NCBI GenBank assembly: GCA_017999835.1
Contig: JAGNLA010000004.1
Coordinates: 62,001 to 126,000, forward strand
Source: Caldisericia bacterium
GTDB lineage: Bacteria; Caldisericota; Caldisericia; JAAYUI01
Length of the DNA stretch: 64,000 nt
Direction of reading: 5' to 3'
The notes beneath the pieces are model-generated. The model did no database searches, was not told the origin of the DNA, and worked only from the letters and a program-made list of their open reading frames with translations. The translations under genes were made by a program, and so were the position numbers. Shown one piece after another: positions 1 through 64,000 of this stretch; positions within the stretch are counted from its first letter, which is position 1; every line of letters starts with the position of its first letter.

Positions 1-42
1 ATGAAAAAATCGATAGAATCCTTTGCAGGAGGATTGAAATGA
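1..42 (+). CDS. Possible C-terminal end of an upstream gene (partial)
   Basis: Frame 1 is open from the window edge to a TGA at 40-42, which overlaps the next start codon as ATGA. This is the usual geometry of translationally coupled genes, so it may be the last 13 codons of an upstream gene. It is too short to identify and could be chance. Confidence 0.3.
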   Translation: MKKSIESFAGGLK

Positions 43-2600
43 AAAAATTTTTCTTGTTGCTGACTGTTATGGTGCTTGCGTTCCCGGGGTTTGTAAAAAC
101 CCAGCAAACATATGAATTCAAAACCATCGGTCACGGTCCTCTCGGTGACGATCTTGGGACACCAATGACGGTGTGTGCAATGCCCAACGGTGCTGTTGCA
201 GTCTTTGACGCCTCCACAACCTCGATTGTCTTTTTTGACAAAACCGGCAAACTGACAAAGAAAACCAGAATCAAAATCGATGCTTTCACCAGCAGCACAA
301 TTCCAGCCGACATACAGTTTGGCGGATTTGTCCAGCCAATATCGTTTGACTGTGACGACGAGGGCAACCTTTTCCTTCTGACTGCAAAGAACCTTGGCAA
401 ACTTGGGCAGGATGGCTCAACGACACCGGTCATCGATTTTTCATCACTGTCTCCAGCGTTAACCTCACCAGTTATGGTTCATCTATATAAGAATAAATTT
501 TATATCCTCGACCAAAAACTTGGTGTTGTGGTGTTTGATTCGACAGGCAAGTTCGAAAAAACAATTGGACAACAGGGTAAGGGCTCTGGAAAATTCAACA
601 ATCCTGTCAACTTCTGGGTGGGTGTCGACGGCTCAGTTGTCATCCTCGACTCCCAAAATTTTGGGAGCCAGGATGAGGTCGAGACCGCAGAAATGCTTCT
701 TATGGCCTATGACCACTCAGGAAATCTAACCAAAGAATTTGGCCCATCGGCAACTGACATGGAAGCCGAAGACTACATGCTGACAATGCCCTGGGTCGGA
801 ACAATGACACGCACTGCCATCTATCTTGTTGATATTTCCTTCAAAAACTACCAGCTCAACTGGGTCATCAAGCAGTTCAACCTTGAAGGCGACCTTGTGA
901 AAGTTTGGCCAATAATTCGCGATGACAAACTAGAGGAGCCAGCATTAATAAAAGACGTCATCATTTCAATGGACAGCGGTTCTGACGACTCTGTGTATTT
1001 TACCATGCCATTTGCAGGCAAGCTATTGAGCGAACCATCGATGTTTGTCAAAATCGGAAACAACAAATCGGATGCTGGCACGATAAAACTCCCATCATCT
1101 GCCATAACAACGCCGAACGGAAACACTTACATTCTAGACGTCTTCCCGCCAGCCATTCACCAGTATGACTCAACCGGCAAACTCATCAAAGAAAATGAGA
1201 TAAAGGACAATTTCTCAATTCTCCCGGGGCTTGACCTGTCGTTTGGAATAGACATGGCATACGCCAAAGGCGAGATCATCATCTCAACCGGTATGCGTGT
1301 TCTCAAGGTTGACGAAAAAACTCTTGAAGTTACAGGTGAAACCGACCTGTCTTCAAGTTCGATGGATTTTTCGATATTCCAGTCCCTCGCCTGGAAAGAT
1401 GGCTCTCTGGCCGCAATCGACAGCAACGGCCAGGTGTCGGTTTCTTCAGGCGGCATCCCAATAACCTTTGACGCAATGAAAGACATGGAAGCCAAAAAAC
1501 TGACAGACGTAGCTTTTGACAAGAACGGTTCTATCTTGGTACTTGACCCCACCATCAAAAAAATTGGTATGTACACTACTTCAGGTTCCTTCATGGGCAA
1601 AATCGACATCAGCCCAACGATTGAATCACCTTCATCGATTTGCTGTCTGCCAACAGGCGAAATTGCTATCATTGACGCCCTGAACTGCAACGTTAACCTC
1701 ATTGCTTCAAACGGTTCGCTGATATCAAGCTTTGGCAAGCCTGGTCCAATTTCATCTACAGCTACAGAACAGGATTACTCAGCAAACCCTGGTGAGTTCT
1801 ATATGCCTACCCATGTAACGGCAAATTCTGAAGGAATACTCACTATCGTCGACTTTGGCAACTGCAGGGTTCAGACAGCAAAGAACGCCACCCCTCCACC
1901 ACCGGAAAAAACACCGGCAAAGTTGTCTGTCAGCCACACAAAGATCGATTTTGGCAAAGTGTACTATGAAAACGAAGGAGCATCGATTCAAATCGAAATT
2001 AAAAACCTCGGCGAAACCGATATGTCTGGGCTAATAAAAACAGGCACTGGAAAGATAAAGGTTACACCAAAAATCATTACTCCTGAGACAAAAACCGTAA
2101 CAGTGACATTTGTTCCTGAAAAATCCATGGCATGGAGACCGTTTGGCGACAAACTGACCATTGAAACCAATGGCGGAAACGCGGAGATTCCGGTCACAGC
2201 AAATGTTATCGGAAAAGTTATCAAAATGACAATCGGTTCCACCAGCTTCCAGGTGACAACCGACAAACAGGAAACAGTGACCAGTCCAAGAAGCCCAGAG
2301 ATTGTCTCTGGCAAAACCTATGTTCCATTAAGAGCCACCGGAGACATCTTCAAGGCAGGCATAAACTGGGATAGCGCAACCAAAAAGGTCACTTTTACGA
2401 TGGACGGAAAAACCATTGAGCTTTGGATTGGTAAAAATACAGCATCGGTTGACGGACAGGAAGTTCCATTATCAAGCCCGCCGATCATTCTCAGCAGTTC
2501 AACATACGTGCCAATCAGGTTTGTTTCTGAACAGATGGGCGCAAACGTTGAATGGGATGGTCAGACAAAAACAGTCACAATAACCTACCCAAAACCATAA
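39..2600 (+). CDS. Secreted NHL/beta-propeller protein with Ig-like and copper-amine-oxidase-N stalk domains
   Basis: The 853-residue protein starts with a clear signal peptide (MKKFFLLLTVMVLAF, cleavage near residue 20). Residues about 25-620 hold repeated strand units of the type YDSTGKLIKE and FDKNGSILVLD, as in NHL-like propellers. Residues about 635-725 look like an ASH/Ig-type sandwich (LSVSHTKIDFGKV). The C-terminus, about 728-853, is a copper amine oxidase N-terminal-like stalk domain with the two hallmark halves (SGKTYVPLRA and SSTYVPIRFVSEQMGANVEW). AGGAGG at 27-32 fixes the start. The stalk domain lacks any amine oxidase catalytic part, so this is a structural or surface-binding domain rather than an enzyme. 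The ligand is unknown. The same stalk domain recurs in the 3351 gene and, more weakly, in the 55415-57628 gene. Confidence 0.88.
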   Translation: MKKFFLLLTVMVLAFPGFVKTQQTYEFKTIGHGPLGDDLGTPMTVCAMPNGAVAVFDASTTSIVFFDKTGKLTKKTRIKIDAFTSSTIPADIQFGGFVQPISFDCDDEGNLFLLTAKNLGKLGQDGSTTPVIDFSSLSPALTSPVMVHLYKNKFYILDQKLGVVVFDSTGKFEKTIGQQGKGSGKFNNPVNFWVGVDGSVVILDSQNFGSQDEVETAEMLLMAYDHSGNLTKEFGPSATDMEAEDYMLTMPWVGTMTRTAIYLVDISFKNYQLNWVIKQFNLEGDLVKVWPIIRDDKLEEPALIKDVIISMDSGSDDSVYFTMPFAGKLLSEPSMFVKIGNNKSDAGTIKLPSSAITTPNGNTYILDVFPPAIHQYDSTGKLIKENEIKDNFSILPGLDLSFGIDMAYAKGEIIISTGMRVLKVDEKTLEVTGETDLSSSSMDFSIFQSLAWKDGSLAAIDSNGQVSVSSGGIPITFDAMKDMEAKKLTDVAFDKNGSILVLDPTIKKIGMYTTSGSFMGKIDISPTIESPSSICCLPTGEIAIIDALNCNVNLIASNGSLISSFGKPGPISSTATEQDYSANPGEFYMPTHVTANSEGILTIVDFGNCRVQTAKNATPPPPEKTPAKLSVSHTKIDFGKVYYENEGASIQIEIKNLGETDMSGLIKTGTGKIKVTPKIITPETKTVTVTFVPEKSMAWRPFGDKLTIETNGGNAEIPVTANVIGKVIKMTIGSTSFQVTTDKQETVTSPRSPEIVSGKTYVPLRATGDIFKAGINWDSATKKVTFTMDGKTIELWIGKNTASVDGQEVPLSSPPIILSSSTYVPIRFVSEQMGANVEWDGQTKTVTITYPKP

Positions 2601-2619
2601 GTTCAATAATGATTATTTA

Positions 2620-3174
2620 TCAATGATGTGTCGGTTCGATATAGACGAAGCCGAACTTTATGAGTTTGCCTAGTATTCTTCTGGCTTCAGAGCTTTCAAG
2701 ACCCATCATGCCGACAACCTGCGCGACAGATGCTCCATCACCAATCTCTGTTAGGAAAGCCCACTCAGACGGATCAAGATCAACATTTGGGTTAACGTGA
2801 CCTTTCACAAGTTTTATCTTCGATGTTCCGGATATTGAGTGACCGATCTCGGCCAGGTCTTCATCCTGAACAAGCGTGTGATTGAGGACAATCTGTTCAT
2901 ATGATTGAGAGACAGTGTTTTCGCCTTTCCACTGTCTGTTGGTGTCAAAGCTGAACGAACCTTTGATCCACGAAAGGATGCTTGTTGCAGCATCGTCCCC
3001 GGAGATGTTGCCATACTGGGCATGGACGAGTTTGCCGTTGTCAAAGATGAGCATCCCCAGAACGTTGTCGTCTGTTGTGATGTTTAGCGATCCTGACATC
3101 TGTCCTGCAACAATAACATGCACGACATCAGCAAGATGAAATTCTTCTATGCGTCCTGATAAGGAATTGCCCAT
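2620..3174 (-). CDS. DUF4388 (PATAN-like) domain protein
   Basis: This 184-residue cytoplasmic protein has no signal peptide. The N-terminal half (SLSGRIEEFHLADVVHVI ... GSLNI ... LIFDNGKLVHAQYGN) matches the DUF4388/PATAN pattern of signalling and gliding-related regulators. The C-terminal 60 residues (SEWAFLTEIGDGASV ... LGKLIKFGFVYIE) resemble a winged-helix unit often attached to it. An ATG nine bases further upstream (3183) is possible, but neither ATG has a convincing ribosome-binding site. The putative -10 box overlaps the upstream ATG, so 3174, seven bases after that box, is preferred as a leaderless start. The gene converges on the 39-2600 gene with a 19-bp gap and diverges from the 3351 gene. 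Its partners are not visible here. Confidence 0.75.
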   Translation of the reverse strand: MGNSLSGRIEEFHLADVVHVIVAGQMSGSLNITTDDNVLGMLIFDNGKLVHAQYGNISGDDAATSILSWIKGSFSFDTNRQWKGENTVSQSYEQIVLNHTLVQDEDLAEIGHSISGTSKIKLVKGHVNPNVDLDPSEWAFLTEIGDGASVAQVVGMMGLESSEARRILGKLIKFGFVYIEPTHH

Positions 3175-3181
3175 GTTTAGC

Positions 3182-3209
3182 ATTATTGTTTTTCCAAGTT
3201 TGGTGTCAA
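3182..3209 (-). promoter_or_regulatory. Sigma70-type promoter placed on the start of the DUF4388 gene
   Basis: On the minus strand TTGACA (3204-3209), a 16-bp spacer and AATAAT (3182-3187) are followed seven bases later by ATG at 3174. Transcription would begin at or next to the start codon. The assignment rests on consensus match only. Confidence 0.5.
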
Positions 3210-3350
3210 CTATAACAATTTAAGTTTTTATCTCGTAAAATACTTTGTTGGTCTTAATTACTCATTCTTGAGGCTAGCAATACAGCAAAATGTTTAAAAG
3301 AATGTTTGAAATTGTTATATTTGTTATAAATCGATAGCATGGAGGAGTAT

Positions 3351-6300
3351 ATGAAAAAAATAGTTCAAACCATCCTTCTGGTGGCAATGCTTTCATTCAA
3401 CGCAACACCGGCTTTGATGGAAGACACAAAGGTAAATATTGTTAATCCAGGTTTCGAGTCAGATCTTAGTGGATGGACCGAAACAAAGCTTCCACCAGAC
3501 AACAAGAAAATTACTTTTGAAACTGCAGGGCAAGGCAGGTCTGGTTCATACTCAGCAAAAATAACTTCAAGTGGCAAAGGCATCGGTCTTTTGTCGCAGG
3601 AGTTCGATGCTGGCCAATGGTCAAGTGTTCACATCGAAGGATACATCAAAACTTCCATAAAAAACGGTTCCGCTTTCATTGATTGCTCCATGCTTGAAGG
3701 CAAACCGGCAAAGCCTCCATATCCAAAATGCACGCCCGAAATCGTTGGAGACAACGACTGGACGTTGGTTGAAGGCGATTTCTCATTAACCTCCCAAACC
3801 AAGAAGATCAAAATTGGCTTGACATTGATGGGCGAGGGTTGGGCAATGTTTGACGACATTTCAATTACAGCGTCAGAAGGAGAATCCTCAAGGTATGAAG
3901 AATTTTGGGTCGAAAATCCACAATCCGGGATCAAATTGTGTGTTCACCAATACAAGCCAAAAAACTTTGACCAAAACAAGAAATATCCAGCCATCATAAT
4001 GCTTCCTGGTGGCAATGGTTTTGGCACCCAGCTTGAGCAGGGTGGACTGCCAGAGAAAGTTGCCAGTCAGGTTGAAGCCATAACCATCGTATTTGACCCT
4101 GACGGACGAGGACAAACAAAAGAAGGCACAGATGACATCTCAGGCCCGATTCATCAGGCAGGGTTGAATGAAATCACAAAATACGTGTCGATGCAACCGT
4201 TTGTCGATGCCGGAAATATTGGTTATTACACAATGTCATTTGGAATTATCATGGGAGCTTGCGCAGCCGGTCGATACCCAAACGACCCACCTGTAAAGTT
4301 CATTCTCGACTGGGAAGGCCCTGACGGACATCTGTGTCCGATAAACCATGTAGGCAGATACGACATGGATTTCTGGGGTGAAAGAGAAGCATCGGAGTTT
4401 ATAAAAAACTTCCCAGGCATCTACATCCGCCTCCAAACTGAAAAAGATCATGTCCAGAAAACAAACGATCACGCGCTCAGGATGATAAACGGTGCAACGG
4501 CAAAAGAGTTTGGTGGTCAGGGAAAAGCCGTATTCACAAGGGTAAACATGAAGGACGGACAATACTCAAACCCGCCAAACACGGTTTATGCTTCAGACAA
4601 GCCGCCTGTCTGGTTCCCGGAGTCGATGGACAGGCAACTGGACGACTCGGCAATGACAGTTCTCAAAGAGCTTGTAGCCATGGAATATAAACAAACTGAC
4701 CCTCTTCCTCCCGGGACAAATGAAGGAATAGGCAAACAACCAAACAATAGGCTTGGTTTTCTAAATCCGTACGGATATCCAAAATACTCACAAGAAGCAA
4801 CTAATTCATATTTTAAAGCTCTAAAAGTAAACAATGCCAAAGAATATGCATCAAAAGTCAGGCAAGAAATGACAGGACTAAACCCAGGGGTTATGAGAAC
4901 TGATTTTTTCATGTTCGCTGGCGATCAATGGAAACAAATGCTTACAGGCATTGACCTATCAAACATCAGGCAAACAAGGATAATCGGCACACTTGATTTC
5001 AAGGAACCAGGGATTCCGGCTCAAACCGGAACAAGGGTTTCGCAGGTTGTGGAATACTTTGATGGTGATGGTGAGGGCGACAATCCTTCGGGGGTTGTCA
5101 TAAAAGATTGGCAGATTGAAAACGAAATAAACATGGGCAAGACCTTCTGGAATGGAACACCGGAGGAATATGCCACTCATCTTGAAAACTGTTACAAGGC
5201 TGCAAAACTAACTGATCCTGATTGTCGTGTGGTTTTGGCTGGGGAAGCTTGTGACAAAAAAAACGATGTTTATCCCAAGATGCTGAAAGCTCTCGATGGC
5301 AAGAAGGTTTTTGACGCTGTAGACATTCACATTTATGCAGATGATTCTGAGGTTTCTGCTGTCGAAAATGCTGCCTCAAAATTCAAAGGATACCTCAAAG
5401 ACGCTGGTTTTGACGACTCAATCCCTATGTGGATGACCGAATATGGCATAAAATCTGTAAAACACGACACAACCCTTGAGGATAGCCAGCTCAAACAAGC
5501 AGGGGCATTTGCTGCAAGAACCATTCAGGCTGCAGCACTAAACCTCGAGGGTTCATGCTACATCTCGATTGTCGATGTCTATTCCGAACCAACTCTGACA
5601 GGCACGTTCGATGTAATGGGTCTTGTTGCCTCGGGGTTATCCACCAAAGAAACATGCTGGACAAAAAGGCCTGTTTACTGGACATACGCCCGCATGAGCG
5701 AGCTGATGTTTCAGATTTTGTTTGGAAAGGTTGAAAAAAAAGAATTGTTTGGCGATGCAATCTGCTCATACAGTTTTGACAGGATTGATCAGGGTAAGCT
5801 GATCTTCATGTATGTCCAAAACCCTAAAAGCCTGCCAACAGAAACAACAGGCATATTCACTCAACCATTTGTCTATTCTCCGCTTGTTGCCAACAATGAG
5901 AGAGAAATCGCTGGAATGCATCCATGGATCATCGTCTCACCTGGAGACAGGCAAAAGGTTTCAGCCTTTTTCAAGGATATTGCAAATGGCCCAGTTGTAA
6001 TCAACGTAGGTGGTTTGCCAACCCTTGCCAGCAAGTTTGGTATAAATGCTGAACTTCCCCTGGATTGCACAGAGAGCGGCAAATGTACTCAATATGCTGA
6101 TTCTTCAGCCATCCAGGAACTTGGAACCTCCTGGATGATCGTCAAACCGACAATCTCTGAGGAGCTTGAAAAAAGTCTGTCTCAAACCGACAAGGTTGTT
6201 GAGGGCTTCAAACAAAGAATGCTCAATCCGGTCATGGATATCACAAATCTGGGCTCAGTAAACCAGGAAGATTATCTAAAACTTGCTGGCGCAATTGCCA

Positions 6301-7940
6301 AACGTTACAGTTCCACCACCACGTCGGTGACAAAATTCATCCTCAGCTCTAAAGCCGATACAACCCCAGAGGATTTTGCACAAAAGGTTGTACAGATAAG
6401 CCAGACGCTCAAACGCAACAACAAGGATTCAGAGTTGATTGTGACAGGCGAAAATGACTATGACTGGTGGGCAAAATTTTTCAAAGTTTATGGAAACGGA
6501 AATGCCATTAAAGACAAAAAACCTTTTGAAACATTCGGTTTGCCTTCATTCAGGTCGGCCTGGTCTGACAAGGACAAAAACTACAAGGCACGCCAAAAAG
6601 AGATAGAGAGCTACCTGCAGCTGCTCGCAGAAAACGGTCTGGGATCAATAAAAATAGCATCACCCTGTATCGGCACAAGATTCGATAACCCAGAGAACAT
6701 GACCATTGACGATGAAAAAAAGATGGCAGCCGAACTTGCAAGAATGTACGCTATCTCACTTGCCGGCAGATCGTCCCTTGTTGGCTGGGATGGAACGTCA
6801 GCTTCATCGAGTTTGTTTAATTCTAAGGGTGAAAAAAGACTTGCCTACTGGACACTTTCTATGATTTCTCAATCATTGTCGACAATCAGGACAGCTGGCA
6901 GAGTAAAACCAGGCGATGACGAATTTGGCTCAAAGCTTTACGACAAAACCGCCAACGGTCTTTGGATGACAAGGTTTGGCGGTGGAGCTCAGTCATGCAT
7001 CATAGGCTGGCTCGATGGCGACAAGCCACCGCAGTTTGCAACCCAGGATTATGACCTGCCGTTTTCATCATCGCTTGAGCTTGAGTATCTTATCCCGGAA
7101 AGCGTGGAAGATGGGAAACCTGTTTTTAAAAAGGTTGTAATCTCGCAAAAAGATGGCATATTCACCATTCCTTCCGACAGATTCGACCCGTTCATCATCA
7201 AACCAACGCCCGAGATGGCTGAACCATTCATTATTGCCGTCAACCCCCCGGAACTAAACATCGACCCTGGGACAAAAACATCTGTTATGCTCAAAATTCT
7301 TGGTTGCAGCGGTTCTGTTTCGCTGTCAATCCCCTCCACAAGCATGATAGCCATTCAGGCAAACGCCAGCGAGCCTGATGATAAAAACGAAATAACCCTG
7401 ACTGTTGCAGTTTCCAAAGAGGCCAAGGGCACAAAAACCACTGTTAACATAACAGCCATCTGCGATAACGGGCAACAATCCTCGACACAGCTTACTGTGA
7501 ACGTTTCAAACAAGGTATCGACAAAAATAACACTCTGGGTAGGTCAAAAGAAAGCAAAAATCGATGATCAAGACTATGAACTATCTGTGGCTCCAACGAT
7601 AATAAATGGCAAGACGCTTGTCCCTGTCAGATTCATCTCTGAGGCTTTCGGAGCCAAGGTTGAATGGGAAGCAAAAGAGCAAAGGATTGAGTTGATCTTT
7701 GGTCTGCTTGCTGACGGCAGCTACACCAAAAAAGTAACTTTGTGGGTTGGCAAGAAAACTGCTCAGTCGGATTTTGGTTCCAGCCTGCCAGCATTCAGGG
7801 AGTATACTCTCGACGTTGCCCCAACCATCATCTCCGGCACAACAATGGTTCCAATCAGGTTCATCTCAGATGTGCTTGGCGCAAAGATAACCTGGGACGA
7901 TAAGGAAAAAAGGATCGATATTGTCTGGAGTCCGATATAA
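3351..7940 (+). CDS. Very large secreted multidomain protein: CBM-like, alpha/beta hydrolase, clan-A glycoside-hydrolase-like barrel(s), two stalk domains
   Basis: This protein has about 1529 residues. GGAGGAG at 3341-3347 places the start at ATG 3351; an ATG at 3339 overlaps that site and is rejected. A signal peptide (MKKIVQTILLVAMLSFN) is followed by a jelly-roll carbohydrate-binding-like unit (VNPGFESDLSGW, about 30-175). Next is an alpha/beta-hydrolase-like unit (about 185-450; nucleophile-elbow-like TMSFG with Ser296). A TIM barrel resembling GH clan A follows (about 480-830), with candidate acid/base Glu592 in QIENEIN and nucleophile Glu697 in MWMTEYG. Residues about 950-1290 may be a second, degenerate barrel. 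The end carries two stalk domain copies (KTLVPVRFISEAFGAKVEW and TTMVPIRFISDVLGAKITW). The protein probably acts on, or anchors to, an extracellular polysaccharide. The substrate is not predictable, and the hydrolase triad was not traced completely. Confidence 0.82.
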   Translation: MKKIVQTILLVAMLSFNATPALMEDTKVNIVNPGFESDLSGWTETKLPPDNKKITFETAGQGRSGSYSAKITSSGKGIGLLSQEFDAGQWSSVHIEGYIKTSIKNGSAFIDCSMLEGKPAKPPYPKCTPEIVGDNDWTLVEGDFSLTSQTKKIKIGLTLMGEGWAMFDDISITASEGESSRYEEFWVENPQSGIKLCVHQYKPKNFDQNKKYPAIIMLPGGNGFGTQLEQGGLPEKVASQVEAITIVFDPDGRGQTKEGTDDISGPIHQAGLNEITKYVSMQPFVDAGNIGYYTMSFGIIMGACAAGRYPNDPPVKFILDWEGPDGHLCPINHVGRYDMDFWGEREASEFIKNFPGIYIRLQTEKDHVQKTNDHALRMINGATAKEFGGQGKAVFTRVNMKDGQYSNPPNTVYASDKPPVWFPESMDRQLDDSAMTVLKELVAMEYKQTDPLPPGTNEGIGKQPNNRLGFLNPYGYPKYSQEATNSYFKALKVNNAKEYASKVRQEMTGLNPGVMRTDFFMFAGDQWKQMLTGIDLSNIRQTRIIGTLDFKEPGIPAQTGTRVSQVVEYFDGDGEGDNPSGVVIKDWQIENEINMGKTFWNGTPEEYATHLENCYKAAKLTDPDCRVVLAGEACDKKNDVYPKMLKALDGKKVFDAVDIHIYADDSEVSAVENAASKFKGYLKDAGFDDSIPMWMTEYGIKSVKHDTTLEDSQLKQAGAFAARTIQAAALNLEGSCYISIVDVYSEPTLTGTFDVMGLVASGLSTKETCWTKRPVYWTYARMSELMFQILFGKVEKKELFGDAICSYSFDRIDQGKLIFMYVQNPKSLPTETTGIFTQPFVYSPLVANNEREIAGMHPWIIVSPGDRQKVSAFFKDIANGPVVINVGGLPTLASKFGINAELPLDCTESGKCTQYADSSAIQELGTSWMIVKPTISEELEKSLSQTDKVVEGFKQRMLNPVMDITNLGSVNQEDYLKLAGAIAKRYSSTTTSVTKFILSSKADTTPEDFAQKVVQISQTLKRNNKDSELIVTGENDYDWWAKFFKVYGNGNAIKDKKPFETFGLPSFRSAWSDKDKNYKARQKEIESYLQLLAENGLGSIKIASPCIGTRFDNPENMTIDDEKKMAAELARMYAISLAGRSSLVGWDGTSASSSLFNSKGEKRLAYWTLSMISQSLSTIRTAGRVKPGDDEFGSKLYDKTANGLWMTRFGGGAQSCIIGWLDGDKPPQFATQDYDLPFSSSLELEYLIPESVEDGKPVFKKVVISQKDGIFTIPSDRFDPFIIKPTPEMAEPFIIAVNPPELNIDPGTKTSVMLKILGCSGSVSLSIPSTSMIAIQANASEPDDKNEITLTVAVSKEAKGTKTTVNITAICDNGQQSSTQLTVNVSNKVSTKITLWVGQKKAKIDDQDYELSVAPTIINGKTLVPVRFISEAFGAKVEWEAKEQRIELIFGLLADGSYTKKVTLWVGKKTAQSDFGSSLPAFREYTLDVAPTIISGTTMVPIRFISDVLGAKITWDDKEKRIDIVWSPI

Positions 7941-7956
7941 TCCCGATTAACGCCGA

Positions 7957-8289
7957 TTAATCCAAAGCAATTTCTGAAATCTTATCACCCTGGATTGCCA
8001 ACAGTATGAGTTTAACCTGTTTATTTATGTTCTCGTTTTCACCAATGTAGACCAGGGCTGCATTTCTAAGCCTCTCGATCCTTTTGGCTGGCAAAGCGCT
8101 GATTGCCCCACCGAAAATTCCTGATTTTCGGAACTTGACTTCGGCAAAGATTATTTCCTGATCGTTTGTTGCAATGATGTCTATTTCTCCAGAGCGAACA
8201 CGAAAGTTCCTAGAAATTATCGTATATCCGAAACTCTTGAGGTATTCTACCGCTCTTTCCTCGCCCTCAAGACCGGTCTCTCGGTTCAT
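7957..8289 (-). CDS. yraN: YraN/UPF0102 family nuclease-like protein
   Basis: The 110-residue protein carries the family hallmarks: G..GEERAVEYLKSFGY, then RSGEIDIIATNDQEIIFAEVK and RKSG.FG. The acidic and lysine residues of the E-x-K element fit the restriction-endonuclease-like fold; the cellular role of the family is unsettled. ATG at 8289 overlaps the TGA of the NERD gene as ATGA, so the two are translationally coupled. It is the last gene of the rpsP operon, a common position for yraN next to rnhB. It converges on the 3351-7940 gene with 16 bp between stop codons, and no terminator is obvious there. Confidence 0.92.
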   Translation of the reverse strand: MNRETGLEGEERAVEYLKSFGYTIISRNFRVRSGEIDIIATNDQEIIFAEVKFRKSGIFGGAISALPAKRIERLRNAALVYIGENENINKQVKLILLAIQGDKISEIALD

Positions 8290-9011
8290 GCCTTGAGTGT
8301 ATCAAGGATGAGTTTTATCGCCTCTGGTTCAAGCGGTGTCTTGCAATCAAAATGTTCGATATGGGTTTTTAAGTCAGAGGCCAGCATAACACTGACAGAT
8401 GGTTCAGAAATTCTGAGTATTGTGTTGGGGTTTGTGAATACAACAATCGGCTCAACCCACAGATTGTTCGGATCAAAACCATTTTTCTCAAGGAGTTTGT
8501 CCAACATCTGTTTAAGTTCCCATACTGATCGTTTTATCTGTCGGGCAGGGTTGCCAATGTGACCTTTATAGAAACCACCAGCTCTTCCACGCTTGAGGTA
8601 GCCCCAGGTGTCACCCTGGCCATAAATTTCACCGTTATAGTGCTTGCTTTCGATGGCAAAAACACATCTTGGCCCAACCAAAACATGATCAATGTCGCAA
8701 TTTTTCTCTGGCAATGAAACGTTGTTTATCATAATGTACTCATCAGGCAAAACCTCGAGCATCCTCGGAAGAATGGCCTGGCCAGCATGGCCAGATTTCC
8801 AGATCGCCACCTCTCCGGATCTGTTGACAAATATCATTGCTCCAAACATAAAAAGAATCACTGCCACCATCAACAGATAGTAGTTATTTAGCGTGAAGCA
8901 GAACGCTATCGACGCCAACGAGCATATTAAAAGGAATGATGCAAAAACAATCTTGAAGGTTTCGGTAAGAATTCTCTTCCTTACATAATCTTTCTTGTTT
9001 ATCACTAACAT
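8286..9011 (-). CDS. Membrane-anchored NERD domain nuclease-like protein
   Basis: The 241-residue protein begins with two predicted transmembrane segments (about residues 18-42 and 44-65). A NERD domain follows (about 80-190) with the motif DIDHVLVGP...FAIESKHYNGEI, supplying the D, E and K expected of the restriction-endonuclease-like active site. NERD proteins are associated with nucleic-acid processing, but their substrates are poorly known. ATG at 9011 overlaps the rnhB stop by seven bases (ATGTTAG), and the stop overlaps yraN as ATGA. The gene is thus locked between two other nuclease-fold genes in the operon. Confidence 0.85.
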   Translation of the reverse strand: MLVINKKDYVRKRILTETFKIVFASFLLICSLASIAFCFTLNNYYLLMVAVILFMFGAMIFVNRSGEVAIWKSGHAGQAILPRMLEVLPDEYIMINNVSLPEKNCDIDHVLVGPRCVFAIESKHYNGEIYGQGDTWGYLKRGRAGGFYKGHIGNPARQIKRSVWELKQMLDKLLEKNGFDPNNLWVEPIVVFTNPNTILRISEPSVSVMLASDLKTHIEHFDCKTPLEPEAIKLILDTLKA

Positions 9012-9553
9012 AATCTGAAACTCCTGCGATGAATCCTGCTTGGTCCAAGCTTTCTTAGAACATCATAATGAGCCTTGGTGCCATACCCCTTGTGAATATC
9101 GAAACCATATTCCGGAATGGTTTTTCCGTATCCTTCCATTATATGATCTCTGACAACTTTGGCAACAATTGAGGCTGCCATTATCTGAACAACACTCTCA
9201 TCGCCATTGACAATTGCCTCAGTTTCCCAAGGCATTCCTTTCGGCACTTTATTGCCATCAATCAATACTTTATCAATTTTACATTTTTTTGAAAGCGAAA
9301 AAGCCGCCCTCTTCATCGCATGCAAGGTTGACTGGAGAATGTTTATCCTGTCAATTTGAATGCTGGAACCTATGGCAATCGAAGTGATTGACGATTGCAC
9401 AATCTTTTTTGCCAGTTTATCCCTTTGTAACGGTGTGAGTTTCTTCGAGTCGTTGAGCCCGTCTATGTTTCCAAGCAAGACGCAAGCGCACACTACAACC
9501 GGCCCAGCAAGCGATCCCCTGCCGGCTTCGTCAACGCCTACAACCTCACCTAT
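9005..9553 (-). CDS. rnhB: Ribonuclease HII with apparent ATA start
   Basis: RNase HII cleaves the RNA strand of RNA-DNA hybrids and excises misincorporated ribonucleotides. The frame encodes the family signature VGVDEAGRGSLAGPVV with catalytic Asp8/Glu9, then NDSKKLTPLQRDKL, LIDGNKVP, AASIVAKVVRDHIMEGY and the terminal HKGYGTKAHY. The first ATG/GTG/TTG in frame is a GTG at 9493, downstream of the DEAGRG motif, and starting there would delete two catalytic residues. Upstream in this frame there is no ATG, GTG or TTG. The best placed codon is ATA at 9553-9551, overlapping the lepB1 stop as ATAG and giving a normal 182-residue protein (M-G-E-V-V-G-V-D-E). GGTGG lies upstream at 9557-9561. Identity is near certain; the start is inferred. 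Confidence 0.85.
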   Translation of the reverse strand: MGEVVGVDEAGRGSLAGPVVVCACVLLGNIDGLNDSKKLTPLQRDKLAKKIVQSSITSIAIGSSIQIDRINILQSTLHAMKRAAFSLSKKCKIDKVLIDGNKVPKGMPWETEAIVNGDESVVQIMAASIVAKVVRDHIMEGYGKTIPEYGFDIHKGYGTKAHYDVLRKLGPSRIHRRSFRLC

Positions 9554-10098
9554 TGAACCACCGCGATCCTGCCAACAGGCCAGATCTTTATGAAAGCTCT
9601 TCCAATAATGGTTTTTCTCTTGATAGGACCAAAACTCCGTGAATCCAAAGATGATTGCCTGTTGTCGCCAACAACATAATATTCGTCGTCTCCAAGCTTG
9701 AGAATGAGTCTGTCTGAATCTTCTTTGAGTGTCATGGCCTGAGAATAATCTGTTTTGCCTTTGTCGTCATCCTCAACCAGAAGGTTACCATTGATATAGA
9801 ATTTTCCATCGAAATAATCAATATATTCACCAGGAAGGCCAATGACTCTTTTTACATATTCGCCTGAGTTTGTTGGTGGGTCAAAAACTATCACATCGCC
9901 ACGGCTGGGGCCATCAGTCAAGTAGGAGAGCTTATTTACAAGCATCAGATCGGAGTTCCTCAAAGTAGGGTACATTGAGGACATGTCAACAATGTAGGGT
10001 GAGATTATGAATGTACGAACTAAAAAAACAGTTGCCAGAAAAAAAACAAGGAGGAAACCGATTTTGATCAGTTCCCTCCTTGAGTTGCTCGGATTCAT
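9550..10098 (-). CDS. lepB: Signal peptidase I, copy 1
   Basis: The 182-residue type I signal peptidase (S26) removes signal peptides from exported proteins on the outer face of the membrane. One N-terminal membrane helix (about 11-32) precedes the catalytic Ser41 in MSSMYPTL and the general base Lys83 in YVKRVIGLPGEY. Box E reads YYVVGDNRQSSLDSRSFGPI. The start codon overlaps the rplS stop as TAATG, and the stop overlaps the putative ATA start of rnhB. A second copy lies at 10577-11125 with the same Ser41/Lys83 spacing. Confidence 0.95.
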   Translation of the reverse strand: MNPSNSRRELIKIGFLLVFFLATVFLVRTFIISPYIVDMSSMYPTLRNSDLMLVNKLSYLTDGPSRGDVIVFDPPTNSGEYVKRVIGLPGEYIDYFDGKFYINGNLLVEDDDKGKTDYSQAMTLKEDSDRLILKLGDDEYYVVGDNRQSSLDSRSFGPIKRKTIIGRAFIKIWPVGRIAVVQ

Positions 10099-10463
10099 TA
10101 TTTGGCTTTTGCTTTGGCAACGATTCTGTCTTTAAGTCTTGTGGCTTTACCAATTCTGTCACGAAGGAAGTAGAGTTTTGCTCTTCTGACCTTACCGTGT
10201 CTTACGACTTCGATCTTTTCGATCATTGGCGACTGGAGTGGAAAAACCTTTTCAATTCCGATACCACCAGTAATTTTTCTGACTGTGAAAGACTCAGCAA
10301 CTCCGCCATTTTTTCTGGCAATGACTGTTCCTTCGTAAACCTGAGTTCTGGTCTTATTGCCTTCTTTGACGTTGATATAAACCTTAACAGTGTCGCCGAT
10401 TTCGAATGATTTCGGGTCTTTCTTTATCTGATCGCTAACTATTTCTCTAAGCAACTGCTGCAT
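10098..10463 (-). CDS. rplS: 50S ribosomal protein L19
   Basis: This 121-residue protein matches bL19 along its whole length ([53 protein letters not shown], then [16 protein letters not shown]). It sits at the 30S-50S interface. The gene follows trmD in many bacteria; here an RNA methyltransferase and a signal peptidase separate the two. The 113-bp gap upstream (10464-10576) holds a ribosome-binding site (AGGAG at 10468-10472, minus strand) and could hold a promoter, though none is clear. Confidence 0.97.
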
Positions 10464-10576
10464 TTTATTTCTCCTAACAAATACAATTCTACCAGAAAGA
10501 AGAGGTTACCAGCCCTTAGGGTGTCATTCAAGAAAAAAATGGTGATGATGATTGTTGATAGCAAGAAAGAGAGTTT

Positions 10577-11125
10577 TTATTTGAGGACGTGGATTGACTT
10601 TGGTGGCCAGAACGTCAGAAATGCTTTACCCACAAACTGATCAAATTTGATTGGGCCAAAAGTTCTCGAGTCAAGCGAGCTTGGTCGATTGTCGCCCATG
10701 ACGTAGTATTCGCTGTCGGCAAGTTTCCTTGCTCCTTCAACATCCTTTTGGGTTGGCTCGAAAGCCTGACCATAGTTGGTATCAGGATGGACATCTTCTT
10801 CTTCGAACTTTTGATCGTTTACATAAACTGAGCCATTCTTGTACTCAATCCATTCGCCTGGCAGGCCAATGATCCTTTTGACCAGGTCATCTCCACCATT
10901 CTCGGGTGTGAAAACAATTATGTCTCCACGCTCTGGTTTTGCTGTCAGATAGGCAAGTTTGTCCACAAGAATGAGATCGTCTTGGACGAGTGTCGGATAC
11001 ATTGAACTCATCATGACTTTTCTGGGTTCCATGACAAAATATCTGATACCGAAAGCAAAAACAGCAATGATGACCAGGCTAACGACCCAGTCAAGCAAAT
11101 TCATCCAAAAACTTTTGTTATTCAT
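10577..11125 (-). CDS. lepB: Signal peptidase I, copy 2
   Basis: This 182-residue S26 signal peptidase has one membrane helix (about 11-32), Ser41 in MMSSMYPTL, Lys83 in LVKRIIGLPGEW and YYVMGDNRPSSLDSRTFGPI. It has exactly the length and catalytic spacing of copy 1 but has diverged, so the duplication is not recent. It lies between the RNA methyltransferase gene and rplS. Two active-looking copies fit the heavy exported-protein load of this window. Different substrate preferences are possible but cannot be read from the sequence. Confidence 0.95.
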   Translation of the reverse strand: MNNKSFWMNLLDWVVSLVIIAVFAFGIRYFVMEPRKVMMSSMYPTLVQDDLILVDKLAYLTAKPERGDIIVFTPENGGDDLVKRIIGLPGEWIEYKNGSVYVNDQKFEEEDVHPDTNYGQAFEPTQKDVEGARKLADSEYYVMGDNRPSSLDSRTFGPIKFDQFVGKAFLTFWPPKSIHVLK

Positions 11126-11161
11126 TCTTTTTACCCATCCAAAAATCTTTATTTAATCATG

Positions 11162-11704
11162 CTATCTTCCCAGTAATCTGTCAAGGATGATAGCTCCGGC
11201 AGCCCTAACCGACAGGTGATTGAACTCGGTCGGACCGTTGATTGGTTCCAAGAGATAATCGCACATTTCAAAAACTTCAGGCGCAAGCCCCCAACCTGTG
11301 CCAAGAATAATCATGGTTGGTTTTTCAATAATCTTTTTGCATTGTTCAAAAGTAATTCTATCATCACCTGATTTTGCCGATGTAGCCATCAATATGGGTT
11401 TCACTCCTGCCCTCTTTGTCATATGCTCGATGGCAAGCTCAAGAGTGGCAAGTGTCTCAGTGTTTTCAAGAGCTTCTGACCTACAGGCATTATACGCTCT
11501 TCCTCCACCAACATTCCAGTAACCGAGTATCCTTTCGGCAACACCCCTCTGGAGCGGTGACGGGTGAACAAGATAAAGCCTGTCTATGCCATAGGTTCTG
11601 CCTGATCTTGAAAGGTCGTGAATGTCAAAAGTCGTGATGGAGCTTGATTGGAGCGTTCCATGCTTGTCAACTATCGGGTAATGCACAAGTGCTATAGAAA
11701 TCAT
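11162..11704 (-). CDS. SPOUT-type RNA methyltransferase (RNA_Me_trans family)
   Basis: The 180-residue protein matches the small SAM-dependent RNA methyltransferase family that sits beside trmD in Aquificae, Thermotogae and many Deltaproteobacteria. Features include the start ISIALVHYPIVDKHGTLQSS, then TFDIHDLSRSGRTYGIDRLY and the cofactor-loop-like LGTGWGLAPEVFE...EPINGPTEFNHLSVRAA. The RNA target is unknown. Its ATG overlaps the trmD stop as ATGA, so the two are coupled. Confidence 0.88.
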   Translation of the reverse strand: MISIALVHYPIVDKHGTLQSSSITTFDIHDLSRSGRTYGIDRLYLVHPSPLQRGVAERILGYWNVGGGRAYNACRSEALENTETLATLELAIEHMTKRAGVKPILMATSAKSGDDRITFEQCKKIIEKPTMIILGTGWGLAPEVFEMCDYLLEPINGPTEFNHLSVRAAGAIILDRLLGR

Positions 11705-12450
11705 TTAAGTTTTCTCACTGTTTCAGAAATTTCAGAAAAGATTTTTTCAAGTATTTGTCTATCAGTATCGTCCAACGTTGCGTCTTTGAGCAGATCTGGG
11801 CGAATGGCCAATGTTCTTCGAAGCGACTGTTCTCTGCGCCAGTTTGAAATGTCATTGTGATTTCCGCATCGGAGAACATTCGGTACATTTCCGGTTTTAT
11901 GTTCGGCTGGTCTGGTATATTGAGGGTATTCAAGTAGACCTGACTGAAACGATTCGTCCTGCGAAGATTCATTATGTCCAAGCACCGACGGGATGAGTCT
12001 GACAGCTGCATCGGCCATGGCTAGGGCGGCAATCTCACCACCGGTCATGACAAAATCGCCAAGTGAGAGCCAATCGGTACACTGCTGGGCAACTCGTTCG
12101 TCCACTCCTTCATAATGCCCACAAAGAAAAACAAGGGCAGGGGCAGAAGAGAGGTCTTTGGCAATCGACTGGTTGAAGGTTTTTCCGGCAGGAGTCATTA
12201 AGATTATCCTGGAATCTTGCGGGAGATTCAGGCTCTCAATCATGTCAGTGAATGGCTCAACCTTCATTAACATGCCAAAACCGCCACCGTACGGATTGTC
12301 GTCCGTACTATGGTGGCGGTCTTTTGTGTACTTTCTTAGGTTTACAGCCTCAACTTCAATCAATCCGGCAGATTTTGCCCTGCCCATGATTGATGCGTTT
12401 GAAGCACTCTCAATGAAGTCAGGAAAGGTGGACGCAAAAATCAGCCTCAT
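11701..12450 (-). CDS. trmD: tRNA (guanine-N1)-methyltransferase TrmD
   Basis: TrmD makes m1G37 in tRNAs, which prevents +1 frameshifting. The 249-residue protein has the full signature: HHSTDDNPYGGGFGMLMK, the knot MTPAGKTFNQ, CGHYEGVDERV, SLGDFVMTGGEIAA and HNESSQDESFQSGLLEYPQY. The C-terminal domain is complete. It overlaps ylqD upstream and the RNA methyltransferase downstream as ATGA. rimM, the usual immediate neighbour, is absent here. Confidence 0.97.
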   Translation of the reverse strand: MRLIFASTFPDFIESASNASIMGRAKSAGLIEVEAVNLRKYTKDRHHSTDDNPYGGGFGMLMKVEPFTDMIESLNLPQDSRIILMTPAGKTFNQSIAKDLSSAPALVFLCGHYEGVDERVAQQCTDWLSLGDFVMTGGEIAALAMADAAVRLIPSVLGHNESSQDESFQSGLLEYPQYTRPAEHKTGNVPNVLRCGNHNDISNWRREQSLRRTLAIRPDLLKDATLDDTDRQILEKIFSEISETVRKLK

Positions 12451-12851
12451 CCTTCGTTGATGCTCTGAATGACTCCATCTTTGATTACGATTTCAGCCTT
12501 GCCGAGTTTTTCTTCAAGGTTGTCCCCGACTTTAAGGTCGATGAAACTGTCAAGGGTTCCCTGTGTGAAGACGGTTCCGGGTTGCATGGCTTCCATCTCT
12601 TTCATGCGTTCGTCGAGTTCCTTGACCGTGCTTTCTCTGGTTGCTTTTTCACGTTCAAGCTGCTCGCGAACCTGCATGACATAGTTGTAGTCCATGTTGT
12701 TAACTTTGAGGAGGAACTGTTGCTCGGTGGTTTTGATTTTCTCCAGCTCAACGTTTACTTCGTTTTGAAGTCCCTTGATCTGGGCTGCATACCTTTTTTT
12801 AAAGTCGTCTGTAACTACGACTTTGAGCAAAACTTTTCTCGCAATTTGCAC
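12447..12851 (-). CDS. ylqD: YlqD-like coiled-coil protein
   Basis: The 134-residue protein has a short beta-like start (RKVLLKVVVTDDFKKR), a long charged helix (about 20-85, heptad-like, QVREQLEREKATRESTVKEL) and a C-terminal beta unit (DLKVGDNLEEKLGKAEIVIKD). This layout and its position after the KH gene match the Bacillus YlqD family, whose function is unknown. It starts with GTG directly after the khpA stop (TAAGTG). It occupies the slot between khpA and trmD where rimM is normally found. Confidence 0.75.
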   Translation of the reverse strand: MQIARKVLLKVVVTDDFKKRYAAQIKGLQNEVNVELEKIKTTEQQFLLKVNNMDYNYVMQVREQLEREKATRESTVKELDERMKEMEAMQPGTVFTQGTLDSFIDLKVGDNLEEKLGKAEIVIKDGVIQSINEG

Positions 12852-13091
12852 TTATTTTGCCTCGATGACGTTGACTTCGGCTTTCTTTCCGTGCTTGTTG
12901 CTGACTGCTCTGATGAGAACGCGAAGAGCGTTGATTGTTCTTCCCTGCTTACCGATGACCTTGCCGAGATCTGTTGGGTCTACCTTGATCTCGTACGTGA
13001 GATTCTGCTCACCAACAAGTTCGTTGATTGAGACCATATCGGTTTTGTCCACAAGCTGCTTGACGATGTACATAAGTGTGTCTTTGAACAT
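12852..13091 (-). CDS. khpA: KH-domain RNA-binding protein KhpA
   Basis: The 79-residue single KH domain contains the nucleic-acid-binding GKVIGKQGRTINALRVLIRA loop in type II topology. Its place between rpsP and trmD is the standard one for KhpA (YlqC), which binds RNA and in some bacteria pairs with KhpB. An AGGAGGATTA ribosome-binding site lies just upstream. Confidence 0.94.
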   Translation of the reverse strand: MFKDTLMYIVKQLVDKTDMVSINELVGEQNLTYEIKVDPTDLGKVIGKQGRTINALRVLIRAVSNKHGKKAEVNVIEAK

Positions 13092-13107
13092 AGGTTAATC
13101 CTCCTTA

Positions 13108-13404
13108 TTAGGACTGTGATGGTGTTTGAGCTGGTTCCTGTTTCTTCGACTCCTGGAACTTTTTCCAGGTGCCAGTTTTGACAAGCAGAGACTTTACGCT
13201 CTCGGTGTACTGTGCGCCCACGCCGAGCCAGTAAAGAACACGGTCTTCCTTGTAGTTATCAATCTTGTTGTCTGCAACAAAATCGATATGCCCAAGGAGT
13301 TCAATGTAATCACTGTTGGTGGGTTTCCTCGAGTGTACAACGACTAGCCTGAAACTGGGCTGATGAACTTTTCCATAGCGAGCGAGTTTAAGTTTGGCGG
13401 CCAA
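13108..13404 (-). CDS. rpsP: 30S ribosomal protein S16
   Basis: The bS16 core is clear: AAKLKLARYGKVHQPSFRLV, VVHSRKPTNSDYIELLGHID and DRVLYWLGVGAQYTESV, with a Gln/Pro/Ser-rich tail. A TTG at 13440 is possible, but it would add twelve residues absent from the family. TTG at 13404 is preceded by an AGGGG ribosome-binding site at 13415-13419 and gives the typical N-terminus M-A-A-K-L-K-L-A-R. First gene of the operon that runs to yraN. Confidence 0.95.
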   Translation of the reverse strand: MAAKLKLARYGKVHQPSFRLVVVHSRKPTNSDYIELLGHIDFVADNKIDNYKEDRVLYWLGVGAQYTESVKSLLVKTGTWKKFQESKKQEPAQTPSQS

Positions 13405-13442
13405 AATGAAACCCCTTTCTTTAATTTGCTTACGAAGCAACT

Positions 13443-13470
13443 ATATTAATTGCCAAGACAGGTCTGTCAA
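13443..13470 (-). promoter_or_regulatory. Strong sigma70-type promoter of the rpsP operon, with overlapping dyad
   Basis: Minus strand: TTGACA (13465-13470), 16-bp spacer, TAATAT (13443-13448). The predicted transcript start near 13436 leaves a leader of about 30 bases that holds the ribosome-binding site. The inverted repeat GACAG-GT-CTGTC (13457-13468) covers part of the -35 box and spacer and could be an operator. No binding protein is suggested. Confidence 0.65.
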
Positions 13471-13563
13471 GATGAAGTTGTGAAAAAAATCAAAACAGAT
13501 TCTAAAGTACAGGCTGTTGAAGTGTTTGACAACAAATCCACAATAGAGGGCGGAGGTTCTTGA

Positions 13564-15182
13564 ATGGAGAACGATGATCTCAAGATTGAGCAGACTGATA
13601 TGCTATACACACATGAGCAGGAAACGCATACTGAAGAAGAAAAAAACCTGGTAAAAACAAAAATCTTGTAACCGCGCTCATTATTGGTGGCGTTGCTTTG
13701 GGTTTGATTTCTTTGATGATTGTCATGCTGCTTGTCACAGGGTGGTTCAAGCGTGACACCGGCGACAGTTCCGCTTTTGACTACGCACCGGTAAAAAACA
13801 CTTCCATAGCAACATTCGACCTTGGCATGAACATGGGGGATCTCATCGACACCATAGCCAACGTTGCGGGGCAGGGCAATTCAGAAAACAGCATGATGGC
13901 TAAGTCAGTTCTTGAAAACATTCCTGACCTCAGCTTTCTCGATGTTAAGGGGTTCGCCCTTCTCGACCAGAAAAATAGTTCGGATTTTATCGTCGGCTTG
14001 AGGTATTCTGGCAGATCCGATCCAAAACAATCACTTGACCAAATGCTTTCAAAAATATCAGCCATTGGCATTGAATATCAAGAGGATGATGCTGGTTTTA
14101 TAAACATTGGCGAAGGAAATGATTCAACGAGCACGCTCTATCTCGACGATAACCATCTGCTGATTGCGCAAAATAGACAGTTTCTCGAGGAATGCCTTCA
14201 GACCAAACACAACCAGTCACAGTCTATCAGGAGTCATTCAAAATGGTCAAAGATTGAAGGCATGGTCAGTGGAAAACCAATCAGCTACTGCGGCATTTTT
14301 GACCTTAACGGCAAAGAAGCCGTGGTCGTTGGTGTTGTACAGAACCTCTCAAATGAAGTCAATTTCAAGGTTTCATGGCTTGATGGTGTTGACCAGGTCA
14401 ATGAGCTTGTCGGTGACGAGATACCTTTTGATCTCAACCTGGCAGACCTGTTCAAGTGGCAGAAAAACCTTAGTGCAGCAATTTCATCAACTCCAGATGG
14501 TACGGTCAGGTTTGCATTGCCATTTGCCGTAACCAGCATCATGTCCCCAAAGTTCGAAGAAGGGGAAACTTCAGGTTTCATTAACATCGAAGATCTCAGC
14601 GGTAGTCAGAACTACGGCATCCGAATTAAAGCCGACAAAGAAAAACTCGGATCTTTTGTTGAGTCGTTTTTAAACAGTCAGGGCAAGATTACCCCAGAAA
14701 ATGATGGAATAATGCGCGTCGAACCAGTTTCAACGATTTCCATCCCTTCGATGGCAGAAAAACCCGAAACAAATACGAATATCAGTGCCATCAACCCAAA
14801 TTTAAAAGAATCTCCTTTAATAACCGACAGAAACCTGATGAGCAAACCACTCTCGGGAGAATATTTCTATAAGTTGGATGGAGACACACTTTTTGTTGGT
14901 AACAACAAGGAAAACCTCGTCTGGAAACCAGGCAGGGATGAAAGTGTTACAGGATCGATTCTTTCGCTGGTTATCGATGGAAAGGCCATTATTAAAAATC
15001 TTTCCGGTTTATTATCGCTTTATGCCGACTCACTCCCAAACGCAACAGGCATTACAAATGAGAAACTCTTTGAAATCCTTGATAAGATGGATTTCAAATT
15101 CAACATTGATTTGTTAACATCCGACAAAGACCTGTCATGCTCAATTTCTATCAAATACAATTTGGAAAACGCTTTGAAGTGA
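13564..15182 (+). CDS. Membrane-anchored exported protein of unknown function, read through a -1 frame change
   Basis: Translation from ATG 13564 (GGAGG at 13552-13556, good spacing) gives an acidic, hydrophilic start ending ...HTEEEKN and then stops at 13669-13671. The -1 frame carries on from the A7 run at 13640-13646 as KKPGKNKNLVTALIIGGVAL, a charged tail running straight into a membrane helix (LGLISLMIVMLLVTGWF). A 480-residue extracytoplasmic part follows. Joined at the run, the product is about 539 residues with type II topology. The exported part (SLDQMLSKISAIGIEYQEDD..., later YLDDNHLLIAQNRQFLEECL) recalls DUF3352-like proteins, a weak call. The break may be an assembly error in the homopolymer, a programmed frameshift or a real mutation. 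The later frame alone would have to start inside the membrane helix at TTG 13698. Confidence 0.7.
13641..13647 (+). promoter_or_regulatory. A AAA AAC slippery heptamer at the frame change
   Basis: In the zero frame the codons GAA AAA AAC contain the heptamer A AAA AAC, a classic X XXY YYZ site for -1 slippage, exactly where the downstream frame must be entered. No convincing stimulatory pseudoknot was identified by eye. The run of seven A residues is equally a hot spot for sequencing error. Confidence 0.4.
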
Positions 15183-15194
15183 TTGTTAACAAAT

Positions 15195-15223
15195 TTGACT
15201 CTTTGAAGGGTTTTGGTTAATAT
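15195..15223 (+). promoter_or_regulatory. Sigma70-type promoter before the PQQ-like propeller gene
   Basis: TTGACT (15195-15200), 17-bp spacer, TAATAT (15218-15223). The predicted transcript start near 15230 leaves only about five bases before ATG 15235, with no ribosome-binding site. Confidence 0.55.
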
Positions 15224-15234
15224 TAATTGAAGTT

Positions 15235-17349
15235 ATGAGAAAAATTGGATTGTTCTTGAGCATACTATCCATGCTTGGGCTGTTGTTGACTCCATTTAGT
15301 GAGTCAGTGGCTGACGTTCAGGCATGGCGAATGTATGGGGGCAATTCAAGACACACCTTCTCAACCAGCGAAGACATCAAGTTTCCCATCAAGGTAGACT
15401 GGGAGTATCGTACAGGTGGTGGTTTCTTCTCAAAATCCGGAGCAACATCTCACAGGGGCATGTACCTGATTCCTCTTGCCGGTGGCGAGCTCCATGCCAT
15501 CAACGAAACAACTGGTAAAGAAGTCTGGAAACTTATTCTTCCAAACGACAGACTCATCTCTGCTCCGGTTGCAGCAAACGACTACGTCGTCATCACCACT
15601 CAATCTGGCAAGATACACGTTTTGCTGACCTCAACAGGCACGATACAGTGGACATTTGACGTCGGCGACACAATCTCCAATCCTCCAATGGTCATCGGAG
15701 GTCTCGTATACACGGTTGCCGACAACGGTGTCGTTGTTAAGCTCACTCTTAAGGGTCTTCACCTGCTCAGTTCCTACGATTTCCATTCTTCGATAACCAC
15801 TCAGCCGATCCTCGTTGAAAAAGGTGTTTGCGCTGCCACAAAGAACGGTTTTATAACAATGCTTGACAAGAACCTCGTACTTTCGTGGTCTATTAAAGCC
15901 GAAGGCGACGTTTCAGGAACCATTTGCCAGGTCAGAAACTACGTAGTCTTGATCAACAAACGCGGAATGGTGTTCTGTTACGATGGCAATACTGGAAAAC
16001 AATCGTGGCAACTCAACATTGGCAATGATTGTCCTGCCGGTCTTGTTTCCGATGGTTACCAGGTTTTCTCCTCTTCGACACGCGGAACACTCTTTGCCTT
16101 GGATGGTCTCAACGGTAACTCCAATTGGACTTACAAAATCGATGGCGACATTGTTAGCAGGCCGGTCGTGTCATCAGGAAAAATCTATATTAGCACCATC
16201 AACAAACAAATCTTCTGCCTTGCAACTTCCGATGGCAGCCTTCTCTGGAGTGCTCGTACTGATCAACCCATATCCAGCGGACTTGCCGCTTCAGACAAAA
16301 CACTTCTGGCTCTTCCTCGGGTAGGCAAGGGTTATTGCCTATCACTGAGCAAAGGCGAATTAAACTGGACATACGGCACAGGTGGCGCAGGAAGAATCCC
16401 TCCTGTCGTCGATAATAACAATGTTTGCGCAACTTTCACCGATGGCACTGTCTCGCTCATTGATTCAGAGCAAGGCAAGGCACTCTGGGAGAGAAAACTT
16501 GATGCCGAAATCAGTGCTTCTCCTGCAATGTCAGGTGACTACATCATCGCCGGGACAAACGAGGAAGCTATTTTCTGCATTGAAAACTCCTCAGGAAAAA
16601 CACTTTGGAAATCATACATTCCTTATTATATCAATTCGCCCCCTACCATCTCAGGTAAATTCGTATTTCTTGGTACGTGGGGTGGAGAAATTGTTTGTCT
16701 TGAGACCACCTCAGGGATCAAACGATGGGCTCAACCTACAAATGCCGAGATAAAAACATCACCATCAGTTTCAATCAACTGTGTTTATGTTGGTTCATGG
16801 GACAGCAACGTCTACTCATATGACTATTTGACTGGCACTCTCCAGTGGAAAATGCCGACCTCCTACAACATTAACCAATGCATCAGCCTGGGCTCAGAAC
16901 AAGGATACATTCCGACAAAGAATCAGGTAGTGTGCATAAGACTCAGGGGTGGAGCGCCTCTGTGGACTGCAGCCCTTGATTCGCAAATTGTTGGCGAATT
17001 AGCGATCAACGAAGACAGCATTTTTGCATTGACAAACGACGGCTATCTCTACCGCCTCAACGGTAAAGGCGCAAAAATATGGGCCAGAAAAGTAGACGTT
17101 CCACACTCCTCAAGAAGCATCTCGGTCATTGGTGATTATGTCTGCCTGACCACCGGCCCAATAATCAAATTCTATGATGTTTCAACAGGCAAGCTCAAGT
17201 GGCAATATGAATTCAGCTCAATAATTTCCCAACCGGTCTTTTCCAACGGAAAACTGTTTGTAACAACTGACATTGGTTCTCTGGTCTGTCTCTCGTACGA
17301 CAACACTTCCACTCAATCAAATCAAAACTGGGATTTAACCATTCCCTGA
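15235..17349 (+). CDS. Secreted PQQ-binding-like (BamB-type) beta-propeller protein
   Basis: The 704-residue protein has a signal peptide (MRKIGLFLSILSMLGLLL, cleavage near 25). It then consists of about 14-16 PQQ-like repeats of the form G-x-x-xALD-x-x-TG-x-x-xW, for example LFALDGLNGNSNWTYKIDG and LHAINETTGKEVWKL. The number of units suggests one or two eight-bladed propellers. No quinoprotein dehydrogenase catalytic residues or haem motif are visible, so a scaffold or binding role is more likely than an enzyme. Its own promoter lies immediately upstream. The next gene follows after 26 bp and may be co-transcribed. Confidence 0.88.
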   Translation: MRKIGLFLSILSMLGLLLTPFSESVADVQAWRMYGGNSRHTFSTSEDIKFPIKVDWEYRTGGGFFSKSGATSHRGMYLIPLAGGELHAINETTGKEVWKLILPNDRLISAPVAANDYVVITTQSGKIHVLLTSTGTIQWTFDVGDTISNPPMVIGGLVYTVADNGVVVKLTLKGLHLLSSYDFHSSITTQPILVEKGVCAATKNGFITMLDKNLVLSWSIKAEGDVSGTICQVRNYVVLINKRGMVFCYDGNTGKQSWQLNIGNDCPAGLVSDGYQVFSSSTRGTLFALDGLNGNSNWTYKIDGDIVSRPVVSSGKIYISTINKQIFCLATSDGSLLWSARTDQPISSGLAASDKTLLALPRVGKGYCLSLSKGELNWTYGTGGAGRIPPVVDNNNVCATFTDGTVSLIDSEQGKALWERKLDAEISASPAMSGDYIIAGTNEEAIFCIENSSGKTLWKSYIPYYINSPPTISGKFVFLGTWGGEIVCLETTSGIKRWAQPTNAEIKTSPSVSINCVYVGSWDSNVYSYDYLTGTLQWKMPTSYNINQCISLGSEQGYIPTKNQVVCIRLRGGAPLWTAALDSQIVGELAINEDSIFALTNDGYLYRLNGKGAKIWARKVDVPHSSRSISVIGDYVCLTTGPIIKFYDVSTGKLKWQYEFSSIISQPVFSNGKLFVTTDIGSLVCLSYDNTSTQSNQNWDLTIP

Positions 17350-17375
17350 ACGTCTTTCTTTAGCATACTAAATAA

Positions 17376-18791
17376 ATGAAACGTTTATTGATTCTTTCTA
17401 TGGCCTTGTTGATGCCATTAACAAATTCATATGCTCTCATCAACAAAATGTCTTATGCTGGCTGCACATGTGTTTGTAACGGTGATGAAATGTCTCCTGT
17501 TGCTGGTAGTGGCCTGGTAATCGTTGCCGACGCTGGCAAAGGCCTGATGTTTCGCTACACGCTTAATGGGACTTTTGCCGGTTACATAGGCTCAGCCATC
17601 GAGTGCAAGCCTGCATACCCATTCAAGCCAGCCCGCATTGTCAGTGCAGGCACACAAATCCATGTCTTGAACATGGCTGGCAAAACCATTGATACAATCA
17701 GCAGCAACGGCGAACAGCTCTCAAGCATGTCACTGGTTGAAGCAGATCTTGGCAGCTCAACACCAACATCCTACGCTTTTGGTAACGACATGAACTTCAT
17801 CAGTTTTGTTGATGGCACAATTGTTTCATGCGAATACGACCTGACCGTTATAAACAAAATAATTCTTGAAGATGTCATTTCACTGTCCCACTCCAACGAT
17901 TTGCTCTATGCGATGACTTCAAAAGGGCAAATTCATATCTACAACGATGAGCTCGAAGAGCAAAAATCATTGCCAAACTTCAAGTTTCTTCCATCGTTTC
18001 TCAAAGATCCGCAAGACATTTTTGTGGACCCGCAGGATAACATCTGGATTGCCGACACCGGTAACTCTCAAGTAATCGCGCTCTGGAATGACGGCACATT
18101 CTCCACCTGGGGCCAAACAGCCAAGTCTTACGAGCTCAAAGAGATCTCCGGAGATCCAATCACAGGAAAACAAACCGCAAAGCTTTCTCCTAGAAGAGTG
18201 GCAGCCTCAGGAGGATATTTCTTCATTTCAACGGCCGACCACCAGTCTTTCTCGATACCTGTCGGGAACATGACCGCCAAACAGCAGTTTGGCCACAAAA
18301 ATGTGATCAAGCTGAGGATGAGTGGCGATAAATACAGAAAAAATATCCAACAATTATGGGATTTGCAACAGAGCCTGTATCCACAAACTTCGATACTGGT
18401 TGCCACAGATGACCAGGCAGAATCGGTTTTCATAAATGGTACAAGAGTTGATGCTGAAATTGACGACATGCTGACTGACTGCGACTACCTTTCGTGCATC
18501 CTTGGCAAAGTAGACAGCACAACAGACGAGGGAATTTCGCATTATGTAGAGCAAGGCCATGTTGTCTTTGAGCGGGAAAACCCAGCACAAGACATCATTA
18601 TAGCATGTATCGACAAATTGACTGGTGGGACAAATCCACTTCAAACTGAACCAGCCGGCAGGCTTGCCATTATGCCCGAGGATTTGAAGAACTCATTTAA
18701 ATTGCCAAAGCTTGGCCAAAGCTCTATTTACGTTGTATCCATTTACAACAACAACGGCAAATTTATGGATTTTTTCTTTGTTCGCCCGTAG
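17376..18791 (+). CDS. Secreted NHL-like beta-propeller protein
   Basis: The 471-residue protein has a signal peptide (MKRLLILSMALLMPLTNSYA). Repeat units such as GLVIVADAGKGLMFRYTLNG and the blade DIFVDPQDNIWIADTGNSQV are typical of NHL propellers. The last 150 residues (LAIMPEDLKNSFKLPKLGQS...) are a separate unrecognised region. No ribosome-binding site is visible before ATG 17376; CATACT ends six bases before it and could be a -10 box, but there is no -35 match. It is 26 bp downstream of the previous propeller gene and is probably in the same unit. Function unknown. Confidence 0.8.
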   Translation: MKRLLILSMALLMPLTNSYALINKMSYAGCTCVCNGDEMSPVAGSGLVIVADAGKGLMFRYTLNGTFAGYIGSAIECKPAYPFKPARIVSAGTQIHVLNMAGKTIDTISSNGEQLSSMSLVEADLGSSTPTSYAFGNDMNFISFVDGTIVSCEYDLTVINKIILEDVISLSHSNDLLYAMTSKGQIHIYNDELEEQKSLPNFKFLPSFLKDPQDIFVDPQDNIWIADTGNSQVIALWNDGTFSTWGQTAKSYELKEISGDPITGKQTAKLSPRRVAASGGYFFISTADHQSFSIPVGNMTAKQQFGHKNVIKLRMSGDKYRKNIQQLWDLQQSLYPQTSILVATDDQAESVFINGTRVDAEIDDMLTDCDYLSCILGKVDSTTDEGISHYVEQGHVVFERENPAQDIIIACIDKLTGGTNPLQTEPAGRLAIMPEDLKNSFKLPKLGQSSIYVVSIYNNNGKFMDFFFVRP

Positions 18792-19164
18792 CATCGTCAC
18801 TAATGAGCATCTCAATAAGAACATCGACACAGACCATACTTTTGAAAAATCCTACCATCCTTGGCACTGTTATTGCAGATATTGCAATTGCTATCCATGA
18901 TATGATCATATCAAAATAAACCAATGTCTACCCAGGTTTCACAAGCTCAAAATGACAAGCGGCACATGCAAAACCAACAGGAAAACAAACGCATACCTTT
19001 GCCAAGATTAACAATGGCAACAAAAAAACTTCATTTTTAATTGCTTTCACCTTCTGCATAACAGTTTGACCAGCCAATATCGGAATAATATTACGATGAT
19101 TTAACTTTGGCTGATTCTTGTGTTAACTTTGTCAATAGCTTATTGAGAATTTTTCCTATTTGAG
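18792..19164 (+). other. Intergenic region with a 16-bp palindrome and a doubtful 38-codon ORF
   Basis: No supported gene lies between the propeller gene and the tRNA promoter. A perfect palindrome, TGATATGATCATATCA, lies at 18898-18913. Eleven bases further on, ATG 18924 opens a 38-codon, Gln- and Lys-rich frame (MSTQVSQAQNDKRH...) ending at 19040. It has no ribosome-binding site and is probably chance or a remnant. No terminator was recognised after 18791. Confidence 0.5.
18898..18913. repeat. Perfect 16-bp palindrome TGATATGATCATATCA
   Basis: The sequence equals its own reverse complement over 16 bases. The half-site TGATATG/CATATCA recurs as an inverted pair (CATATCAT...ATGATATG) at 22422-22445 in another AT-rich spacer. 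This could be a regulator binding site, but no protein is implied. Confidence 0.5.
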
Positions 19165-19192
19165 TTGACATATCAAAGAGATTCATTAGAAT
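19165..19192 (+). promoter_or_regulatory. Promoter of the tRNA-Val / hppA / pfkA unit
   Basis: TTGACA (19165-19170), 16-bp spacer, TAGAAT (19187-19192). The predicted start near 19199 is about eight bases before the mature tRNA 5' end. The extended -35 (TTTGAGTTGACA) is identical to that of the decarboxylase promoter at 26115. Confidence 0.65.
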
Positions 19193-19206
19193 TCAATTGT
19201 CTAAAT

Positions 19207-19281
19207 GGGCTGGTAGTTCAGCGGTAGAACGCTTCCCTCACACGGAAGAAGTCACAGGTTCGAATCCTGTCCAGCCCACCA
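19207..19281 (+). tRNA. tRNA-Val (anticodon CAC)
   Basis: A full cloverleaf can be drawn: acceptor GGGCTGG/CCAGCCC, D stem GTTC/GAAC, anticodon stem CTTCC/GGAAG with loop CTCACAC (anticodon CAC, reads GTG), and T stem ACAGG/CCTGT with loop TTCGAAT. The discriminator is A, and the CCA end is encoded in the genome (19279-19281). The hppA start codon lies 21 bp downstream with no terminator between, so the tRNA is probably cut out of the leader of the hppA-pfkA transcript. Confidence 0.97.
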
Positions 19282-19302
19282 TCAGGCAATTGAGAGGTAA
19301 AG

Positions 19303-21306
19303 ATGTTTGACTGGTTGTTTGCAGTTCCAATTATTGGTCTTTCAGGTTTGTTGCTTGCATTGTTGCTTTCATTTGGCATCCGCTCAAGTGACCCTGGAAC
19401 TCCCAAAATGGTCAAGATTTCAATGGCAATCAGGCAAGGCGCCTATGCATTCCTGTTCAAGGAATACCAATACATGGCCTTTGCAATCGTTCCTTTTACG
19501 GCCTTGATCATCTGGATCACCGGCTGGTACAGTGCAGCAGCTTTTGCCTGTGGTGCCATATTTTCGATTCTTGCCGGGTTTTTTGGCATGAACGTCGCCA
19601 CACTGGCAAACACGCGCACGGCACAGGCAGCTGCCTCAAAAGGCGTTGGAAAAGCCCTTGAGATTGCTTTTTCAGGCGGCTCGGTCATGGGACTGGTTGT
19701 CTCATCTTTTGGTGTAATTGGTATTTCAACAATCTACCTCGTTTTTGAACCCATCATGCCACCGGCAACCGTCACCGGCATGATGGTCGGATTCTCGGTT
19801 GGCGCTTCGTTTGTTGCCCTCTTTGCCAGAGTCGGTGGAGGAATATTTACCAAAGCTGCTGATGTTGGAGCTGACCTGGTTGGCAAAGTCGAAGCCAATA
19901 TCCCTGAAGACGATCCAAGGAATCCTGCTGTCATAGCCGACAACGTCGGTGACAATGTGGGTGACATTGCAGGCATGGGTGCAGATTTGTATGAATCCTA
20001 TGTGGGCGCCATCGTTTCAGCAATAGTCATTTCCGTTGTGGGCGACGTTTTTGATCCTGTAAAAATCAAACTCATCCTTTTTGTAATAGGTTCAGGCCTA
20101 CTTTCTTCAATTATCGGCATAATATCTGCAAAAATCATTGCTTCAATCGGCAAGGTCAAACCAGCCTTCGGTCTTCAGCTCGGAACCATTATCTCCACGG
20201 TGCTGTGCCTTGGATTCTCACTTTTCATATCGCTTTACACAATGGGATCACTAGGTGCATTCTATGCAATTGCAAGCGGTCTTCTTGCTGGCGTGCTCAT
20301 TGGCATTGTCACAACCTATTACACCTCGGCAAAGCCTGTCAAATACATAGCAGACCAGAGTACAGGCGGACCAGCCACAAACATAATCGCTGGCATGGGT
20401 GTTGGTTATGAATCCTCAGTTTTCTCGATCATTTTCATTGCAGCTGCCCTTTATGCTGCCTACACGCTTGGCGGTATGGGTATGTTTGGTACTGCCCTTG
20501 CGGGTGTGGGTATGTTGGCAACACTTGCCACCACGCTTGCTGTCGATGCTTACGGCCCGATAGCCGACAATGCTGGTGGCATTGCCCAGATGAGCGGACT
20601 CCCGCCAGAAGTCAGGGAAATAACAGACAGTCTTGATTCTCTTGGCAACACAACAGCAGCCATGGGCAAGGGTGTCGCCATCGGTTCAGCTGCCATAACA
20701 GCTCTTGCGCTGTTCTCAGCATACACTCACGCAGCAAAACTAACTAGCATTGACCTCCTCAACATAAACGTTTTGGCTGGAGCTTTTATCGGCATAGCTA
20801 TGCCGGTTTTGTTCTCAGCATTGACACTCAAGGCTGTCGGATTGACAGCAAACCTCGTTGTTGCTGAAGTCAGGCGTCAATTCAAAGAGATAACAGGCAT
20901 TCTCAAAAATGAGGCTGATCCTGATTATCGCAAAATCGTTTCAATTACCACCAACGGTGGTTTGAAAAAAATGATTCTCCCAGCCATCCTGATGGTGGCA
21001 ATTCCGTTCATTGTGTATTATACTTTTGGTGCGCAAGGCGTAGGTGGCATGCTTGCAGGCGCAACCCTGATGGGCGTAATTCTTGCCATATTCATGGCAA
21101 ACTCAGGTGGCGCCTGGGACAATGCCAAGAAGCTCATTGAAAGCGGATACAAGGGTGGAAAGGGAACATCGGTGCATCATGCAACTGTTGTCGGAGACAC
21201 AGTCGGAGACCCTCTTAAAGACACCACCGGGCCGTCAATCAACATTCTCATCAAACTGATGGCTGTTATTTCGCTGTTGTTTATCCCATTTCTTATTGGT
21301 AAGTAA
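19303..21306 (+). CDS. hppA: Membrane-bound ion-translocating pyrophosphatase (K+-dependent type)
   Basis: The 667-residue integral membrane protein (about 15-16 helices) hydrolyses pyrophosphate and pumps H+ and/or Na+. The PPi site is intact: DVGADLVGKVEANIPEDDPR, then VIADNVGDNVGDIAGMGADL and, near the end, GDTVGDPLKDTTGPS. The segment GNTTAAMGKGVAIGSAAITA has Ala where K+-independent enzymes carry Lys, which marks the K+-dependent class that includes the Na+ pumps. The Na+/H+ choice was not resolved. GAGAGG at 19292-19297 supports the start. It lies between tRNA-Val and pfkA (11-bp gap), consistent with a PPi/ion-gradient energy module. Confidence 0.96.
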   Translation: MFDWLFAVPIIGLSGLLLALLLSFGIRSSDPGTPKMVKISMAIRQGAYAFLFKEYQYMAFAIVPFTALIIWITGWYSAAAFACGAIFSILAGFFGMNVATLANTRTAQAAASKGVGKALEIAFSGGSVMGLVVSSFGVIGISTIYLVFEPIMPPATVTGMMVGFSVGASFVALFARVGGGIFTKAADVGADLVGKVEANIPEDDPRNPAVIADNVGDNVGDIAGMGADLYESYVGAIVSAIVISVVGDVFDPVKIKLILFVIGSGLLSSIIGIISAKIIASIGKVKPAFGLQLGTIISTVLCLGFSLFISLYTMGSLGAFYAIASGLLAGVLIGIVTTYYTSAKPVKYIADQSTGGPATNIIAGMGVGYESSVFSIIFIAAALYAAYTLGGMGMFGTALAGVGMLATLATTLAVDAYGPIADNAGGIAQMSGLPPEVREITDSLDSLGNTTAAMGKGVAIGSAAITALALFSAYTHAAKLTSIDLLNINVLAGAFIGIAMPVLFSALTLKAVGLTANLVVAEVRRQFKEITGILKNEADPDYRKIVSITTNGGLKKMILPAILMVAIPFIVYYTFGAQGVGGMLAGATLMGVILAIFMANSGGAWDNAKKLIESGYKGGKGTSVHHATVVGDTVGDPLKDTTGPSINILIKLMAVISLLFIPFLIGK

Positions 21307-21317
21307 AGGAGGAAAAT

Positions 21318-22313
21318 ATGAGAAGAATCGGAGTCGTTACATCTGGATCAGACTGTCCTGGATTGAATGCTGCCATTAGAGCTGTCGCACGAAAAGGTTT
21401 TGACCTTGGCTACGAAGTAATCGGTGTAAAAAACGGTTGGGATGGATTAATAAACGACGAAGTGTTTGTAATGAACAAGTCACACGTCTCAGGAATCATT
21501 TATCTTGGTGGTTCCATACTTGGTTCCTCCAAAACTGATCCATTTGCTTCAGAAAAGGGTTTCGAGACTTTCCAGAAGAATTTCAAGAAAAACCAGCTCA
21601 CAGCGTGCGTTGTTATCGGTGGTTTCACGTCACTACGAATCGCTTCAAGGCTCAACGATGCTGGCTACGCAACCGTTGGCATCCCGGCAACCATTGACAA
21701 TGACGTTGGCGGAACCGATTCAACCATTGGTTTTGACACGGCTGCAAACTTTGTTTCAGACTCACTGGACAGACTCCACGTAACAGCCATGTCGCACCAC
21801 AGGGTCATGGTCGTTGAGGTCATGGGTGGCGGAGCAGGCTGGATCGCCTTGATGGGTGGAATCGCTGGAGGAGCAGATTATATCATCACACCCGAGTTCA
21901 AGCCCCACATCGACGACATCGCAAGGCACCTTGAATTCAGAAAAAGTGAAGGCAAAAACTTCTCCATAATCGTTGTCACCGACTCATCCGTCATTGACGG
22001 GTTCAATGTAGGAGACTGCCCAAAAACAGGCATCGGCGCTTATCTTTCAAACGAAATTGAAAAACGCACCGGCATAGAAACCAGATACACCGTCCTTGGC
22101 CATCTCCAGCGTGGCGGAACACCGACGCTGATGGACAGAACGTTGGCCATGAGATTTGGTTACGAAGCTGTCGAACTTCTCCGTCGCGGTGAGGTCGGCA
22201 AGATGGTAGGCATGAAGGGTGGCCTGGTCGTACCAGTGGATATGGATCAGGTAACCCGTGAACGCAGGAAACCAGACCCAAAACTGTTTGACATAGCCAA
22301 GCTGTTCTATTGA
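21318..22313 (+). CDS. pfkA: 6-phosphofructokinase family protein with an altered phosphoryl-donor site
   Basis: At 331 residues it has normal PfkA length. The fructose-6-phosphate and catalytic parts are kept: PATIDNDVGGTDSTIGF with Asp127/Asp129, and LGHLQRGGTPTLMDRTLA near 250. The phosphoryl-donor side differs from the E. coli enzyme as remembered: TSGGD is TSGSD, IGGDGS is IGGFTS (Phe at 103 in place of the Mg-binding Asp), and MGR is MGG (Gly171). At the position that separates donors (124) it has Ala, neither the Gly of ATP enzymes nor the Lys of PPi enzymes. Family membership is sure; activity and donor are not. AGGAGG precedes the start (21308-21313), 11 bp after hppA, and a terminator follows. 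Confidence 0.88.
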   Translation: MRRIGVVTSGSDCPGLNAAIRAVARKGFDLGYEVIGVKNGWDGLINDEVFVMNKSHVSGIIYLGGSILGSSKTDPFASEKGFETFQKNFKKNQLTACVVIGGFTSLRIASRLNDAGYATVGIPATIDNDVGGTDSTIGFDTAANFVSDSLDRLHVTAMSHHRVMVVEVMGGGAGWIALMGGIAGGADYIITPEFKPHIDDIARHLEFRKSEGKNFSIIVVTDSSVIDGFNVGDCPKTGIGAYLSNEIEKRTGIETRYTVLGHLQRGGTPTLMDRTLAMRFGYEAVELLRRGEVGKMVGMKGGLVVPVDMDQVTRERRKPDPKLFDIAKLFY

Positions 22314-22330
22314 TAAACGTCTAAAACACT

Positions 22331-22360
22331 AAAACACCCACTATAAGTGGGTGTTTTTTA
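22331..22360 (+). terminator. Rho-independent terminator after pfkA
   Basis: Stem ACACCCACT (22334-22342), loop ATA, AGTGGGTGT (22346-22354), then a T run to 22359. It ends the tRNA-Val/hppA/pfkA unit. Left-side A residues could extend pairing with the T run, so it may also work in the other direction for the 22471-22998 gene. Confidence 0.9.
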
Positions 22361-22470
22361 TTATATATCATCTATAATCAGTTTATATGCCATTTTAATA
22401 TCTATTTTTATGTTACAATATCATATCATTACTTTTTATGATATGTATTGCTATTTTGATATTTATAATA

Positions 22471-22998
22471 CTATTTAATCTCTGTACTTGGTCTTATTAA
22501 ATCATAGATGAGCCATTCATTATTTTTGCATATTACTATATAGTTAGCTATGCTTTCATAGTTTTTAAGCACATTTTTGTCTAGCATGGAGATGGTAAAC
22601 CTCACGGTGGCAAACCTTTCACCTGTCTCGTTTTTGGTCGACAAGCTCAAACCTTTTATCGTTACTGAAGTATACTGATTTTCATTCAATGCCTTCTGTA
22701 TGCGATCCTTGAAAGCTTCAACACTGCCAATCTCTTTTGATAAAGGGGAGTTTGGCTCTATGTATTCCCATGCCCTTTCGGCTTCACCAGTCATGAAGTA
22801 ATCAAAATAACTCATAATCGTCTGGCTGGCAGGATGATTTGCAGGACCTAGCTCGCTAATCGTTCTATCGATCACGGACTGTTTTTCTCCGGAATCAATC
22901 ATCGCATAGACGTCATTCCAGGATTTCTCGGACTTGGTTGTTCCGTTGCCACAAGAGACAAGCATAATCGCTATTATCACTGTCCAGATTTTCTTCAT
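22471..22998 (-). CDS. Small lipoprotein with NTF2-like (DUF4878-type) domain
   Basis: ATG 22998 gives MKKIWTVIIAIMLVSCGNG, a clear lipoprotein signal with lipobox Leu-Val-Ser-Cys. An in-frame start at 23034 would add a non-signal extension and lies inside the promoter. The mature part of about 155 residues (ASQTIMSYFDYFMTGEAERA ... FATVRFTISMLDKN ... WLIYDLIRP) has the helix-then-curved-sheet pattern of NTF2-like export-associated domains. Ligand unknown. The promoter at 23006-23034 predicts a leaderless transcript. It is divergent from the 23051 gene, with overlapping promoters. Confidence 0.75.
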   Translation of the reverse strand: MKKIWTVIIAIMLVSCGNGTTKSEKSWNDVYAMIDSGEKQSVIDRTISELGPANHPASQTIMSYFDYFMTGEAERAWEYIEPNSPLSKEIGSVEAFKDRIQKALNENQYTSVTIKGLSLSTKNETGERFATVRFTISMLDKNVLKNYESIANYIVICKNNEWLIYDLIRPSTEIK

Positions 22999-23005
22999 AC
23001 AGGAA

Positions 23006-23034
23006 ATCTTATCCACTTGACCCACAGCGCACAA
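23006..23034 (-). promoter_or_regulatory. Promoter of the NTF2-like lipoprotein gene
   Basis: Minus strand: TTGTGC (23029-23034), 17-bp spacer, TAAGAT (23006-23011), then seven bases to ATG 22998. It overlaps the opposing promoter of the 23051 gene, so the two may compete for RNA polymerase. Confidence 0.45.
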
Positions 23035-23044
23035 GCCGTATCAT
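23017..23044 (+). promoter_or_regulatory. Promoter of the SurA-N-like lipoprotein gene
   Basis: TTGACC (23017-23022), 16-bp spacer, TATCAT (23039-23044), then six bases to ATG 23051, with no ribosome-binding site. The transcript start would coincide with the start codon. Confidence 0.55.
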
Positions 23045-23050
23045 CAAACC

Positions 23051-23932
23051 ATGAAAAAAACGATATTGCTTGCTTGCGTGTTATTCATCTCCTGCAGTGG
23101 TTCTATGGCAAACGTCAAGGATGGCCCAGTGGAAATTTCCATACCCTCTGGTTGGAGCAGCGGCACTGCCGGCGACTCCGGCTCAGCAATCTGGCTAAAG
23201 CTTTATAGCAAAACACGCGGCAACTCTATGGAATCAGTCATGGCCAACCTTGAGCAGACACTTGGTAACCCCGCAAGGTACACAAACAGCGATGGCTCAA
23301 TAGGCTATTCCGGCAGTTTTTACCTTCCTTTTCCGGAGATTTACGCCAAAACCGACAGTATGACGATAACGTGCAGGGACTTGTTCATCGAACGTGAAAG
23401 GATATCTCTGACAGATTCATCTACAAACTTTGACCCACTGGAAGTGGCGAAGTTAAACGCCAGGGAGACGGCTCTTGTTTACGATCAAGCTGTGAAGCTT
23501 GAACTGCTGCCAACAGACGAGCAAGTAAAGACAGACATGGAACTCAGTTACAACCAGGCGATAAAAGTGAAACAGACAAAAGAGGGCTTCCTGGCCAACT
23601 GGGGTATAACCGAAAAAGAATTCGAAAACATAATAAAGCAGAAGCTAGCCTATGAAGCTGTTATTAAAAGCGTTACTGTTTCCGCAAAATCAGAATCAGA
23701 CTTCGTAAAGATGGCCACTGCCTATAAAAACAATCTGCTTTCCACCGGCAAGGTTGAACTGAAAGAAATCGTTCCGGCAAAAGTAAAGGCAATGGTCAAG
23801 GATTCTGGTGACAACATAATTGTTACGCTAGGTTTTGGAACGAATTACAACCTTTCGGCCATCACAAATTCAATAAAAGTCACAGGTGACTACATCGATG
23901 GTCAAACATTCCTTTACGGTCTGTCAGACTAA
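23051..23932 (+). CDS. Exported (probable lipoprotein) with SurA-N-like helical domain but no PPIase domain
   Basis: The 293-residue protein starts with an export signal (MKKTILLACVLFISCSGSMA). Phe-Ile-Ser-Cys is an imperfect lipobox, so lipidation is likely but not certain. Residues about 130-220 (ARETALVYDQAVKLELLPTD...GITEKEFENIIKQKLAYEAV) match the pattern of the SurA N-terminal chaperone domain. The parvulin-type isomerase domain that normally follows is missing, which suggests a substrate-holding or structural role. The 3' end overlaps the converging methyltransferase gene by nine bases. Confidence 0.7.
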   Translation: MKKTILLACVLFISCSGSMANVKDGPVEISIPSGWSSGTAGDSGSAIWLKLYSKTRGNSMESVMANLEQTLGNPARYTNSDGSIGYSGSFYLPFPEIYAKTDSMTITCRDLFIERERISLTDSSTNFDPLEVAKLNARETALVYDQAVKLELLPTDEQVKTDMELSYNQAIKVKQTKEGFLANWGITEKEFENIIKQKLAYEAVIKSVTVSAKSESDFVKMATAYKNNLLSTGKVELKEIVPAKVKAMVKDSGDNIIVTLGFGTNYNLSAITNSIKVTGDYIDGQTFLYGLSD

Positions 23933-24553
23933 ACTGACAGATTGACCGATATTGTTTGGATCAACCCTGTGTCCTTCTGGCATTTTTCTGGCCATAATCC
24001 TGTCCACGCAGAAAAGATCGTCACCCGAACCTTTGTAGAGTTCCTGGGTTGTCCAGCAGATGTCACAGGTGTGGTAATAACCCATCAATTCGCCTGACTT
24101 GAAGAAATGACTGGCTTCAGGTGTTGGGTTGCTGCCAATGAAGTGCTTGTCAACAAACACCGAAACAGCAATGAACCCGAAGGGTTTTGTCCGTTCAAGG
24201 AGTTTGCCAAAGACTTCGTCTCTTTGTGTGTCTGGAATCCTGTTCATCATCCCGACGCTCAGGATGACATCGTAAGGACCGCCTATGTCTATCGAGTCGA
24301 GGTCTCCTGCCAGAGCCGTTATTTTGCGGCCTTCATCCTTTGCCCATTTTTTCAGGGTTTCAACAGAATCGTTGTCAGGATCGATCGCCACTACTTCGAA
24401 TCCCTGTCCGGCAAGGAATTTTGCGTTTCTGCCATCACCAATTCCGTAAATAAGGAATTTCTGGTTCTCAACTTCAGAGATGAATTCCCAGAGCTTCAGG
24501 CAAGTCGTTGATGGGGCTGAACCCCATATCATGGTGTGCATTTTCGAGCTCAT
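23924..24553 (-). CDS. Class I SAM-dependent methyltransferase
   Basis: In this 209-residue Rossmann methyltransferase, motif I is FLIYGIGDGRNAKFLAGQGF, motif II ends in the acidic VVAIDPD, and a post-II Asp lies in ALAGDLDSID. The layout is TehB/Methyltransf-like, but the substrate is not predictable. The C-terminal third has Cys and His residues (YYHTCDICW...FCVDR) that could bind metal. It is convergent with the preceding lipoprotein gene, overlapping by nine bases. A promoter at 24563-24591 puts the start codon two or three bases from the predicted transcript start. Confidence 0.78.
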   Translation of the reverse strand: MSSKMHTMIWGSAPSTTCLKLWEFISEVENQKFLIYGIGDGRNAKFLAGQGFEVVAIDPDNDSVETLKKWAKDEGRKITALAGDLDSIDIGGPYDVILSVGMMNRIPDTQRDEVFGKLLERTKPFGFIAVSVFVDKHFIGSNPTPEASHFFKSGELMGYYHTCDICWTTQELYKGSGDDLFCVDRIMARKMPEGHRVDPNNIGQSVSLV

Positions 24554-24562
24554 TTGAAAATA

Positions 24563-24591
24563 GAGATAACCTATTTAATTCTCTCGGTCAA
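24563..24591 (-). promoter_or_regulatory. Promoter of the methyltransferase gene
   Basis: Minus strand: TTGACC (24586-24591), 17-bp spacer, TATCTC (24563-24568), then nine bases to ATG 24553, with no ribosome-binding site. The -35 lies inside the 3' end of the radical SAM gene. Confidence 0.45.
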
Positions 24592-25376
24592 CTGCCTGTA
24601 TGGAAATAGAATTCTTCAAGATTTAAACCAATCTTTTTCGAAGTCTCGAAAGCTTCGAGTTTTGCCTGCTCCCAATAGTATGGATCCTTTGCTTTTTTCT
24701 TTAATGATTCGAAATTAGACCCAGCCCTGGCTATGCTCGACGACAAACCTTTCAGGGTGCTGCTGTAAAGGTTGATTGCCTCAACTGAGAAACTGTCTAC
24801 AGTTCCACAAAATTTCTCAAGTATAGCCTCAAGGTTTGTTATGCCTGGCAGAAATGGCGACACAAACAGCCACGTTTTTGCGCCTGCCTCTTTCATCAAT
24901 TTCAGCGTCTTTGCCCGTTCTTCAATACTAGCTGTTCCGACCTCAAAACATTCCCTGATCCTGTCGTCATGGTAGGAGGCTGACATGCCAAACGTGAACG
25001 ACTTGAATGATGGCACAAGATCAGCGTCCCTTGCTGCAAGCGACGATTTTGTCAGCACCGATACATGGCATCCGCACTCAGCCAAAATTCTCAGGCACCC
25101 ACGAGTGATGCCAAATTCTTTTTCTACTGGTTGATAGCAATCGGTTACTGACGAGAAAAGAATCTTTTTACCAAAAGCTTTTTTAGACTCGCCTTGCAGC
25201 ACATCTGGCAGGTTTATTTTAGGTTCAACAAAGCAACCCCACTGGTGTTCGGATTTGTGGAATTTGAGCATGAACCTTGCATAGCAGAAAGAACAAGCGT
25301 GAGTACAACCAAAATAAGGATTGACAACATAATCAAAACCGCCTATCCCACTCTTTTGTAGAGCGGATTTTGCTAT
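24588..25376 (-). CDS. Radical SAM protein (SPL/Rv2578c-like) with apparent ATA start
   Basis: The frame contains DYVVNPYFGCTHACSFCYAR, whose CX3CX2C binds the radical SAM [4Fe-4S] cluster. The body follows the family pattern of spore-photoproduct-lyase-like proteins (VLTKSSLAARDADL, FGMSASYHDDRI, FVSPFLPGITNLEAIL). The first ATG in frame (25271) lies after the cysteines and would remove the cluster. No ATG, GTG or TTG exists between the upstream in-frame stop and the motif. ATA at 25376-25374 overlaps the TAG of the preceding gene as ATAG and gives the usual N-terminus (AKSALQKSGIGGFDYVVNPY), 262 residues in all. The reaction is unknown. Identity is strong; the start is inferred. Confidence 0.8.
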   Translation of the reverse strand: MAKSALQKSGIGGFDYVVNPYFGCTHACSFCYARFMLKFHKSEHQWGCFVEPKINLPDVLQGESKKAFGKKILFSSVTDCYQPVEKEFGITRGCLRILAECGCHVSVLTKSSLAARDADLVPSFKSFTFGMSASYHDDRIRECFEVGTASIEERAKTLKLMKEAGAKTWLFVSPFLPGITNLEAILEKFCGTVDSFSVEAINLYSSTLKGLSSSIARAGSNFESLKKKAKDPYYWEQAKLEAFETSKKIGLNLEEFYFHTGS

Positions 25377-25963
25377 TCTGGCATTGATTTCGATCGAATC
25401 ACTCTTTCCCTGACCTTGGCAGCTGCATCTGGAAACTTTTCATACTTGACTGTTTTCCAGGTGCAAGCAACGAATAGAATCAACATTCCTGCAAAAATCG
25501 AAAGGTTGACGTAGTCATCAAACTTGAGCCACACGACATAAGCACAAATCAGTGTCAGCAGGCCTGTTGCAATGGCAGCCATCATCCAGAGAGCCTTTGG
25601 ATACATGTGGAATTCAAACGCTCTTGCCATAAGCACTTTAGCGCCATTAAGGGCTTGCTCGAATGATATGTTTTCAGGCAACGTGTACTCAAAAGTTGTT
25701 TCATCAAAGCTCCCGCCCAGGTTGCTGATATACTTGTTTATAACATCGGGTATCTTTGACGGTCTCTTTTTTTCCTTGATCTGCCCAATAATGTTTGTTG
25801 TATAGACCGGTTTGTCAGCTGTCCCCATCTGATCTTTAAGTCTTTCAACAAGGAGCTTTGTTGTGTCTTTTGCCCACTTGTTTACTTTGCCATGGTCGGC
25901 ATCCCTGATAGCCAACTCGCCCTTGTATGCAAGCGTTAAATACTCTGCAACGTCTTGTCTCAT
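25373..25963 (-). CDS. Membrane protein of unknown function
   Basis: The 196-residue protein has a charged N-terminal region of about 125 residues (rich in Lys, no signal peptide). Two transmembrane segments follow (about 123-142 ALWMMAAIATGLLTLICAYV and 150-168 LSIFAGMLILFVA), then a short basic tail. No family was recognised. Its stop TAG overlaps the putative ATA start of the radical SAM gene, so the two are coupled. TATCAT lies six bases before ATG 25963, predicting a leaderless mRNA. Confidence 0.65.
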   Translation of the reverse strand: MRQDVAEYLTLAYKGELAIRDADHGKVNKWAKDTTKLLVERLKDQMGTADKPVYTTNIIGQIKEKKRPSKIPDVINKYISNLGGSFDETTFEYTLPENISFEQALNGAKVLMARAFEFHMYPKALWMMAAIATGLLTLICAYVVWLKFDDYVNLSIFAGMLILFVACTWKTVKYEKFPDAAAKVRERVIRSKSMPE

Positions 25964-25969
25964 GGATAC

Positions 25970-25998
25970 ATGATAACCTCAAACCGCTCTTTTATCCA
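25970..25998 (-). promoter_or_regulatory. Possible promoter of the membrane protein / radical SAM unit
   Basis: Minus strand: TGGATA (25993-25998, 4 of 6 matches to TTGACA), 17-bp spacer, TATCAT (25970-25975), six bases to ATG 25963. The -10 box and its distance to the start repeat those of the 23051 gene. Confidence 0.4.
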
Positions 25999-26114
25999 GT
26001 CTTGATACCACTCATCAGCCGTATCTGCAGTTTAAATTTTAATTATGCAAGGTTTTGTCAAGCATAAGGCCAGCTTGGCCATCAGAAGAGTTCTCTTTTA
26101 TTGTAACCTTTGAG

Positions 26115-26143
26115 TTGACAGCCACAAAATGTGGGTTTACTTT
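26115..26143 (+). promoter_or_regulatory. Promoter of the Na+ decarboxylase operon
   Basis: TTGACA (26115-26120), 17-bp spacer, TACTTT (26138-26143), seven bases to GTG 26151, with no ribosome-binding site. It shares the extended TTTGAGTTGACA -35 with the tRNA-Val/hppA promoter. Confidence 0.5.
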
Positions 26144-26150
26144 AGTCTTT

Positions 26151-27701
26151 GTGAAACCAAAAAACATAGACGATCTGATTTCAGATTTTGAAGACAGGCT
26201 TGCGCTTGCAAAAAACGACACTCAGGAAGCGCAGGACAAACAGGCAAAAAAAGGTAAGTTAACAGCTCGCGACAGGATTCGTTGCCTTTTGGATGCCAAC
26301 TCTTTTGTCGAAACCGACGCACTGATAGCCGATAGGCTGGTCGACCATGATCCAGATTCTTACGTTCCTGGCGAAGGCGTCGTAACAGGCTACGGTTCAA
26401 TCGACGGAAGACTTGTTTTTGTATTTTCTCAGGATTTCACCGTTGTTGGTGGATCATTGTCAGAGATGCACGGTGAAAAAATTGCCAAGGTCATGGACAT
26501 GGCTGCAAAATCTGGCGCACCAGTCATTGGCATCAACGACTCGGGCGGAGCCAGGGTTCAAGACGGTGTCGACGCCCTCTCAGGCTATGGCAAGATTTTC
26601 TATCGCAACTCAATTTACTCCGGTGTTGTGCCGCAGATTTCATTAATACTGGGACCGTCAGCCGGTGGAGCGGTTTACTCACCAGCCCTTACCGATTTCA
26701 TCTTCATGGTTGATGGCATTTCAAACATGTTCATCACTGGACCTCAAATCATCAAATCTGTCACAGGTGAGGAAGTCGACAAGGAAAAACTCGGTGGTTC
26801 CAGAGCCCACACCAGCAAATCTGGTGTAGCCCATTTCAGATACTCCACTGAAGCCGACTGCTTTGCAGGTGTTAGAAAACTCGTCTCCTACCTCCCACAA
26901 AACTGTGAGCAGAAACCACCAAGAATCATGTCCGACGATCCAAATAGAACCTCACAGGATCTCAACGACCTGGTTCCTGTCGATCCCAACAAATCATATG
27001 ACGTTCGAAAAGTCATCAGGGGGCTTGTTGATTGTGGCGATTTCTTTGAGGTTTCAACAGAGTTTGCCAAAAATATAGTCACTGGTTTTGCCAGAATTGA
27101 CGGCTTCAGTGTTGGCATCATCGCAAACCAGCCAATCCACCTTGCCGGCTGCCTGGACATCGACAGTTCCGACAAGGCCTCAAAATTTATAAGAACATGC
27201 GATTGCTTCAACGTCCCACTCCTCAACCTCGTCGACGTACCAGGTTTTCTGCCAGGCATTGCACAGGAACACGGCGGAATCATCAGGCACGGAGCCAAGA
27301 TGCTTTATGCGTATGCTGAGGCAACCGTACCAAAAATAACAGTCATCCTCCGCAAGGCATACGGTGGCGCCTACCTTGCAATGTGTTCAAGAGACATGGG
27401 CGCAGACCAGGTTTTTGCCTGGCCACAGGCTTCAATTGCCGTTATGGGCGCTGATGGCGCGGTGCAGCTTTTGTTTGGCGATGAGTTGAAAAAATCATCA
27501 GACCCCAAGGCTCTTACAGCACAAAAGGTGGAAGAGTACGAAGACAACTTCTGCAACCCATATGTTGCAGCCAGAAGAGGATATATCGACGCAGTCATAA
27601 ACCCAGAATTCACCAGACCTTACATCGCCCAGGCACTCCACATGCTCTCAACCAAAAAAGAACAGCTCCCGCAAAGAAAGCACGGCAACGTACCATTATG
27701 A
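26151..27701 (+). CDS. mmdA: Methylmalonyl-CoA decarboxylase alpha subunit (carboxyltransferase)
   Basis: The 516-residue carboxyltransferase moves the carboxyl group from an acyl-CoA to biotin. Both crotonase-like halves are complete: GKLTARDRIRCLLDANSF, SGGARVQDGVDALSGYG and GPSAGGAVYSPALTDFIFMV, then DVPGFLPGIAQEHGGIIRHG and RKAYGGAYLAMCSRDMGAD. An open frame to 26055 exists, but the family begins near VKPKNIDDLISDFEDRL, matching GTG 26151, where the promoter also points. The alpha subunit alone could belong to propionyl-CoA carboxylase. The following OadG-, biotin-carrier- and OadB-like genes identify the Na+-pumping decarboxylase. Methylmalonyl-CoA is the most likely substrate; glutaconyl-CoA cannot be excluded. 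Confidence 0.93.
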   Translation: MKPKNIDDLISDFEDRLALAKNDTQEAQDKQAKKGKLTARDRIRCLLDANSFVETDALIADRLVDHDPDSYVPGEGVVTGYGSIDGRLVFVFSQDFTVVGGSLSEMHGEKIAKVMDMAAKSGAPVIGINDSGGARVQDGVDALSGYGKIFYRNSIYSGVVPQISLILGPSAGGAVYSPALTDFIFMVDGISNMFITGPQIIKSVTGEEVDKEKLGGSRAHTSKSGVAHFRYSTEADCFAGVRKLVSYLPQNCEQKPPRIMSDDPNRTSQDLNDLVPVDPNKSYDVRKVIRGLVDCGDFFEVSTEFAKNIVTGFARIDGFSVGIIANQPIHLAGCLDIDSSDKASKFIRTCDCFNVPLLNLVDVPGFLPGIAQEHGGIIRHGAKMLYAYAEATVPKITVILRKAYGGAYLAMCSRDMGADQVFAWPQASIAVMGADGAVQLLFGDELKKSSDPKALTAQKVEEYEDNFCNPYVAARRGYIDAVINPEFTRPYIAQALHMLSTKKEQLPQRKHGNVPL

Positions 27702-28066
27702 GCAAACAAAAAAGAAGAATATATGTCGGCGACTGGATTACCCTCTTTGCCATGATCATAATACTGGGTTTCCTAATCGTTTATTTCATCATCAAGTCAT
27801 CAGACAAAGCCATCATGGATGACCTGGTCACCGGGTTTGTTGCGTTCCTGGCTGTTTTTTTTACTCTTCTATTTATTACAGGTCTGATTTTCTTGGTCAA
27901 ATGGTTGACAGATAGGGAGAAGAAACCAGTGGAAGCACAAAAGATTGAAGTTGATGATAGCGAATTGATTGCGGTTATCACGGCGGCCGTTGCCTCGTCT
28001 ATGGGCAAAGCCCGTCAGGCACGACCTGAATTTGTTGTACGTGAATATAAAAGTTTGAATCAATAA
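27698..28066 (+). CDS. OadG/MmdD-like small membrane subunit of the decarboxylase
   Basis: This 122-residue protein starts in an ATGA overlap with mmdA. Two hydrophobic helices (about 12-33 and 43-67) precede a cytoplasmic tail with DDSELIAVITAAVASSMGKA, the motif of OadG/MmdD subunits that help assemble the complex. Classical OadG proteins have one helix, so the second helix is unusual. Position between alpha and the biotin carrier matches mmdD in known operons. Confidence 0.8.
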   Translation: MSKQKRRIYVGDWITLFAMIIILGFLIVYFIIKSSDKAIMDDLVTGFVAFLAVFFTLLFITGLIFLVKWLTDREKKPVEAQKIEVDDSELIAVITAAVASSMGKARQARPEFVVREYKSLNQ

Positions 28067-28083
28067 CCAAGGCAGGTAAGAAA

Positions 28084-28473
28084 ATGAGAAAATTCAAAGT
28101 TTCAGTCAATGGCAAGGCCTATGAAGTCGAAGTCGAGGAAATCGGTGGAGCACCCCAAGTTTCCAAAGTTTTTGAAATGCCAAAAGCCGCTCCAGTAACA
28201 GCCGGTACACCGGTAGCAGCAGCAGTTGCTACAACTCCTCCTCCATCGGCAAAATCCTCAGGCAAAGACGTTACCGCACCGATCCCTGGAAAGGTTCTCC
28301 GTATTCCTGTCGCAAAGGGACAAAAAATTGCAACCGGCGACCTGCTCCTGGTTATCGAAGCAATGAAGATGGAAAATGAAGTACTTGCCGATGAACCGGC
28401 AACAGTATCAGACATTCTTGTTAAAGAAGGCGACACTGTAACAAGTGGTGCAGTGTTGATCAAGCTGGCGTAA
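28084..28473 (+). CDS. mmdC: Biotin carboxyl carrier subunit of the decarboxylase
   Basis: The 129-residue protein has a short N-terminal beta segment (MRKFKVSVNGKAYEVEVEEI) and a flexible Pro/Ala linker (about 40-60). The biotinyl domain carries the attachment Lys95 in EAMKMEN and the fold-defining GKVLRIPVAKGQKIATGDLL. It carries CO2 between the alpha and beta subunits. The next gene begins directly after its stop (TAAATG). Confidence 0.95.
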   Translation: MRKFKVSVNGKAYEVEVEEIGGAPQVSKVFEMPKAAPVTAGTPVAAAVATTPPPSAKSSGKDVTAPIPGKVLRIPVAKGQKIATGDLLLVIEAMKMENEVLADEPATVSDILVKEGDTVTSGAVLIKLA

Positions 28474-29676
28474 ATGAACGCAATTTTGGAAGGTTTCAAA
28501 GGCATTTGGCAGTCCTCAGCCTTTGGCACTTATCCACCTGGATACAACCTCATCGGTTGCATCATCATGGTTGCCATTGGTCTGCTTCTCTACCTGCTTG
28601 CCATCAAATTCAAATTCGAACCACTGCTGTTGTTGCCAATTGCCACAGGGTGCATCCTGGTCAATTTGCCTGTACCCGAAACCCTGACTTCAACTTGGAT
28701 AGGCGGTTCTGAAGGCTTTCTCACCATTATCTACAATACACTTACAAAAACCGAATTGTTACCTGTGATAATGTTTTTTTGTCTGGGGGCGCTAACCGAC
28801 TTTGGCCCACTGCTTGCCAGACCAACAACATTCATTCTTGGCGCTGCCGCCCAATTTGGCGTCATCATTGCCATGTTCCTTTCCATAACTGTTTTTGGCG
28901 TAGCAAACCATAGCCTTTTTGGATTCTCTTTTGACATGAAAGCTGCCGCTGCCATCGGTATCATCGGAGGTGCAGACGGACCTACAGCCATATTCCTGGC
29001 TCAAAGGCTGGCACCTGACCTATTGGGTGCCATCGCGGTTGCAGCGTACTCATACATGTCATTGGTTCCACTCATCCTGCCGCCAGTAATCAGAGCGCTA
29101 ACCACTACAGAAGAACGCAAAGTAAGAATGGATATTGTAAAACCAGTCTCCCAAACCACCAAGATCATCTTTCCTATTGCCTGCACAATCATTTGTGGGA
29201 TTCTTCTACCTTCTGCCATTTCACTTATTGGTCTTTTGATGGCCGGCAACCTCATCCGGGAAAGTGGAGTGGTTGAACGTCTTTCAAAGACACTTCAAAA
29301 CGAATTTGTCAATATTGTCACAATTCTTCTTGGTCTCTCGGTTGGCTCAACCATGAAAGCCGCAGATTTCCTTCAATGGAAAACCATAGCCATTATCGTG
29401 CTTGGCTTTATAGCATTCGCGTTTTCGGCTGCCGGTGGCGTGCTTTTGGGCAAGCTGATGTACAAACTTTCTGGTGGAAAAATCAATCCTATGATCGGAG
29501 CAGCCGGTGTTTCAGCTGTTCCAATGGCCGCCCGCACCGTTCAAATCGAAGGCCAAAAAGAAGACCCTGGCAACTTCCTCATCATGGCTGCCATGGGACC
29601 AAACGTTGCCGGAGTCATCGGCACAGCTGTTGCTGCAGGAGCACTGCTTGCTATGCTTAGCGGGAAACCTTTGTAA
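28474..29676 (+). CDS. mmdB: Na+-translocating decarboxylase beta subunit (OadB/MmdB/GcdB family)
   Basis: This 400-residue protein has about 10-11 membrane segments. It decarboxylates carboxybiotin and couples this to Na+ export. Family hallmarks are TELLPVIMFFCLGALTDFGP, AAIGIIGGADGPTAIF (the Na+/H+-site region), AYSYMSLVPLILPP and the late GAAGVSAVPMAARTVQ. It is the last gene of the operon and is followed by a strong terminator. Together the four genes encode a complete decarboxylase pump; no epsilon-type subunit is present. Confidence 0.95.
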   Translation: MNAILEGFKGIWQSSAFGTYPPGYNLIGCIIMVAIGLLLYLLAIKFKFEPLLLLPIATGCILVNLPVPETLTSTWIGGSEGFLTIIYNTLTKTELLPVIMFFCLGALTDFGPLLARPTTFILGAAAQFGVIIAMFLSITVFGVANHSLFGFSFDMKAAAAIGIIGGADGPTAIFLAQRLAPDLLGAIAVAAYSYMSLVPLILPPVIRALTTTEERKVRMDIVKPVSQTTKIIFPIACTIICGILLPSAISLIGLLMAGNLIRESGVVERLSKTLQNEFVNIVTILLGLSVGSTMKAADFLQWKTIAIIVLGFIAFAFSAAGGVLLGKLMYKLSGGKINPMIGAAGVSAVPMAARTVQIEGQKEDPGNFLIMAAMGPNVAGVIGTAVAAGALLAMLSGKPL

Positions 29677-29691
29677 AAACAGTATAAACCA

Positions 29692-29722
29692 AATAAACCC
29701 CCGGTTATCCCGGGGGTTTATT
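29692..29722. terminator. Bidirectional terminator between mmdB and the minus-strand array
   Basis: A perfect 13-bp stem AATAAACCCCCGG / CCGGGGGTTTATT (29692-29704 and 29710-29722) surrounds a TTATC loop, with T-rich sequence on both exit sides. It serves mmdB (plus) and the 29742 gene (minus), the last of the propeller array. Confidence 0.9.
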
Positions 29723-29741
29723 ATTTATTGATACCTCAAAG

Positions 29742-31544
29742 CTAGAATCTGATGTTTCCCCAATCAGATGTCCATAATCCATCACCGTCCATGCACGTCC
29801 AGGGTGTGGAAAAAACCTCGCCTGTGCCGAATGGAATGTTTCTGGGACGTTTGATTTTTGTGTCGTAGTCAATCTTGAGGTTGTCGAACGAAACGTTGAT
29901 GTTTTCGATAGTCTCGTCACTTATGAATGCGAATGGTTTTTTGAGCCAGTTTTCAAAAGTAGCATTGGAATCATAAACATTCTCTGCAATCTCAATGGCA
30001 AAACCGACAAAGAACCTTCTGCCAACATCCTTTCTCAGATCGTGAACCAACCTTGTCTCTATGATTGTCAGTTCGCCTTTTTGGTGGAGGTGGATCGTGG
30101 CATCACTTGATGACACAAACGGCCTGACCATGACAAGATCGTTGTCAGTTTTTATTGCAAACGGTGAGTCCGGCTTTGGTGGGTTATCAAGCACGATTAT
30201 CTCTGACTTTGGAAAAAGGAAAGCCAGTGAAAGTCTGTTCATGTCAAAGTCTGGCTCTTTATATGTTATGTCAAACAGCTGCAAGGCTTTGTTCTCATCC
30301 TGAACCGTGAACACTGGAGTTTTTATGTGGTTGTGGCCTGAACCACCGCCAATCTCAGGGAGTTTTTCAGGCGAGTCGTTGATGGCAATCACAGGTACAA
30401 ACGAGCACAACCACAACGAATCCTGCCTGTCAGCAACAAGGTTTCTGTCCTGGCTACCATAACCCATGCCCGAAGTGCCAAGCACAAGACTCTCACCAAA
30501 CCAGGTTTTTCTGACAGCCCAGAGGTCAGGAGCCCACTTGGATTCGAAGGTGAAAGACTCTTCCAAACTCTTCATCCACAAGCCAGTCACCCAGTCACCG
30601 TTTCTGTGACCGAAAAAAACGTTGAGAACAGACGATACATCTTCGACATCCGGGATTTTTCCTGACAGTGCCATCTCCAGATAGCTGCACGATTTTCCTT
30701 TTCCAGAGAGCACATCGTACGATCTGGAATTTGCACCAAGGAGAGCCTTTGGTCTTTTGAAATGTAGAAGCCCATCGGCAATCAGAATGTCAGCTGCCGT
30801 CATGGCCAGTTCCACTGCTCTTTTGTCTTTGCTGTAAATCTCTATTACGCTCAGAGCCCGAAGGTCAACGGCAAGGTAGGTCGGGCTGTTGAATTCGGTC
30901 ACACCGTTTCTTTTTGTCCAGTCCATCCAGTTTTCCAGCGCAGCAACAGCCAGGGATTGACCAAGTCTGTCCTCGCAATATTCGGAGGCAAGCAGCAAAT
31001 CGGCGCAATACATCAGATGATAGTTTGTATGCCCAATTGCCTCAGGTTTGACGTGGTTTGGGTACCATTTTGCCGCCAACCCTTTTGAAACCAGACTCAT
31101 GGAAGCAAGCGCCAATTTGCGGTTGCTTTCAGTCAACCTTTCAGGCATGCCAAAAACCATGTGGAAGACAGGTATGGGATTGAACATGTCCCACTCAAGT
31201 CCGTCGGTTTTCCCCAGCAATTCCTTGTAATACCAGGAGCCATAGTACGGGCTTTGTGGGTCAGCAACCTGCATTGGAAGATATTTTGCCAGAATTTCGT
31301 TGGCCAAGTCGTTGTTGGATTTGTTGTCAGTTGCAAGAAGGGCAAGGGCAAAATAAAACTCCTGCCTGCATGAAGGAATTGCCCCGGTGTTTTTGAAACG
31401 AAGCTCAGAAAGACTGTATGCTCCACTGTCAAGAACAATTTTTACCACTTTTGAAGCAAAGACGTTTCTGACATTTTCATTCATCGGCATGGCAAATCCA
31501 GGCATGACCAAAACAATGGCGATTAGAATGCAGAGTTTTTTCAC
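29742..31544 (-). CDS. Secreted (alpha/alpha)-toroid polysaccharide-lyase-like protein
   Basis: The 600-residue exported protein has a signal peptide (MKKLCILIAIVLVMPGFA). Residues about 30-330 are helical with conserved-looking pieces SPYYGSWYYKE, AIGHTNYHLMYCADLLLASE and EFNSPTYLAVDLRALSVIE. This pattern recalls the alpha/alpha-toroid domain of alginate lyases and heparinase-like proteins. The C-terminal half is beta-rich (AIKTDNDLVMVRPFVSSSDA; then ATIHLHQKGELTIIETRLVH). A lyase activity is inferred from fold impression only. It starts at GTG 31544 with a weak AGGT site and lies 37 bp downstream of the propeller array, probably in the same transcript. Confidence 0.65.
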   Translation of the reverse strand: MKKLCILIAIVLVMPGFAMPMNENVRNVFASKVVKIVLDSGAYSLSELRFKNTGAIPSCRQEFYFALALLATDNKSNNDLANEILAKYLPMQVADPQSPYYGSWYYKELLGKTDGLEWDMFNPIPVFHMVFGMPERLTESNRKLALASMSLVSKGLAAKWYPNHVKPEAIGHTNYHLMYCADLLLASEYCEDRLGQSLAVAALENWMDWTKRNGVTEFNSPTYLAVDLRALSVIEIYSKDKRAVELAMTAADILIADGLLHFKRPKALLGANSRSYDVLSGKGKSCSYLEMALSGKIPDVEDVSSVLNVFFGHRNGDWVTGLWMKSLEESFTFESKWAPDLWAVRKTWFGESLVLGTSGMGYGSQDRNLVADRQDSLWLCSFVPVIAINDSPEKLPEIGGGSGHNHIKTPVFTVQDENKALQLFDITYKEPDFDMNRLSLAFLFPKSEIIVLDNPPKPDSPFAIKTDNDLVMVRPFVSSSDATIHLHQKGELTIIETRLVHDLRKDVGRRFFVGFAIEIAENVYDSNATFENWLKKPFAFISDETIENINVSFDNLKIDYDTKIKRPRNIPFGTGEVFSTPWTCMDGDGLWTSDWGNIRF

Positions 31545-31581
31545 AATACAATTATACCTAGATTGGCAATGTTGGAAACAA

Positions 31582-34122
31582 TCACTTAGCGCCCCAGACA
31601 GTCACCACCACCGATTTCTGTAAGGAGCATGATATCGGAATGCCGTCAAACAACGGTCTCCCTTCCTTGTCAAAGTCGGACAGTTCAGAGTTTGCTGTGT
31701 CAAGAAGTCCATTGGATTCGATGATCACGGCGATGTATTTGAACGAATTGCCAAAAGTATTGGCAATGTCTTCTTTTTTGAAATTTAAAACTTTCGTTCC
31801 CCCTGACTTAAGACCGTCAATTTGTTGTTTGCTTACTTTGGTCAGGTCAACAAACAATGGCTCCCCTCCATTGTCACCCCAGCAAACAGCATAAGCCACA
31901 CCGGACAAGTTTGGTGACAGACCATCTTTTCTTGTCATTACCAATTCAAATTGATGTCTACTCCTCCTTTTGATGGAAAAAGTAGGGCAGGGGTTAAGCA
32001 TTGAAATTATATTATTACCCTGAATCAATGGTCTGGAATTGTATTCGTTGTAGAATTCGCTGAAAAGAGCATGACATCCTGACTTTGAATTCACGAAATT
32101 ATTCCAACACCCGATAGAATCTTGTATTTTCTCACCCCTGTCAGAAAGGAAACCCGATCGGTGTGAATAGAAAAAATCGTAACCGATATAATCAGGGTCT
32201 ACCATATCTTCATTGTACTTAAAGCATTCCTCCATGTCATCAACCAGGTCATGTTTGCACAGATAATCCTGACCTGTTGATGGTGCGCCAAGACTTTTTT
32301 TGTAATAAAGAGTATTGCCTGAGATGGCATAAGCTCCAGCCAACAAGATATGCCTCCCATCAGTTCGAAGCACTGAATAGTCTACCTCTCCTTCGGCAAC
32401 CTCAAGAAGGACGTAATCCTGTTGAACCTGCTTGACCCTTGTGCGTTTGGACAGTTCCTGCCTGAACACAAGCTCGGAAGTGCCCTTGTTGAAACAATAA
32501 ATGACATTTTTGGGAGACGTGTTACCATACATATAATTTGATTTCAGATGAACATAGAGATGTTTCCCACTTTGGTAGAAATCCGAAGTGGCTTCGTGAT
32601 CCTCATCTTCTCCTAATTCCATTTTACCAATCACTTTACCTTGTGACAGACTGTAAACTTCAATGCAATTGGTTCTGAAAAGGTAGAATCTGTCTCCCGA
32701 AACACAGTTGTAAGGTAAGAACTGTTGTTTCTCCTCAAAGGACAACTTGAATGTCTTGCCAGGTTTCGTAGAAGACAGTTTATAAAACTCGAAATAATAT
32801 TCGTTTGAAAGCGTTATATGATTATTGTCGGAAATAGTTTTAAACTTTGCCACCCAAAAACCATCTTCTGAAGGAAAGATGTTGGTGCTGTCCTCAGGTA
32901 ACCTTGTTACACTTTCAAGCACTGGGCAATTTTCATCATCAAGCTTGTAAACTGCTTTATATGGTTTGTAATTCTCATCAAACCCACTGCCAACAACATA
33001 TCTGTCACAGCCATAACTTAAGAATCTTGCATTAGCCGATAATGGGATAGTTTTTACTATCTCGAAACTTTCCAAATCATAAACAACCAGACCGTTTGAT
33101 GTTTTTTCAATTAGGTTGTTACCACGAAAAGCACAATAAACGTCTGTTTTGTAACCATAATCTTTTTCCCATTTCAGCTTTCCAGTGAAGATGTCAATAA
33201 TAACGTATTTTGTTTCGGGTTTCCATTTGACTGGTATAAGCATTAAATTGTCTCTTAGTTCATAGTCTGACGCTGACAAACCATTTTGAAGATCACAAGG
33301 CAATTCAATGTCAAAACTGGACAATAAAACTCCTGTTCTGCTAAACCTGACCAAATTGGTTCTTCTCTCATCCAGGTAGCCGATAGTATAGATGACATCT
33401 TCATCAAATTTTGTCATAAATCCTAAATCAATTTTTGAAATATCGATAATCTTGTTTGACCCTGTCAAATCCACTATCGCATTGCTTGACACAAAGGACT
33501 TCTCATCCCAGGAATACCTTTCATCACAGGTCAAAATTTTATGCCATGTTACCGTATCAAAAAGCTCGTAGGAACCAATAGCCCTAAACAGTATTTTGTC
33601 TTTTGAAACCTCTGATATTTTTGTTACCTCAAAGCTATCTCTTTTATAAACAATTTTTGATGTTTCAGGATTGTAAAAACAGAGCATGTCTGTCTCATCT
33701 ACAAAACAAACCATGTTCAGTTTTGGAAGATACCTGGCATTTGCAGATGTCAAAAAAATTGGTTCAACCTGTTCATTCTCAATGTCAGCGTACAATTTTG
33801 AATTTGAATTCATGCTCTTGTGCACATGGTCGCCAAAATCAATTTCAAGCTGGTATTTTCCGCTGTTGAAGATTTCGTAGCCGTAATTACCCGCGTTTGA
33901 GCCAACAACATTGAACTTGCTGTCAAGAATCAGTCCATCCGGAATGGTGTAGCCGTCGGTAGGTATTGTTATGTGACCTCCATGCACTATGCTCTTCTCG
34001 GGGAGCACTGGCAGGATGTTTTTCTTTACCATGTTTGAAGACCCGATGGAAACTGATGAGGTTATGAGAAATGCCATTATGGAACTTATAAAAAATATGA
34101 TTTTGACGAACCTTTTGCTCAT
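31582..34122 (-). CDS. Propeller array paralogue 6: secreted beta-propeller protein with conserved C-terminal tail
   Basis: The 846-residue protein has a signal sequence (MSKRFVKIIFFISSIMAFLI) and about 650 residues of irregular PQQ/WD-like beta units (YDLESFEIVKTIPLSANARF, VYSLSQGKVIGKMELGEDED). The C-terminal sandwich starts at CPTFSIKRRSRHQFELVMTR and ends in ESNGLLDTANSELSDFDKEG ... VVTVWGAK. AGGGGTGGC before ATG 34122 is a good ribosome-binding site. The last 130 codons resemble paralogue 5 very closely, while the rest does not. Role unknown; it is probably displayed outside the cytoplasmic membrane. Confidence 0.75.
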   Translation of the reverse strand: MSKRFVKIIFFISSIMAFLITSSVSIGSSNMVKKNILPVLPEKSIVHGGHITIPTDGYTIPDGLILDSKFNVVGSNAGNYGYEIFNSGKYQLEIDFGDHVHKSMNSNSKLYADIENEQVEPIFLTSANARYLPKLNMVCFVDETDMLCFYNPETSKIVYKRDSFEVTKISEVSKDKILFRAIGSYELFDTVTWHKILTCDERYSWDEKSFVSSNAIVDLTGSNKIIDISKIDLGFMTKFDEDVIYTIGYLDERRTNLVRFSRTGVLLSSFDIELPCDLQNGLSASDYELRDNLMLIPVKWKPETKYVIIDIFTGKLKWEKDYGYKTDVYCAFRGNNLIEKTSNGLVVYDLESFEIVKTIPLSANARFLSYGCDRYVVGSGFDENYKPYKAVYKLDDENCPVLESVTRLPEDSTNIFPSEDGFWVAKFKTISDNNHITLSNEYYFEFYKLSSTKPGKTFKLSFEEKQQFLPYNCVSGDRFYLFRTNCIEVYSLSQGKVIGKMELGEDEDHEATSDFYQSGKHLYVHLKSNYMYGNTSPKNVIYCFNKGTSELVFRQELSKRTRVKQVQQDYVLLEVAEGEVDYSVLRTDGRHILLAGAYAISGNTLYYKKSLGAPSTGQDYLCKHDLVDDMEECFKYNEDMVDPDYIGYDFFYSHRSGFLSDRGEKIQDSIGCWNNFVNSKSGCHALFSEFYNEYNSRPLIQGNNIISMLNPCPTFSIKRRSRHQFELVMTRKDGLSPNLSGVAYAVCWGDNGGEPLFVDLTKVSKQQIDGLKSGGTKVLNFKKEDIANTFGNSFKYIAVIIESNGLLDTANSELSDFDKEGRPLFDGIPISCSLQKSVVVTVWGAK
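31631..31725. repeat. 95-bp block, copy 1 (tail of paralogue 6)
   Basis: This block matches 34329-34423 at about 90 of 95 positions, without gaps. It encodes the tail ESNGLLDT(A/T)NSELSDFDKEG and the start of the following residues. The rest of the two genes is far less similar. Confidence 0.85.
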
Positions 34123-34282
34123 CTTGCCACCCCTTATCTCGCCCTATGTTTATGCAATCCATAATATGCGCCTGTCATGAAAATATGGGGATAGTTCAGA
34201 TGAATAATCGCTTAAGAATATTTATCTTTCCTACAATTCTTAATGTTGTGAATTTGAGCTTCGCATATGCATGTTTCTGGTT

Positions 34283-36805
34283 TTATCTGCCCCAAACAGT
34301 CACGACAACCGACTGTTGCTTTTCATAAGATATCGGAATGCCGTCAAACAATGGTCTCCCTTCCTTGTCAAAGTCTGACAGCTCAGAGTTGGTTGTGTCA
34401 AGAAGTCCATTGGATTCGATGATGAGTCCAAATCTGTTGGTGCCGTTTTTTAGAGCATCAAGAAACTTCTCTGTTGGTTTGAACTCTAATGTTACCTCGT
34501 CACCAGTGCCTGATTTTTTGATTCTTAAATCGGAATATGAATCTAAAAACACCTTTGGTGTGTTTGCGTTATCGCCCATGACCACAAGCCTGACTTTGCC
34601 TTCAAGCAGGGGAATATCCTGCCCTGAAGAAGTAACATCCAGTTCAAATGAAAAATTGCCTGTCCTTCTGAGAGAATAAGTTGGACAAGGCCTGTATTGA
34701 TATATGGAGTTGTCAATAGCTTCCACAAAACCATCTGTTGTGGTCATCGACACTTCCATGTTTCTCTGGTTGAAACTGGCTATTGTGGGATAGAGAAATA
34801 CTCTTCTCCCCATATCAACTACATAATTGCAGCATTTCACAACTGAGTTGTCTGTGACTATCTGAAAGTCTGTCAGGTTGTCGTAAAAATATTGGTCGAT
34901 ATCTTCTGGCACTGTGTATGTTTTTTTTGAATTTCCATTAAACGATGTTTCAAACAAGCTCTTCGAGGTGACATTTGTAGAAGGATCATAGGCATTGTCA
35001 TGTATTGTGAAAAAAGAGTTCTTAAGCATTCCAAGGTACTTGGGAAGTTTGTAATCTGTTTGTGGCAGTTTTCCATTCATGTCGAAGTTATAAAGAAAGT
35101 TGTCAAAATAAAGGTTATCTCTGATTTCGGTATTGATGTTGAAACAATTGTTTTGGTCTGTTAAGCTCGATACTAACTTGTTTTTATCAATATCTATAAC
35201 GTGAGTCACACATGTTGTGTCCAAAACTACACAAAACTTTTCGTTGGCAAGCATGGGTCTTGGTAAAGTCAGTAAACGTCGACCAACCTTCTCGGTAAAT
35301 TCAATTGTCTGTACCTGACCATCTGCAAGTGAGACAATGCTGAGAGATTTTCCTGTACAGTCTACAAGAAGCCTGTCGCCGACAACCGCCGAGGATAGCA
35401 TGCATTCTCCTCCCCAACCAGGCAATGAAAACTCCTTTATCTTCTTTCCGGTACGAGACAGAAGCTGGGGGGTTCCAAACAACTGGTTGTTCGGAACCCA
35501 TAAAATGCCTTGTTTTGTTGGTATCAGAGTTGTCATACTGGGATAATCATTGCTCAGCCTGAAATAGTCTTTTGGCTTTGAGATTATTGGAGACATTGAC
35601 CCAAACAGGGAAAGGTGCTCATAATTTCTGCCATTGGCATCTGTGCTCTCCCAATTCATGTACATCTGTCCTGCAAAGGATTGGAAAGAAATGATGCTTT
35701 GTCTTGGGATGCTCATCTCTTGCTTTCCTGTTTTCAACCCGATGCACATCTGTCTGTTTTGATTGTTTACAAATAGGTGCTTTCTGTCATCTGACAATCG
35801 CAAGCTCATGGCCCAACGGTTGCTTTCAAGAGTGTAGTAGGGTTTCTGTTCTCCTAATTTGGCAAGAAACATGACATGTCTAATCTTTATGTAATCATCT
35901 TTTCTCTCGTATTGCTCCTGTTGCCCGATCAAGGTTCCATTGACAACTGCAGCTATACTAAACAAAAGTTTGTTGGTAAGTTCATACCTCCCAAGTTCCT
36001 TGCCATCAAACATATCCCTTTTGACAATCTCATAATGTTGCATTTCCTGAAGTGTTTTGCCTTCTTCGTACTTCTCAAAATGATAAAGAGAGATCACATT
36101 ATTTCCGTCAAAACCCAGGAATTGCTCCTTCGGGTTGAGAGTCCACAAAAGCTTCATAAACCTTAGGTCTATTACCATGTTTGAAACTATGGCTATCCCA
36201 TTTTTGTATGGATAGGGTAAATTGTCGATTATTTCAGGATTATTATACTGCTTGATGTCGATGTCATTAACCAGCATCTTGAAATCCCAGGTATTGTCAC
36301 CTTCAAGGTCAACGACAAGCAAAACATCGTAATATTGATTGTCGTGACCGGGAACAGTCCGTTTGAATTTGCTTATGATGGCATAATGGTCAAAGATATT
36401 TATTGAACCGATAAAGTTTAAATATCTTATGGTTTTAGTAAGGTTGTTTCCTTTGTAGACCATTACTTTTTTGTTTTTCCAATCCTGAAAAACAGTATAT
36501 CCATTGATTTGCTTTGCATTCTGCCCCTGATAAAAGTATACATTGTTGGGTCTCCTACCCAACAACGAGAAATATTGCACACCAATCAAAGCTTCACTGA
36601 CCGGACTTTGCGATACTGCTGGTTTTCCATTTTCACCATAATCTCTGTTGCCCTGATAAACCCTTGCTGGGAGCATGGGTCTTGAAATGTCGGAGTTTTC
36701 GTAGTAGCCCCAACCATCATAACCTCTGCTTGGGTCAATATGGTCAGCAGTTGTAACAACTGACATCCCGACAACTGTACAAATTATTAAAATGCTCAGT
36801 TTCAT
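34283..36805 (-). CDS. Propeller array paralogue 5: secreted beta-propeller protein with conserved C-terminal tail
   Basis: The 840-residue protein has a signal peptide (MKLSILIICTVVGMSVVTTA), then beta-propeller-like units (GKELGRYELTNKLLFSIAAV, LSIVSLADGQVQTIEFTEKV). The C-terminal sandwich starts at CPTYSLRRTGNFSFELDVTS and ends in ESNGLLDTTNSELSDFDKEG ... VVTVWGR. AGGAGAAG precedes the start, which is 13 bp downstream of paralogue 4. A 160-bp gap separates it from paralogue 6, the longest spacer of the array. No catalytic motif was seen. Confidence 0.75.
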   Translation of the reverse strand: MKLSILIICTVVGMSVVTTADHIDPSRGYDGWGYYENSDISRPMLPARVYQGNRDYGENGKPAVSQSPVSEALIGVQYFSLLGRRPNNVYFYQGQNAKQINGYTVFQDWKNKKVMVYKGNNLTKTIRYLNFIGSINIFDHYAIISKFKRTVPGHDNQYYDVLLVVDLEGDNTWDFKMLVNDIDIKQYNNPEIIDNLPYPYKNGIAIVSNMVIDLRFMKLLWTLNPKEQFLGFDGNNVISLYHFEKYEEGKTLQEMQHYEIVKRDMFDGKELGRYELTNKLLFSIAAVVNGTLIGQQEQYERKDDYIKIRHVMFLAKLGEQKPYYTLESNRWAMSLRLSDDRKHLFVNNQNRQMCIGLKTGKQEMSIPRQSIISFQSFAGQMYMNWESTDANGRNYEHLSLFGSMSPIISKPKDYFRLSNDYPSMTTLIPTKQGILWVPNNQLFGTPQLLSRTGKKIKEFSLPGWGGECMLSSAVVGDRLLVDCTGKSLSIVSLADGQVQTIEFTEKVGRRLLTLPRPMLANEKFCVVLDTTCVTHVIDIDKNKLVSSLTDQNNCFNINTEIRDNLYFDNFLYNFDMNGKLPQTDYKLPKYLGMLKNSFFTIHDNAYDPSTNVTSKSLFETSFNGNSKKTYTVPEDIDQYFYDNLTDFQIVTDNSVVKCCNYVVDMGRRVFLYPTIASFNQRNMEVSMTTTDGFVEAIDNSIYQYRPCPTYSLRRTGNFSFELDVTSSGQDIPLLEGKVRLVVMGDNANTPKVFLDSYSDLRIKKSGTGDEVTLEFKPTEKFLDALKNGTNRFGLIIESNGLLDTTNSELSDFDKEGRPLFDGIPISYEKQQSVVVTVWGR
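34329..34423. repeat. 95-bp block, copy 2 (tail of paralogue 5)
   Basis: Partner of 31631-31725; about five mismatches in 95 bases. The lack of comparable identity elsewhere in the two genes points to local gene conversion or to strong constraint on the tail. Confidence 0.85.
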
Positions 36806-36818
36806 TGCACTTCTCCTG

Positions 36819-39251
36819 TCATTTTCCCCATTCAGTCACAACGACTGCTTTTTGCTTTTCCTGGTACAACGGGTTGCCTTCGAAGAGCGGCATTTCGTAG
36901 GATTGATCAACATTTTCAAGTGCTGATTTGGATGTGTCCATCATTGCGTTTGACTCAACATAAACCACGCAGTGGCCACTGGCAACGGCCTTGCCAAACT
37001 CGAGCTTCTCACCTCCACTACATGCAAAATCCATATCTTCGAACTCAATAACCTGCTCCTTGCCCATCAGATCAGCTATCCAGATTTTGCCTGATATTTC
37101 CTTTGCTGACAGATTCTCCAACACCAGACAGCCATCACCACGGTTAAGGGAGAACGTTGGGCAGGTTTCAAAAAATACTCGGTTTTTCGTATACCAGGTT
37201 TCATCCTGGCCAAGATCAATGGCCATCGTGGAAGACATGGTGTTGACTTCCTTTATGCTATCAGATGCAGAACCTATTCGAGGGAGACTGATTTTCTGGA
37301 TAAACTGACCGGCTGTGTCATAAATTGCCCCGGGACCGACAATCAAGCCGTCTTTGACAATATCTCCCATAATTTTGGACTTTGTAGGAAAGGTCTCAAA
37401 CTCGCCATCCCTGAATATGGCAAACTCCTTTTCACCTGAAAAATAGAGAGTATCATTATCTGCATCGATCAATGCAAGTTTCTCATACGGCGTGACTTCG
37501 CCTGTTTTCCGGTCAAGGATTCTGGATTGAAACGGAAAACCTGATCTAAACAAAATAAATCTGTTCCCTGCAAACTCTGGCCATGTAACACCTTCGGCAA
37601 TATCGTAGACTCCTTTTTCGCCAGTAACAAAGTTTTTTACTATAACGAGCTTTGTCTTGGATTGAGTAAAAAGCAATTCATTGTTCTGATCTCTTATAAA
37701 CATTGAATCTTCATCAACTTCTTGCTCATAAACAATTCGAATGGAGGTTTTATCAGATGTCATGACGATTAGCTTGCCATCAACCTTTGTGGCAAAATGC
37801 CAGTGACCGTTTGAAAGGAACGGGTACAAAAAACTGTCATACTTTATTGGTGGTTCCAATGTCTTGACCGTGCCATCAAGTTCATGCCTAATCACATTGA
37901 AAATGTGTTTGTAATCGTTTTGGACAACCTCGAGAACGCAGTCCAACTCGGTGTAGATTATTCCTTTTTGATCAGTTATGGTCACTTTTCTGTCAGGAAA
38001 CTGGGCATGGACAAGGTCTATCCAGTTCCTGCCATCAGTATAACCTGAGTTGGATATGACCCACTGACCGTCGCAGCTGCCCTTGGTCAACAACTCTGTG
38101 TTGTTGCGCTTCCAGAGTTTTCCAGTCTGGGTGTCGTAGCAGAAAATGTCAGACTTGTCCATGTAAACGATGTGCCTGCCGTTGTCTGTATAACCTTTGT
38201 AATCCAAATAGTCGAAGCCAACGACAGGGTGGGAAAAAACAACTTGTTTTGTGTTGATGTTGAGAATTTCGAATGAGTGACTTAAGACGTTTTGGTAGTA
38301 CACAAAACCATTGAAAGAACCATTAACCGAAGAGTAATTTTTTCGGTCATCCATAATAGGAATATCAGTCTCAACCTCTTTTATTAACTTATTGTTGGTC
38401 AAACTCCATTCCTGATAGAAAAATTTGTACTTATCATCTTTAGTTTGCATGTTATTCAGATAAAGAAACGATATTGTGTCATCCTGGATTCTGGCTCCAT
38501 ACAAATGAATATCTCCAAAATCAAAAACCAGCTTCCATGTTCTTGTGTCAAAAACACGACCAAACATGAAAAGATAGTCTCCGACAGACTTGTGTCCACC
38601 CATCCCATTGTTGTGCTTGAAAACAGTATTCAATACATTTTTGCCGCTATCCATCTCATAAAGCGAATAGGTGTAATTGTTATAAGCATTTATATAAACA
38701 TACCATTTCCCAACCCTGTAGATTATCGAATCCCCGTAACATGCCATGTGCCAAAGCTCACCCTCTACTCCAACTTTGTAGAATCTGTATATGTGGAAAT
38801 CGCTGTAGCTGGGCGTCTCTACGACAAAATAATATCCATCCGGGTATATCTCATCTACGCCGCATCCTGAGGAATAAAACCTTTTTTTGTCCGTGTTTTT
38901 GCATTCGAGGTTCCTGTTTGGCAGATACCGCTTGCCATCCTCAGCCTGGACGTAAGGAAAGTTGCCGCTTGGACCTTTGTTGGTTTCAGCTGATATGGAA
39001 TTTAGAATGTATGAGTTTGAAGAGGCAGGCAAGACAACATTGTCCATCTGCTTGCCGTCGCTGAGCGCAAAAACCTTCTTGCCGGCAAAACCATCCAGCT
39101 CGAGCCACTGATCGGTAATCTGGCTTACTTGGGTAAACATCCCTTCACGGCTTGCTGGCAACATCGGCATGTTTGGCGTTTGCGCCGACTGAGCCATACT
39201 AAACCCATACGATGAAGCTATCAAAACAACCACCAGCAATATCTTCTTCAT
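36819..39251 (-). CDS. Propeller array paralogue 4: secreted beta-propeller protein with conserved C-terminal tail
   Basis: The 810-residue protein starts at ATG 39251, in an ATGA overlap with paralogue 3; a TTG at 39263 lies inside the ribosome-binding region. The signal peptide is MKKILLVVVLIASSYGFSMA. Propeller-like units include the array-wide central blade NGRHIVYMDKSDIFCYDTQT. The terminal domain begins CPTFSLNRGDGCLVLENLSA and ends ESNAMMDTSKSALENVDQSY ... VVTEWGK. The GGGGTGG that codes for the Trp-Gly-Gly end of paralogue 3 doubles as its ribosome-binding site. Confidence 0.75.
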   Translation of the reverse strand: MKKILLVVVLIASSYGFSMAQSAQTPNMPMLPASREGMFTQVSQITDQWLELDGFAGKKVFALSDGKQMDNVVLPASSNSYILNSISAETNKGPSGNFPYVQAEDGKRYLPNRNLECKNTDKKRFYSSGCGVDEIYPDGYYFVVETPSYSDFHIYRFYKVGVEGELWHMACYGDSIIYRVGKWYVYINAYNNYTYSLYEMDSGKNVLNTVFKHNNGMGGHKSVGDYLFMFGRVFDTRTWKLVFDFGDIHLYGARIQDDTISFLYLNNMQTKDDKYKFFYQEWSLTNNKLIKEVETDIPIMDDRKNYSSVNGSFNGFVYYQNVLSHSFEILNINTKQVVFSHPVVGFDYLDYKGYTDNGRHIVYMDKSDIFCYDTQTGKLWKRNNTELLTKGSCDGQWVISNSGYTDGRNWIDLVHAQFPDRKVTITDQKGIIYTELDCVLEVVQNDYKHIFNVIRHELDGTVKTLEPPIKYDSFLYPFLSNGHWHFATKVDGKLIVMTSDKTSIRIVYEQEVDEDSMFIRDQNNELLFTQSKTKLVIVKNFVTGEKGVYDIAEGVTWPEFAGNRFILFRSGFPFQSRILDRKTGEVTPYEKLALIDADNDTLYFSGEKEFAIFRDGEFETFPTKSKIMGDIVKDGLIVGPGAIYDTAGQFIQKISLPRIGSASDSIKEVNTMSSTMAIDLGQDETWYTKNRVFFETCPTFSLNRGDGCLVLENLSAKEISGKIWIADLMGKEQVIEFEDMDFACSGGEKLEFGKAVASGHCVVYVESNAMMDTSKSALENVDQSYEMPLFEGNPLYQEKQKAVVVTEWGK

Positions 39252-41596
39252 TTTCCACCCCAATGTGTCATGCTAAATATTTCATTTGACTGTTCAATAT
39301 TTCGTCCGTTCCATAAAGGTTTGCCGAAGTCGTTTTGACCTTCCGACAGGCAGGATGAGTCAAGAAATCCATTGGATTTTACAACAACAAAACAGTCTTC
39401 ATTTTGAAAGTTGTTTGGTAAAATCAAACTTTTTCCAGACACCAAATCCAAATTTACCCCTTCATCCAGCCTTGCTACAAAATCCTCACCAGTGTCTTTT
39501 GCTACCCAAGCCCTTCCTTGCAGCTTGGCTGTTCCGGTATTGGAAAGTTCAAAACCCTTTTGTGTTTTTACTATTTTGTACAGAGCCGGTGTACCAAGCT
39601 GTACCGTGACAAGGCAGCGTTGACCATTCACATAACAAAGTTTCCCGGCAATCATTTTAATCTTGCCAAAATAATCGTTGTAAAGACTTTGTATTTTCCG
39701 TCCATTTGAATCGTACAGCCAATTATCATCGGCAAACAAGCCGCCAGCTGCCGATGTCGCTTTGCCATCAATCTTTGCCTCAGTGTACAAGTTTCCATTG
39801 ACAACACCAATTGCGCCTTCGTACGTGTAATGCACGGTCTCGCCTTCAACATCCAAAACCTTCAGGTCTCCACCCCTGACCATCTGACCGGTGAGGATGT
39901 GGGTGATAAATTGATGCTCCCCGCCTGGATTTTCTATCAGGAAACCGTCTTTTAGCCAAAAGTATGTTTTGGGTTTTACTTCCAAAACCCTGGTCACCTT
40001 GAGCTTAGAAATGTCGACAATGACAGCACGGGTGTCGCTTGTTCGCAAAGCCAGCCTGTCTTTGTCAACAGAAAAACTGAAGTTATCAGAGTCATTTGGT
40101 TGTGAGAAAACTTTCGTCCAAGTTGATTTGTCATATTTGTACAAAACAAAAGCCTTGTCTTCTTTCATCAAGGCAAAAACGTCGCTTTGGAATAAGAAAA
40201 GCTGAATCAGGTTCTCTCTTGTTTTCTCAATGACTGGAACAGTACGCTTGCTGCCATTCCATGAATATATTTCGAGCTTGCCGTCGTTCCAAAACACAGG
40301 GCGGTTGCTCAGCCAGTCAAACAAATAATAGAAAATGACCCCGCTGTCACCTGGCAATACATTCCATAGCTTTTCTTCCGGGTCAATTGGAATCTTGATG
40401 GATTTTAGAGGATTTGTCAGGCTAAAAACCCTTAAGGTTGCATTGTCAAACTTCTCTATATAGTAATCGTTGCCAATGCTGCGTTGACCCATTGGCTTGT
40501 CCATCCGCCAGGCAAGCTTTCGCTCAAGGGTATCAAAACAAACTATGCTGTTGCCGTGTGTTGAGACAATATACCTGTCGTTGTCGACATAATTCCGATA
40601 ACTAGAATAAGATAAAAATTCAGGTTCGAAAAAAACTGATTCACCGGTTTTTGGATCAACTATCTCAAATCCTGGTTCTTTAAAGGTTTGAAAATATGCC
40701 AGTCCACCTGCCATACCCCTAATGGTGTCAGCAGAACCATACCCATCCTTTTTGATTGGCAGTTCTTTGTAAAATACAAGGTGCTCACCTGTTTCAAGGT
40801 CTACCGCCCAAAATCTGTAGACATTATGCTCTTTGTCATTATACCATTCGTACAAAACGCCATTTACCATTTTCAACCCTACATTTTGTTCAGAAAAATC
40901 AGCCATAACTTCAAATGTCTTGAGGTTCAGAATCTTGTTGTTGCAAAATAGATAGTTCCCTTCAATATTGCGTATGTGATGAATCGGTTCGTCGAAAACA
41001 TGCTCCAGTTTTAAATAGGCTTTGTCAAAGAACAGTGCATTCTCCGGCGTGCTGATCACCAAAAACCTGTCGATTATCATCGCCCTGAAGATGGAACCCA
41101 TAAATCGTGCAGTTGTAAACTTTAGAATGACAGAACCTGTAACCGAATCGATTATTTTGACAGTATTGACTGATCTATTATGGTTTTCATCCACTTTCAG
41201 AAACCATCCGTCAGACATGTAGACCGGCTGAATGTTTTCCCTGCCAAGATATTGCCTGCCTCCAATGCTACTGAGAGCGTAGTTTTTGTTGTTTGTCTGA
41301 ATCCAGTTGTAGCTACCCCAACCTTTCCCAACCTTGAACAACCATTTCTCGACTGAGAGCCAGTCAATATCGTTTTCACCAATTTCTTTGCCGGTTGCCA
41401 CATCAAGGAATTTGGTTTCAAAGGAGTTGCCAAGCATGACGTATTTGTCGGTCACTTCCAACCTGTCATAACCGTAACTTTTTACACTTCCAAATGAAAA
41501 AGGCATTTGAACAGCTGTTTGCCCGTTGGCGCTAAAACCAACATTTGACCACAGCAAAACAACGACAATCCCTAACCCAAGCAACCGTACTCTCAT
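39248..41596 (-). CDS. Propeller array paralogue 3: secreted beta-propeller protein with conserved C-terminal tail
   Basis: The 782-residue protein has a signal peptide (MRVRLLGLGIVVVLLWSNVGFSA). The propeller part includes NDRYIVSTHGNSIVCFDTLE and KVLDVEGETVHYTYEGAIGV. The terminal domain has lost the CPT start (it reads GTPALYKIVKTQKGFELSNT) but keeps VKSNGFLDSSCLSEGQNDFG and ends THWGGK. GGTGGAGG precedes ATG 41596. It overlaps paralogue 4 as ATGA, the tightest junction of the array. Confidence 0.75.
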   Translation of the reverse strand: MRVRLLGLGIVVVLLWSNVGFSANGQTAVQMPFSFGSVKSYGYDRLEVTDKYVMLGNSFETKFLDVATGKEIGENDIDWLSVEKWLFKVGKGWGSYNWIQTNNKNYALSSIGGRQYLGRENIQPVYMSDGWFLKVDENHNRSVNTVKIIDSVTGSVILKFTTARFMGSIFRAMIIDRFLVISTPENALFFDKAYLKLEHVFDEPIHHIRNIEGNYLFCNNKILNLKTFEVMADFSEQNVGLKMVNGVLYEWYNDKEHNVYRFWAVDLETGEHLVFYKELPIKKDGYGSADTIRGMAGGLAYFQTFKEPGFEIVDPKTGESVFFEPEFLSYSSYRNYVDNDRYIVSTHGNSIVCFDTLERKLAWRMDKPMGQRSIGNDYYIEKFDNATLRVFSLTNPLKSIKIPIDPEEKLWNVLPGDSGVIFYYLFDWLSNRPVFWNDGKLEIYSWNGSKRTVPVIEKTRENLIQLFLFQSDVFALMKEDKAFVLYKYDKSTWTKVFSQPNDSDNFSFSVDKDRLALRTSDTRAVIVDISKLKVTRVLEVKPKTYFWLKDGFLIENPGGEHQFITHILTGQMVRGGDLKVLDVEGETVHYTYEGAIGVVNGNLYTEAKIDGKATSAAGGLFADDNWLYDSNGRKIQSLYNDYFGKIKMIAGKLCYVNGQRCLVTVQLGTPALYKIVKTQKGFELSNTGTAKLQGRAWVAKDTGEDFVARLDEGVNLDLVSGKSLILPNNFQNEDCFVVVKSNGFLDSSCLSEGQNDFGKPLWNGRNIEQSNEIFSMTHWGGK

Positions 41597-41669
41597 GACA
41601 AGCCTCCACCGAACTTCTATACAGGAAGTACCGAATGTCAGCAGAGTGGGTTCAGCTCAAAATTTGATA

Positions 41670-44075
41670 TTATTCCTGTGGTTTGTTCCACAGCGTCAGC
41701 GTCCAGGCTGTCCCGTCGTAATCAAGTTGTGAGCCTTCGTATGACATGTATGATCTTTGTTTTGGCGACACATCCATTTTGTCCATGTCCAAAAGTCCAT
41801 TGGCGTTTATGGCCAAGAGTTGCTGACTTGTTCCATCAAGCTTTGCCAGCTCAATGCTTTTGCCTGGTTCAACAGAAAAGGTGTGTTTTTGACCAAGCTT
41901 TACCACGGGGAAATCTTCAGTTGCGCTGCCAAGGCAAAAATATCCTGTTAGCTTTTCCTTGGCAGTATTATTGATGACTATCGAACCGTCAATGTTTTTC
42001 AGGGAATAGGTTTGGCATGGCTGCAACTGCGCCCTAACTATGCCGTGTGACAAATAATTTATGAATACCTTTTGATCCTTTGTCCAAATGCTTGAGTCAT
42101 GGTTTAGAGTCAACTGTTGGCAAAATTTACCGTCTGGAGTGTATAAAATCCCTCTGTAGAGGATCAGCCCATTGGCAATAGAAATTGTTTTATCGTCGTT
42201 GCCTTTGAATGGAATTTTGGTCTCAAGCTCTTCGGTTTTCCCGTCAAGACCAATCTTTGTAATCTTGTTATTTTGTATGGTCCAGAATTCACCATCATCA
42301 AAGCCGATGTAATTGCGGTGCAGCGACAAATCCAAGGTCTTTCCCAAAGCAAGGTCGATAACCAGAAAACCTCCTCGCTGATAATAATCAACTGCGAAGT
42401 TGCCAACAAAAACTATATTACCTAATCTAGGATGCCCGTCGATAATTTTGGTTTCGCCTGACTTGGCATCAAACACAAAGAGCTTGGTCTGGCTATGTCC
42501 AACAATGAATCTGTCGTTGGAAACAAAACCAAAATATCCATTTTCCAAATCCTGCACCATTTTCCAGGTTTTGCCTTCAAGCTTGTATAACTTTGATTGC
42601 TCCTTGGTATACGAGATCAGATATGAGGCACCTCCGGCGTCAAGACAGCAGTGGTATTGGATTTCTCCATTTGACTCCATAAAAACCGGCAATTCTTTTT
42701 CGGAGCCGTCAAAACCATATCTGAGCATCTGAATTGTGTTGCCAACTTTTTGCGAGATAATGATGCATTTTGGCATGGAAAACAGCTGCACGTTTGGTCT
42801 GTTTAGTTTTTCAACTGGTAGTATCAAATTCTTTTGAGGGTTGTTCATATCAAAGTACTTGACCATGTCAGAAGATAATGGTGAAAAATATAGATTATCT
42901 TCTTCGGCAGGTAAACAGTGAATTGAAACCTTCTTTTCCCAGACCATAGTATTAATTTCTGTATCATAACAATACATTGAGCCACCATCGGTGAAAACTA
43001 TCTGCTTGCCATTATCACAGGCATTGTAACCTCTCGATAATGGATTGAACTTTCTTTCGCACTGCAAAAGTCCTGACGAAAGCTGAACCAGCTCAAACTT
43101 GCCAGAAGCTCCGTTGAACATATAAGCAATTCCATTGACAACGCCATACAAACGGCCATCTGGCATAATGTATCCATCGTTTTGCCTATGACCCAGGGAT
43201 AGATTGTAAGTTTTTATCTTCCTGGTGGACAAATCATAGGAGTTGATAGTGTATTTTCCTACACCTTTTTCATCAATCTCCCATGTATAGCAAACATTGT
43301 CAGACAGGGACAAAACGGTTCTTGCTCCTCTGGCTTTGTATTTGACCTCAAGGGTTTTAAAGTCCAAAACAACATTCCAAAGCTGGACAAGGTTTCCAGA
43401 AATCCTTGGATAACTGGATCTGCCTTCGGCATCAAACATCAGTTCAAGTTTTCCGGTTTCAATGTCAACGATGTTGACTTTTGAGTTTATTCCTATAACC
43501 AGATGATTGTCAAAAACAGATAAACCTGGATAGACATTATAAACGTCTGTATTGAGAATGTCTGTATTGAAAGTGTATAGCTCCTTGCCGGAACCAGCTT
43601 TGAAAACAGTGACACTGGAGTATTCGTTCATTAAGTTGCCATTGTACCTTGCGCATATTCCGCGTCTGTAATCAAGAACTTGAATGTGACTGTTTTTACT
43701 GTCAGTGCCAATGGCATAAGAGTCCAAGCCGTCAGAATTGACCATGTAATATCTGTCTGCTGTTTCGAAATATGCATCTTTTGCTATCAGCCAATTTGGC
43801 GAAAGCGGATCATTGTCGATTGACATGTAATCCACTCTTTCTTCTGGGACAACGTCACCGCTTTCAAGATCAATGTACATGTTACCGCCAAAATCGCCCC
43901 TAAATACTGCATACTTGCTGTTAATATTGATACGATTCTTAATGTGGTTTGAAGAATCTGCTTTTATCAAAAAAGGCATGGCTGGTTTTGTGTCTGACGC
44001 CACTTGAATAGTTTTGTCCGGATATGACAGAGTAATCGCTAAAACAATTGCCAGTCCAATAATCATTTGCTTCAC
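41670..44075 (-). CDS. Propeller array paralogue 2: secreted beta-propeller protein with conserved C-terminal tail
   Basis: This is an 801-residue protein. GGAGG at 44079-44083 (minus strand) fits GTG 44075 rather than the GTG at 44087, giving the signal peptide MKQMIIGLAIVLAITLSYP. The propeller part has NGKQIVFTDGGSMYCYDTEI and FVFDAKSGETKIIDGHPRLG. The terminal domain starts CQTYSLKNIDGSIVINNTAK, and the tail is divergent (INANGLLDMDKMDVSPKQRS ... TLTLWNKPQE). Role unknown. The 73-bp gap to paralogue 3 shows no terminator. Confidence 0.73.
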   Translation of the reverse strand: MKQMIIGLAIVLAITLSYPDKTIQVASDTKPAMPFLIKADSSNHIKNRININSKYAVFRGDFGGNMYIDLESGDVVPEERVDYMSIDNDPLSPNWLIAKDAYFETADRYYMVNSDGLDSYAIGTDSKNSHIQVLDYRRGICARYNGNLMNEYSSVTVFKAGSGKELYTFNTDILNTDVYNVYPGLSVFDNHLVIGINSKVNIVDIETGKLELMFDAEGRSSYPRISGNLVQLWNVVLDFKTLEVKYKARGARTVLSLSDNVCYTWEIDEKGVGKYTINSYDLSTRKIKTYNLSLGHRQNDGYIMPDGRLYGVVNGIAYMFNGASGKFELVQLSSGLLQCERKFNPLSRGYNACDNGKQIVFTDGGSMYCYDTEINTMVWEKKVSIHCLPAEEDNLYFSPLSSDMVKYFDMNNPQKNLILPVEKLNRPNVQLFSMPKCIIISQKVGNTIQMLRYGFDGSEKELPVFMESNGEIQYHCCLDAGGASYLISYTKEQSKLYKLEGKTWKMVQDLENGYFGFVSNDRFIVGHSQTKLFVFDAKSGETKIIDGHPRLGNIVFVGNFAVDYYQRGGFLVIDLALGKTLDLSLHRNYIGFDDGEFWTIQNNKITKIGLDGKTEELETKIPFKGNDDKTISIANGLILYRGILYTPDGKFCQQLTLNHDSSIWTKDQKVFINYLSHGIVRAQLQPCQTYSLKNIDGSIVINNTAKEKLTGYFCLGSATEDFPVVKLGQKHTFSVEPGKSIELAKLDGTSQQLLAINANGLLDMDKMDVSPKQRSYMSYEGSQLDYDGTAWTLTLWNKPQE

Positions 44076-44147
44076 GGCAACCTCCACAAATATTGGTTCT
44101 CAGTCATAAATACAGCAATGGCAAACAACCGGTTCAGCAAGCCGGAC

Positions 44148-46436
44148 TCAGTTGGTCTCGAAGATATTGATGACCTCACCGTTTTGCAGGCTAATTGATC
44201 CCAGCCAGGCAGGTTTTTTGTTTGTGTCGGAATTGCTTGAATCCAGAAAGCCATTTGTCGAAAAAAATACTGTCGATTGAGATTCGCCGACATCTAGCAT
44301 AAAAGATTCTTCTGGAGCAATGTCCAAAACAATTGGTTCCTTCAGCTTTGCGCAAACCAGACTCACAGAGGGTTCAACCCAGCATTCGCCTTTAAGTGTT
44401 GTTTTGCCAATGTTTTTTATAACGATTCTGCCTGAATCATTTGAAATTGAAAACTTTGCAGATTCAACAACTTCATAAATATTGATTTGGTTGCCCCTAT
44501 CCTGGCGAATGCACGTTTTGCCATTCACCGTTACAATCGTTGTACCAAACATTGATTCCGGCAGTTCCTGACAGAATCTCCCATCGCGGTCGAACAGAAG
44601 ATTATCGGCTAGCAGCAAACCGTTTGAAGCTGAGTATTTCCCATACTTGTCTATTGCTTTTGCGTCAAGGATTTTCTCTGTCAGCTTCCCTTTTATGAAT
44701 GTTTTGAAGGTCTGGCCATTAACCATGTAGAGTGTATCCTTGTCCGAACCAGCAATTTGACCGGCGTTCTCATCCAAAACCTTGCATGTTGATGGTTCAA
44801 TAACCATGGAATCGCCGCCAAAGAAAACAACAAGCAAACCCCCGGCAAAGCAGAATTGGGAGTGTTCTTTTGCTTCAATCGATTTTGCAATGTTTGTCCC
44901 AAGGTTTAGCACCTTGATGTGGGTTTTGTCACTGTAGAAAGCCAGAAACCTGTCGGACTGGCAAAAATATGAATGCCCTTGATAAACATTTGACTGGTAA
45001 ACCTTTGACCACCCATTGTTGATGTGTTTGAATAATGTTGCTGTCTGTCCATTTTCCACCCAGGCATAAACAATGCACTTGAAAACAAAAGGCTTTATCA
45101 GATTCTCATTGCCATCCGGCAATTCATCCAATTGTGAAACTTTCCCGTCCCAGTCAAAACGCCTCAGAATTCTCTGATAACCCTGTCCGGCAACATCGAG
45201 CGACAGCACGCAGCTGTCGCTTGGAAAAATGAAAGGCATGAGGTGACCTTTGTCAATACTGATATTTACAGACTTTTTCGGGTTAGACAGCCCAAAAACT
45301 CTGACAGCAGATTCATCCATGACCGGTTCCCAGAAAAAACCATTGCCCAAATCCTGGGTGCTTGTCACAAATTCCTTTTCCCAAAGCATCTCTTTGCTCA
45401 TGCTGTCAAAGCAGGACATCTGGGCAGAATCAAAAAACAGGATGTGTCTGTCATTCTCATAAAATCCCCATCTTTGAGAATGAATTTGGCTTATTTGGTG
45501 GCTGAAATACACTTCTGCTGTCATTGGATCAATTATCTGGGCACTTCTTTCTCTGTCATTCCAGCACAGGAAAAGACCGTTGCAGATGCCTCGGGTGTAG
45601 CTTCCCTGTGGCATGTCAAGATTATCATTTTCTTCTTTCCCTGTTTTAAGATCAATGGATTTCCAATCCAACTCGTTCTCAGGTAGAAAATAAACCCTCC
45701 CAGAATCAAGCATAATCGATTCATTGTCAAACTTTCGAACACTTTCCATCTTGTCAATATCTATCAGGAATTTGCCCACAAGGAGAAAGTTTTCCCATCT
45801 TTGACATCTGAAAAACCCAACATCCTGAATCGAAAGCTTTAGCTGACCAGTCAATAGACCGTAGAAATGACAGGCATTGCCAACATTTACCAGCAACAGA
45901 TCGTCAATTGCTTCCGCTCTAGGCAGGTTTTCGTTGGTTGGAACAGCAATCTCATTCTCCCAGAGCATGTTTTTGTTGTTTGCATTCCAAACTGAAAACA
46001 ACGCTTTGTCATCATTATTTTTAAGAAACCTGCAAAACAGGCCATCGTTTAGCCTTAGAGCTTGCGAACTGTCTGTTGAAATGAACTCGTCGCCATTCCA
46101 GTTTTGGGTGAAAGTGAAACTTTTCACTGACAGGTCGCCATCCGGCAGTCGTAGATACGTTTGGCTAGGAGTGTCGTCTTCAAAATCCTCAGCCTGGGTT
46201 GGTTCGCCTGTCTGCACGTCAAGAAACGACAAACCATCGGAATCTTTTGTGACCACATATTTGTCAGTGAGTCGGTAGATGCTTGGTGTGACAAGCAGGG
46301 GTTTGCCAACGGATAATGGAGGATTAACAATGTTTCCCTCGGATCCATAGGCAGCACTGGACAAAATGACGAAACCAATGAGCCATGCAAAGAGAGCTCT
46401 CTTCAATATAGGCTTTCCTAAGGAGCCTTGTTTCAT
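44148..46436 (-). CDS. Propeller array paralogue 1: secreted beta-propeller protein, most divergent tail
   Basis: The 762-residue protein has a long signal sequence (MKQGSLGKPILKRALFAWLI ... AAYG). Its units include the array blade NDRHILFFDSAQMSCFDSMS and FLDVQTGEPTQAEDFEDDTP. The terminal domain is recognisable (KFSISNDSGRIVIKNIGKTT, FFSTNGFLDSSNSDTNKKPA) but lacks the final Trp-Gly. It is first in the array in transcription order. No promoter was identified with confidence in 46437-46520. Confidence 0.72.
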   Translation of the reverse strand: MKQGSLGKPILKRALFAWLIGFVILSSAAYGSEGNIVNPPLSVGKPLLVTPSIYRLTDKYVVTKDSDGLSFLDVQTGEPTQAEDFEDDTPSQTYLRLPDGDLSVKSFTFTQNWNGDEFISTDSSQALRLNDGLFCRFLKNNDDKALFSVWNANNKNMLWENEIAVPTNENLPRAEAIDDLLLVNVGNACHFYGLLTGQLKLSIQDVGFFRCQRWENFLLVGKFLIDIDKMESVRKFDNESIMLDSGRVYFLPENELDWKSIDLKTGKEENDNLDMPQGSYTRGICNGLFLCWNDRERSAQIIDPMTAEVYFSHQISQIHSQRWGFYENDRHILFFDSAQMSCFDSMSKEMLWEKEFVTSTQDLGNGFFWEPVMDESAVRVFGLSNPKKSVNISIDKGHLMPFIFPSDSCVLSLDVAGQGYQRILRRFDWDGKVSQLDELPDGNENLIKPFVFKCIVYAWVENGQTATLFKHINNGWSKVYQSNVYQGHSYFCQSDRFLAFYSDKTHIKVLNLGTNIAKSIEAKEHSQFCFAGGLLVVFFGGDSMVIEPSTCKVLDENAGQIAGSDKDTLYMVNGQTFKTFIKGKLTEKILDAKAIDKYGKYSASNGLLLADNLLFDRDGRFCQELPESMFGTTIVTVNGKTCIRQDRGNQINIYEVVESAKFSISNDSGRIVIKNIGKTTLKGECWVEPSVSLVCAKLKEPIVLDIAPEESFMLDVGESQSTVFFSTNGFLDSSNSDTNKKPAWLGSISLQNGEVINIFETN

Positions 46437-46520
46437 AGTGCCAAACCATCCCCATACTCAAGCATTGTTTGCTAGACAATACCGGTTGGCAGAATAAAAA
46501 GTTCACGAAAGCTCGGATGC

Positions 46521-47213
46521 TCAGGAGTTCTGTAGTTTTGCCAGCCTTTCCCTCATGTCAGCAATCTTTGGGTTGTCCATCTCGGTCAGTTTCTCAAACT
46601 CAGCCATTGTTTGCGGCGAGACTGTCATGTTCTTGCCAAACTCCGTTCCCAGCTTTTCCATCATTTGATAGTATTCTTTGAACTCTGTGCAGTTTATGTC
46701 GGCAGACAAACCGGCTGAGTTGGTGACAAAAAAGTCGGCTGCGTAAGCCTTGCCAAAGATGTGCTGGAACGAAAGTTTCATGCCGCCAAAATAACTCTTC
46801 TGCGGATAACCGCAGGCACCGATTAGTACAAACTTTATTTTATCAATCCAGTCCTGGGTTGCTTTGCCGTACATCTTGAGCACCGTTTGGTAAAACATCG
46901 GCATGTGCCTGTCCAGATAATCCTTTGTTTTGCCTGGCACCATGAAAAAGTAGAGCGGAACAGACATAACCACAAGATTTGCGTTTGAGAGGAGGTCGAG
47001 TATGCCTGCCATGTCATCGTTTTGAACGCATTTTCCAGGAGTAGCCGACCAGCAGCTCTTGCAACCGATGCAATGGTTGATTTCCTTTTCGTAAATTACA
47101 ATTTCAGATGTTTGCCAACCGCCTGCTTCCAGTCCTTTTCCAAAACTTGAACCAAGCCTGTAAGAAGCGGAATCTTTCTTGTTCGGGCTGCCGTATACCA
47201 TCACTGCGTTCAT
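46521..47213 (-). CDS. Iron-sulfur flavoprotein / NAD(P)H-dependent FMN reductase family protein
   Basis: GGAGG at 47216-47220 fits ATG 47213 (MNAVMVYGSPNKKDSASYRL); an ATG at 47225 overlaps that site. The 230-residue flavodoxin-fold protein has the FMN phosphate loop GSPNKKDSAS. A compact cysteine cluster HCIGCKSCWSATPGKCVQ (C-X2-C-X2-C-X7-C) is seen in iron-sulfur flavoproteins and could hold a [4Fe-4S] cluster. VPLYFFMVPGKTKDYLDR contacts the flavin in relatives. It probably transfers electrons or reduces quinone-like or nitro compounds; the substrate is unknown. It is 84 bp upstream of the propeller array on the same strand. Confidence 0.85.
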   Translation of the reverse strand: MNAVMVYGSPNKKDSASYRLGSSFGKGLEAGGWQTSEIVIYEKEINHCIGCKSCWSATPGKCVQNDDMAGILDLLSNANLVVMSVPLYFFMVPGKTKDYLDRHMPMFYQTVLKMYGKATQDWIDKIKFVLIGACGYPQKSYFGGMKLSFQHIFGKAYAADFFVTNSAGLSADINCTEFKEYYQMMEKLGTEFGKNMTVSPQTMAEFEKLTEMDNPKIADMRERLAKLQNS

Positions 47214-47261
47214 TTTGTCCTCCATAAAACATTTCCAAATATTATCTTAGTTTCTCAACCA

Positions 47262-48023
47262 TTAGTTTAAGTCAAGCTCCTGGCCATACAGCTTCTCATA
47301 CTCTGTTGCCAGATATTGTTTTATCACGCCGTCAAAATCTGGGTATGCCATTGCCGGGCCATCTGGTTGGGTCGCATAGGCTTCAAAATACTCATAGACC
47401 TCTTTAAATGCCGAGTCGATGCCATAAATCATCTCAAGGTCGCCACCGGATTGCCTGAGGTTGTTTTTTATCCGCTCAACACTGTCTTTATAGTCTTTGC
47501 CAATCTGAGTCAGGTTCTTTTTTGCCAAATCCCTGTCAGCCTGGTCGATTGACTCGGTTGGCACACCTTTTCTAAACGGCAGTTCCTGACGCCATTTGTT
47601 CTCAGTCAGCTTCAAAGCCTGCACACAGGCCATGTCGTTTACAAGACAGCCCATATCATAGGTAAGTCCTGCCCCTTCAACCTCAGAGAGAAACTGGTCG
47701 TCCTTGTCCGGTGCAATTGGCAGGTTTCTGCCATGAGCCAGGCAAACGGCCAGCTTGACGTCTAGGGCAAGGTCTTTGCCCAGCATCTTGACCATCCCCC
47801 TTGGCACTGGCAGGTTGCACACGGCAACATCGCCCTCCGGGAGCTTGCCAATGCGAAAATCCGAACCGACAATCTCAACTTGTGCCTGTGCCTGGGTGAA
47901 TGCAGAGACTGAGGCCAGTTTGAACTGCATGATGGATTCATCGGTAATGTATTTGTTGTTCGAAGTGCCACAGCCAGCCAGCGCAATGACTGTCAGGATG
48001 ACCATAAATGTTATTTTTCTCAC
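47262..48023 (-). CDS. Lipoprotein of unknown function
   Basis: GTG 48023 gives MRKITFMVILTVIALAGCGT, a clean lipoprotein signal (lipobox Leu-Ala-Gly-Cys); an in-frame TTG at 48059 would bury it. The mature part of about 235 residues is soluble, with four Cys (VCLAHGRN; YDMGCLVNDMACVQALKLTE) and a helical second half. No family was recognised. A weak promoter-like TTGATT - 17 bp - CAAAAT lies seven bases before the GTG. It is divergent from pyrG. Confidence 0.7.
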   Translation of the reverse strand: MRKITFMVILTVIALAGCGTSNNKYITDESIMQFKLASVSAFTQAQAQVEIVGSDFRIGKLPEGDVAVCNLPVPRGMVKMLGKDLALDVKLAVCLAHGRNLPIAPDKDDQFLSEVEGAGLTYDMGCLVNDMACVQALKLTENKWRQELPFRKGVPTESIDQADRDLAKKNLTQIGKDYKDSVERIKNNLRQSGGDLEMIYGIDSAFKEVYEYFEAYATQPDGPAMAYPDFDGVIKQYLATEYEKLYGQELDLN

Positions 48024-48062
48024 ATTTGATATTTTGTACCAATTTCTTTTGGCAATCAACCG

Positions 48063-49741
<1,679 letters not shown>

Positions 49742-52700
49742 ATGGGTCCAACAACAATCTACATCAAGGGCGCAAGGGTTCACAACCTAAAAAATATTGA
49801 CCTGACCTTGCCCAAAAACAGTCTCGTAGTCGTCACAGGTTTGTCAGGTTCTGGCAAGTCCTCACTGGCATTCGACACGCTCTACGCCGAAGGCCAGAGG
49901 CGTTACGTCGAGTCGCTTTCAGCCTATGCCAGACAGTTCATCGGCATGATGGAAAAGCCCGATGTTGACTACATCGAAGGTTTATCACCATCAATATCTA
50001 TCGACCAAAAGACAGGCTCAAGAAACCCAAGGTCAACCGTTGGCACGATGACCGAGATTTACGACTACCTCAGGCTTCTGATGGCACGCATCGGCACGCC
50101 TCACTGCCCACAATGTGGCAAAGAGATCAAGCAAACAACGATTCAGCAGATGGTTGACTACCTCCTTACAAGCCATGCAGGCTCAAGGGTCACTGTTCTT
50201 GGCCCTCTGGCGCGTCAGCGCAAGGGTCAGTACAAGGATGTCATCGAAAAGATGCGCAAGGCTGGTTACAACAAAATGCGCGTCGACGGCATCATGGCCG
50301 ACCTTTCCGAGCCAATCGAGCTTGACAAGAACCTCAAGCACGACCTTGAAGTCGTGGTCGACAGGATAATGTCTGACGACGAATCCAAAACCAGGCTGGC
50401 AGACTCGCTTGAAACTGCGCTCAAGCTTGGCGAGGGAGTACTCAAAGTCCAGATTCAAAAAAACAGGGACGACGAACCTCTTGAGCTGACGTTCTCCGAG
50501 AACTTCGCCTGTCCGGACTGCGGAATCGCCATTGAAGAGATTGAACCCAGAATTTTCTCGTTCAACTCACCGTTTGGCGCTTGCCCTGCCTGTGACGGCT
50601 TGGGTCACAAACTCGAAGTCTCGCCTGACCTTATCGTTCCAAATTCCGACCTTTCAATTGCCGAAGGGGCAATCCAGGTCAGCGGTTTCAACGCTGTTGA
50701 CGGGATGAGCATAGGCATAATCAAGCAAATTGCAGAACACTTCGGTGGAGACGCCAACACCCCCTGGAAAAAACTCCCGGAGGAAGTGAAAAAAAAGATT
50801 CTCTATGGCGACACCAAGAAAACCATAACCATCGAGTGGAAAGATTCGTTTGGCGACAAGCACACTCGTCGCGTCTACCACGAAGGCATCATCCCATCAG
50901 TCGAAAGACGCTGGAAACAGACCGGTTCTGATGGAGTCAGGGAAGCGTATGAACAGTACATGGTCGAGGTTCCGTGCAATGTCTGTGGTGGAAGGCGACT
51001 CAAGCCCGAAGCGCTTGCTGTCACAATCAATGACAAAAACATCGCCGAACTTGCCGCCCTGTCAATAACAAAAGCATTTGACACCTTCGACAGCCTCAAA
51101 CTGACAGACCGTCAGGCGACCATTGCAAAACAGATTCTCAAGGAAATAAAATCCAGGCTGAAGTTCCTCATCGATGTCGGACTCAGCTATCTCAGCCTTG
51201 AGCGAGCATCGGCAACGCTTGCCGGAGGCGAAGCCCAGAGGCTAAGGCTTGCAACTCAGATAGGTTCAGGTCTGGGCGGCGTTCTCTACGTTCTTGACGA
51301 ACCGTCAATCGGCCTCCACCCACGCGACAACGGCAGGCTGCTTGCCACACTCAAACGTCTGCGAGACCTTGGAAACACTCTTGTTGTGGTCGAGCACGAT
51401 GAAGAAACGATGCGCAACGCTGACTTCATTGTCGACATCGGCCCAGGTGCCGGTGTCCATGGTGGTCATGTCGTTGCAACCGGCACACTTGATGACATCT
51501 GCAAAGCTCCCGAGTCACTGACAGGAGCATATCTTAGTGGTAAAACTGCCATCCCGGTACCCAAAGAACGCAGGGAGGGCAACGGACGGTTTATAAAAGT
51601 CATTGGCGCAACCGAGCACAACCTCAAAAACATTGATATTTCAATCCCGCTTGGGACGTTTACCGTAGTAACGGGCGTTTCCGGCTCTGGCAAATCCACG
51701 CTCATCACTGATGTCTTGCACAAGAGCCTGTCGCGTGAGCTCTACCGTTCCCGTGATATCCCTGGAAAATGCAAAGAGATTGAAGGCATTGAAAACATAG
51801 ACAAAGTCGTGGTTGTTGACCAGTCGCCAATCGGCAGGACGCCTCGGTCGAACCCTGCCACCTACACTGGAATGTTTGGCGTCATCCGCGACATCTACTC
51901 CAGATTGCCAGAAAGCAAGGCCAGAGGCTACGAACCTGGACGTTTCAGCTTTAACGTCAAGGGTGGACGCTGCGAAGCCTGCGAAGGTGATGGCGTCAAC
52001 AAGATAGAAATGCAGTTTCTTTCTGACGTCTACGTCACTTGTGAGGTTTGCAAGGGCAAGCGCTTCAACCGCGAAACACTGGAGATAAAATTCAAAGGCA
52101 AGAGCATCTCTGACATCCTTGACCTGACAGTCGAGGAAGCGCTCGAGGTGTTTGAAAATATTCCTCAAATCCACAGAAAACTTGAGATGCTTGATGAAGT
52201 AGGCCTCGGTTACATAAAACTGGGTCAACAGGCAACAACACTCTCAGGTGGCGAGGCTCAAAGAATCAAGCTTACAGCCGAGCTTGCCAAGCGTGGAACA
52301 GGTCGGACACTCTACATCCTTGATGAGCCGACCACCGGCCTCCACATGGCAGACGTGCACAAACTCGTCGAGGTGCTGGACAAGCTGGTTTCAAAAGGCA
52401 ACACCGTGCTAGTCATCGAACATGATCTGGACGTCATAAAATCGGCCGACTATGTAATCGACCTTGGTCCTGAGGGCGGAGATGGCGGTGGACAGCTGGT
52501 TGCGTTTGGCGCTCCTGAGGAAGTGGCTGCTGTTGAAGGTTCCTACACCGGTCAATACCTCAAAAAGCTCCTGCCGGCAAAATCCATTGGCAAGGTAAGA
52601 CGAATTCCTTCGTTTGTTCCTGACTTTGCAGCCGGACTCCCGCCTATGCCGGCCAAGAAAAAACCACGCTCTCCAAGGGTGCCCAAGGACTGGATCGACG

Positions 52701-52768
52701 GCACGAGTGATTTTGTCACCGACTCGCAGGAAGAAGTCGACACAACGTTTGTTGAGGATGTCGGGTAG
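49742..52768 (+). CDS. uvrA: Excinuclease ABC subunit A
   Basis: UvrA recognises DNA damage in nucleotide excision repair. The 1008-residue protein has two ABC ATPase modules (Walker A GLSGSGKS at 33-40 and GVSGSGKS near 645) and signatures [20 protein letters not shown] and [20 protein letters not shown]. Zinc modules are [12 protein letters not shown]...CPACDGLG and CEACEGDG...[10 protein letters not shown]-terminal extension of about 50 residues ([20 protein letters not shown]...) is longer than in many homologues. Its last 93 bases recur at 55296-55388. Its ATG directly follows the pyrG stop. Confidence 0.98.
52675..52767. repeat. Duplicated uvrA 3' end, copy A (in uvrA)
   Basis: These 93 bases match 55296-55388 without gaps except at four positions; the stop codon also differs (TAG versus TAA). 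Three mismatches are synonymous and one is Glu to Asp, all at third codon positions. Confidence 0.95.
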
Positions 52769-52791
52769 GTTATTAAAAAAGATACTCCTTT

Positions 52792-55212
52792 TTATTTCTT
52801 TCCAGCAGCTATCATGTCTAGATCAAGTGCAGTAATCTTCAGGGTTGTTTTAATTTCTTCAAGAAGACTAAAATCTTCGGTTCTTATTTTGGGTGAATAC
52901 ACTAGACATAAACTCCCGGCAATATCTGCAACTGATTCGTTTTTTAATTCATAAAGTAGTTTTCCGTTCTTTAGATCAAATATTTTGTTGTCTGTGAGAA
53001 GGAGCTTATCTTTATAAAGCTTTACCTGGGAAGTGTTGGATTCAACCGACCAAAGTTTTTTCCAAGTCTTTGAATCGTAAACTCCTATCATGTCTATAAG
53101 CATTTCACATCCACATCCGTCACTACAGGAAATGGTATACTTGGAACAATAAATATAATCCGATGCACATCCCACCGACAAACTTTGGCTAAAGATGTTC
53201 CTTTTTGGATCATCGTTTTTCATCTCAAGCTTTATGCCAGTTTTCTTTAGTATCTCGACTTTGTCTAAATTAGTGCATTCTTTGATTTTCTTATCTATCT
53301 TTGACTCATCACAATAACGTCCTTGTCCTTCAATAGTTATTTCCTGTTTTCCTTCGGGGATGGCATTCTTCGTTGTTTCAGTTATTGTATTGGAAGCCAA
53401 ATTGATTCTTTTAACAGGTTTATCTGAATAGTCCCCGTTTTCAACATAATATAGATACTCGTCTGACATCCAGAATTCATCGTAGGTAGACAACGACATG
53501 CCTGTTTCAAATACCAACTCGCCATCGCTGGTTATTAATGCATACCTATAGAATATTTCTCCACGATTATTACCTAGCATGAATTTTAGTAGGATGTGTC
53601 CTGTTTTTAGCTGTACTATGTTAAAAGGACCTTCGTATTTTTTTAGATCAAGTGTGAACTTGATTGGATTATTGGAGGATGTTACTTCCGAATCCTTGGC
53701 CTTTGGACGGTCGATGGTTTTCTTGCCTGTTGCAGCTTCAATTCTAGTAACATTACCGGTATTGTCTGTCAATACGAATTCCCTGTCTGTGACTTCTTTT
53801 ATCCACAATGCTTCTTTAACTATACTCCACACTTCCAGACCTGTCATTGAATCGATTCCTGTGTATGTTGACCCTGTGTCGATAATTATTGTGTTGCCCA
53901 CCTTCAAAAAACGCTTCTCCCTGTTATCGGGAAACATTATTGGGTTTGCGCTATGTGGTGATTTACCGACATATGCTCCGTTTTTTATAAACGAAATGCT
54001 GTTATCATAATAGCCCATTGTCACTTTGCCATCATTTTTAAGCTGCAGAAGGTTAGATGATTCGTTGCTTGCATGCTCGATTAATTCTACTGCATTCATT
54101 GTAGAACAGTAAATGCTTCTTGTACTAGAAGAAACATAATATACACGGTCATAAGCTGTTTGAACGATGCCATTTGAGCTAACAGTGAATAATATTTCAC
54201 CATTGCTTGAATCCAGGCACCATCTTCCTACGAATAATTTTCCGTTACAGTACGCAGGCGTATAATTACAACCTCGTTCATAACCCCAAACTCCTGTCCC
54301 TGTTGTTACATCTACACAGAACGTGTTTGAAAAGCAAGTAGCATAAAGTTTTTTTTCGTTTATACAAAACGATAGCGCATAAAAGCTAGAATTATCATAA
54401 ATCCATAACACATTACCTTTGCTTGAATCTATACAAACTATTTTTCCATTATCGGTTGAAAATATCAAACGATTATCGACCAGTACGACCTTTTGTATAA
54501 CGAACCAGGAAAACTCTGAACCCAGATCATTTGGTCGAATTTGATATTTCTTTTGATCGACATCCCAAACTTTTTCTCGATTTGTAATATCAATACAATG
54601 AAAGGCATTTTTTGAGAGATAATAAAGATTGTTAGCATCAACAACAATATTGCTCAATATCTTATCTTCAGTATCATGATTCCAAATTATCTTGCCAGTT
54701 GCCAGATCGCAACAATATATGTTTGAGTTCTCGCACCCAAAATAAACTTTATCGTCAACAATTGTTAAAGGTGCAACCGTTGGAAAGTTTATCTCCGATT
54801 TCCATTTCGTTTCACCAGTGTTAATATCGATAGCTACAAGTCTTTTATCTGGAGTTTCATGTACTATTATATTATCTTTTATTGCGCTATTTTTGAATAG
54901 ATAACCTTTGTTTGTCCAAATTTGTTCACCCGTGATGGCATCTAGACAGTAATAGTCTGTGTATGTTGATATCAATATTTTATTGCAACCAATTACAAAA
55001 TCTATGCTTAACAACTTATTGTTGGAACTAGTATACATCCATGCAAATACTTCATCAGGAGTATCTGCATTCTTATCGCTTGAAATGTTTTTCTCATTCA
55101 ATCCGGAATTCTTAACAACCGGTTTTAGTTCAGGCTTACTTGCGCTATCGCTTATACATGAAACTGAATAGAACATCATCAATGCAACACAAATGCAATA
55201 CAGTTTCCTCAT
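52792..55212 (-). CDS. PQQ-like beta-propeller lipoprotein
   Basis: The 806-residue protein has a lipoprotein signal (MRKLYCICVALMMFYSVSCI, lipobox Ser-Val-Ser-Cys) and a short Lys/Pro linker. PQQ-like repeats follow (YYCLDAITGEQIWTNKGYLF, LVAIDINTGETKWKSEINFP, CCDLATGKIIWNHDTEDKIL). It resembles the 63004 lipoprotein at its start (linker, then VFAWMY versus VVAWKY). GAGGAGG upstream supports ATG 55212. The whole gene lies between the two copies of the uvrA 3' end and looks more AT-rich than its neighbours, consistent with insertion from elsewhere. Confidence 0.8.
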   Translation of the reverse strand: MRKLYCICVALMMFYSVSCISDSASKPELKPVVKNSGLNEKNISSDKNADTPDEVFAWMYTSSNNKLLSIDFVIGCNKILISTYTDYYCLDAITGEQIWTNKGYLFKNSAIKDNIIVHETPDKRLVAIDINTGETKWKSEINFPTVAPLTIVDDKVYFGCENSNIYCCDLATGKIIWNHDTEDKILSNIVVDANNLYYLSKNAFHCIDITNREKVWDVDQKKYQIRPNDLGSEFSWFVIQKVVLVDNRLIFSTDNGKIVCIDSSKGNVLWIYDNSSFYALSFCINEKKLYATCFSNTFCVDVTTGTGVWGYERGCNYTPAYCNGKLFVGRWCLDSSNGEILFTVSSNGIVQTAYDRVYYVSSSTRSIYCSTMNAVELIEHASNESSNLLQLKNDGKVTMGYYDNSISFIKNGAYVGKSPHSANPIMFPDNREKRFLKVGNTIIIDTGSTYTGIDSMTGLEVWSIVKEALWIKEVTDREFVLTDNTGNVTRIEAATGKKTIDRPKAKDSEVTSSNNPIKFTLDLKKYEGPFNIVQLKTGHILLKFMLGNNRGEIFYRYALITSDGELVFETGMSLSTYDEFWMSDEYLYYVENGDYSDKPVKRINLASNTITETTKNAIPEGKQEITIEGQGRYCDESKIDKKIKECTNLDKVEILKKTGIKLEMKNDDPKRNIFSQSLSVGCASDYIYCSKYTISCSDGCGCEMLIDMIGVYDSKTWKKLWSVESNTSQVKLYKDKLLLTDNKIFDLKNGKLLYELKNESVADIAGSLCLVYSPKIRTEDFSLLEEIKTTLKITALDLDMIAAGKK

Positions 55213-55295
55213 ACAACCTCCTCATGCTCTGAATAAATAATATTAAGTATTTTAACTTATAAAAGCAATTTTTATCTGTTGATAAATTATTATCT

Positions 55296-55388
55296 AAGGG
55301 TGCCTAAGGACTGGATCGACGGCACAAGCGATTTTGTCACCGACTCGCAGGAAGACGTCGACACAACGTTTGTTGAGGATGTCGGGTA
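55296..55388. repeat. Duplicated uvrA 3' end, copy B (stranded)
   Basis: A detached copy of the last 31 uvrA codons. Its reading frame ends in its own stop (TAA 55387-55389), but no uvrA sequence precedes it. Similarity to copy A begins abruptly at 55296 and ends at the stop codon. It follows the lipoprotein gene and precedes the 3' end of the 55415 gene. Confidence 0.95.
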
Positions 55389-55414
55389 ATCGATTTCTTG
55401 GTTATTGTCTCAGT

Positions 55415-57628
55415 TTATTCCAGCTCTGGCAGTTCTATTTCAAAGACATAGTGGTTGCCATTGTTGGTAAGTTTTGTTTTATAAGCATTCTCAAGCACCG
55501 TAACCGGGACTGCCACCAAACCCGACCTTAAAGATACCGGCGCTTCGAGCTTTAGTTTGTTTAGCCCCTTGGGGGTAAATATTTCGCAGGTGCTCGAGCC
55601 AATTTCAAGAATCATTGATACGTTGTCTCTGGTTAGCCTGTACTTGATGTCGCTGAGTTTTTCAAGCTTGCAGTCAAGCAGCAGATGAATGAAGTTGAGC
55701 GGGAGCATAAAAACATTATTTTTCAAATGCGGCTCAGGCCTTGCCCTGACTTTGACGCCCGAGATTGTGGCAATCGACGAACCAAGGTCAAACTCACACA
55801 CTTTGGTTTCTACACCGGGATCGCGCCAGAATCTTACGAAAAATTCCATGTCAGGTTGTGATGCGTCAGACTTTATAGTTATCAATCCTTCGTTGAGCCC
55901 CATCATTGCAAGTGAAGTTACCAGACAAACACTTATCTTTGCGGAACTCCTGCCCCTCACCACGCCTGACTTGCTGGAAATAAGCATCCATGGAGACAAG
56001 GAAGAGAGAGTGAAACTTGACTGAAGATCACCTTCATTGGTAATTGTAAACTGGAAAACGGGATTCTGTTGGCCTAGTCTTGCCGACGTGTCATAGATTG
56101 TGCTATCAATCTTAAGCATGCCTGGCTTTGGCTTACCCACGTCCTGGAGCTTTACTTTTTTAGCCGCAACTGCAACCTCCCTTATACCATTCTGCCAGTT
56201 TATTTTGATTTTGCTTGAATAGATGCCATCATCCACACTTCTCATATCTGCAGACAAATTTACATCAATAGAATCATGTGCGCCTATCTCGAATTTGTCA
56301 GGCGTAACAACCAGCCAAGAATCGATGGTCTCACAAGAAACATTCAGCTTTGAGCCAGAATAATTGAATATCTGAACCTTAGAATTGCTGAATGGTTCAT
56401 CGCTTGTCATGATTCCCAAATCAAGAGAATTGGCACCGATCTGAATCTCAAATCCGGCGTTCCTGAATGCGTAGACACGCTGCGCTGTTGGAATGATCAT
56501 GTAGTCGTTTATGGCTATGGGGTCTGCTGCCAGTTGTCCCACAACCGATATATCCCAGAGGAGCTTGCCAGTCTGTCTGTCAATTGTCTGGACGCATGTC
56601 AGCGATGGGGCAATAACGCCATCTTTCCATAGCTGAGGCTTGAAATATGGAACTTCACTTTTTACTGACCAAAGCGATTTTCCATTCTTAATGTTAAAGC
56701 ACTCGAGTTTTTTACCCTGGGAACTGACGATATAACATTGCGTCGCATCAAAAGATGGTGATTGTGTTATCTCATCCTCAATATCCAGTTGTTTGATGAG
56801 ATTGCCGTTCTCGGCACTTAGAAATGTGACAGTTTTTCCATACGCCAACGAAACACATTCCCCGCGTGAGCTGACAAAATCTAAGTCGAAACCCAATTCT
56901 TTCTCCCAGAGTTTTGTTCCGTCGTTTTCGTTGATGGCAACAATTTTCTTGTTCTCGCAAATAAAAACTCTGCCGTTGTTTGCACATGGAGGGAGGGAAG
57001 AATAGGCAGAACCACATTTCCACGCGATCTGGGCTTTGCTGATATTGATTGCTATCACGCCAGCTCTTGAGTTTGATGGGTCGTAACCCCTTACCAACAG
57101 ATATTTTTCTGACAGCACCGGTTGAGACATCTTCGCCCAGCCGGTTGAGACATTAAACTCTCTTTCACCTGTTTTAATGGAATATCCGGTTATCTCCCCC
57201 AAATCCGAGGATGCAATTATGAAACCATGGATGCCGGAGATTTCCGGGACACCTGACAACTGGTTTGCCGACCTTATCTTCCACATTATCTGGCCGGTAG
57301 CGTTCTCGATGCACAGAATGTCGTAACCACCGGACACGCATACGGTTACTACGCCATTGCTGTTTACAATTGGAGATTTCAGAATAGTGGATATCTCAAC
57401 ATTCCATTGCTGAATCATCGGATTGGTGCCATAGAAAGTTGCCCAGCCAGACTTGCCAGGGTCAGTGGCAATCGCCACTGAAGCAAACTGCAAAGGCAAC
57501 AAGCACAACGCAACAAAACAAATGACAATCTTTGAAATGATATGAGTTAATCCCTCTCCTCTAACGTTGGAGAGGGATTTGTGAAAGTTGTTTGAAGATT
57601 CTCCGGTTTGATCTGATGTTGTTATCAT
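55415..57628 (-). CDS. Exported PQQ-like propeller protein with Ig-like and degenerate stalk domain
   Basis: The 737-residue protein has an unusual hydrophilic N-terminal extension of about 32 residues before the hydrophobic export segment (IISKIVICFVALCLLPLQFASVAIA). Residues about 65-390 are PQQ-like repeats (CIENATGQIMWKIRSANQLS, AINENDGTKLWEKELGFDLD). Two Ig/ASH-like units follow (about 400-600), then a weak stalk-like domain (LPLNFIHLLLDCKLE...AVPVTVLENAYKTKLT). ATG 57628 overlaps the stop of the 57625 gene as ATGA. No other start lies before the export segment. The extension contains a perfect 11-bp inverted repeat at 57549-57579. Confidence 0.78.
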   Translation of the reverse strand: MITTSDQTGESSNNFHKSLSNVRGEGLTHIISKIVICFVALCLLPLQFASVAIATDPGKSGWATFYGTNPMIQQWNVEISTILKSPIVNSNGVVTVCVSGGYDILCIENATGQIMWKIRSANQLSGVPEISGIHGFIIASSDLGEITGYSIKTGEREFNVSTGWAKMSQPVLSEKYLLVRGYDPSNSRAGVIAINISKAQIAWKCGSAYSSLPPCANNGRVFICENKKIVAINENDGTKLWEKELGFDLDFVSSRGECVSLAYGKTVTFLSAENGNLIKQLDIEDEITQSPSFDATQCYIVSSQGKKLECFNIKNGKSLWSVKSEVPYFKPQLWKDGVIAPSLTCVQTIDRQTGKLLWDISVVGQLAADPIAINDYMIIPTAQRVYAFRNAGFEIQIGANSLDLGIMTSDEPFSNSKVQIFNYSGSKLNVSCETIDSWLVVTPDKFEIGAHDSIDVNLSADMRSVDDGIYSSKIKINWQNGIREVAVAAKKVKLQDVGKPKPGMLKIDSTIYDTSARLGQQNPVFQFTITNEGDLQSSFTLSSLSPWMLISSKSGVVRGRSSAKISVCLVTSLAMMGLNEGLITIKSDASQPDMEFFVRFWRDPGVETKVCEFDLGSSIATISGVKVRARPEPHLKNNVFMLPLNFIHLLLDCKLEKLSDIKYRLTRDNVSMILEIGSSTCEIFTPKGLNKLKLEAPVSLRSGLVAVPVTVLENAYKTKLTNNGNHYVFEIELPELE
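57549..57579. repeat. Inverted repeat (11-bp arms) inside the 5' coding end
   Basis: AATCCCTCTCC (57549-57559) pairs perfectly with GGAGAGGGATT (57569-57579) around a nine-base loop. It is shaped like a REP/MITE-type dispersed repeat. It falls in the codons just before the export signal of the 55415-57628 gene. Only one copy was seen in this window. Confidence 0.75.
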
Positions 57629-59928
57629 TGTTGCTTAAAAACCGTCACATTCTCCACTTTAACCGGATAACCCTGTTGGTCGATCGTATCGCTCTTAATC
57701 GGCGAGATTTCCCATTCTTGTCCAGCGTTTACTCTTGTCCTAATCCAAAACTGGTAGGTTTTGGTTTCGACCGGCGTAAACCTGAGCATAACCTTCCTTG
57801 TCACGCCTGGTCCCCACGAAGACCATTTCACGATGGCAACTGGATGGTAAGCCCTGATCGGCTGGCCATCACGATGGTCAATGATTGCCCCTGGCAGGAA
57901 CACCTGTGACTGGGAAGGATACTGGGATCCGGTTTCTGGATCAATTTGAATCATTATACCATCTGGACATGAAATGGCAACCTCACACTCCTGCCCTTCC
58001 TTGCCATCATTTCTTACATACACGTGCAAATCGTAGGTCTGTCCAGCGTAAAGTGGGGCTGGAGACGGTATGACCTGCGTAATGACCGGCACAGGACCTT
58101 GCTCGTCAAGATAGATTGTCGGAGCAACTGTGACTGAAGAGCCCGAAACAACGTTGACTTTTACTTCACCAGTCTTTTTGCCTTCAAGCGACGCCTGAAT
58201 AACTTGCTCTCCGTAGCCAACCTGGTCAATCTTGTAATGACCGTAAGCATCGGCGGTTGCTTCCCTGTTGCCACAGTTGATCTTTGCTCCAACCATGGGT
58301 CTGTTTGAACCTTTTTCCATGACAAAGCCTTCAATGGTGCCCTGCCCTGCTGTGACCAGGAACCTGCCTGTGTACTCTGCCTCAAGACCGTCGAGGTCTT
58401 CAATGACCACTCTCCAGAAATAATCGCCTGCCGGGAACGGCCCAAGAGCAGGAGTGAGATAATCTATTATCTGGATTCCACCAAAATCACTGGTTGCAAC
58501 CGTCGCTGCACCGATCTGCACAAAGCAGCGTTTGATGCCTCTGTCGTCATTGGCCTGAACTCTCAGCTGGAACGTATCGGTTTGTGGATACGGTGGCTGT
58601 GGCATGGCTGTGATGTTTACAAAGCTTGGCGGTTGCTCTCTTCCCCAGACTCTGTACCAGATTTCATTTGAAACTTCAACCTGTGGCCAGCTCATGACGA
58701 ATTTGAGCTTGTGCCAGCCAGGAGCATCGGTTGGGAGCATGAGCGTTTCATAGAGGATAGTGTCCGATGAGATGGTCAGGAGCTGTTCGTAGCTTCTCCA
58801 TGGGTTGTTGTCAAGCATCCAGGTGCCGACTGCTTTTTGTGTGCCTTTTCCTCCAACCCTTAGTGCAAGTTTTGCTTCAAGGGCTGAACCCTGGTTGACC
58901 GTCGTGCCATCAGCTGGCTGGATGATTCTTGGCCAGACCCAGCTTTCGCCGACAACTCTGTATGAAATCATGTTTGAAGCGATCTCTGCCGGCTGGGTTA
59001 GTTTGAACTGGATATAGTGCAAACCTACGTTTGTGGTTGGAACTTCAAACTCGAAGCTGTAAGTGTTTGGCCCGGTGAGAGTCTGGTTGAAAGGAACGCT
59101 TAATATGCCGTCAACATAGAGACCGCCGACGAGATTATACGTGCCGGCTTCGGTGATTGCCACGTGAAGAGTGACCTTTGTTTTTGACGAGAGCGAGATG
59201 TTGAGGTCTGAGATGGCTGTGTCAAACTTCAATGTTATCGGTGCCTTGCTTGCGACTTTATAGGTCACTTCATCGGATGATTCCTGCGTTGGCGCGTCGA
59301 GAACGACCTTGACCTTGTGTTCACCCGGGTCTTCAGTTGGAAGATTCTGGCTGACCTTGATGACGGCAGAACCTGCAACCTGAGCGGTAAGAGTGAATGG
59401 AATTTTTTTGAAATTATCAACAAGCCAGTAGCCAGAAACTGTCTTTATTCCAACACCTTTAACCTTTATCTCGGCATTTCCTGTCAAAGTGTCACCAGGG
59501 CTGACCAAGGCACCGCTTAGTGGTGATGTGATTGTTATGTTTTTTTCAGTTCTTGCAGTGACTGTGTAGTTGGTGGCTTCGGTTTTTAGGTGGTTGGGTG
59601 AGAGGAGTTCGAAATAAACCTTGTGTGCGCCAGGATAATATGTTGGCAAAGTCGTCTCAAAAACCTCTGGCTCGGAAAGCGGAGCGTCAAGGGTTTTGTA
59701 GATGCTTGGGCCAACAATGTCATCGATGATGAAGCGACCCCAGAGAATGAATCTGCCTTCACCGTCAAAGGTGAACGTCACTTTTGCCGGAAGCCTGCCA
59801 TCAGCGTCAGCAATAGCGCCGTTTATCGGTGCGGATACGATTAATGAAGCAGTTACCTGTGCTTTTACAATTGGAGTCAGTGATAATCCTAGTACTAGAG
59901 CAATAGCCGCGATAACAAACTTTTTCAT
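57625..59928 (-). CDS. Secreted multi-repeat Ig/FN3-like protein with carboxypeptidase-regulatory-like and CARDB-like domains
   Basis: AGGAGGT ends five bases before ATG 59928; the open frame back to 60003 is rejected. The 767-residue protein has a signal peptide (MKKFVIAAIALVLGLSLTPI). At least four repeats of about 95 residues follow (ITSPLSGALVSPGDTLTGNA; IQPADGTTVNQGSALEAKLA; each with G-x-W-x-x-D-N). Next are an Ig-like unit, a carboxypeptidase-regulatory-like domain (GTIEGFVMEKGSNRPMVGAK ... ATADAYGHYKIDQVGYGEQV) and a CARDB-like C-terminus (YDLHVYVRNDGKEGQECEVA). It has a surface or adhesion-type architecture with no catalytic motif. It is coupled to the 55415-57628 gene by ATGA. Confidence 0.8.
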   Translation of the reverse strand: MKKFVIAAIALVLGLSLTPIVKAQVTASLIVSAPINGAIADADGRLPAKVTFTFDGEGRFILWGRFIIDDIVGPSIYKTLDAPLSEPEVFETTLPTYYPGAHKVYFELLSPNHLKTEATNYTVTARTEKNITITSPLSGALVSPGDTLTGNAEIKVKGVGIKTVSGYWLVDNFKKIPFTLTAQVAGSAVIKVSQNLPTEDPGEHKVKVVLDAPTQESSDEVTYKVASKAPITLKFDTAISDLNISLSSKTKVTLHVAITEAGTYNLVGGLYVDGILSVPFNQTLTGPNTYSFEFEVPTTNVGLHYIQFKLTQPAEIASNMISYRVVGESWVWPRIIQPADGTTVNQGSALEAKLALRVGGKGTQKAVGTWMLDNNPWRSYEQLLTISSDTILYETLMLPTDAPGWHKLKFVMSWPQVEVSNEIWYRVWGREQPPSFVNITAMPQPPYPQTDTFQLRVQANDDRGIKRCFVQIGAATVATSDFGGIQIIDYLTPALGPFPAGDYFWRVVIEDLDGLEAEYTGRFLVTAGQGTIEGFVMEKGSNRPMVGAKINCGNREATADAYGHYKIDQVGYGEQVIQASLEGKKTGEVKVNVVSGSSVTVAPTIYLDEQGPVPVITQVIPSPAPLYAGQTYDLHVYVRNDGKEGQECEVAISCPDGIMIQIDPETGSQYPSQSQVFLPGAIIDHRDGQPIRAYHPVAIVKWSSWGPGVTRKVMLRFTPVETKTYQFWIRTRVNAGQEWEISPIKSDTIDQQGYPVKVENVTVFKQQ

Positions 59929-60125
59929 CAATACCTCCTGGATACAAATATTCATTTTATAATGTTGGGTTACTTGAGTCAACGAGCATAAAATATTGTA
60001 CAATACTTATTTCCTGACAACATTTCATCTTGAATGATTGATTTTGTTAATAATAGACGCCTTATGAGATTAAAATACGAACAGACTTTCACCTTAATTT
60101 TCAAAATGCCTATTTACAGGACGGA

Positions 60126-60158
60126 TATAATAAAGAAAGACTAACCGGCTTTCGCCGG
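60126..60158 (+). promoter_or_regulatory. tldD promoter -10 box and 5' leader hairpin
   Basis: A consensus TATAAT lies at 60126-60131, with no good -35 box. The predicted transcript starts near 60138 and soon folds into the hairpin CCGGC-TTTC-GCCGG (60145-60158). AAGGA before ATG 60182 is the ribosome-binding site. The 59929-60125 stretch holds nothing else recognisable. Confidence 0.45.
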
Positions 60159-60181
60159 AAAACCAACAAGTAAGGACAAAA

Positions 60182-61558
60182 ATGAAGGATATACTAACAA
60201 GTCTTGCAGGAAAAAAGCGTGAATGCGATTACTTGGAAATCCGCATTGAGGACACCAGCAGACTGGGCATCCAGATCGCTGGCAAGAAGATCGACGAACT
60301 GAGCAACAACAGGCTGTTTGGCGGAGCCATCAGGGCACTGTACAAAGGTTGCTGGAGTTTTGTTTCTTTCAACTCCCTTGACGGGCTTGAAGAAAAAGTC
60401 GAGCAAGCGGTCATGCAGGCCAAAACCCTTGGCGCCATCGTTGCAGGCAAGTCCCAGCTTGCTCCTGTCAACCCAATCGTTGACGACGTAAGGGTAAAGC
60501 CGATCACTGACATCAGGTCCATTCCGCTTTCAAAAAAAATGGATCTACTTCAAAAGTACAATGAGATAATGATGACCGCTTCACCGGTTATCAAACTGAC
60601 AAGGGTGGTCTACAAAGACATCTTCTCCAAGCTCTGGTTTGTAAATTCCGAGGGCACCTACATCGAGCAGGAAAAGATGGACATGGGCTGCAACCTCATT
60701 GCCATCGCCAGCAAAGACGGCATCACACAAAATGCCTCGGCATCGACAGGCTCCACCGTTGACTGGAACAAGCTTCTGGGCATGGAAGACCAGGCCAAGC
60801 AGGCAGCCCTAAAAGCTGCAAGCCTGCTTGAGGCTGACAAGGTCAAATCAGGAGAATACACGGTCATCCTCGACCCGCACCTGACAGGAACCTTCATTCA
60901 CGAAGCTTTCGGCCATCTCTCCGAGGGCGACAATGTTTACGAAAACCCGGAACTTGCCAAAATCATGACCATGGGCAGGCAGTTTGGTGACAAGATAATC
61001 AATGTCTACGACACCGGTCTTGACGTTGGCGTCCGCGGATACCTTAAATATGACGACGAGGGCGTCCCAACCGAAAAAACCTACCTCATCCGCGAAGGTA
61101 AACTCGTGGGCAGACTCCACTCAAGAGAGACGGCCGGCAAGATGGGCGAAAGGGCAACAGGCAACGCAAGAGCCATCAATTACAAGTTCCCACCAATCCC
61201 AAGAATGCGCAATACCTGCATAGAAACCGGAAAGTCCAGCTTTGATGAACTCATCGGTTCAGTTAAAGACGGGCTGTTCTGCAAAAACGTGTTCGGAGGC
61301 CAGACAAACGGCGAGATGTTCACGTTCACCGCAGCCGAAACATATGAAATCAAAAACGGCAAGATAGGCAAGATGTACCAGGGTTCGGTGCTCCAGGGCA
61401 ACGTGTTTGACACGTTATCTAACATCGACATGGTAGGCTCGGACTTTGACCAGCCAGATTCAGTCGGAGGTTGCGGAAAAGGCGGACAGATGCCGCTTCC
61501 AACCTCTCATGGATCGCCATCAATCCGCATCAAAAAAATTGTCATTTCTGGAAAGTGA
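60182..61558 (+). CDS. tldD: TldD metalloprotease subunit
   Basis: TldD and TldE form a heteromeric metalloprotease that degrades unfolded peptides and processes modified peptides. This 458-residue protein has the zinc motif HEAFGH (His240, Glu241, His245), followed by LSEGDNVYENPELAKIMTMG. Family segments such as GVRGYLKYDDEGVPTEKTYL, LHSRETAGKMGERATGNARA and the C-terminal CGKGGQMPLPTSHGSPSIRI are intact. It is the catalytic partner of the downstream tldE, which begins eight bases after its stop. Confidence 0.95.
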   Translation: MKDILTSLAGKKRECDYLEIRIEDTSRLGIQIAGKKIDELSNNRLFGGAIRALYKGCWSFVSFNSLDGLEEKVEQAVMQAKTLGAIVAGKSQLAPVNPIVDDVRVKPITDIRSIPLSKKMDLLQKYNEIMMTASPVIKLTRVVYKDIFSKLWFVNSEGTYIEQEKMDMGCNLIAIASKDGITQNASASTGSTVDWNKLLGMEDQAKQAALKAASLLEADKVKSGEYTVILDPHLTGTFIHEAFGHLSEGDNVYENPELAKIMTMGRQFGDKIINVYDTGLDVGVRGYLKYDDEGVPTEKTYLIREGKLVGRLHSRETAGKMGERATGNARAINYKFPPIPRMRNTCIETGKSSFDELIGSVKDGLFCKNVFGGQTNGEMFTFTAAETYEIKNGKIGKMYQGSVLQGNVFDTLSNIDMVGSDFDQPDSVGGCGKGGQMPLPTSHGSPSIRIKKIVISGK

Positions 61559-61566
61559 GGCTGGCA

Positions 61567-62907
61567 ATGTTTGACAGAATTGTGAAAGAATGCAGAAGAA
61601 CGTTTGACGCCTGGGAACTTGTCAACTTCAAGACAGAAAACACATCGGTCGGCTATGAGGCAGGCAAACTAAAGGAAATCAACTCAACCGAGAGAAATGG
61701 CTACGCACTCCGCGCGGTCAAGGACGGGAAGCTCGCCTACGGCGTAACCTACAAGCCAGATGGCGCAAAAGAGCTTGTCGATGCAGTGCTTGGAAATATC
61801 CCGTACGGGTCGCCATGCGAGATCGACTTTGCCGGCAGGTCGCCGTGCAAGAGCCCAAAAATCAGGTCAAAGCAGACCCGTGAGCTTGACGTCAACAAGA
61901 TGATAGACATGGGCAAAGAACTGCTGGATCCGCTCAAACCGCTTGATAAGGACGCAACAATCGGCACTGGCGTTGGCAAAACCAACCTCAAGGTCAGAAT
62001 TAGGACGTCTTGTCATTTCGATGATACATTCGAGCGTGACGAAGTTAGTTACGGTTCCTACATTCATCTGACCAAGAACGACAATATGCTTGGTGTTGGT
62101 GATAGCTACAGTGGCATTAAACCTGAAAAGCCAGTTGAAAAAATCGTAGACAAAGTCAAAACCCAATTTGAATGGGGCAAGACGAATGTCCCAGCAAAGT
62201 CAGGCAAATACAAGGTGTTATTCTCTGCTGACGCTTTCGCAGACGCAATCTCAATCCTCCTTGCCTCATTCAGCGGACGCAACGTCTTTCGTGGCGTGTC
62301 CCCATTTGCCGGAAAACTCGGCCAATCCCTGTTTGACAAACGCATAACCCTCACAGATGATGGTCTTATGGACTTTGCACCAGAATCATCCCCGTTTGAC
62401 CACGAAGGCACACCCATGCAAACAACAAAACTGGTCAGAGACGGCAAGCTTGTCGGCTACCTGCTCGACCTTGAAGCTGCCACAAAACTTAACATGAAGC
62501 CAAACGGCAAAGCCTTCAAACGTGCCGGTTTCTATGGCGGTTACGATCTTGATCCTGTTCCTTCCATCGGACCGTCAACAATCAGGCTTGAACCTGGCAA
62601 ACTCCACACAGACGAGCTCATCGAAACCATCAGAGATGGCATCTACGTCGAAAGCCTGCTTGGCACGATGATGGGCAACGCCCTGACAGGCATGCTCTCA
62701 GGCAACATCAACCTTGGGTTTGTCGTCAAAAACGGCGAAGTAGTCGGCAGAATAAAAGACGCAATGCTCTCAATCAACCTGTTCGAGAGCTTGAAGTCTT
62801 GCCTTGTCGACCTGAGCTCTGACATGACCCGCACAGCAGGCTGGGGTGGAAAAGTTGAGCTCCCATCAGTGCTGCTTGACAATTGCACAGTAGCAGTCAA
62901 AAGCTGA
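61567..62907 (+). CDS. tldE: TldE/PmbA metalloprotease subunit
   Basis: The 446-residue partner of TldD lacks the HExxxH motif, as expected for TldE/PmbA. Family segments are VGYEAGKLKEINSTERNGYA, SADAFADAISILLASFSGRN, SSPFDHEGTPMQTTKLVRDG and LGTMMGNALTGMLSGNINLG. ATG 61567 (GTGAGG upstream) aligns with the family start; an open frame back to 61471 is overlap with tldD. A terminator follows at 62928. Confidence 0.94.
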   Translation: MFDRIVKECRRTFDAWELVNFKTENTSVGYEAGKLKEINSTERNGYALRAVKDGKLAYGVTYKPDGAKELVDAVLGNIPYGSPCEIDFAGRSPCKSPKIRSKQTRELDVNKMIDMGKELLDPLKPLDKDATIGTGVGKTNLKVRIRTSCHFDDTFERDEVSYGSYIHLTKNDNMLGVGDSYSGIKPEKPVEKIVDKVKTQFEWGKTNVPAKSGKYKVLFSADAFADAISILLASFSGRNVFRGVSPFAGKLGQSLFDKRITLTDDGLMDFAPESSPFDHEGTPMQTTKLVRDGKLVGYLLDLEAATKLNMKPNGKAFKRAGFYGGYDLDPVPSIGPSTIRLEPGKLHTDELIETIRDGIYVESLLGTMMGNALTGMLSGNINLGFVVKNGEVVGRIKDAMLSINLFESLKSCLVDLSSDMTRTAGWGGKVELPSVLLDNCTVAVKS

Positions 62908-62927
62908 TAAAAACATCAATGATCAAT

Positions 62928-62953
62928 AAAGCCCAGAGGTAACTCTGGGCTTT
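62928..62953 (+). terminator. Terminator after tldE
   Basis: An 11-bp stem AAAGCCCAGAG / CTCTGGGCTTT (62928-62938, 62943-62953) with loop GTAA is followed by T-rich sequence. The A/T ends make it usable in both directions. Confidence 0.85.
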
Positions 62954-62957
62954 ATCA

Positions 62958-62986
62958 TTTACAGACTCCCATAACTGAAGTATAAT
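62958..62986 (+). promoter_or_regulatory. Promoter of the C-terminal-edge propeller lipoprotein gene
   Basis: TTTACA (62958-62963), 17-bp spacer, consensus TATAAT (62981-62986). The predicted start near 62993 is immediately followed by AGGAGG (62994-62999), serving ATG 63004. Confidence 0.7.
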
Positions 62987-63003
62987 GCCAATTAGGAGGA
63001 TCT

Positions 63004-64000
63004 ATGAAGAGGACTTTGCTTGTTTTATGTAGTTTCATTATACTGGGTTGCATTTCTTGTGTGTCTAACAGTAAACCGACACAAAAACCAGTCAACACCG
63101 AAAAGGAAAACACAAACGCATCATCTTCAAACACTGATTCTCAATACCCAAAGACCGATGTGGTTGCATGGAAATACGGGAACATCGACAACCCAATGCA
63201 ACCTGTAATTGGCGACGGCAAATTATTTGTTGGTGAAGAAAGTGGAAATCTTCGTTGTTTTGATGCTTTCACCGGCAAGAGCCTTTGGGAGGAAAAACTA
63301 AACATTATCGGAAATCCTGTCTATTCAAACGGTAACCTGATTTTTAAGCAGATGGATGGCACACTGTTGTGTATAGAGTCGGAAACCAGAAAGAAGGTTT
63401 GGTCAACAAAGATTGCCATTGGCAGCTCTGTTTTCCCATTTGCTGAAAATGGCAGTTTTGTCATTAATAACAATAATGATCTTGTCTGTTTTGACGAAAA
63501 GACAGGTAGAAAGCTTTGGGTAAAGGCATCGGCAAAACCACTGGCAAGCTCAAATGGTCAACTGTACTATTATCATCAGGGTGAACTTTACTGTGTAAAA
63601 ATTGTGGACGGAAATCTGATATGGAAACTTGAATGCCCCGATCCCATCCGCAAAATAGTTACGTATGGTAATAAACTATTTTTTGATGACTACTCATCAA
63701 AGCTTTACTGTATTGACGACAACGGCAGGGAAACCTGGAAATCACAATTTGCCAAACAGAGTGATGATTACGGTAGCTTTGGTTTGACGTATTGCGTTGT
63801 CAACGAAACGGTTTATGCAATAGACGACAGCTACAATCTGTACTGTCTTGATGCAGGAAGCGGTAAAAAGCTTTCCTCAAGACCAATGGCAGAAAAACAC
63901 AAGTCATCTATCACTTTTTTTGATGGGTGCATATATTATTGTTACAACAACGGAATTTGTATTGAGGACATTACCGACCGTGGCAGGTCTGTCAATATAA
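63004..64000 (+). CDS. PQQ-like beta-propeller lipoprotein (partial, runs off the window)
   Basis: The frame from ATG 63004 stays open to the window end (332 codons). It begins with a lipoprotein signal (MKRTLLVLCSFIILGCISCV, lipobox Ile-Leu-Gly-Cys) and a Thr/Asn/Ser-rich linker. PQQ-like repeats follow (LRCFDAFTGKSLWEEKLNII, LVCFDEKTGRKLWVKASAKP, LYCLDAGSGKKLSSRPMAEK). Linker, first repeat and size class resemble the 52792-55212 lipoprotein, so the two are probably paralogues. It has its own promoter and an AGGAGG site. Confidence 0.9.
   Translation, partial: MKRTLLVLCSFIILGCISCVSNSKPTQKPVNTEKENTNASSSNTDSQYPKTDVVAWKYGNIDNPMQPVIGDGKLFVGEESGNLRCFDAFTGKSLWEEKLNIIGNPVYSNGNLIFKQMDGTLLCIESETRKKVWSTKIAIGSSVFPFAENGSFVINNNNDLVCFDEKTGRKLWVKASAKPLASSNGQLYYYHQGELYCVKIVDGNLIWKLECPDPIRKIVTYGNKLFFDDYSSKLYCIDDNGRETWKSQFAKQSDDYGSFGLTYCVVNETVYAIDDSYNLYCLDAGSGKKLSSRPMAEKHKSSITFFDGCIYYCYNNGICIEDITDRGRSVNI

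Follow-up and report, generated by a model that had tools for sequence, protein, structure and literature searches.

The window analysed here, a stretch of 64,000 nucleotides (G000:C8:62001-126000) from a Caldisericia genome of 1.89 Mb in 28 contigs (G000), carries on its reverse strand a gene for a SplB-like radical SAM protein, which we presume to correspond to COG1533, and an upstream gene whose end overlaps it. The positions of both genes and of the features at their junction are summarized in Table 1. Both the CX3CX2C motif and the Radical_SAM domain of the SplB-like class are present (38.3 bits against a Pfam gathering cut-off of 29.5), and no NCBIfam model passes, the scores for TIGR04470, NF033668 and NF038135 all being well under their cut-offs. 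The closest named homologues come from Caldisericales/Caldisericia metagenome assemblies (L031-L034). The comparison set within the family consists of this genome and four relatives (G001-G004) that sit in a second genus, whose radical SAM proteins are about 46% identical to the one studied here. The upstream gene adjoins the radical SAM gene in all five family genomes. Searches with it against Pfam and NCBIfam gave no match, and beyond the five genomes a single marginal match of 55 residues was obtained and no outgroup was found.

Table 1. Features of the radical SAM locus, and of the rnhB locus in the same window.
Feature	Position	Strand	Remarks
RNase HII gene (rnhB)	9005..9553	-	PF01351, E 3.3e-37
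ATAG at the start region of rnhB	9553-9550	-	overlap with a signal peptidase gene (Peptidase_S26)
ATA within this ATAG	9553-9551	-	only near-cognate codon close to the rnhB domain
Radical SAM gene, SplB-like	24588..25394	-	proposed ATC start to stop, 268 codons; PF04055
Radical SAM frame, stop to stop	24588..25439	-	283 codons
First in-frame ATG of the radical SAM frame	25271-25269	-	downstream of CX3CX2C
CX3CX2C iron-sulphur cluster motif	25307-25284	-	CTHACSFC
Upstream gene	25373..25963	-	196 aa; hydrophobic stretches by eye
ATAG	25376-25373	-	upstream TAG (25375-25373) sharing bases with in-frame ATA; judged incidental
ATC, proposed start codon	25394-25392	-	5/5 genomes; homologue Met position; Shine-Dalgarno-like pairing
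CGA, a rare Arg codon, in the upstream gene	25396-25394	-	its A is the first base of ATC; possible TGA relic
Shine-Dalgarno-like stretch CAGGGAAAGAGTGATT	25397..25412	-	duplex dG -8.0; inside upstream gene
In-frame TGA, upstream bound of the radical SAM frame	25442-25440	-

The original prediction for this locus stated that the cluster motif precedes the first in-frame ATG, that no ATG, GTG or TTG occurs back to the previous in-frame stop, and that an in-frame ATA overlaps the TAG of the upstream gene as ATAG. All three observations are correct, and the second extends to the whole family: none of the five genomes has any of these codons between the preceding in-frame stop and the cluster motif. 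A product from the first ATG would miss the cluster cysteines, which is too late for a working enzyme; hence, the true start must lie upstream, and since no ATG, GTG or TTG is found there, initiation has to use a non-canonical codon (or some exotic route). Comparison of the five genomes indicates that the lack of a usable conventional start, as originally proposed, is real and conserved and exceeds what chance would give.

A lack of this kind could also reflect an assembly error, viz. an indel hiding a normal start, or a dead gene. A comparable error is seen elsewhere in the same assembly, where a small conserved gene (G000:C13:9042-9386, reverse strand) shows an apparent frameshift at a run of seven T directly after a terminator-like hairpin, which is likely an assembly or sequencing slip. 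However, five separate assemblies agree on the absent start, and the region in question is under purifying selection. In the first 41 codons (numbered from the proposed ATC), all of which precede the first ATG, the six pairs among the four relatives sum to 37 synonymous and 0 nonsynonymous codon differences, and in codons 42-255 the same pairs sum to 287 and 121, respectively. These 41 codons behave strictly as protein-coding sequence, and we consider an artefact or a dead gene extremely improbable.

The pattern of variation also locates the point at which one reading frame gives way to the other. Within the second genus, 7 sites vary over the 36 nt preceding the ATC, down to -3, and 6 of them occupy third codon positions in the upstream gene. 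Codons 1-41 hold 12 variable sites, beginning 17 nt after the A of the ATC, and every one is a third position in the radical SAM frame. Somewhere between nt -3 and +17 of the ATC, constraint is handed over from the upstream gene to the radical SAM gene; the interval is too wide to tell codon 1 apart from codons 2 to 6.

Among exotic routes, slippage of ribosomes into the -1 frame as they reach the end of the upstream gene would yield a fusion of the two proteins. The radical SAM frame is indeed -1 relative to the upstream gene and is open through the overlap, and the relatives have A-AAA-TAG, at which the Lys tRNA in the P site could slip back by one base. Here the corresponding sequence is CCA GAA TAG, however; the overlap contains no heptamer of the form X XXY YYZ, the slippery site is not conserved, and in the stretch immediately preceding the stop, which would go unread after a late slip, conservation follows the radical SAM frame (I-x-I-x-A-R). 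A fusion by frameshifting is very unlikely on these grounds.

The aligned opening of the radical SAM frame reads ATC-GAA-ATC-AAT-GCC-AGA-ATA in this genome and ATC-AAA-ATA-GAG-GCC-AGR-CTT in the four relatives. The first ATC is the sole near-cognate codon common to all five sequences, although the four relatives are closely akin and represent, together with this genome, about two independent lineages, and the same ATC is also dictated by the Arg-Ser codons of the upstream gene. The ATA at 25376, which the original prediction took as the start, aligns with CTT in all four relatives. It lies six codons inside the conserved N-terminus, the I-x-I-x-A-R upstream of it being common to the other genus. 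The relatives also have an ATAG, but at codon 3 (ATC in this genome), four alignment codons away, where it arises from the opening ATC-AAA-ATA-G (formally M-K-I).

Homologues from outside the family provide a further indication of where the protein begins. In an alignment anchored on the KSxLxKS motif and comprising 35 extra-family loci with the same N-terminal type, a canonical start is found at the codon aligned with the ATC in 13 loci and one codon upstream in 14 (27/35 together), and at neither place in the remaining 8. Three of these eight (L006, L007 and L010) have ATT, ATT and CTG, respectively, at the aligned codon, with no canonical in-frame codon within 40 codons upstream of it. The earlier expectation that the ATA gives the usual family N-terminus is not upheld by this alignment, most homologues beginning six or seven codons further upstream.

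Two of the three loci just mentioned, L006 (genome G052) and L007 (genome G050), belong to another family of the phylum, and their radical SAM homologues have no canonical start before position -5 and an aligned ATT; third-position bias is seen only downstream, in small numbers, and no Shine-Dalgarno sequence is apparent by eye. Another radical SAM homologue (L018, G019:C1:454671-455329) looks broken: its sequence is split in two, the second part contains a stop, and the cluster motif has another residue in place of its middle cysteine (GCTHGGRYC).

Pairing with the 16S rRNA was compared for the candidate codons as duplex dG, computed with an assumed standard 16S tail, which may differ from that of this genome; on this scale the median is -6.4 for 102 genes of this genome with clear starts and -2.9 for random sites. 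The ATC at 25394 is preceded by a gapped pairing that 4.2% of random sites equal or beat, and in the four relatives the value at the ATC is -10.6. The pairing in this genome has suitable spacing but is not exceptional. For the ATA at 25376 the value is -0.5, with no Shine-Dalgarno match, and 88% of random sites do as well. On the combined evidence of the five-genome alignment, the homologues and the pairing, we consider that the radical SAM gene probably starts at the AUC at 25394.

The third codon (25388; AUC here and the AUA of ATAG in the relatives) is by spacing a near-equal candidate, with an acceptable Shine-Dalgarno distance and dG values of -6.9 in this genome and -8.7 in the relatives. 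Against it stands the count given above of homologous loci whose start matches the first aligned codon or its predecessor; at six and seven codons ahead of the KS of the motif, canonical codons occur in only 1 and 2 loci, respectively. We regard initiation at the third codon as unlikely.

The reading originally put forward, in which ribosomes terminating on the upstream gene restart at the ATA of ATAG in parallel with ATGA, called for a wider survey, since it treats the motif as a used start-stop overlap of the lineage. 4-nt junctions in the -1 frame between coding-scored frames were collected from 1.08 Mb of this genome (~57%) and 0.92 Mb of G001, yielding 185 and 158 junctions, respectively. 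A junction was termed start-less when the next canonical start lay at least 12 codons on and none was present upstream in frame. Seven start-less junctions were found in the sample of this genome (ATAG 4, CTGA 2 and TTAA 1) and two in that of G001 (ATAG 1 and TTAA 1), the radical SAM gene being the only ATAG case in G001 at a gap of at least 12 codons. Among the NTAG junctions of this genome, 4 of 9 ATAG were start-less compared with 0 of 13 others (P = 0.017). The enrichment that had been anticipated is thus present in the ~57% of the genome covered, but on inspection of the individual cases only rnhB stands.

The four start-less ATAG cases of this genome are the radical SAM gene, a cpYpsA-family gene, a fragment on contig C16 that looks like the remains of a repeat protein, and rnhB. 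In the cpYpsA-family gene (PF12694; L284, G000:C26:18848-19318, reverse strand), the first canonical start lies about 32 codons downstream and the opening ATC-AAA-ATA-G overlaps the end of the gene before it. An ATC two codons upstream of the ATA is available instead; a strong Shine-Dalgarno sequence, GGAGGTG, stands 6 nt ahead of this ATC and, likewise measured from GGAGG, 12 nt ahead of the ATA. Only rnhB among the four leaves ATA as its sole candidate. This second ATAG case in the window is real as described: rnhB lacks an ATG, GTG or TTG ahead of its catalytic motif. In G001, rnhB has no ATAG junction, and GTG and TTG candidates are present; initiation at ATA is possible for rnhB in one genome. 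AUA starts are also reported for infC, ccpN and citZ in Staphylococcus aureus (PMC13009471), and we found no literature on ATAG as a start overlap in the one open library that was searched.

The presence of ATAG in all five genomes (at another aligned position in the four relatives), its share of the start-less junctions and the case of rnhB speak for a restart at the ATA, but the CTT in the relatives, the missing Shine-Dalgarno sequence, the position inside the conserved N-terminus and the alternative start of the cpYpsA-family gene speak against it, and for the radical SAM gene we consider it improbable. As a general device parallel to ATGA, ATAG is left with rnhB only. For the radical SAM gene the ATAG is probably incidental and results from the place at which the upstream gene happens to meet its new stop.

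Other screens for start-less genes were also carried out. An ortholog screen gave 552 reciprocal best pairs, of which 302 remained after overlapping shadows were removed and 261 with at least 80 bits were scored; as it is limited to genes with an orthologue in both samples, it undercounts. Twenty rows exceeded the listing threshold, most of which were read by eye as overlap or antisense shadows or as Shine-Dalgarno regions. One row is the C13 gene with the apparent frameshift at seven T described above, one in this genome (C15:104-1273) lies at a contig edge, and one in G001 (on C20) is presumably a prfB-like gene with its known frameshift. In 92 of 491 same-strand pairs here and in 47 of 351 in G001, the first canonical start follows only after a long gap; reading by eye showed an ordinary ATG, GTG or TTG at the end of most of these. 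The G001 gene that we take to be coaD was rejected as a start-less gene, an ATG being present upstream within the overlap. A coding-score test for late starts proved too insensitive, the target gene itself having a deficit near zero, and was dropped in favour of homology. A search of solved structures gave two weak matches only, both to designed repeat proteins.

Non-canonical starts are suggested for two further genes of the family. In all five genomes (L287-L291 in G000-G004), the gene for a SCIFF-type peptide precedes that for its radical SAM maturase and overlaps it; the peptide is over the cut-off for PF13165, and the maturase is TIGR03974-like (387 bits against a cut-off of 425). The maturase has no nearby ATG, GTG or TTG at its start in any of the five genomes and a conserved CTG with a Shine-Dalgarno sequence. 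An ATT/ATC start was considered and rejected, as the CTG 18 nt upstream pairs better in all five (-8.9/-10.3 vs. -3.1/-3.8), so that a CUG start appears more likely; in this genome, far-upstream in-frame GTG and ATG codons are also present. The infC gene has ATC at its start region in G000, G001, G002 and G004 (in G000 with GGAGG 5 nt upstream), and ATT or ATC is found there in most of the other relatives read. infC appears to use AUC initiation in the same genomes, and ordinary IF3 behaviour is therefore likely; the sample of this genome contains IF3 and one tRNA with anticodon CAT. It is conceivable that the family tolerates near-cognate starts unusually well (viz. AUC in the radical SAM and cpYpsA-family genes, AUA at ATAG in rnhB, CUG or AUU/AUC in the SCIFF maturase, and infC) and that one mutation destroying an ATGA overlap can create a new one, although we hold this broader view to be rather doubtful.

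Under the preferred reading, translation of the radical SAM gene would start at the AUC at 25394, which falls among the final codons of the upstream gene; the Shine-Dalgarno-like sequence within that gene would place the ribosome there, and ribosomes finishing the upstream gene would probably help by translational coupling. The initiator tRNA would read AUC inefficiently, and the enzyme would be scarce; we infer both the use of AUC and a low, IF3-sensitive output.

The codon of the upstream gene that runs into the ATC suggests how this arrangement may have originated. CGA accounts for 6.8% of Arg codons in this genome and 1.9% in G001 and is found at the junction in all five genomes. In the radical SAM frame, three relatives have ACG as the codon preceding the ATC, the fourth has GCG and this genome TCG; at this place 14 of the extra-family loci have their canonical start. 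A former ATGA overlap may have become ACGA by one T-to-C change, by which the upstream stop TGA would have turned into CGA and the radical SAM start ATG into ACG; the upstream gene would then have run on to the next stop, and initiation would have shifted to the next codon, ATC. The tail that the upstream gene would have gained differs between the genera (RSK in the relatives and RSKSMPE here), with the ATC lying 7 nt and 19 nt, respectively, upstream of its stop. Such a change would explain the conservation of a rare CGA at the junction, and we regard this origin as plausible.

The proposed start resembles known systems in several respects. It shares with infC, the gene for IF3, a near-cognate AUH start (AUU, AUC or AUA in infC, where IF3 autoregulates it) with a Shine-Dalgarno sequence; however, infC encodes the discriminating factor itself, and no feedback role is suggested for the radical SAM gene. 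A low, IF3-sensitive output is described as a known consequence of such starts (PMC5472188). Non-canonical starts besides infC (AUA) are reported in S. aureus for cvfC1 (AUU), ccpN (AUA) and citZ (AUA); extended Shine-Dalgarno pairing close to the start accompanies them, two are conserved, and in poor medium the three that were tested gave about 10% of the output of AUG (PMC13009471). Those starts rest on ribosome profiling and reporters, whereas the radical SAM AUC rests on comparative sequence and lies inside an upstream gene. In Streptomyces, sigR is reported to have a GTC start that is repressed by IF3 and whose regulatory role was shown by mutation (PMC5472188); sigR is likewise a functional gene with a non-canonical start that gene finders misannotate, but its codon is GTC. 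The ATGA termination-reinitiation overlaps described in PMC6728339 also involve co-directed overlapping genes in the -1 frame; in contrast, the start proposed here is not AUG and lies upstream of the stop at the distances given above.

These results bear on how genes of this family are read. In every family genome, gene finders restricted to ATG, GTG and TTG would either overlook the enzyme or truncate it to the part beyond its cluster motif, and a conspicuous overlap motif need not be a start. The locus would add a conserved AUC start other than that of infC from outside the model organisms, and it points to a route by which a single mutation may let a stop/start overlap decay to a non-canonical start, one that could be searched for elsewhere as a rare CGA with a start-less gene after it.

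Follow-up and report, generated by a model that had tools for sequence, protein, structure and literature searches.

Apparent concerted evolution of a C-terminal module in a family of predicted exported propeller proteins from Caldisericota

An array of genes from the Caldisericota encodes large, predicted exported proteins that join a long propeller head to a C-terminal beta-sandwich module (the tail). The DNA of this tail is homogenised by recombination, beyond mere conservation, a point that is central here and was absent from the preliminary description of the locus. Judged from the sequence comparisons set out below, the low divergence of the tails is concerted evolution by gene conversion and exceeds what constraint alone would produce. 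Our preferred reading, held with moderate confidence, is of a two-part exported family in which tail DNA is overwritten between members, the tail would serve in docking or export, and the heads would be freed.

The window (the whole stretch of 64,000 nucleotides that was analysed) belongs to a 1.89-Mb draft genome that is 93%-complete. As already described, six consecutive minus-strand open reading frames of 846, 840, 814, 782, 805 and 762 codons occupy positions 31582–46436. P1 (31582–34122, 846 aa) is an exported twin-propeller protein with a tail, as predicted from the propeller tree and a structural model, and P2 (34283–36805, 840 aa) is an exported propeller protein with a tail, as predicted from blastp and the propeller tree. 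P3 (36819–39263, 814 aa), P4 (39248–41596, 782 aa), P5 (41670–44087, 805 aa) and P6 (44148–46436, 762 aa), the first gene of the array, were assigned from open reading frames and blastp. The TTG start of P3 overlaps the stop codon of P4; translation may instead begin at an ATG (MKKILL...) that lies four codons downstream. The six genes lie head to tail with gaps of at most 160 bp or a short overlap, and are followed on the same strand, 37 bp downstream of P1, by a gene for a 600-aa protein with a signal-peptide-like N-terminus (29742–31544, minus strand). The array is probably one transcription unit, and the 600-aa gene is possibly the last gene of the operon. The 600-aa protein has no known family and no PDB match, and its gene was not found in 60 other genomes searched. 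A simple scan detected an N-terminal hydrophobic segment in all six array proteins, and no lipobox, C-terminal membrane segment or LPxTG motif in any of them.

The tails, all on the minus strand, were placed at 31585–31995 (P1), 34286–34693 (P2), 36822–37169 (P3), 39251–39595 (P4, diverged), 41673–42023 (P5, diverged) and 44151–44465 (P6, the most diverged and assigned via P3–P5). The proposal that the six proteins are homologous held from end to end for P3–P6, for which pairwise blastp gave E-values of 1e-15 to 1e-47 over 510–820 residues at about 22% identity; P1 and P2 are joined to the rest by tail matches only. Similarity between P1 and P2 is restricted to the last ~144 aa (48.6% identity, E 4e-30), and both match the tail of P3 at 1e-8 to 1e-10. 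A tail profile built from sister-genus tails only, with ~900 shuffled decoys as a control, recovered P1 (5e-37), P2 (1e-28) and P3 (6e-11), all above the decoys. Matches to P4 (0.02) and P5 (0.08) were weak, yet above all decoys (best 0.64), and P6 was not found with this profile. P4–P6 are therefore placed in the tail family through their full-length homology to P3, with P6 also linked by full-length similarity to P4 and P5.

Several signatures named in the preliminary description were recovered in these proteins. The motif C-P/Q-T-F/Y-S-L/I, said usually to open the sandwich, is present in P1, P2, P3 and P5 (four of six); the Trp-Gly reported at the end of four proteins lies near the end of P1–P4; and the central blade motif, expected in at least four, occurs in P3–P6. 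The tail motif S/A-N-G/A-x-x-D is found 36–44 residues from the end in all six, except that P6 has T at its first position.

Occurrence of the tail is limited to a single Caldisericota family. Seven copies were detected in the genome of the window, six in the array and one in an 862-aa protein on contig 11. Four sister-genus genomes (Caldisericales MAGs) carry 2–7 copies each, 56 other relatives (49 from the same class or phylum) yielded no tail at E<=0.01, and a scan of an 85k-species collection found the tail only in these genomes and two short contigs. The nearest relatives with the gene family are Caldisericales/Caldisericia MAGs, some of them apparently named after digester samples. The two short contigs with these genes, L048 and L052, come from bins labelled 'Bacteroidota bacterium'; L048 is most likely misbinned, since a 3,426-bp stretch of it also occurs, without a difference, on a Caldisericales contig. 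Near the seventh copy, a 618-aa lipoprotein-like protein (L012:5640-7496) has an apparently similar plan, with a propeller-like head and a short C-terminal sandwich-like segment. In the literature searched, no paper was found that treats Caldisericota together with propellers.

The clearest pattern of homogenisation is seen in the sister genus, where, as throughout, the genomes compared are draft MAGs. Paralogous propellers within a genome share ~25% of amino acids and ~41% of nucleotides and are synonymously saturated. The tails of these paralogues are 73–97% identical in amino acids in genome G001 and 61–96% in G003, and 66–95% identical in nucleotides (mostly 80–95%), with synonymous sites alike too (dS 0.20–0.72). 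In G001, for example, the heads of paralogues A and F are 27% identical in amino acids and saturated at silent sites, but their tails are 97% identical in amino acids and 95% in DNA; four-fold sites are identical at 61/68 positions in the tail versus 18/57 in the rest (p=1e-11). Between species, orthologous tails show the opposite tendency, with a dS of 0.52–0.82 versus 0.16–0.41 for the propellers of the same genes, and a pooled four-fold identity of 213/296 versus 1016/1211 (p=5e-6). Orthologous tails are more diverged at silent sites than their heads, and have therefore been replaced after the species split. Thus, 3' segments of paralogues within a genome are closer to one another than those of orthologues, synonymous sites included.

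Tree comparisons point in the same direction. Orthologues group together in the propeller tree (support 0.98–1.0), and the head segment appears to keep orthology and not to recombine. In AU tests, tail DNA rejected the groupings A+A (p=0.039), F+F (0.0009), P1+F (0.0002) and P2+A (0.003); for B and E, an orthologue clade was not rejected (p=0.22 and 0.12, respectively). Branches in the tail tree are long, and none of its nodes is starred. Tracts shared between paralogues start at the propeller/tail boundary (about -451 bp) and have the stop codon as their other limit. The tails also look mosaic, with the alternative blocks TREDGRDLVLKGEVYL / TRTDGLADVWKGEACL and ENNQKGEGKYF / PQVKDSSTLKYF occurring in varying combinations.

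Within the window, homogenisation is limited to P1 and P2. Their putative conversion tract covers 135 bp on each side (31591–31725 in P1 and 34289–34423 in P2, both on the minus strand), with 85% DNA identity between the two. dS is 0.54 over the last 45 codons versus 2.7 in the remaining tail, and 14/20 four-fold sites are identical in the tract versus 17/56 elsewhere (p=0.003). Codon bias was ruled out as the cause of this silent identity, because only 25–42% of four-fold sites in the same region are identical in between-genus pairs. The earlier statement that propellers have diverged far more than tails is clearly borne out for P1/P2 and for the sister genus, but not for P3–P6, whose tails have diverged as much as their heads (heads 23–26% identical, tails 20–31%). 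In the propeller tree, P1 is sister to sister-genus class F (support 0.98) and P2 groups with classes A/D (support 1.0); the paralogue classes therefore predate the split of the two genera.

The position bias of the tail is absolute. Each of the 22 copies that run to a stop codon terminates 36–44 residues after the SNGLLD motif, which is kept across genera, and in every copy found the tail is C-terminal and attached solely to a propeller head. No Pfam or NCBIfam model matched it above cut-off in the window proteins or in 20 family members, and the tail profile, run against PDB sequences, returned one chance-level match (E 0.3). The isolated tail was modelled as a beta-sandwich (pLDDT 77.7, pTM 0.75). 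Foldseek found nothing for this model at E<=0.001; the best match had an E-value of 0.024 and a TM of about 0.3, and the weak matches were mostly Ig/FN3-like entries. Membership in the Ig, FN3 or CARDB families was not supported, as no profile of a known Ig-like family matched above cut-off. The preliminary description would have been contradicted by a tail that proved to be an ordinary Ig/CARDB domain with no preferred position; the tail is instead strictly C-terminal and, lacking a confident PDB match, is Ig-like by weak fold matches only.

The heads are probably tandem propellers of about 12–13 blades, as judged from the model of P1 (pLDDT 69, pTM 0.62), in which residues 129–667 contain about 51 strands and a separate sandwich follows. 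Foldseek matched this model to tandem WD-propeller proteins with good E-values, and repeated four-stranded blades are present, though global TM is low. None of the six proteins falls in a Pfam or NCBIfam family above cut-off. PQQ_2 came closest, at 22.7 bits against a gathering cut-off of 27.6, and 4/20 family members gave weak matches to PQQ/BamB-type propellers. The likeness to BamB and to PQQ-type and WD-type propellers (PF13360, PF13570) consists of these weak profile matches in the head and of the tandem-WD folds. The window proteins are about twice as long as BamB, carry an extra C-terminal sandwich and stay below Pfam cut-offs, and membership is not claimed.

How such proteins might be held at the cell surface bears on the first alternative. 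The preliminary description proposed a surface family with variable propellers and a common C-terminal module, which is supported, and saw in that module a possible new general sorting or anchoring signal, which is not supported. A signal of this kind, read by a dedicated processing enzyme, would fit the strict C-terminal position, and the lack of a transmembrane segment, lipobox or LPxTG motif makes another retention route plausible. However, we regard it as unlikely. The tail does not mark exported proteins broadly, being present on the propeller family alone, both in its own genome and in the 85k-genome collection; it is a folded domain of ~140 aa and lacks any cleavage tail, hydrophobic or basic; and no dedicated partner gene accompanies the arrays, with no conserved neighbour among the sister arrays to fill that role. 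Sortase substrates were rejected as a model for the tails, with no LPxTG-like motif or hydrophobic C-terminus found in them and no sortase found in the 93%-complete genome. The C-terminal domain (CTD) of type IX secretion (T9SS; TIGR04183) is likewise a C-terminal beta-sandwich common to otherwise different exported proteins, but the tail is about twice the length of that model (72 positions) and occurs in a single family. This candidate was set aside too, as the tails have no Por_Secre_tail match and the genome no TIGR04183 match at E<=0.1.

Other parts of the envelope were also searched for in the window genome. No Omp85 (PF01103) match was detected, which agrees with the absence of BamA from Caldisericum exile despite its outer-membrane-like envelope (PMC4104836). 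SLH domains occur on only two ORFs. Cu_amine_oxidN1 (PF07833) has 117 matches in the 1.9 Mb, most on large ORFs, and is probably the generic surface module of the lineage; in the window it lies at 39–2600, 3339–7940 and 55415–57628, and is C-terminal in all three. Like the tails, it is a module common to large exported proteins, but it is carried by many different proteins, and none of the six tails showed a match to it.

Arrays differ in content between genomes. At one conserved chromosomal site, G001 holds F, G003 holds F-B and G002 holds C-D up to the contig end. The site is flanked on one side by genes that we take to be MetK and a lipoprotein, and on the other by p159, p470 and what is presumably GuaA, with no more than two genomes matched for either flank. 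The differences in gene order are only suggestive and may partly be assembly errors, since the genomes are draft MAGs and contain repeats. For one junction, a second, independent assembly provides confirmation: along the 3,426 bp that run from the tail of A through B to the start of C, L048 and L049 are 100% identical. DNA upstream of paralogues C and E (~110 bp) is 80–98% identical, with heads only ~28% identical. This element (TTAAACCAGAAAAAAGCCCGAAGGGTATTAG...GCCAAGGGCAAACAGGCTTTTGG), found at L054:7635-7741, L055:7631-7741, L049:5402-5514 and L047:652-760, is common to different paralogues and hairpin-capable. It had no Rfam match at gathering level, with chance-level matches only at loose settings, and its folding z-scores (+0.4 to -2.6) gave no consistent signal. 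The B tail with its downstream DNA matches the D tail with its own at 87% over 522 bp. In G003, a 470-aa gene is duplicated beside two tail arrays (L050:6504-8150 and L047:8550-10209), flanking DNA included, at 85% identity, which suggests segmental movement along with the arrays.

These exchanges could be read as a diversity-generating system resembling antigenic variation, in which tail and intergenic DNA swap propeller cassettes between expression sites. The differing gene content at the same site, the shared DNA upstream of C and E, and the match between the B and D tails with their downstream DNA are in keeping with this. We nonetheless think it improbable, as every copy that is not truncated at the edge of a contig appears intact and has its own signal peptide, neither silent cassettes nor inverted copies were seen, and host immune pressure is not known for these organisms. 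The heads are, moreover, under purifying selection: propeller dN/dS is 0.16–0.29, and positive selection on whole heads was not seen.

A slowly evolving structural domain, conserved without any recombination between paralogues, is very unlikely to account for the tails. In favour of this view, tail dN/dS is low, at 0.06–0.07 in three orthologue pairs, 0.10–0.24 in others and 0.04 for A-F, compared with 0.04–0.07 in housekeeping genes and the higher values of the propellers; the motif is conserved across genera, and the tails of P3–P6 are not homogenised. However, synonymous sites are homogenised, the tail and propeller trees conflict, and orthologous tails exceed their own propellers in synonymous divergence. 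For the sister genus this explanation is contradicted, because protein constraint cannot yield the synonymous pattern. An assembly artefact, in which the draft MAGs would have collapsed or wrongly joined tails of nearly the same sequence, is scarcely credible: several contigs do end inside tails, as repeats would, but tails within a genome differ (66–95%), L048 matches L049 exactly, the P1/P2 tract sits within one contig, and the dS of orthologous tails is raised, not zero.

The preferred reading, concerted evolution in a two-part exported family, can be outlined as follows. A lineage-specific family of exported proteins combines a long propeller head with one C-terminal beta-sandwich module. 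As the sequences show, the DNA of this module is repeatedly overwritten, through gene conversion or homologous recombination that acts both inside single arrays and from one array to another, as the heads continue to diverge. The tail may dock all members to one envelope partner, or serve a common folding or export step, and either need would keep it uniform under strong purifying selection. Uniformity would be favoured because every head must fit the one partner, and the heads could then take on differing ligands. The common tail and intergenic DNA could also provide homology arms by which genes are re-sorted from one array to another. We infer the docking role, since the analysis yielded neither a partner nor a ligand and none of the genes accompanies every array. 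Propeller dN/dS lies well below 1 and gives no direct indication that the heads are under diversifying selection. The divergence of the heads and the copying of tail DNA between genes suggest binding heads that vary on a single docking part, shared by all and strongly conserved. A more far-reaching proposal, possible but on balance doubtful, is a surface repertoire maintained by recombination, with a uniform docking module, interchangeable twin-propeller heads, and tail and intergenic DNA as exchange arms, in cells with no detectable Omp85, sortase or T9SS tails.

The protein module is new, and its genetics match the concerted evolution known from Helicobacter pylori, where a 3' segment (segment 3) of babA/babB and homA/homB evolves in concert via intragenomic recombination (PMC2795765; PMC4552749). 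In both cases, exported paralogues have an outward variable part, 3' segments within a genome cluster by gene conversion, and the paralogue content of a locus varies, between strains in H. pylori. The proteins are unrelated, so the likeness is one of working and not of membership. Bab and Hom are outer-membrane proteins, whereas here a soluble-looking beta-sandwich sits behind a propeller and no outer-membrane machinery was detected; there are also more paralogues here, and the hosts are uncultured Caldisericota.

To our knowledge, the best-documented cases of concerted evolution in the 3' module of surface-protein genes come from a few pathogens, among them H. pylori. Its apparent occurrence in this lineage suggests that a design with a constant anchor and variable heads is not tied to host immunity. 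The tail also provides a defined module with which to seek the attachment point in the Caldisericota envelope.
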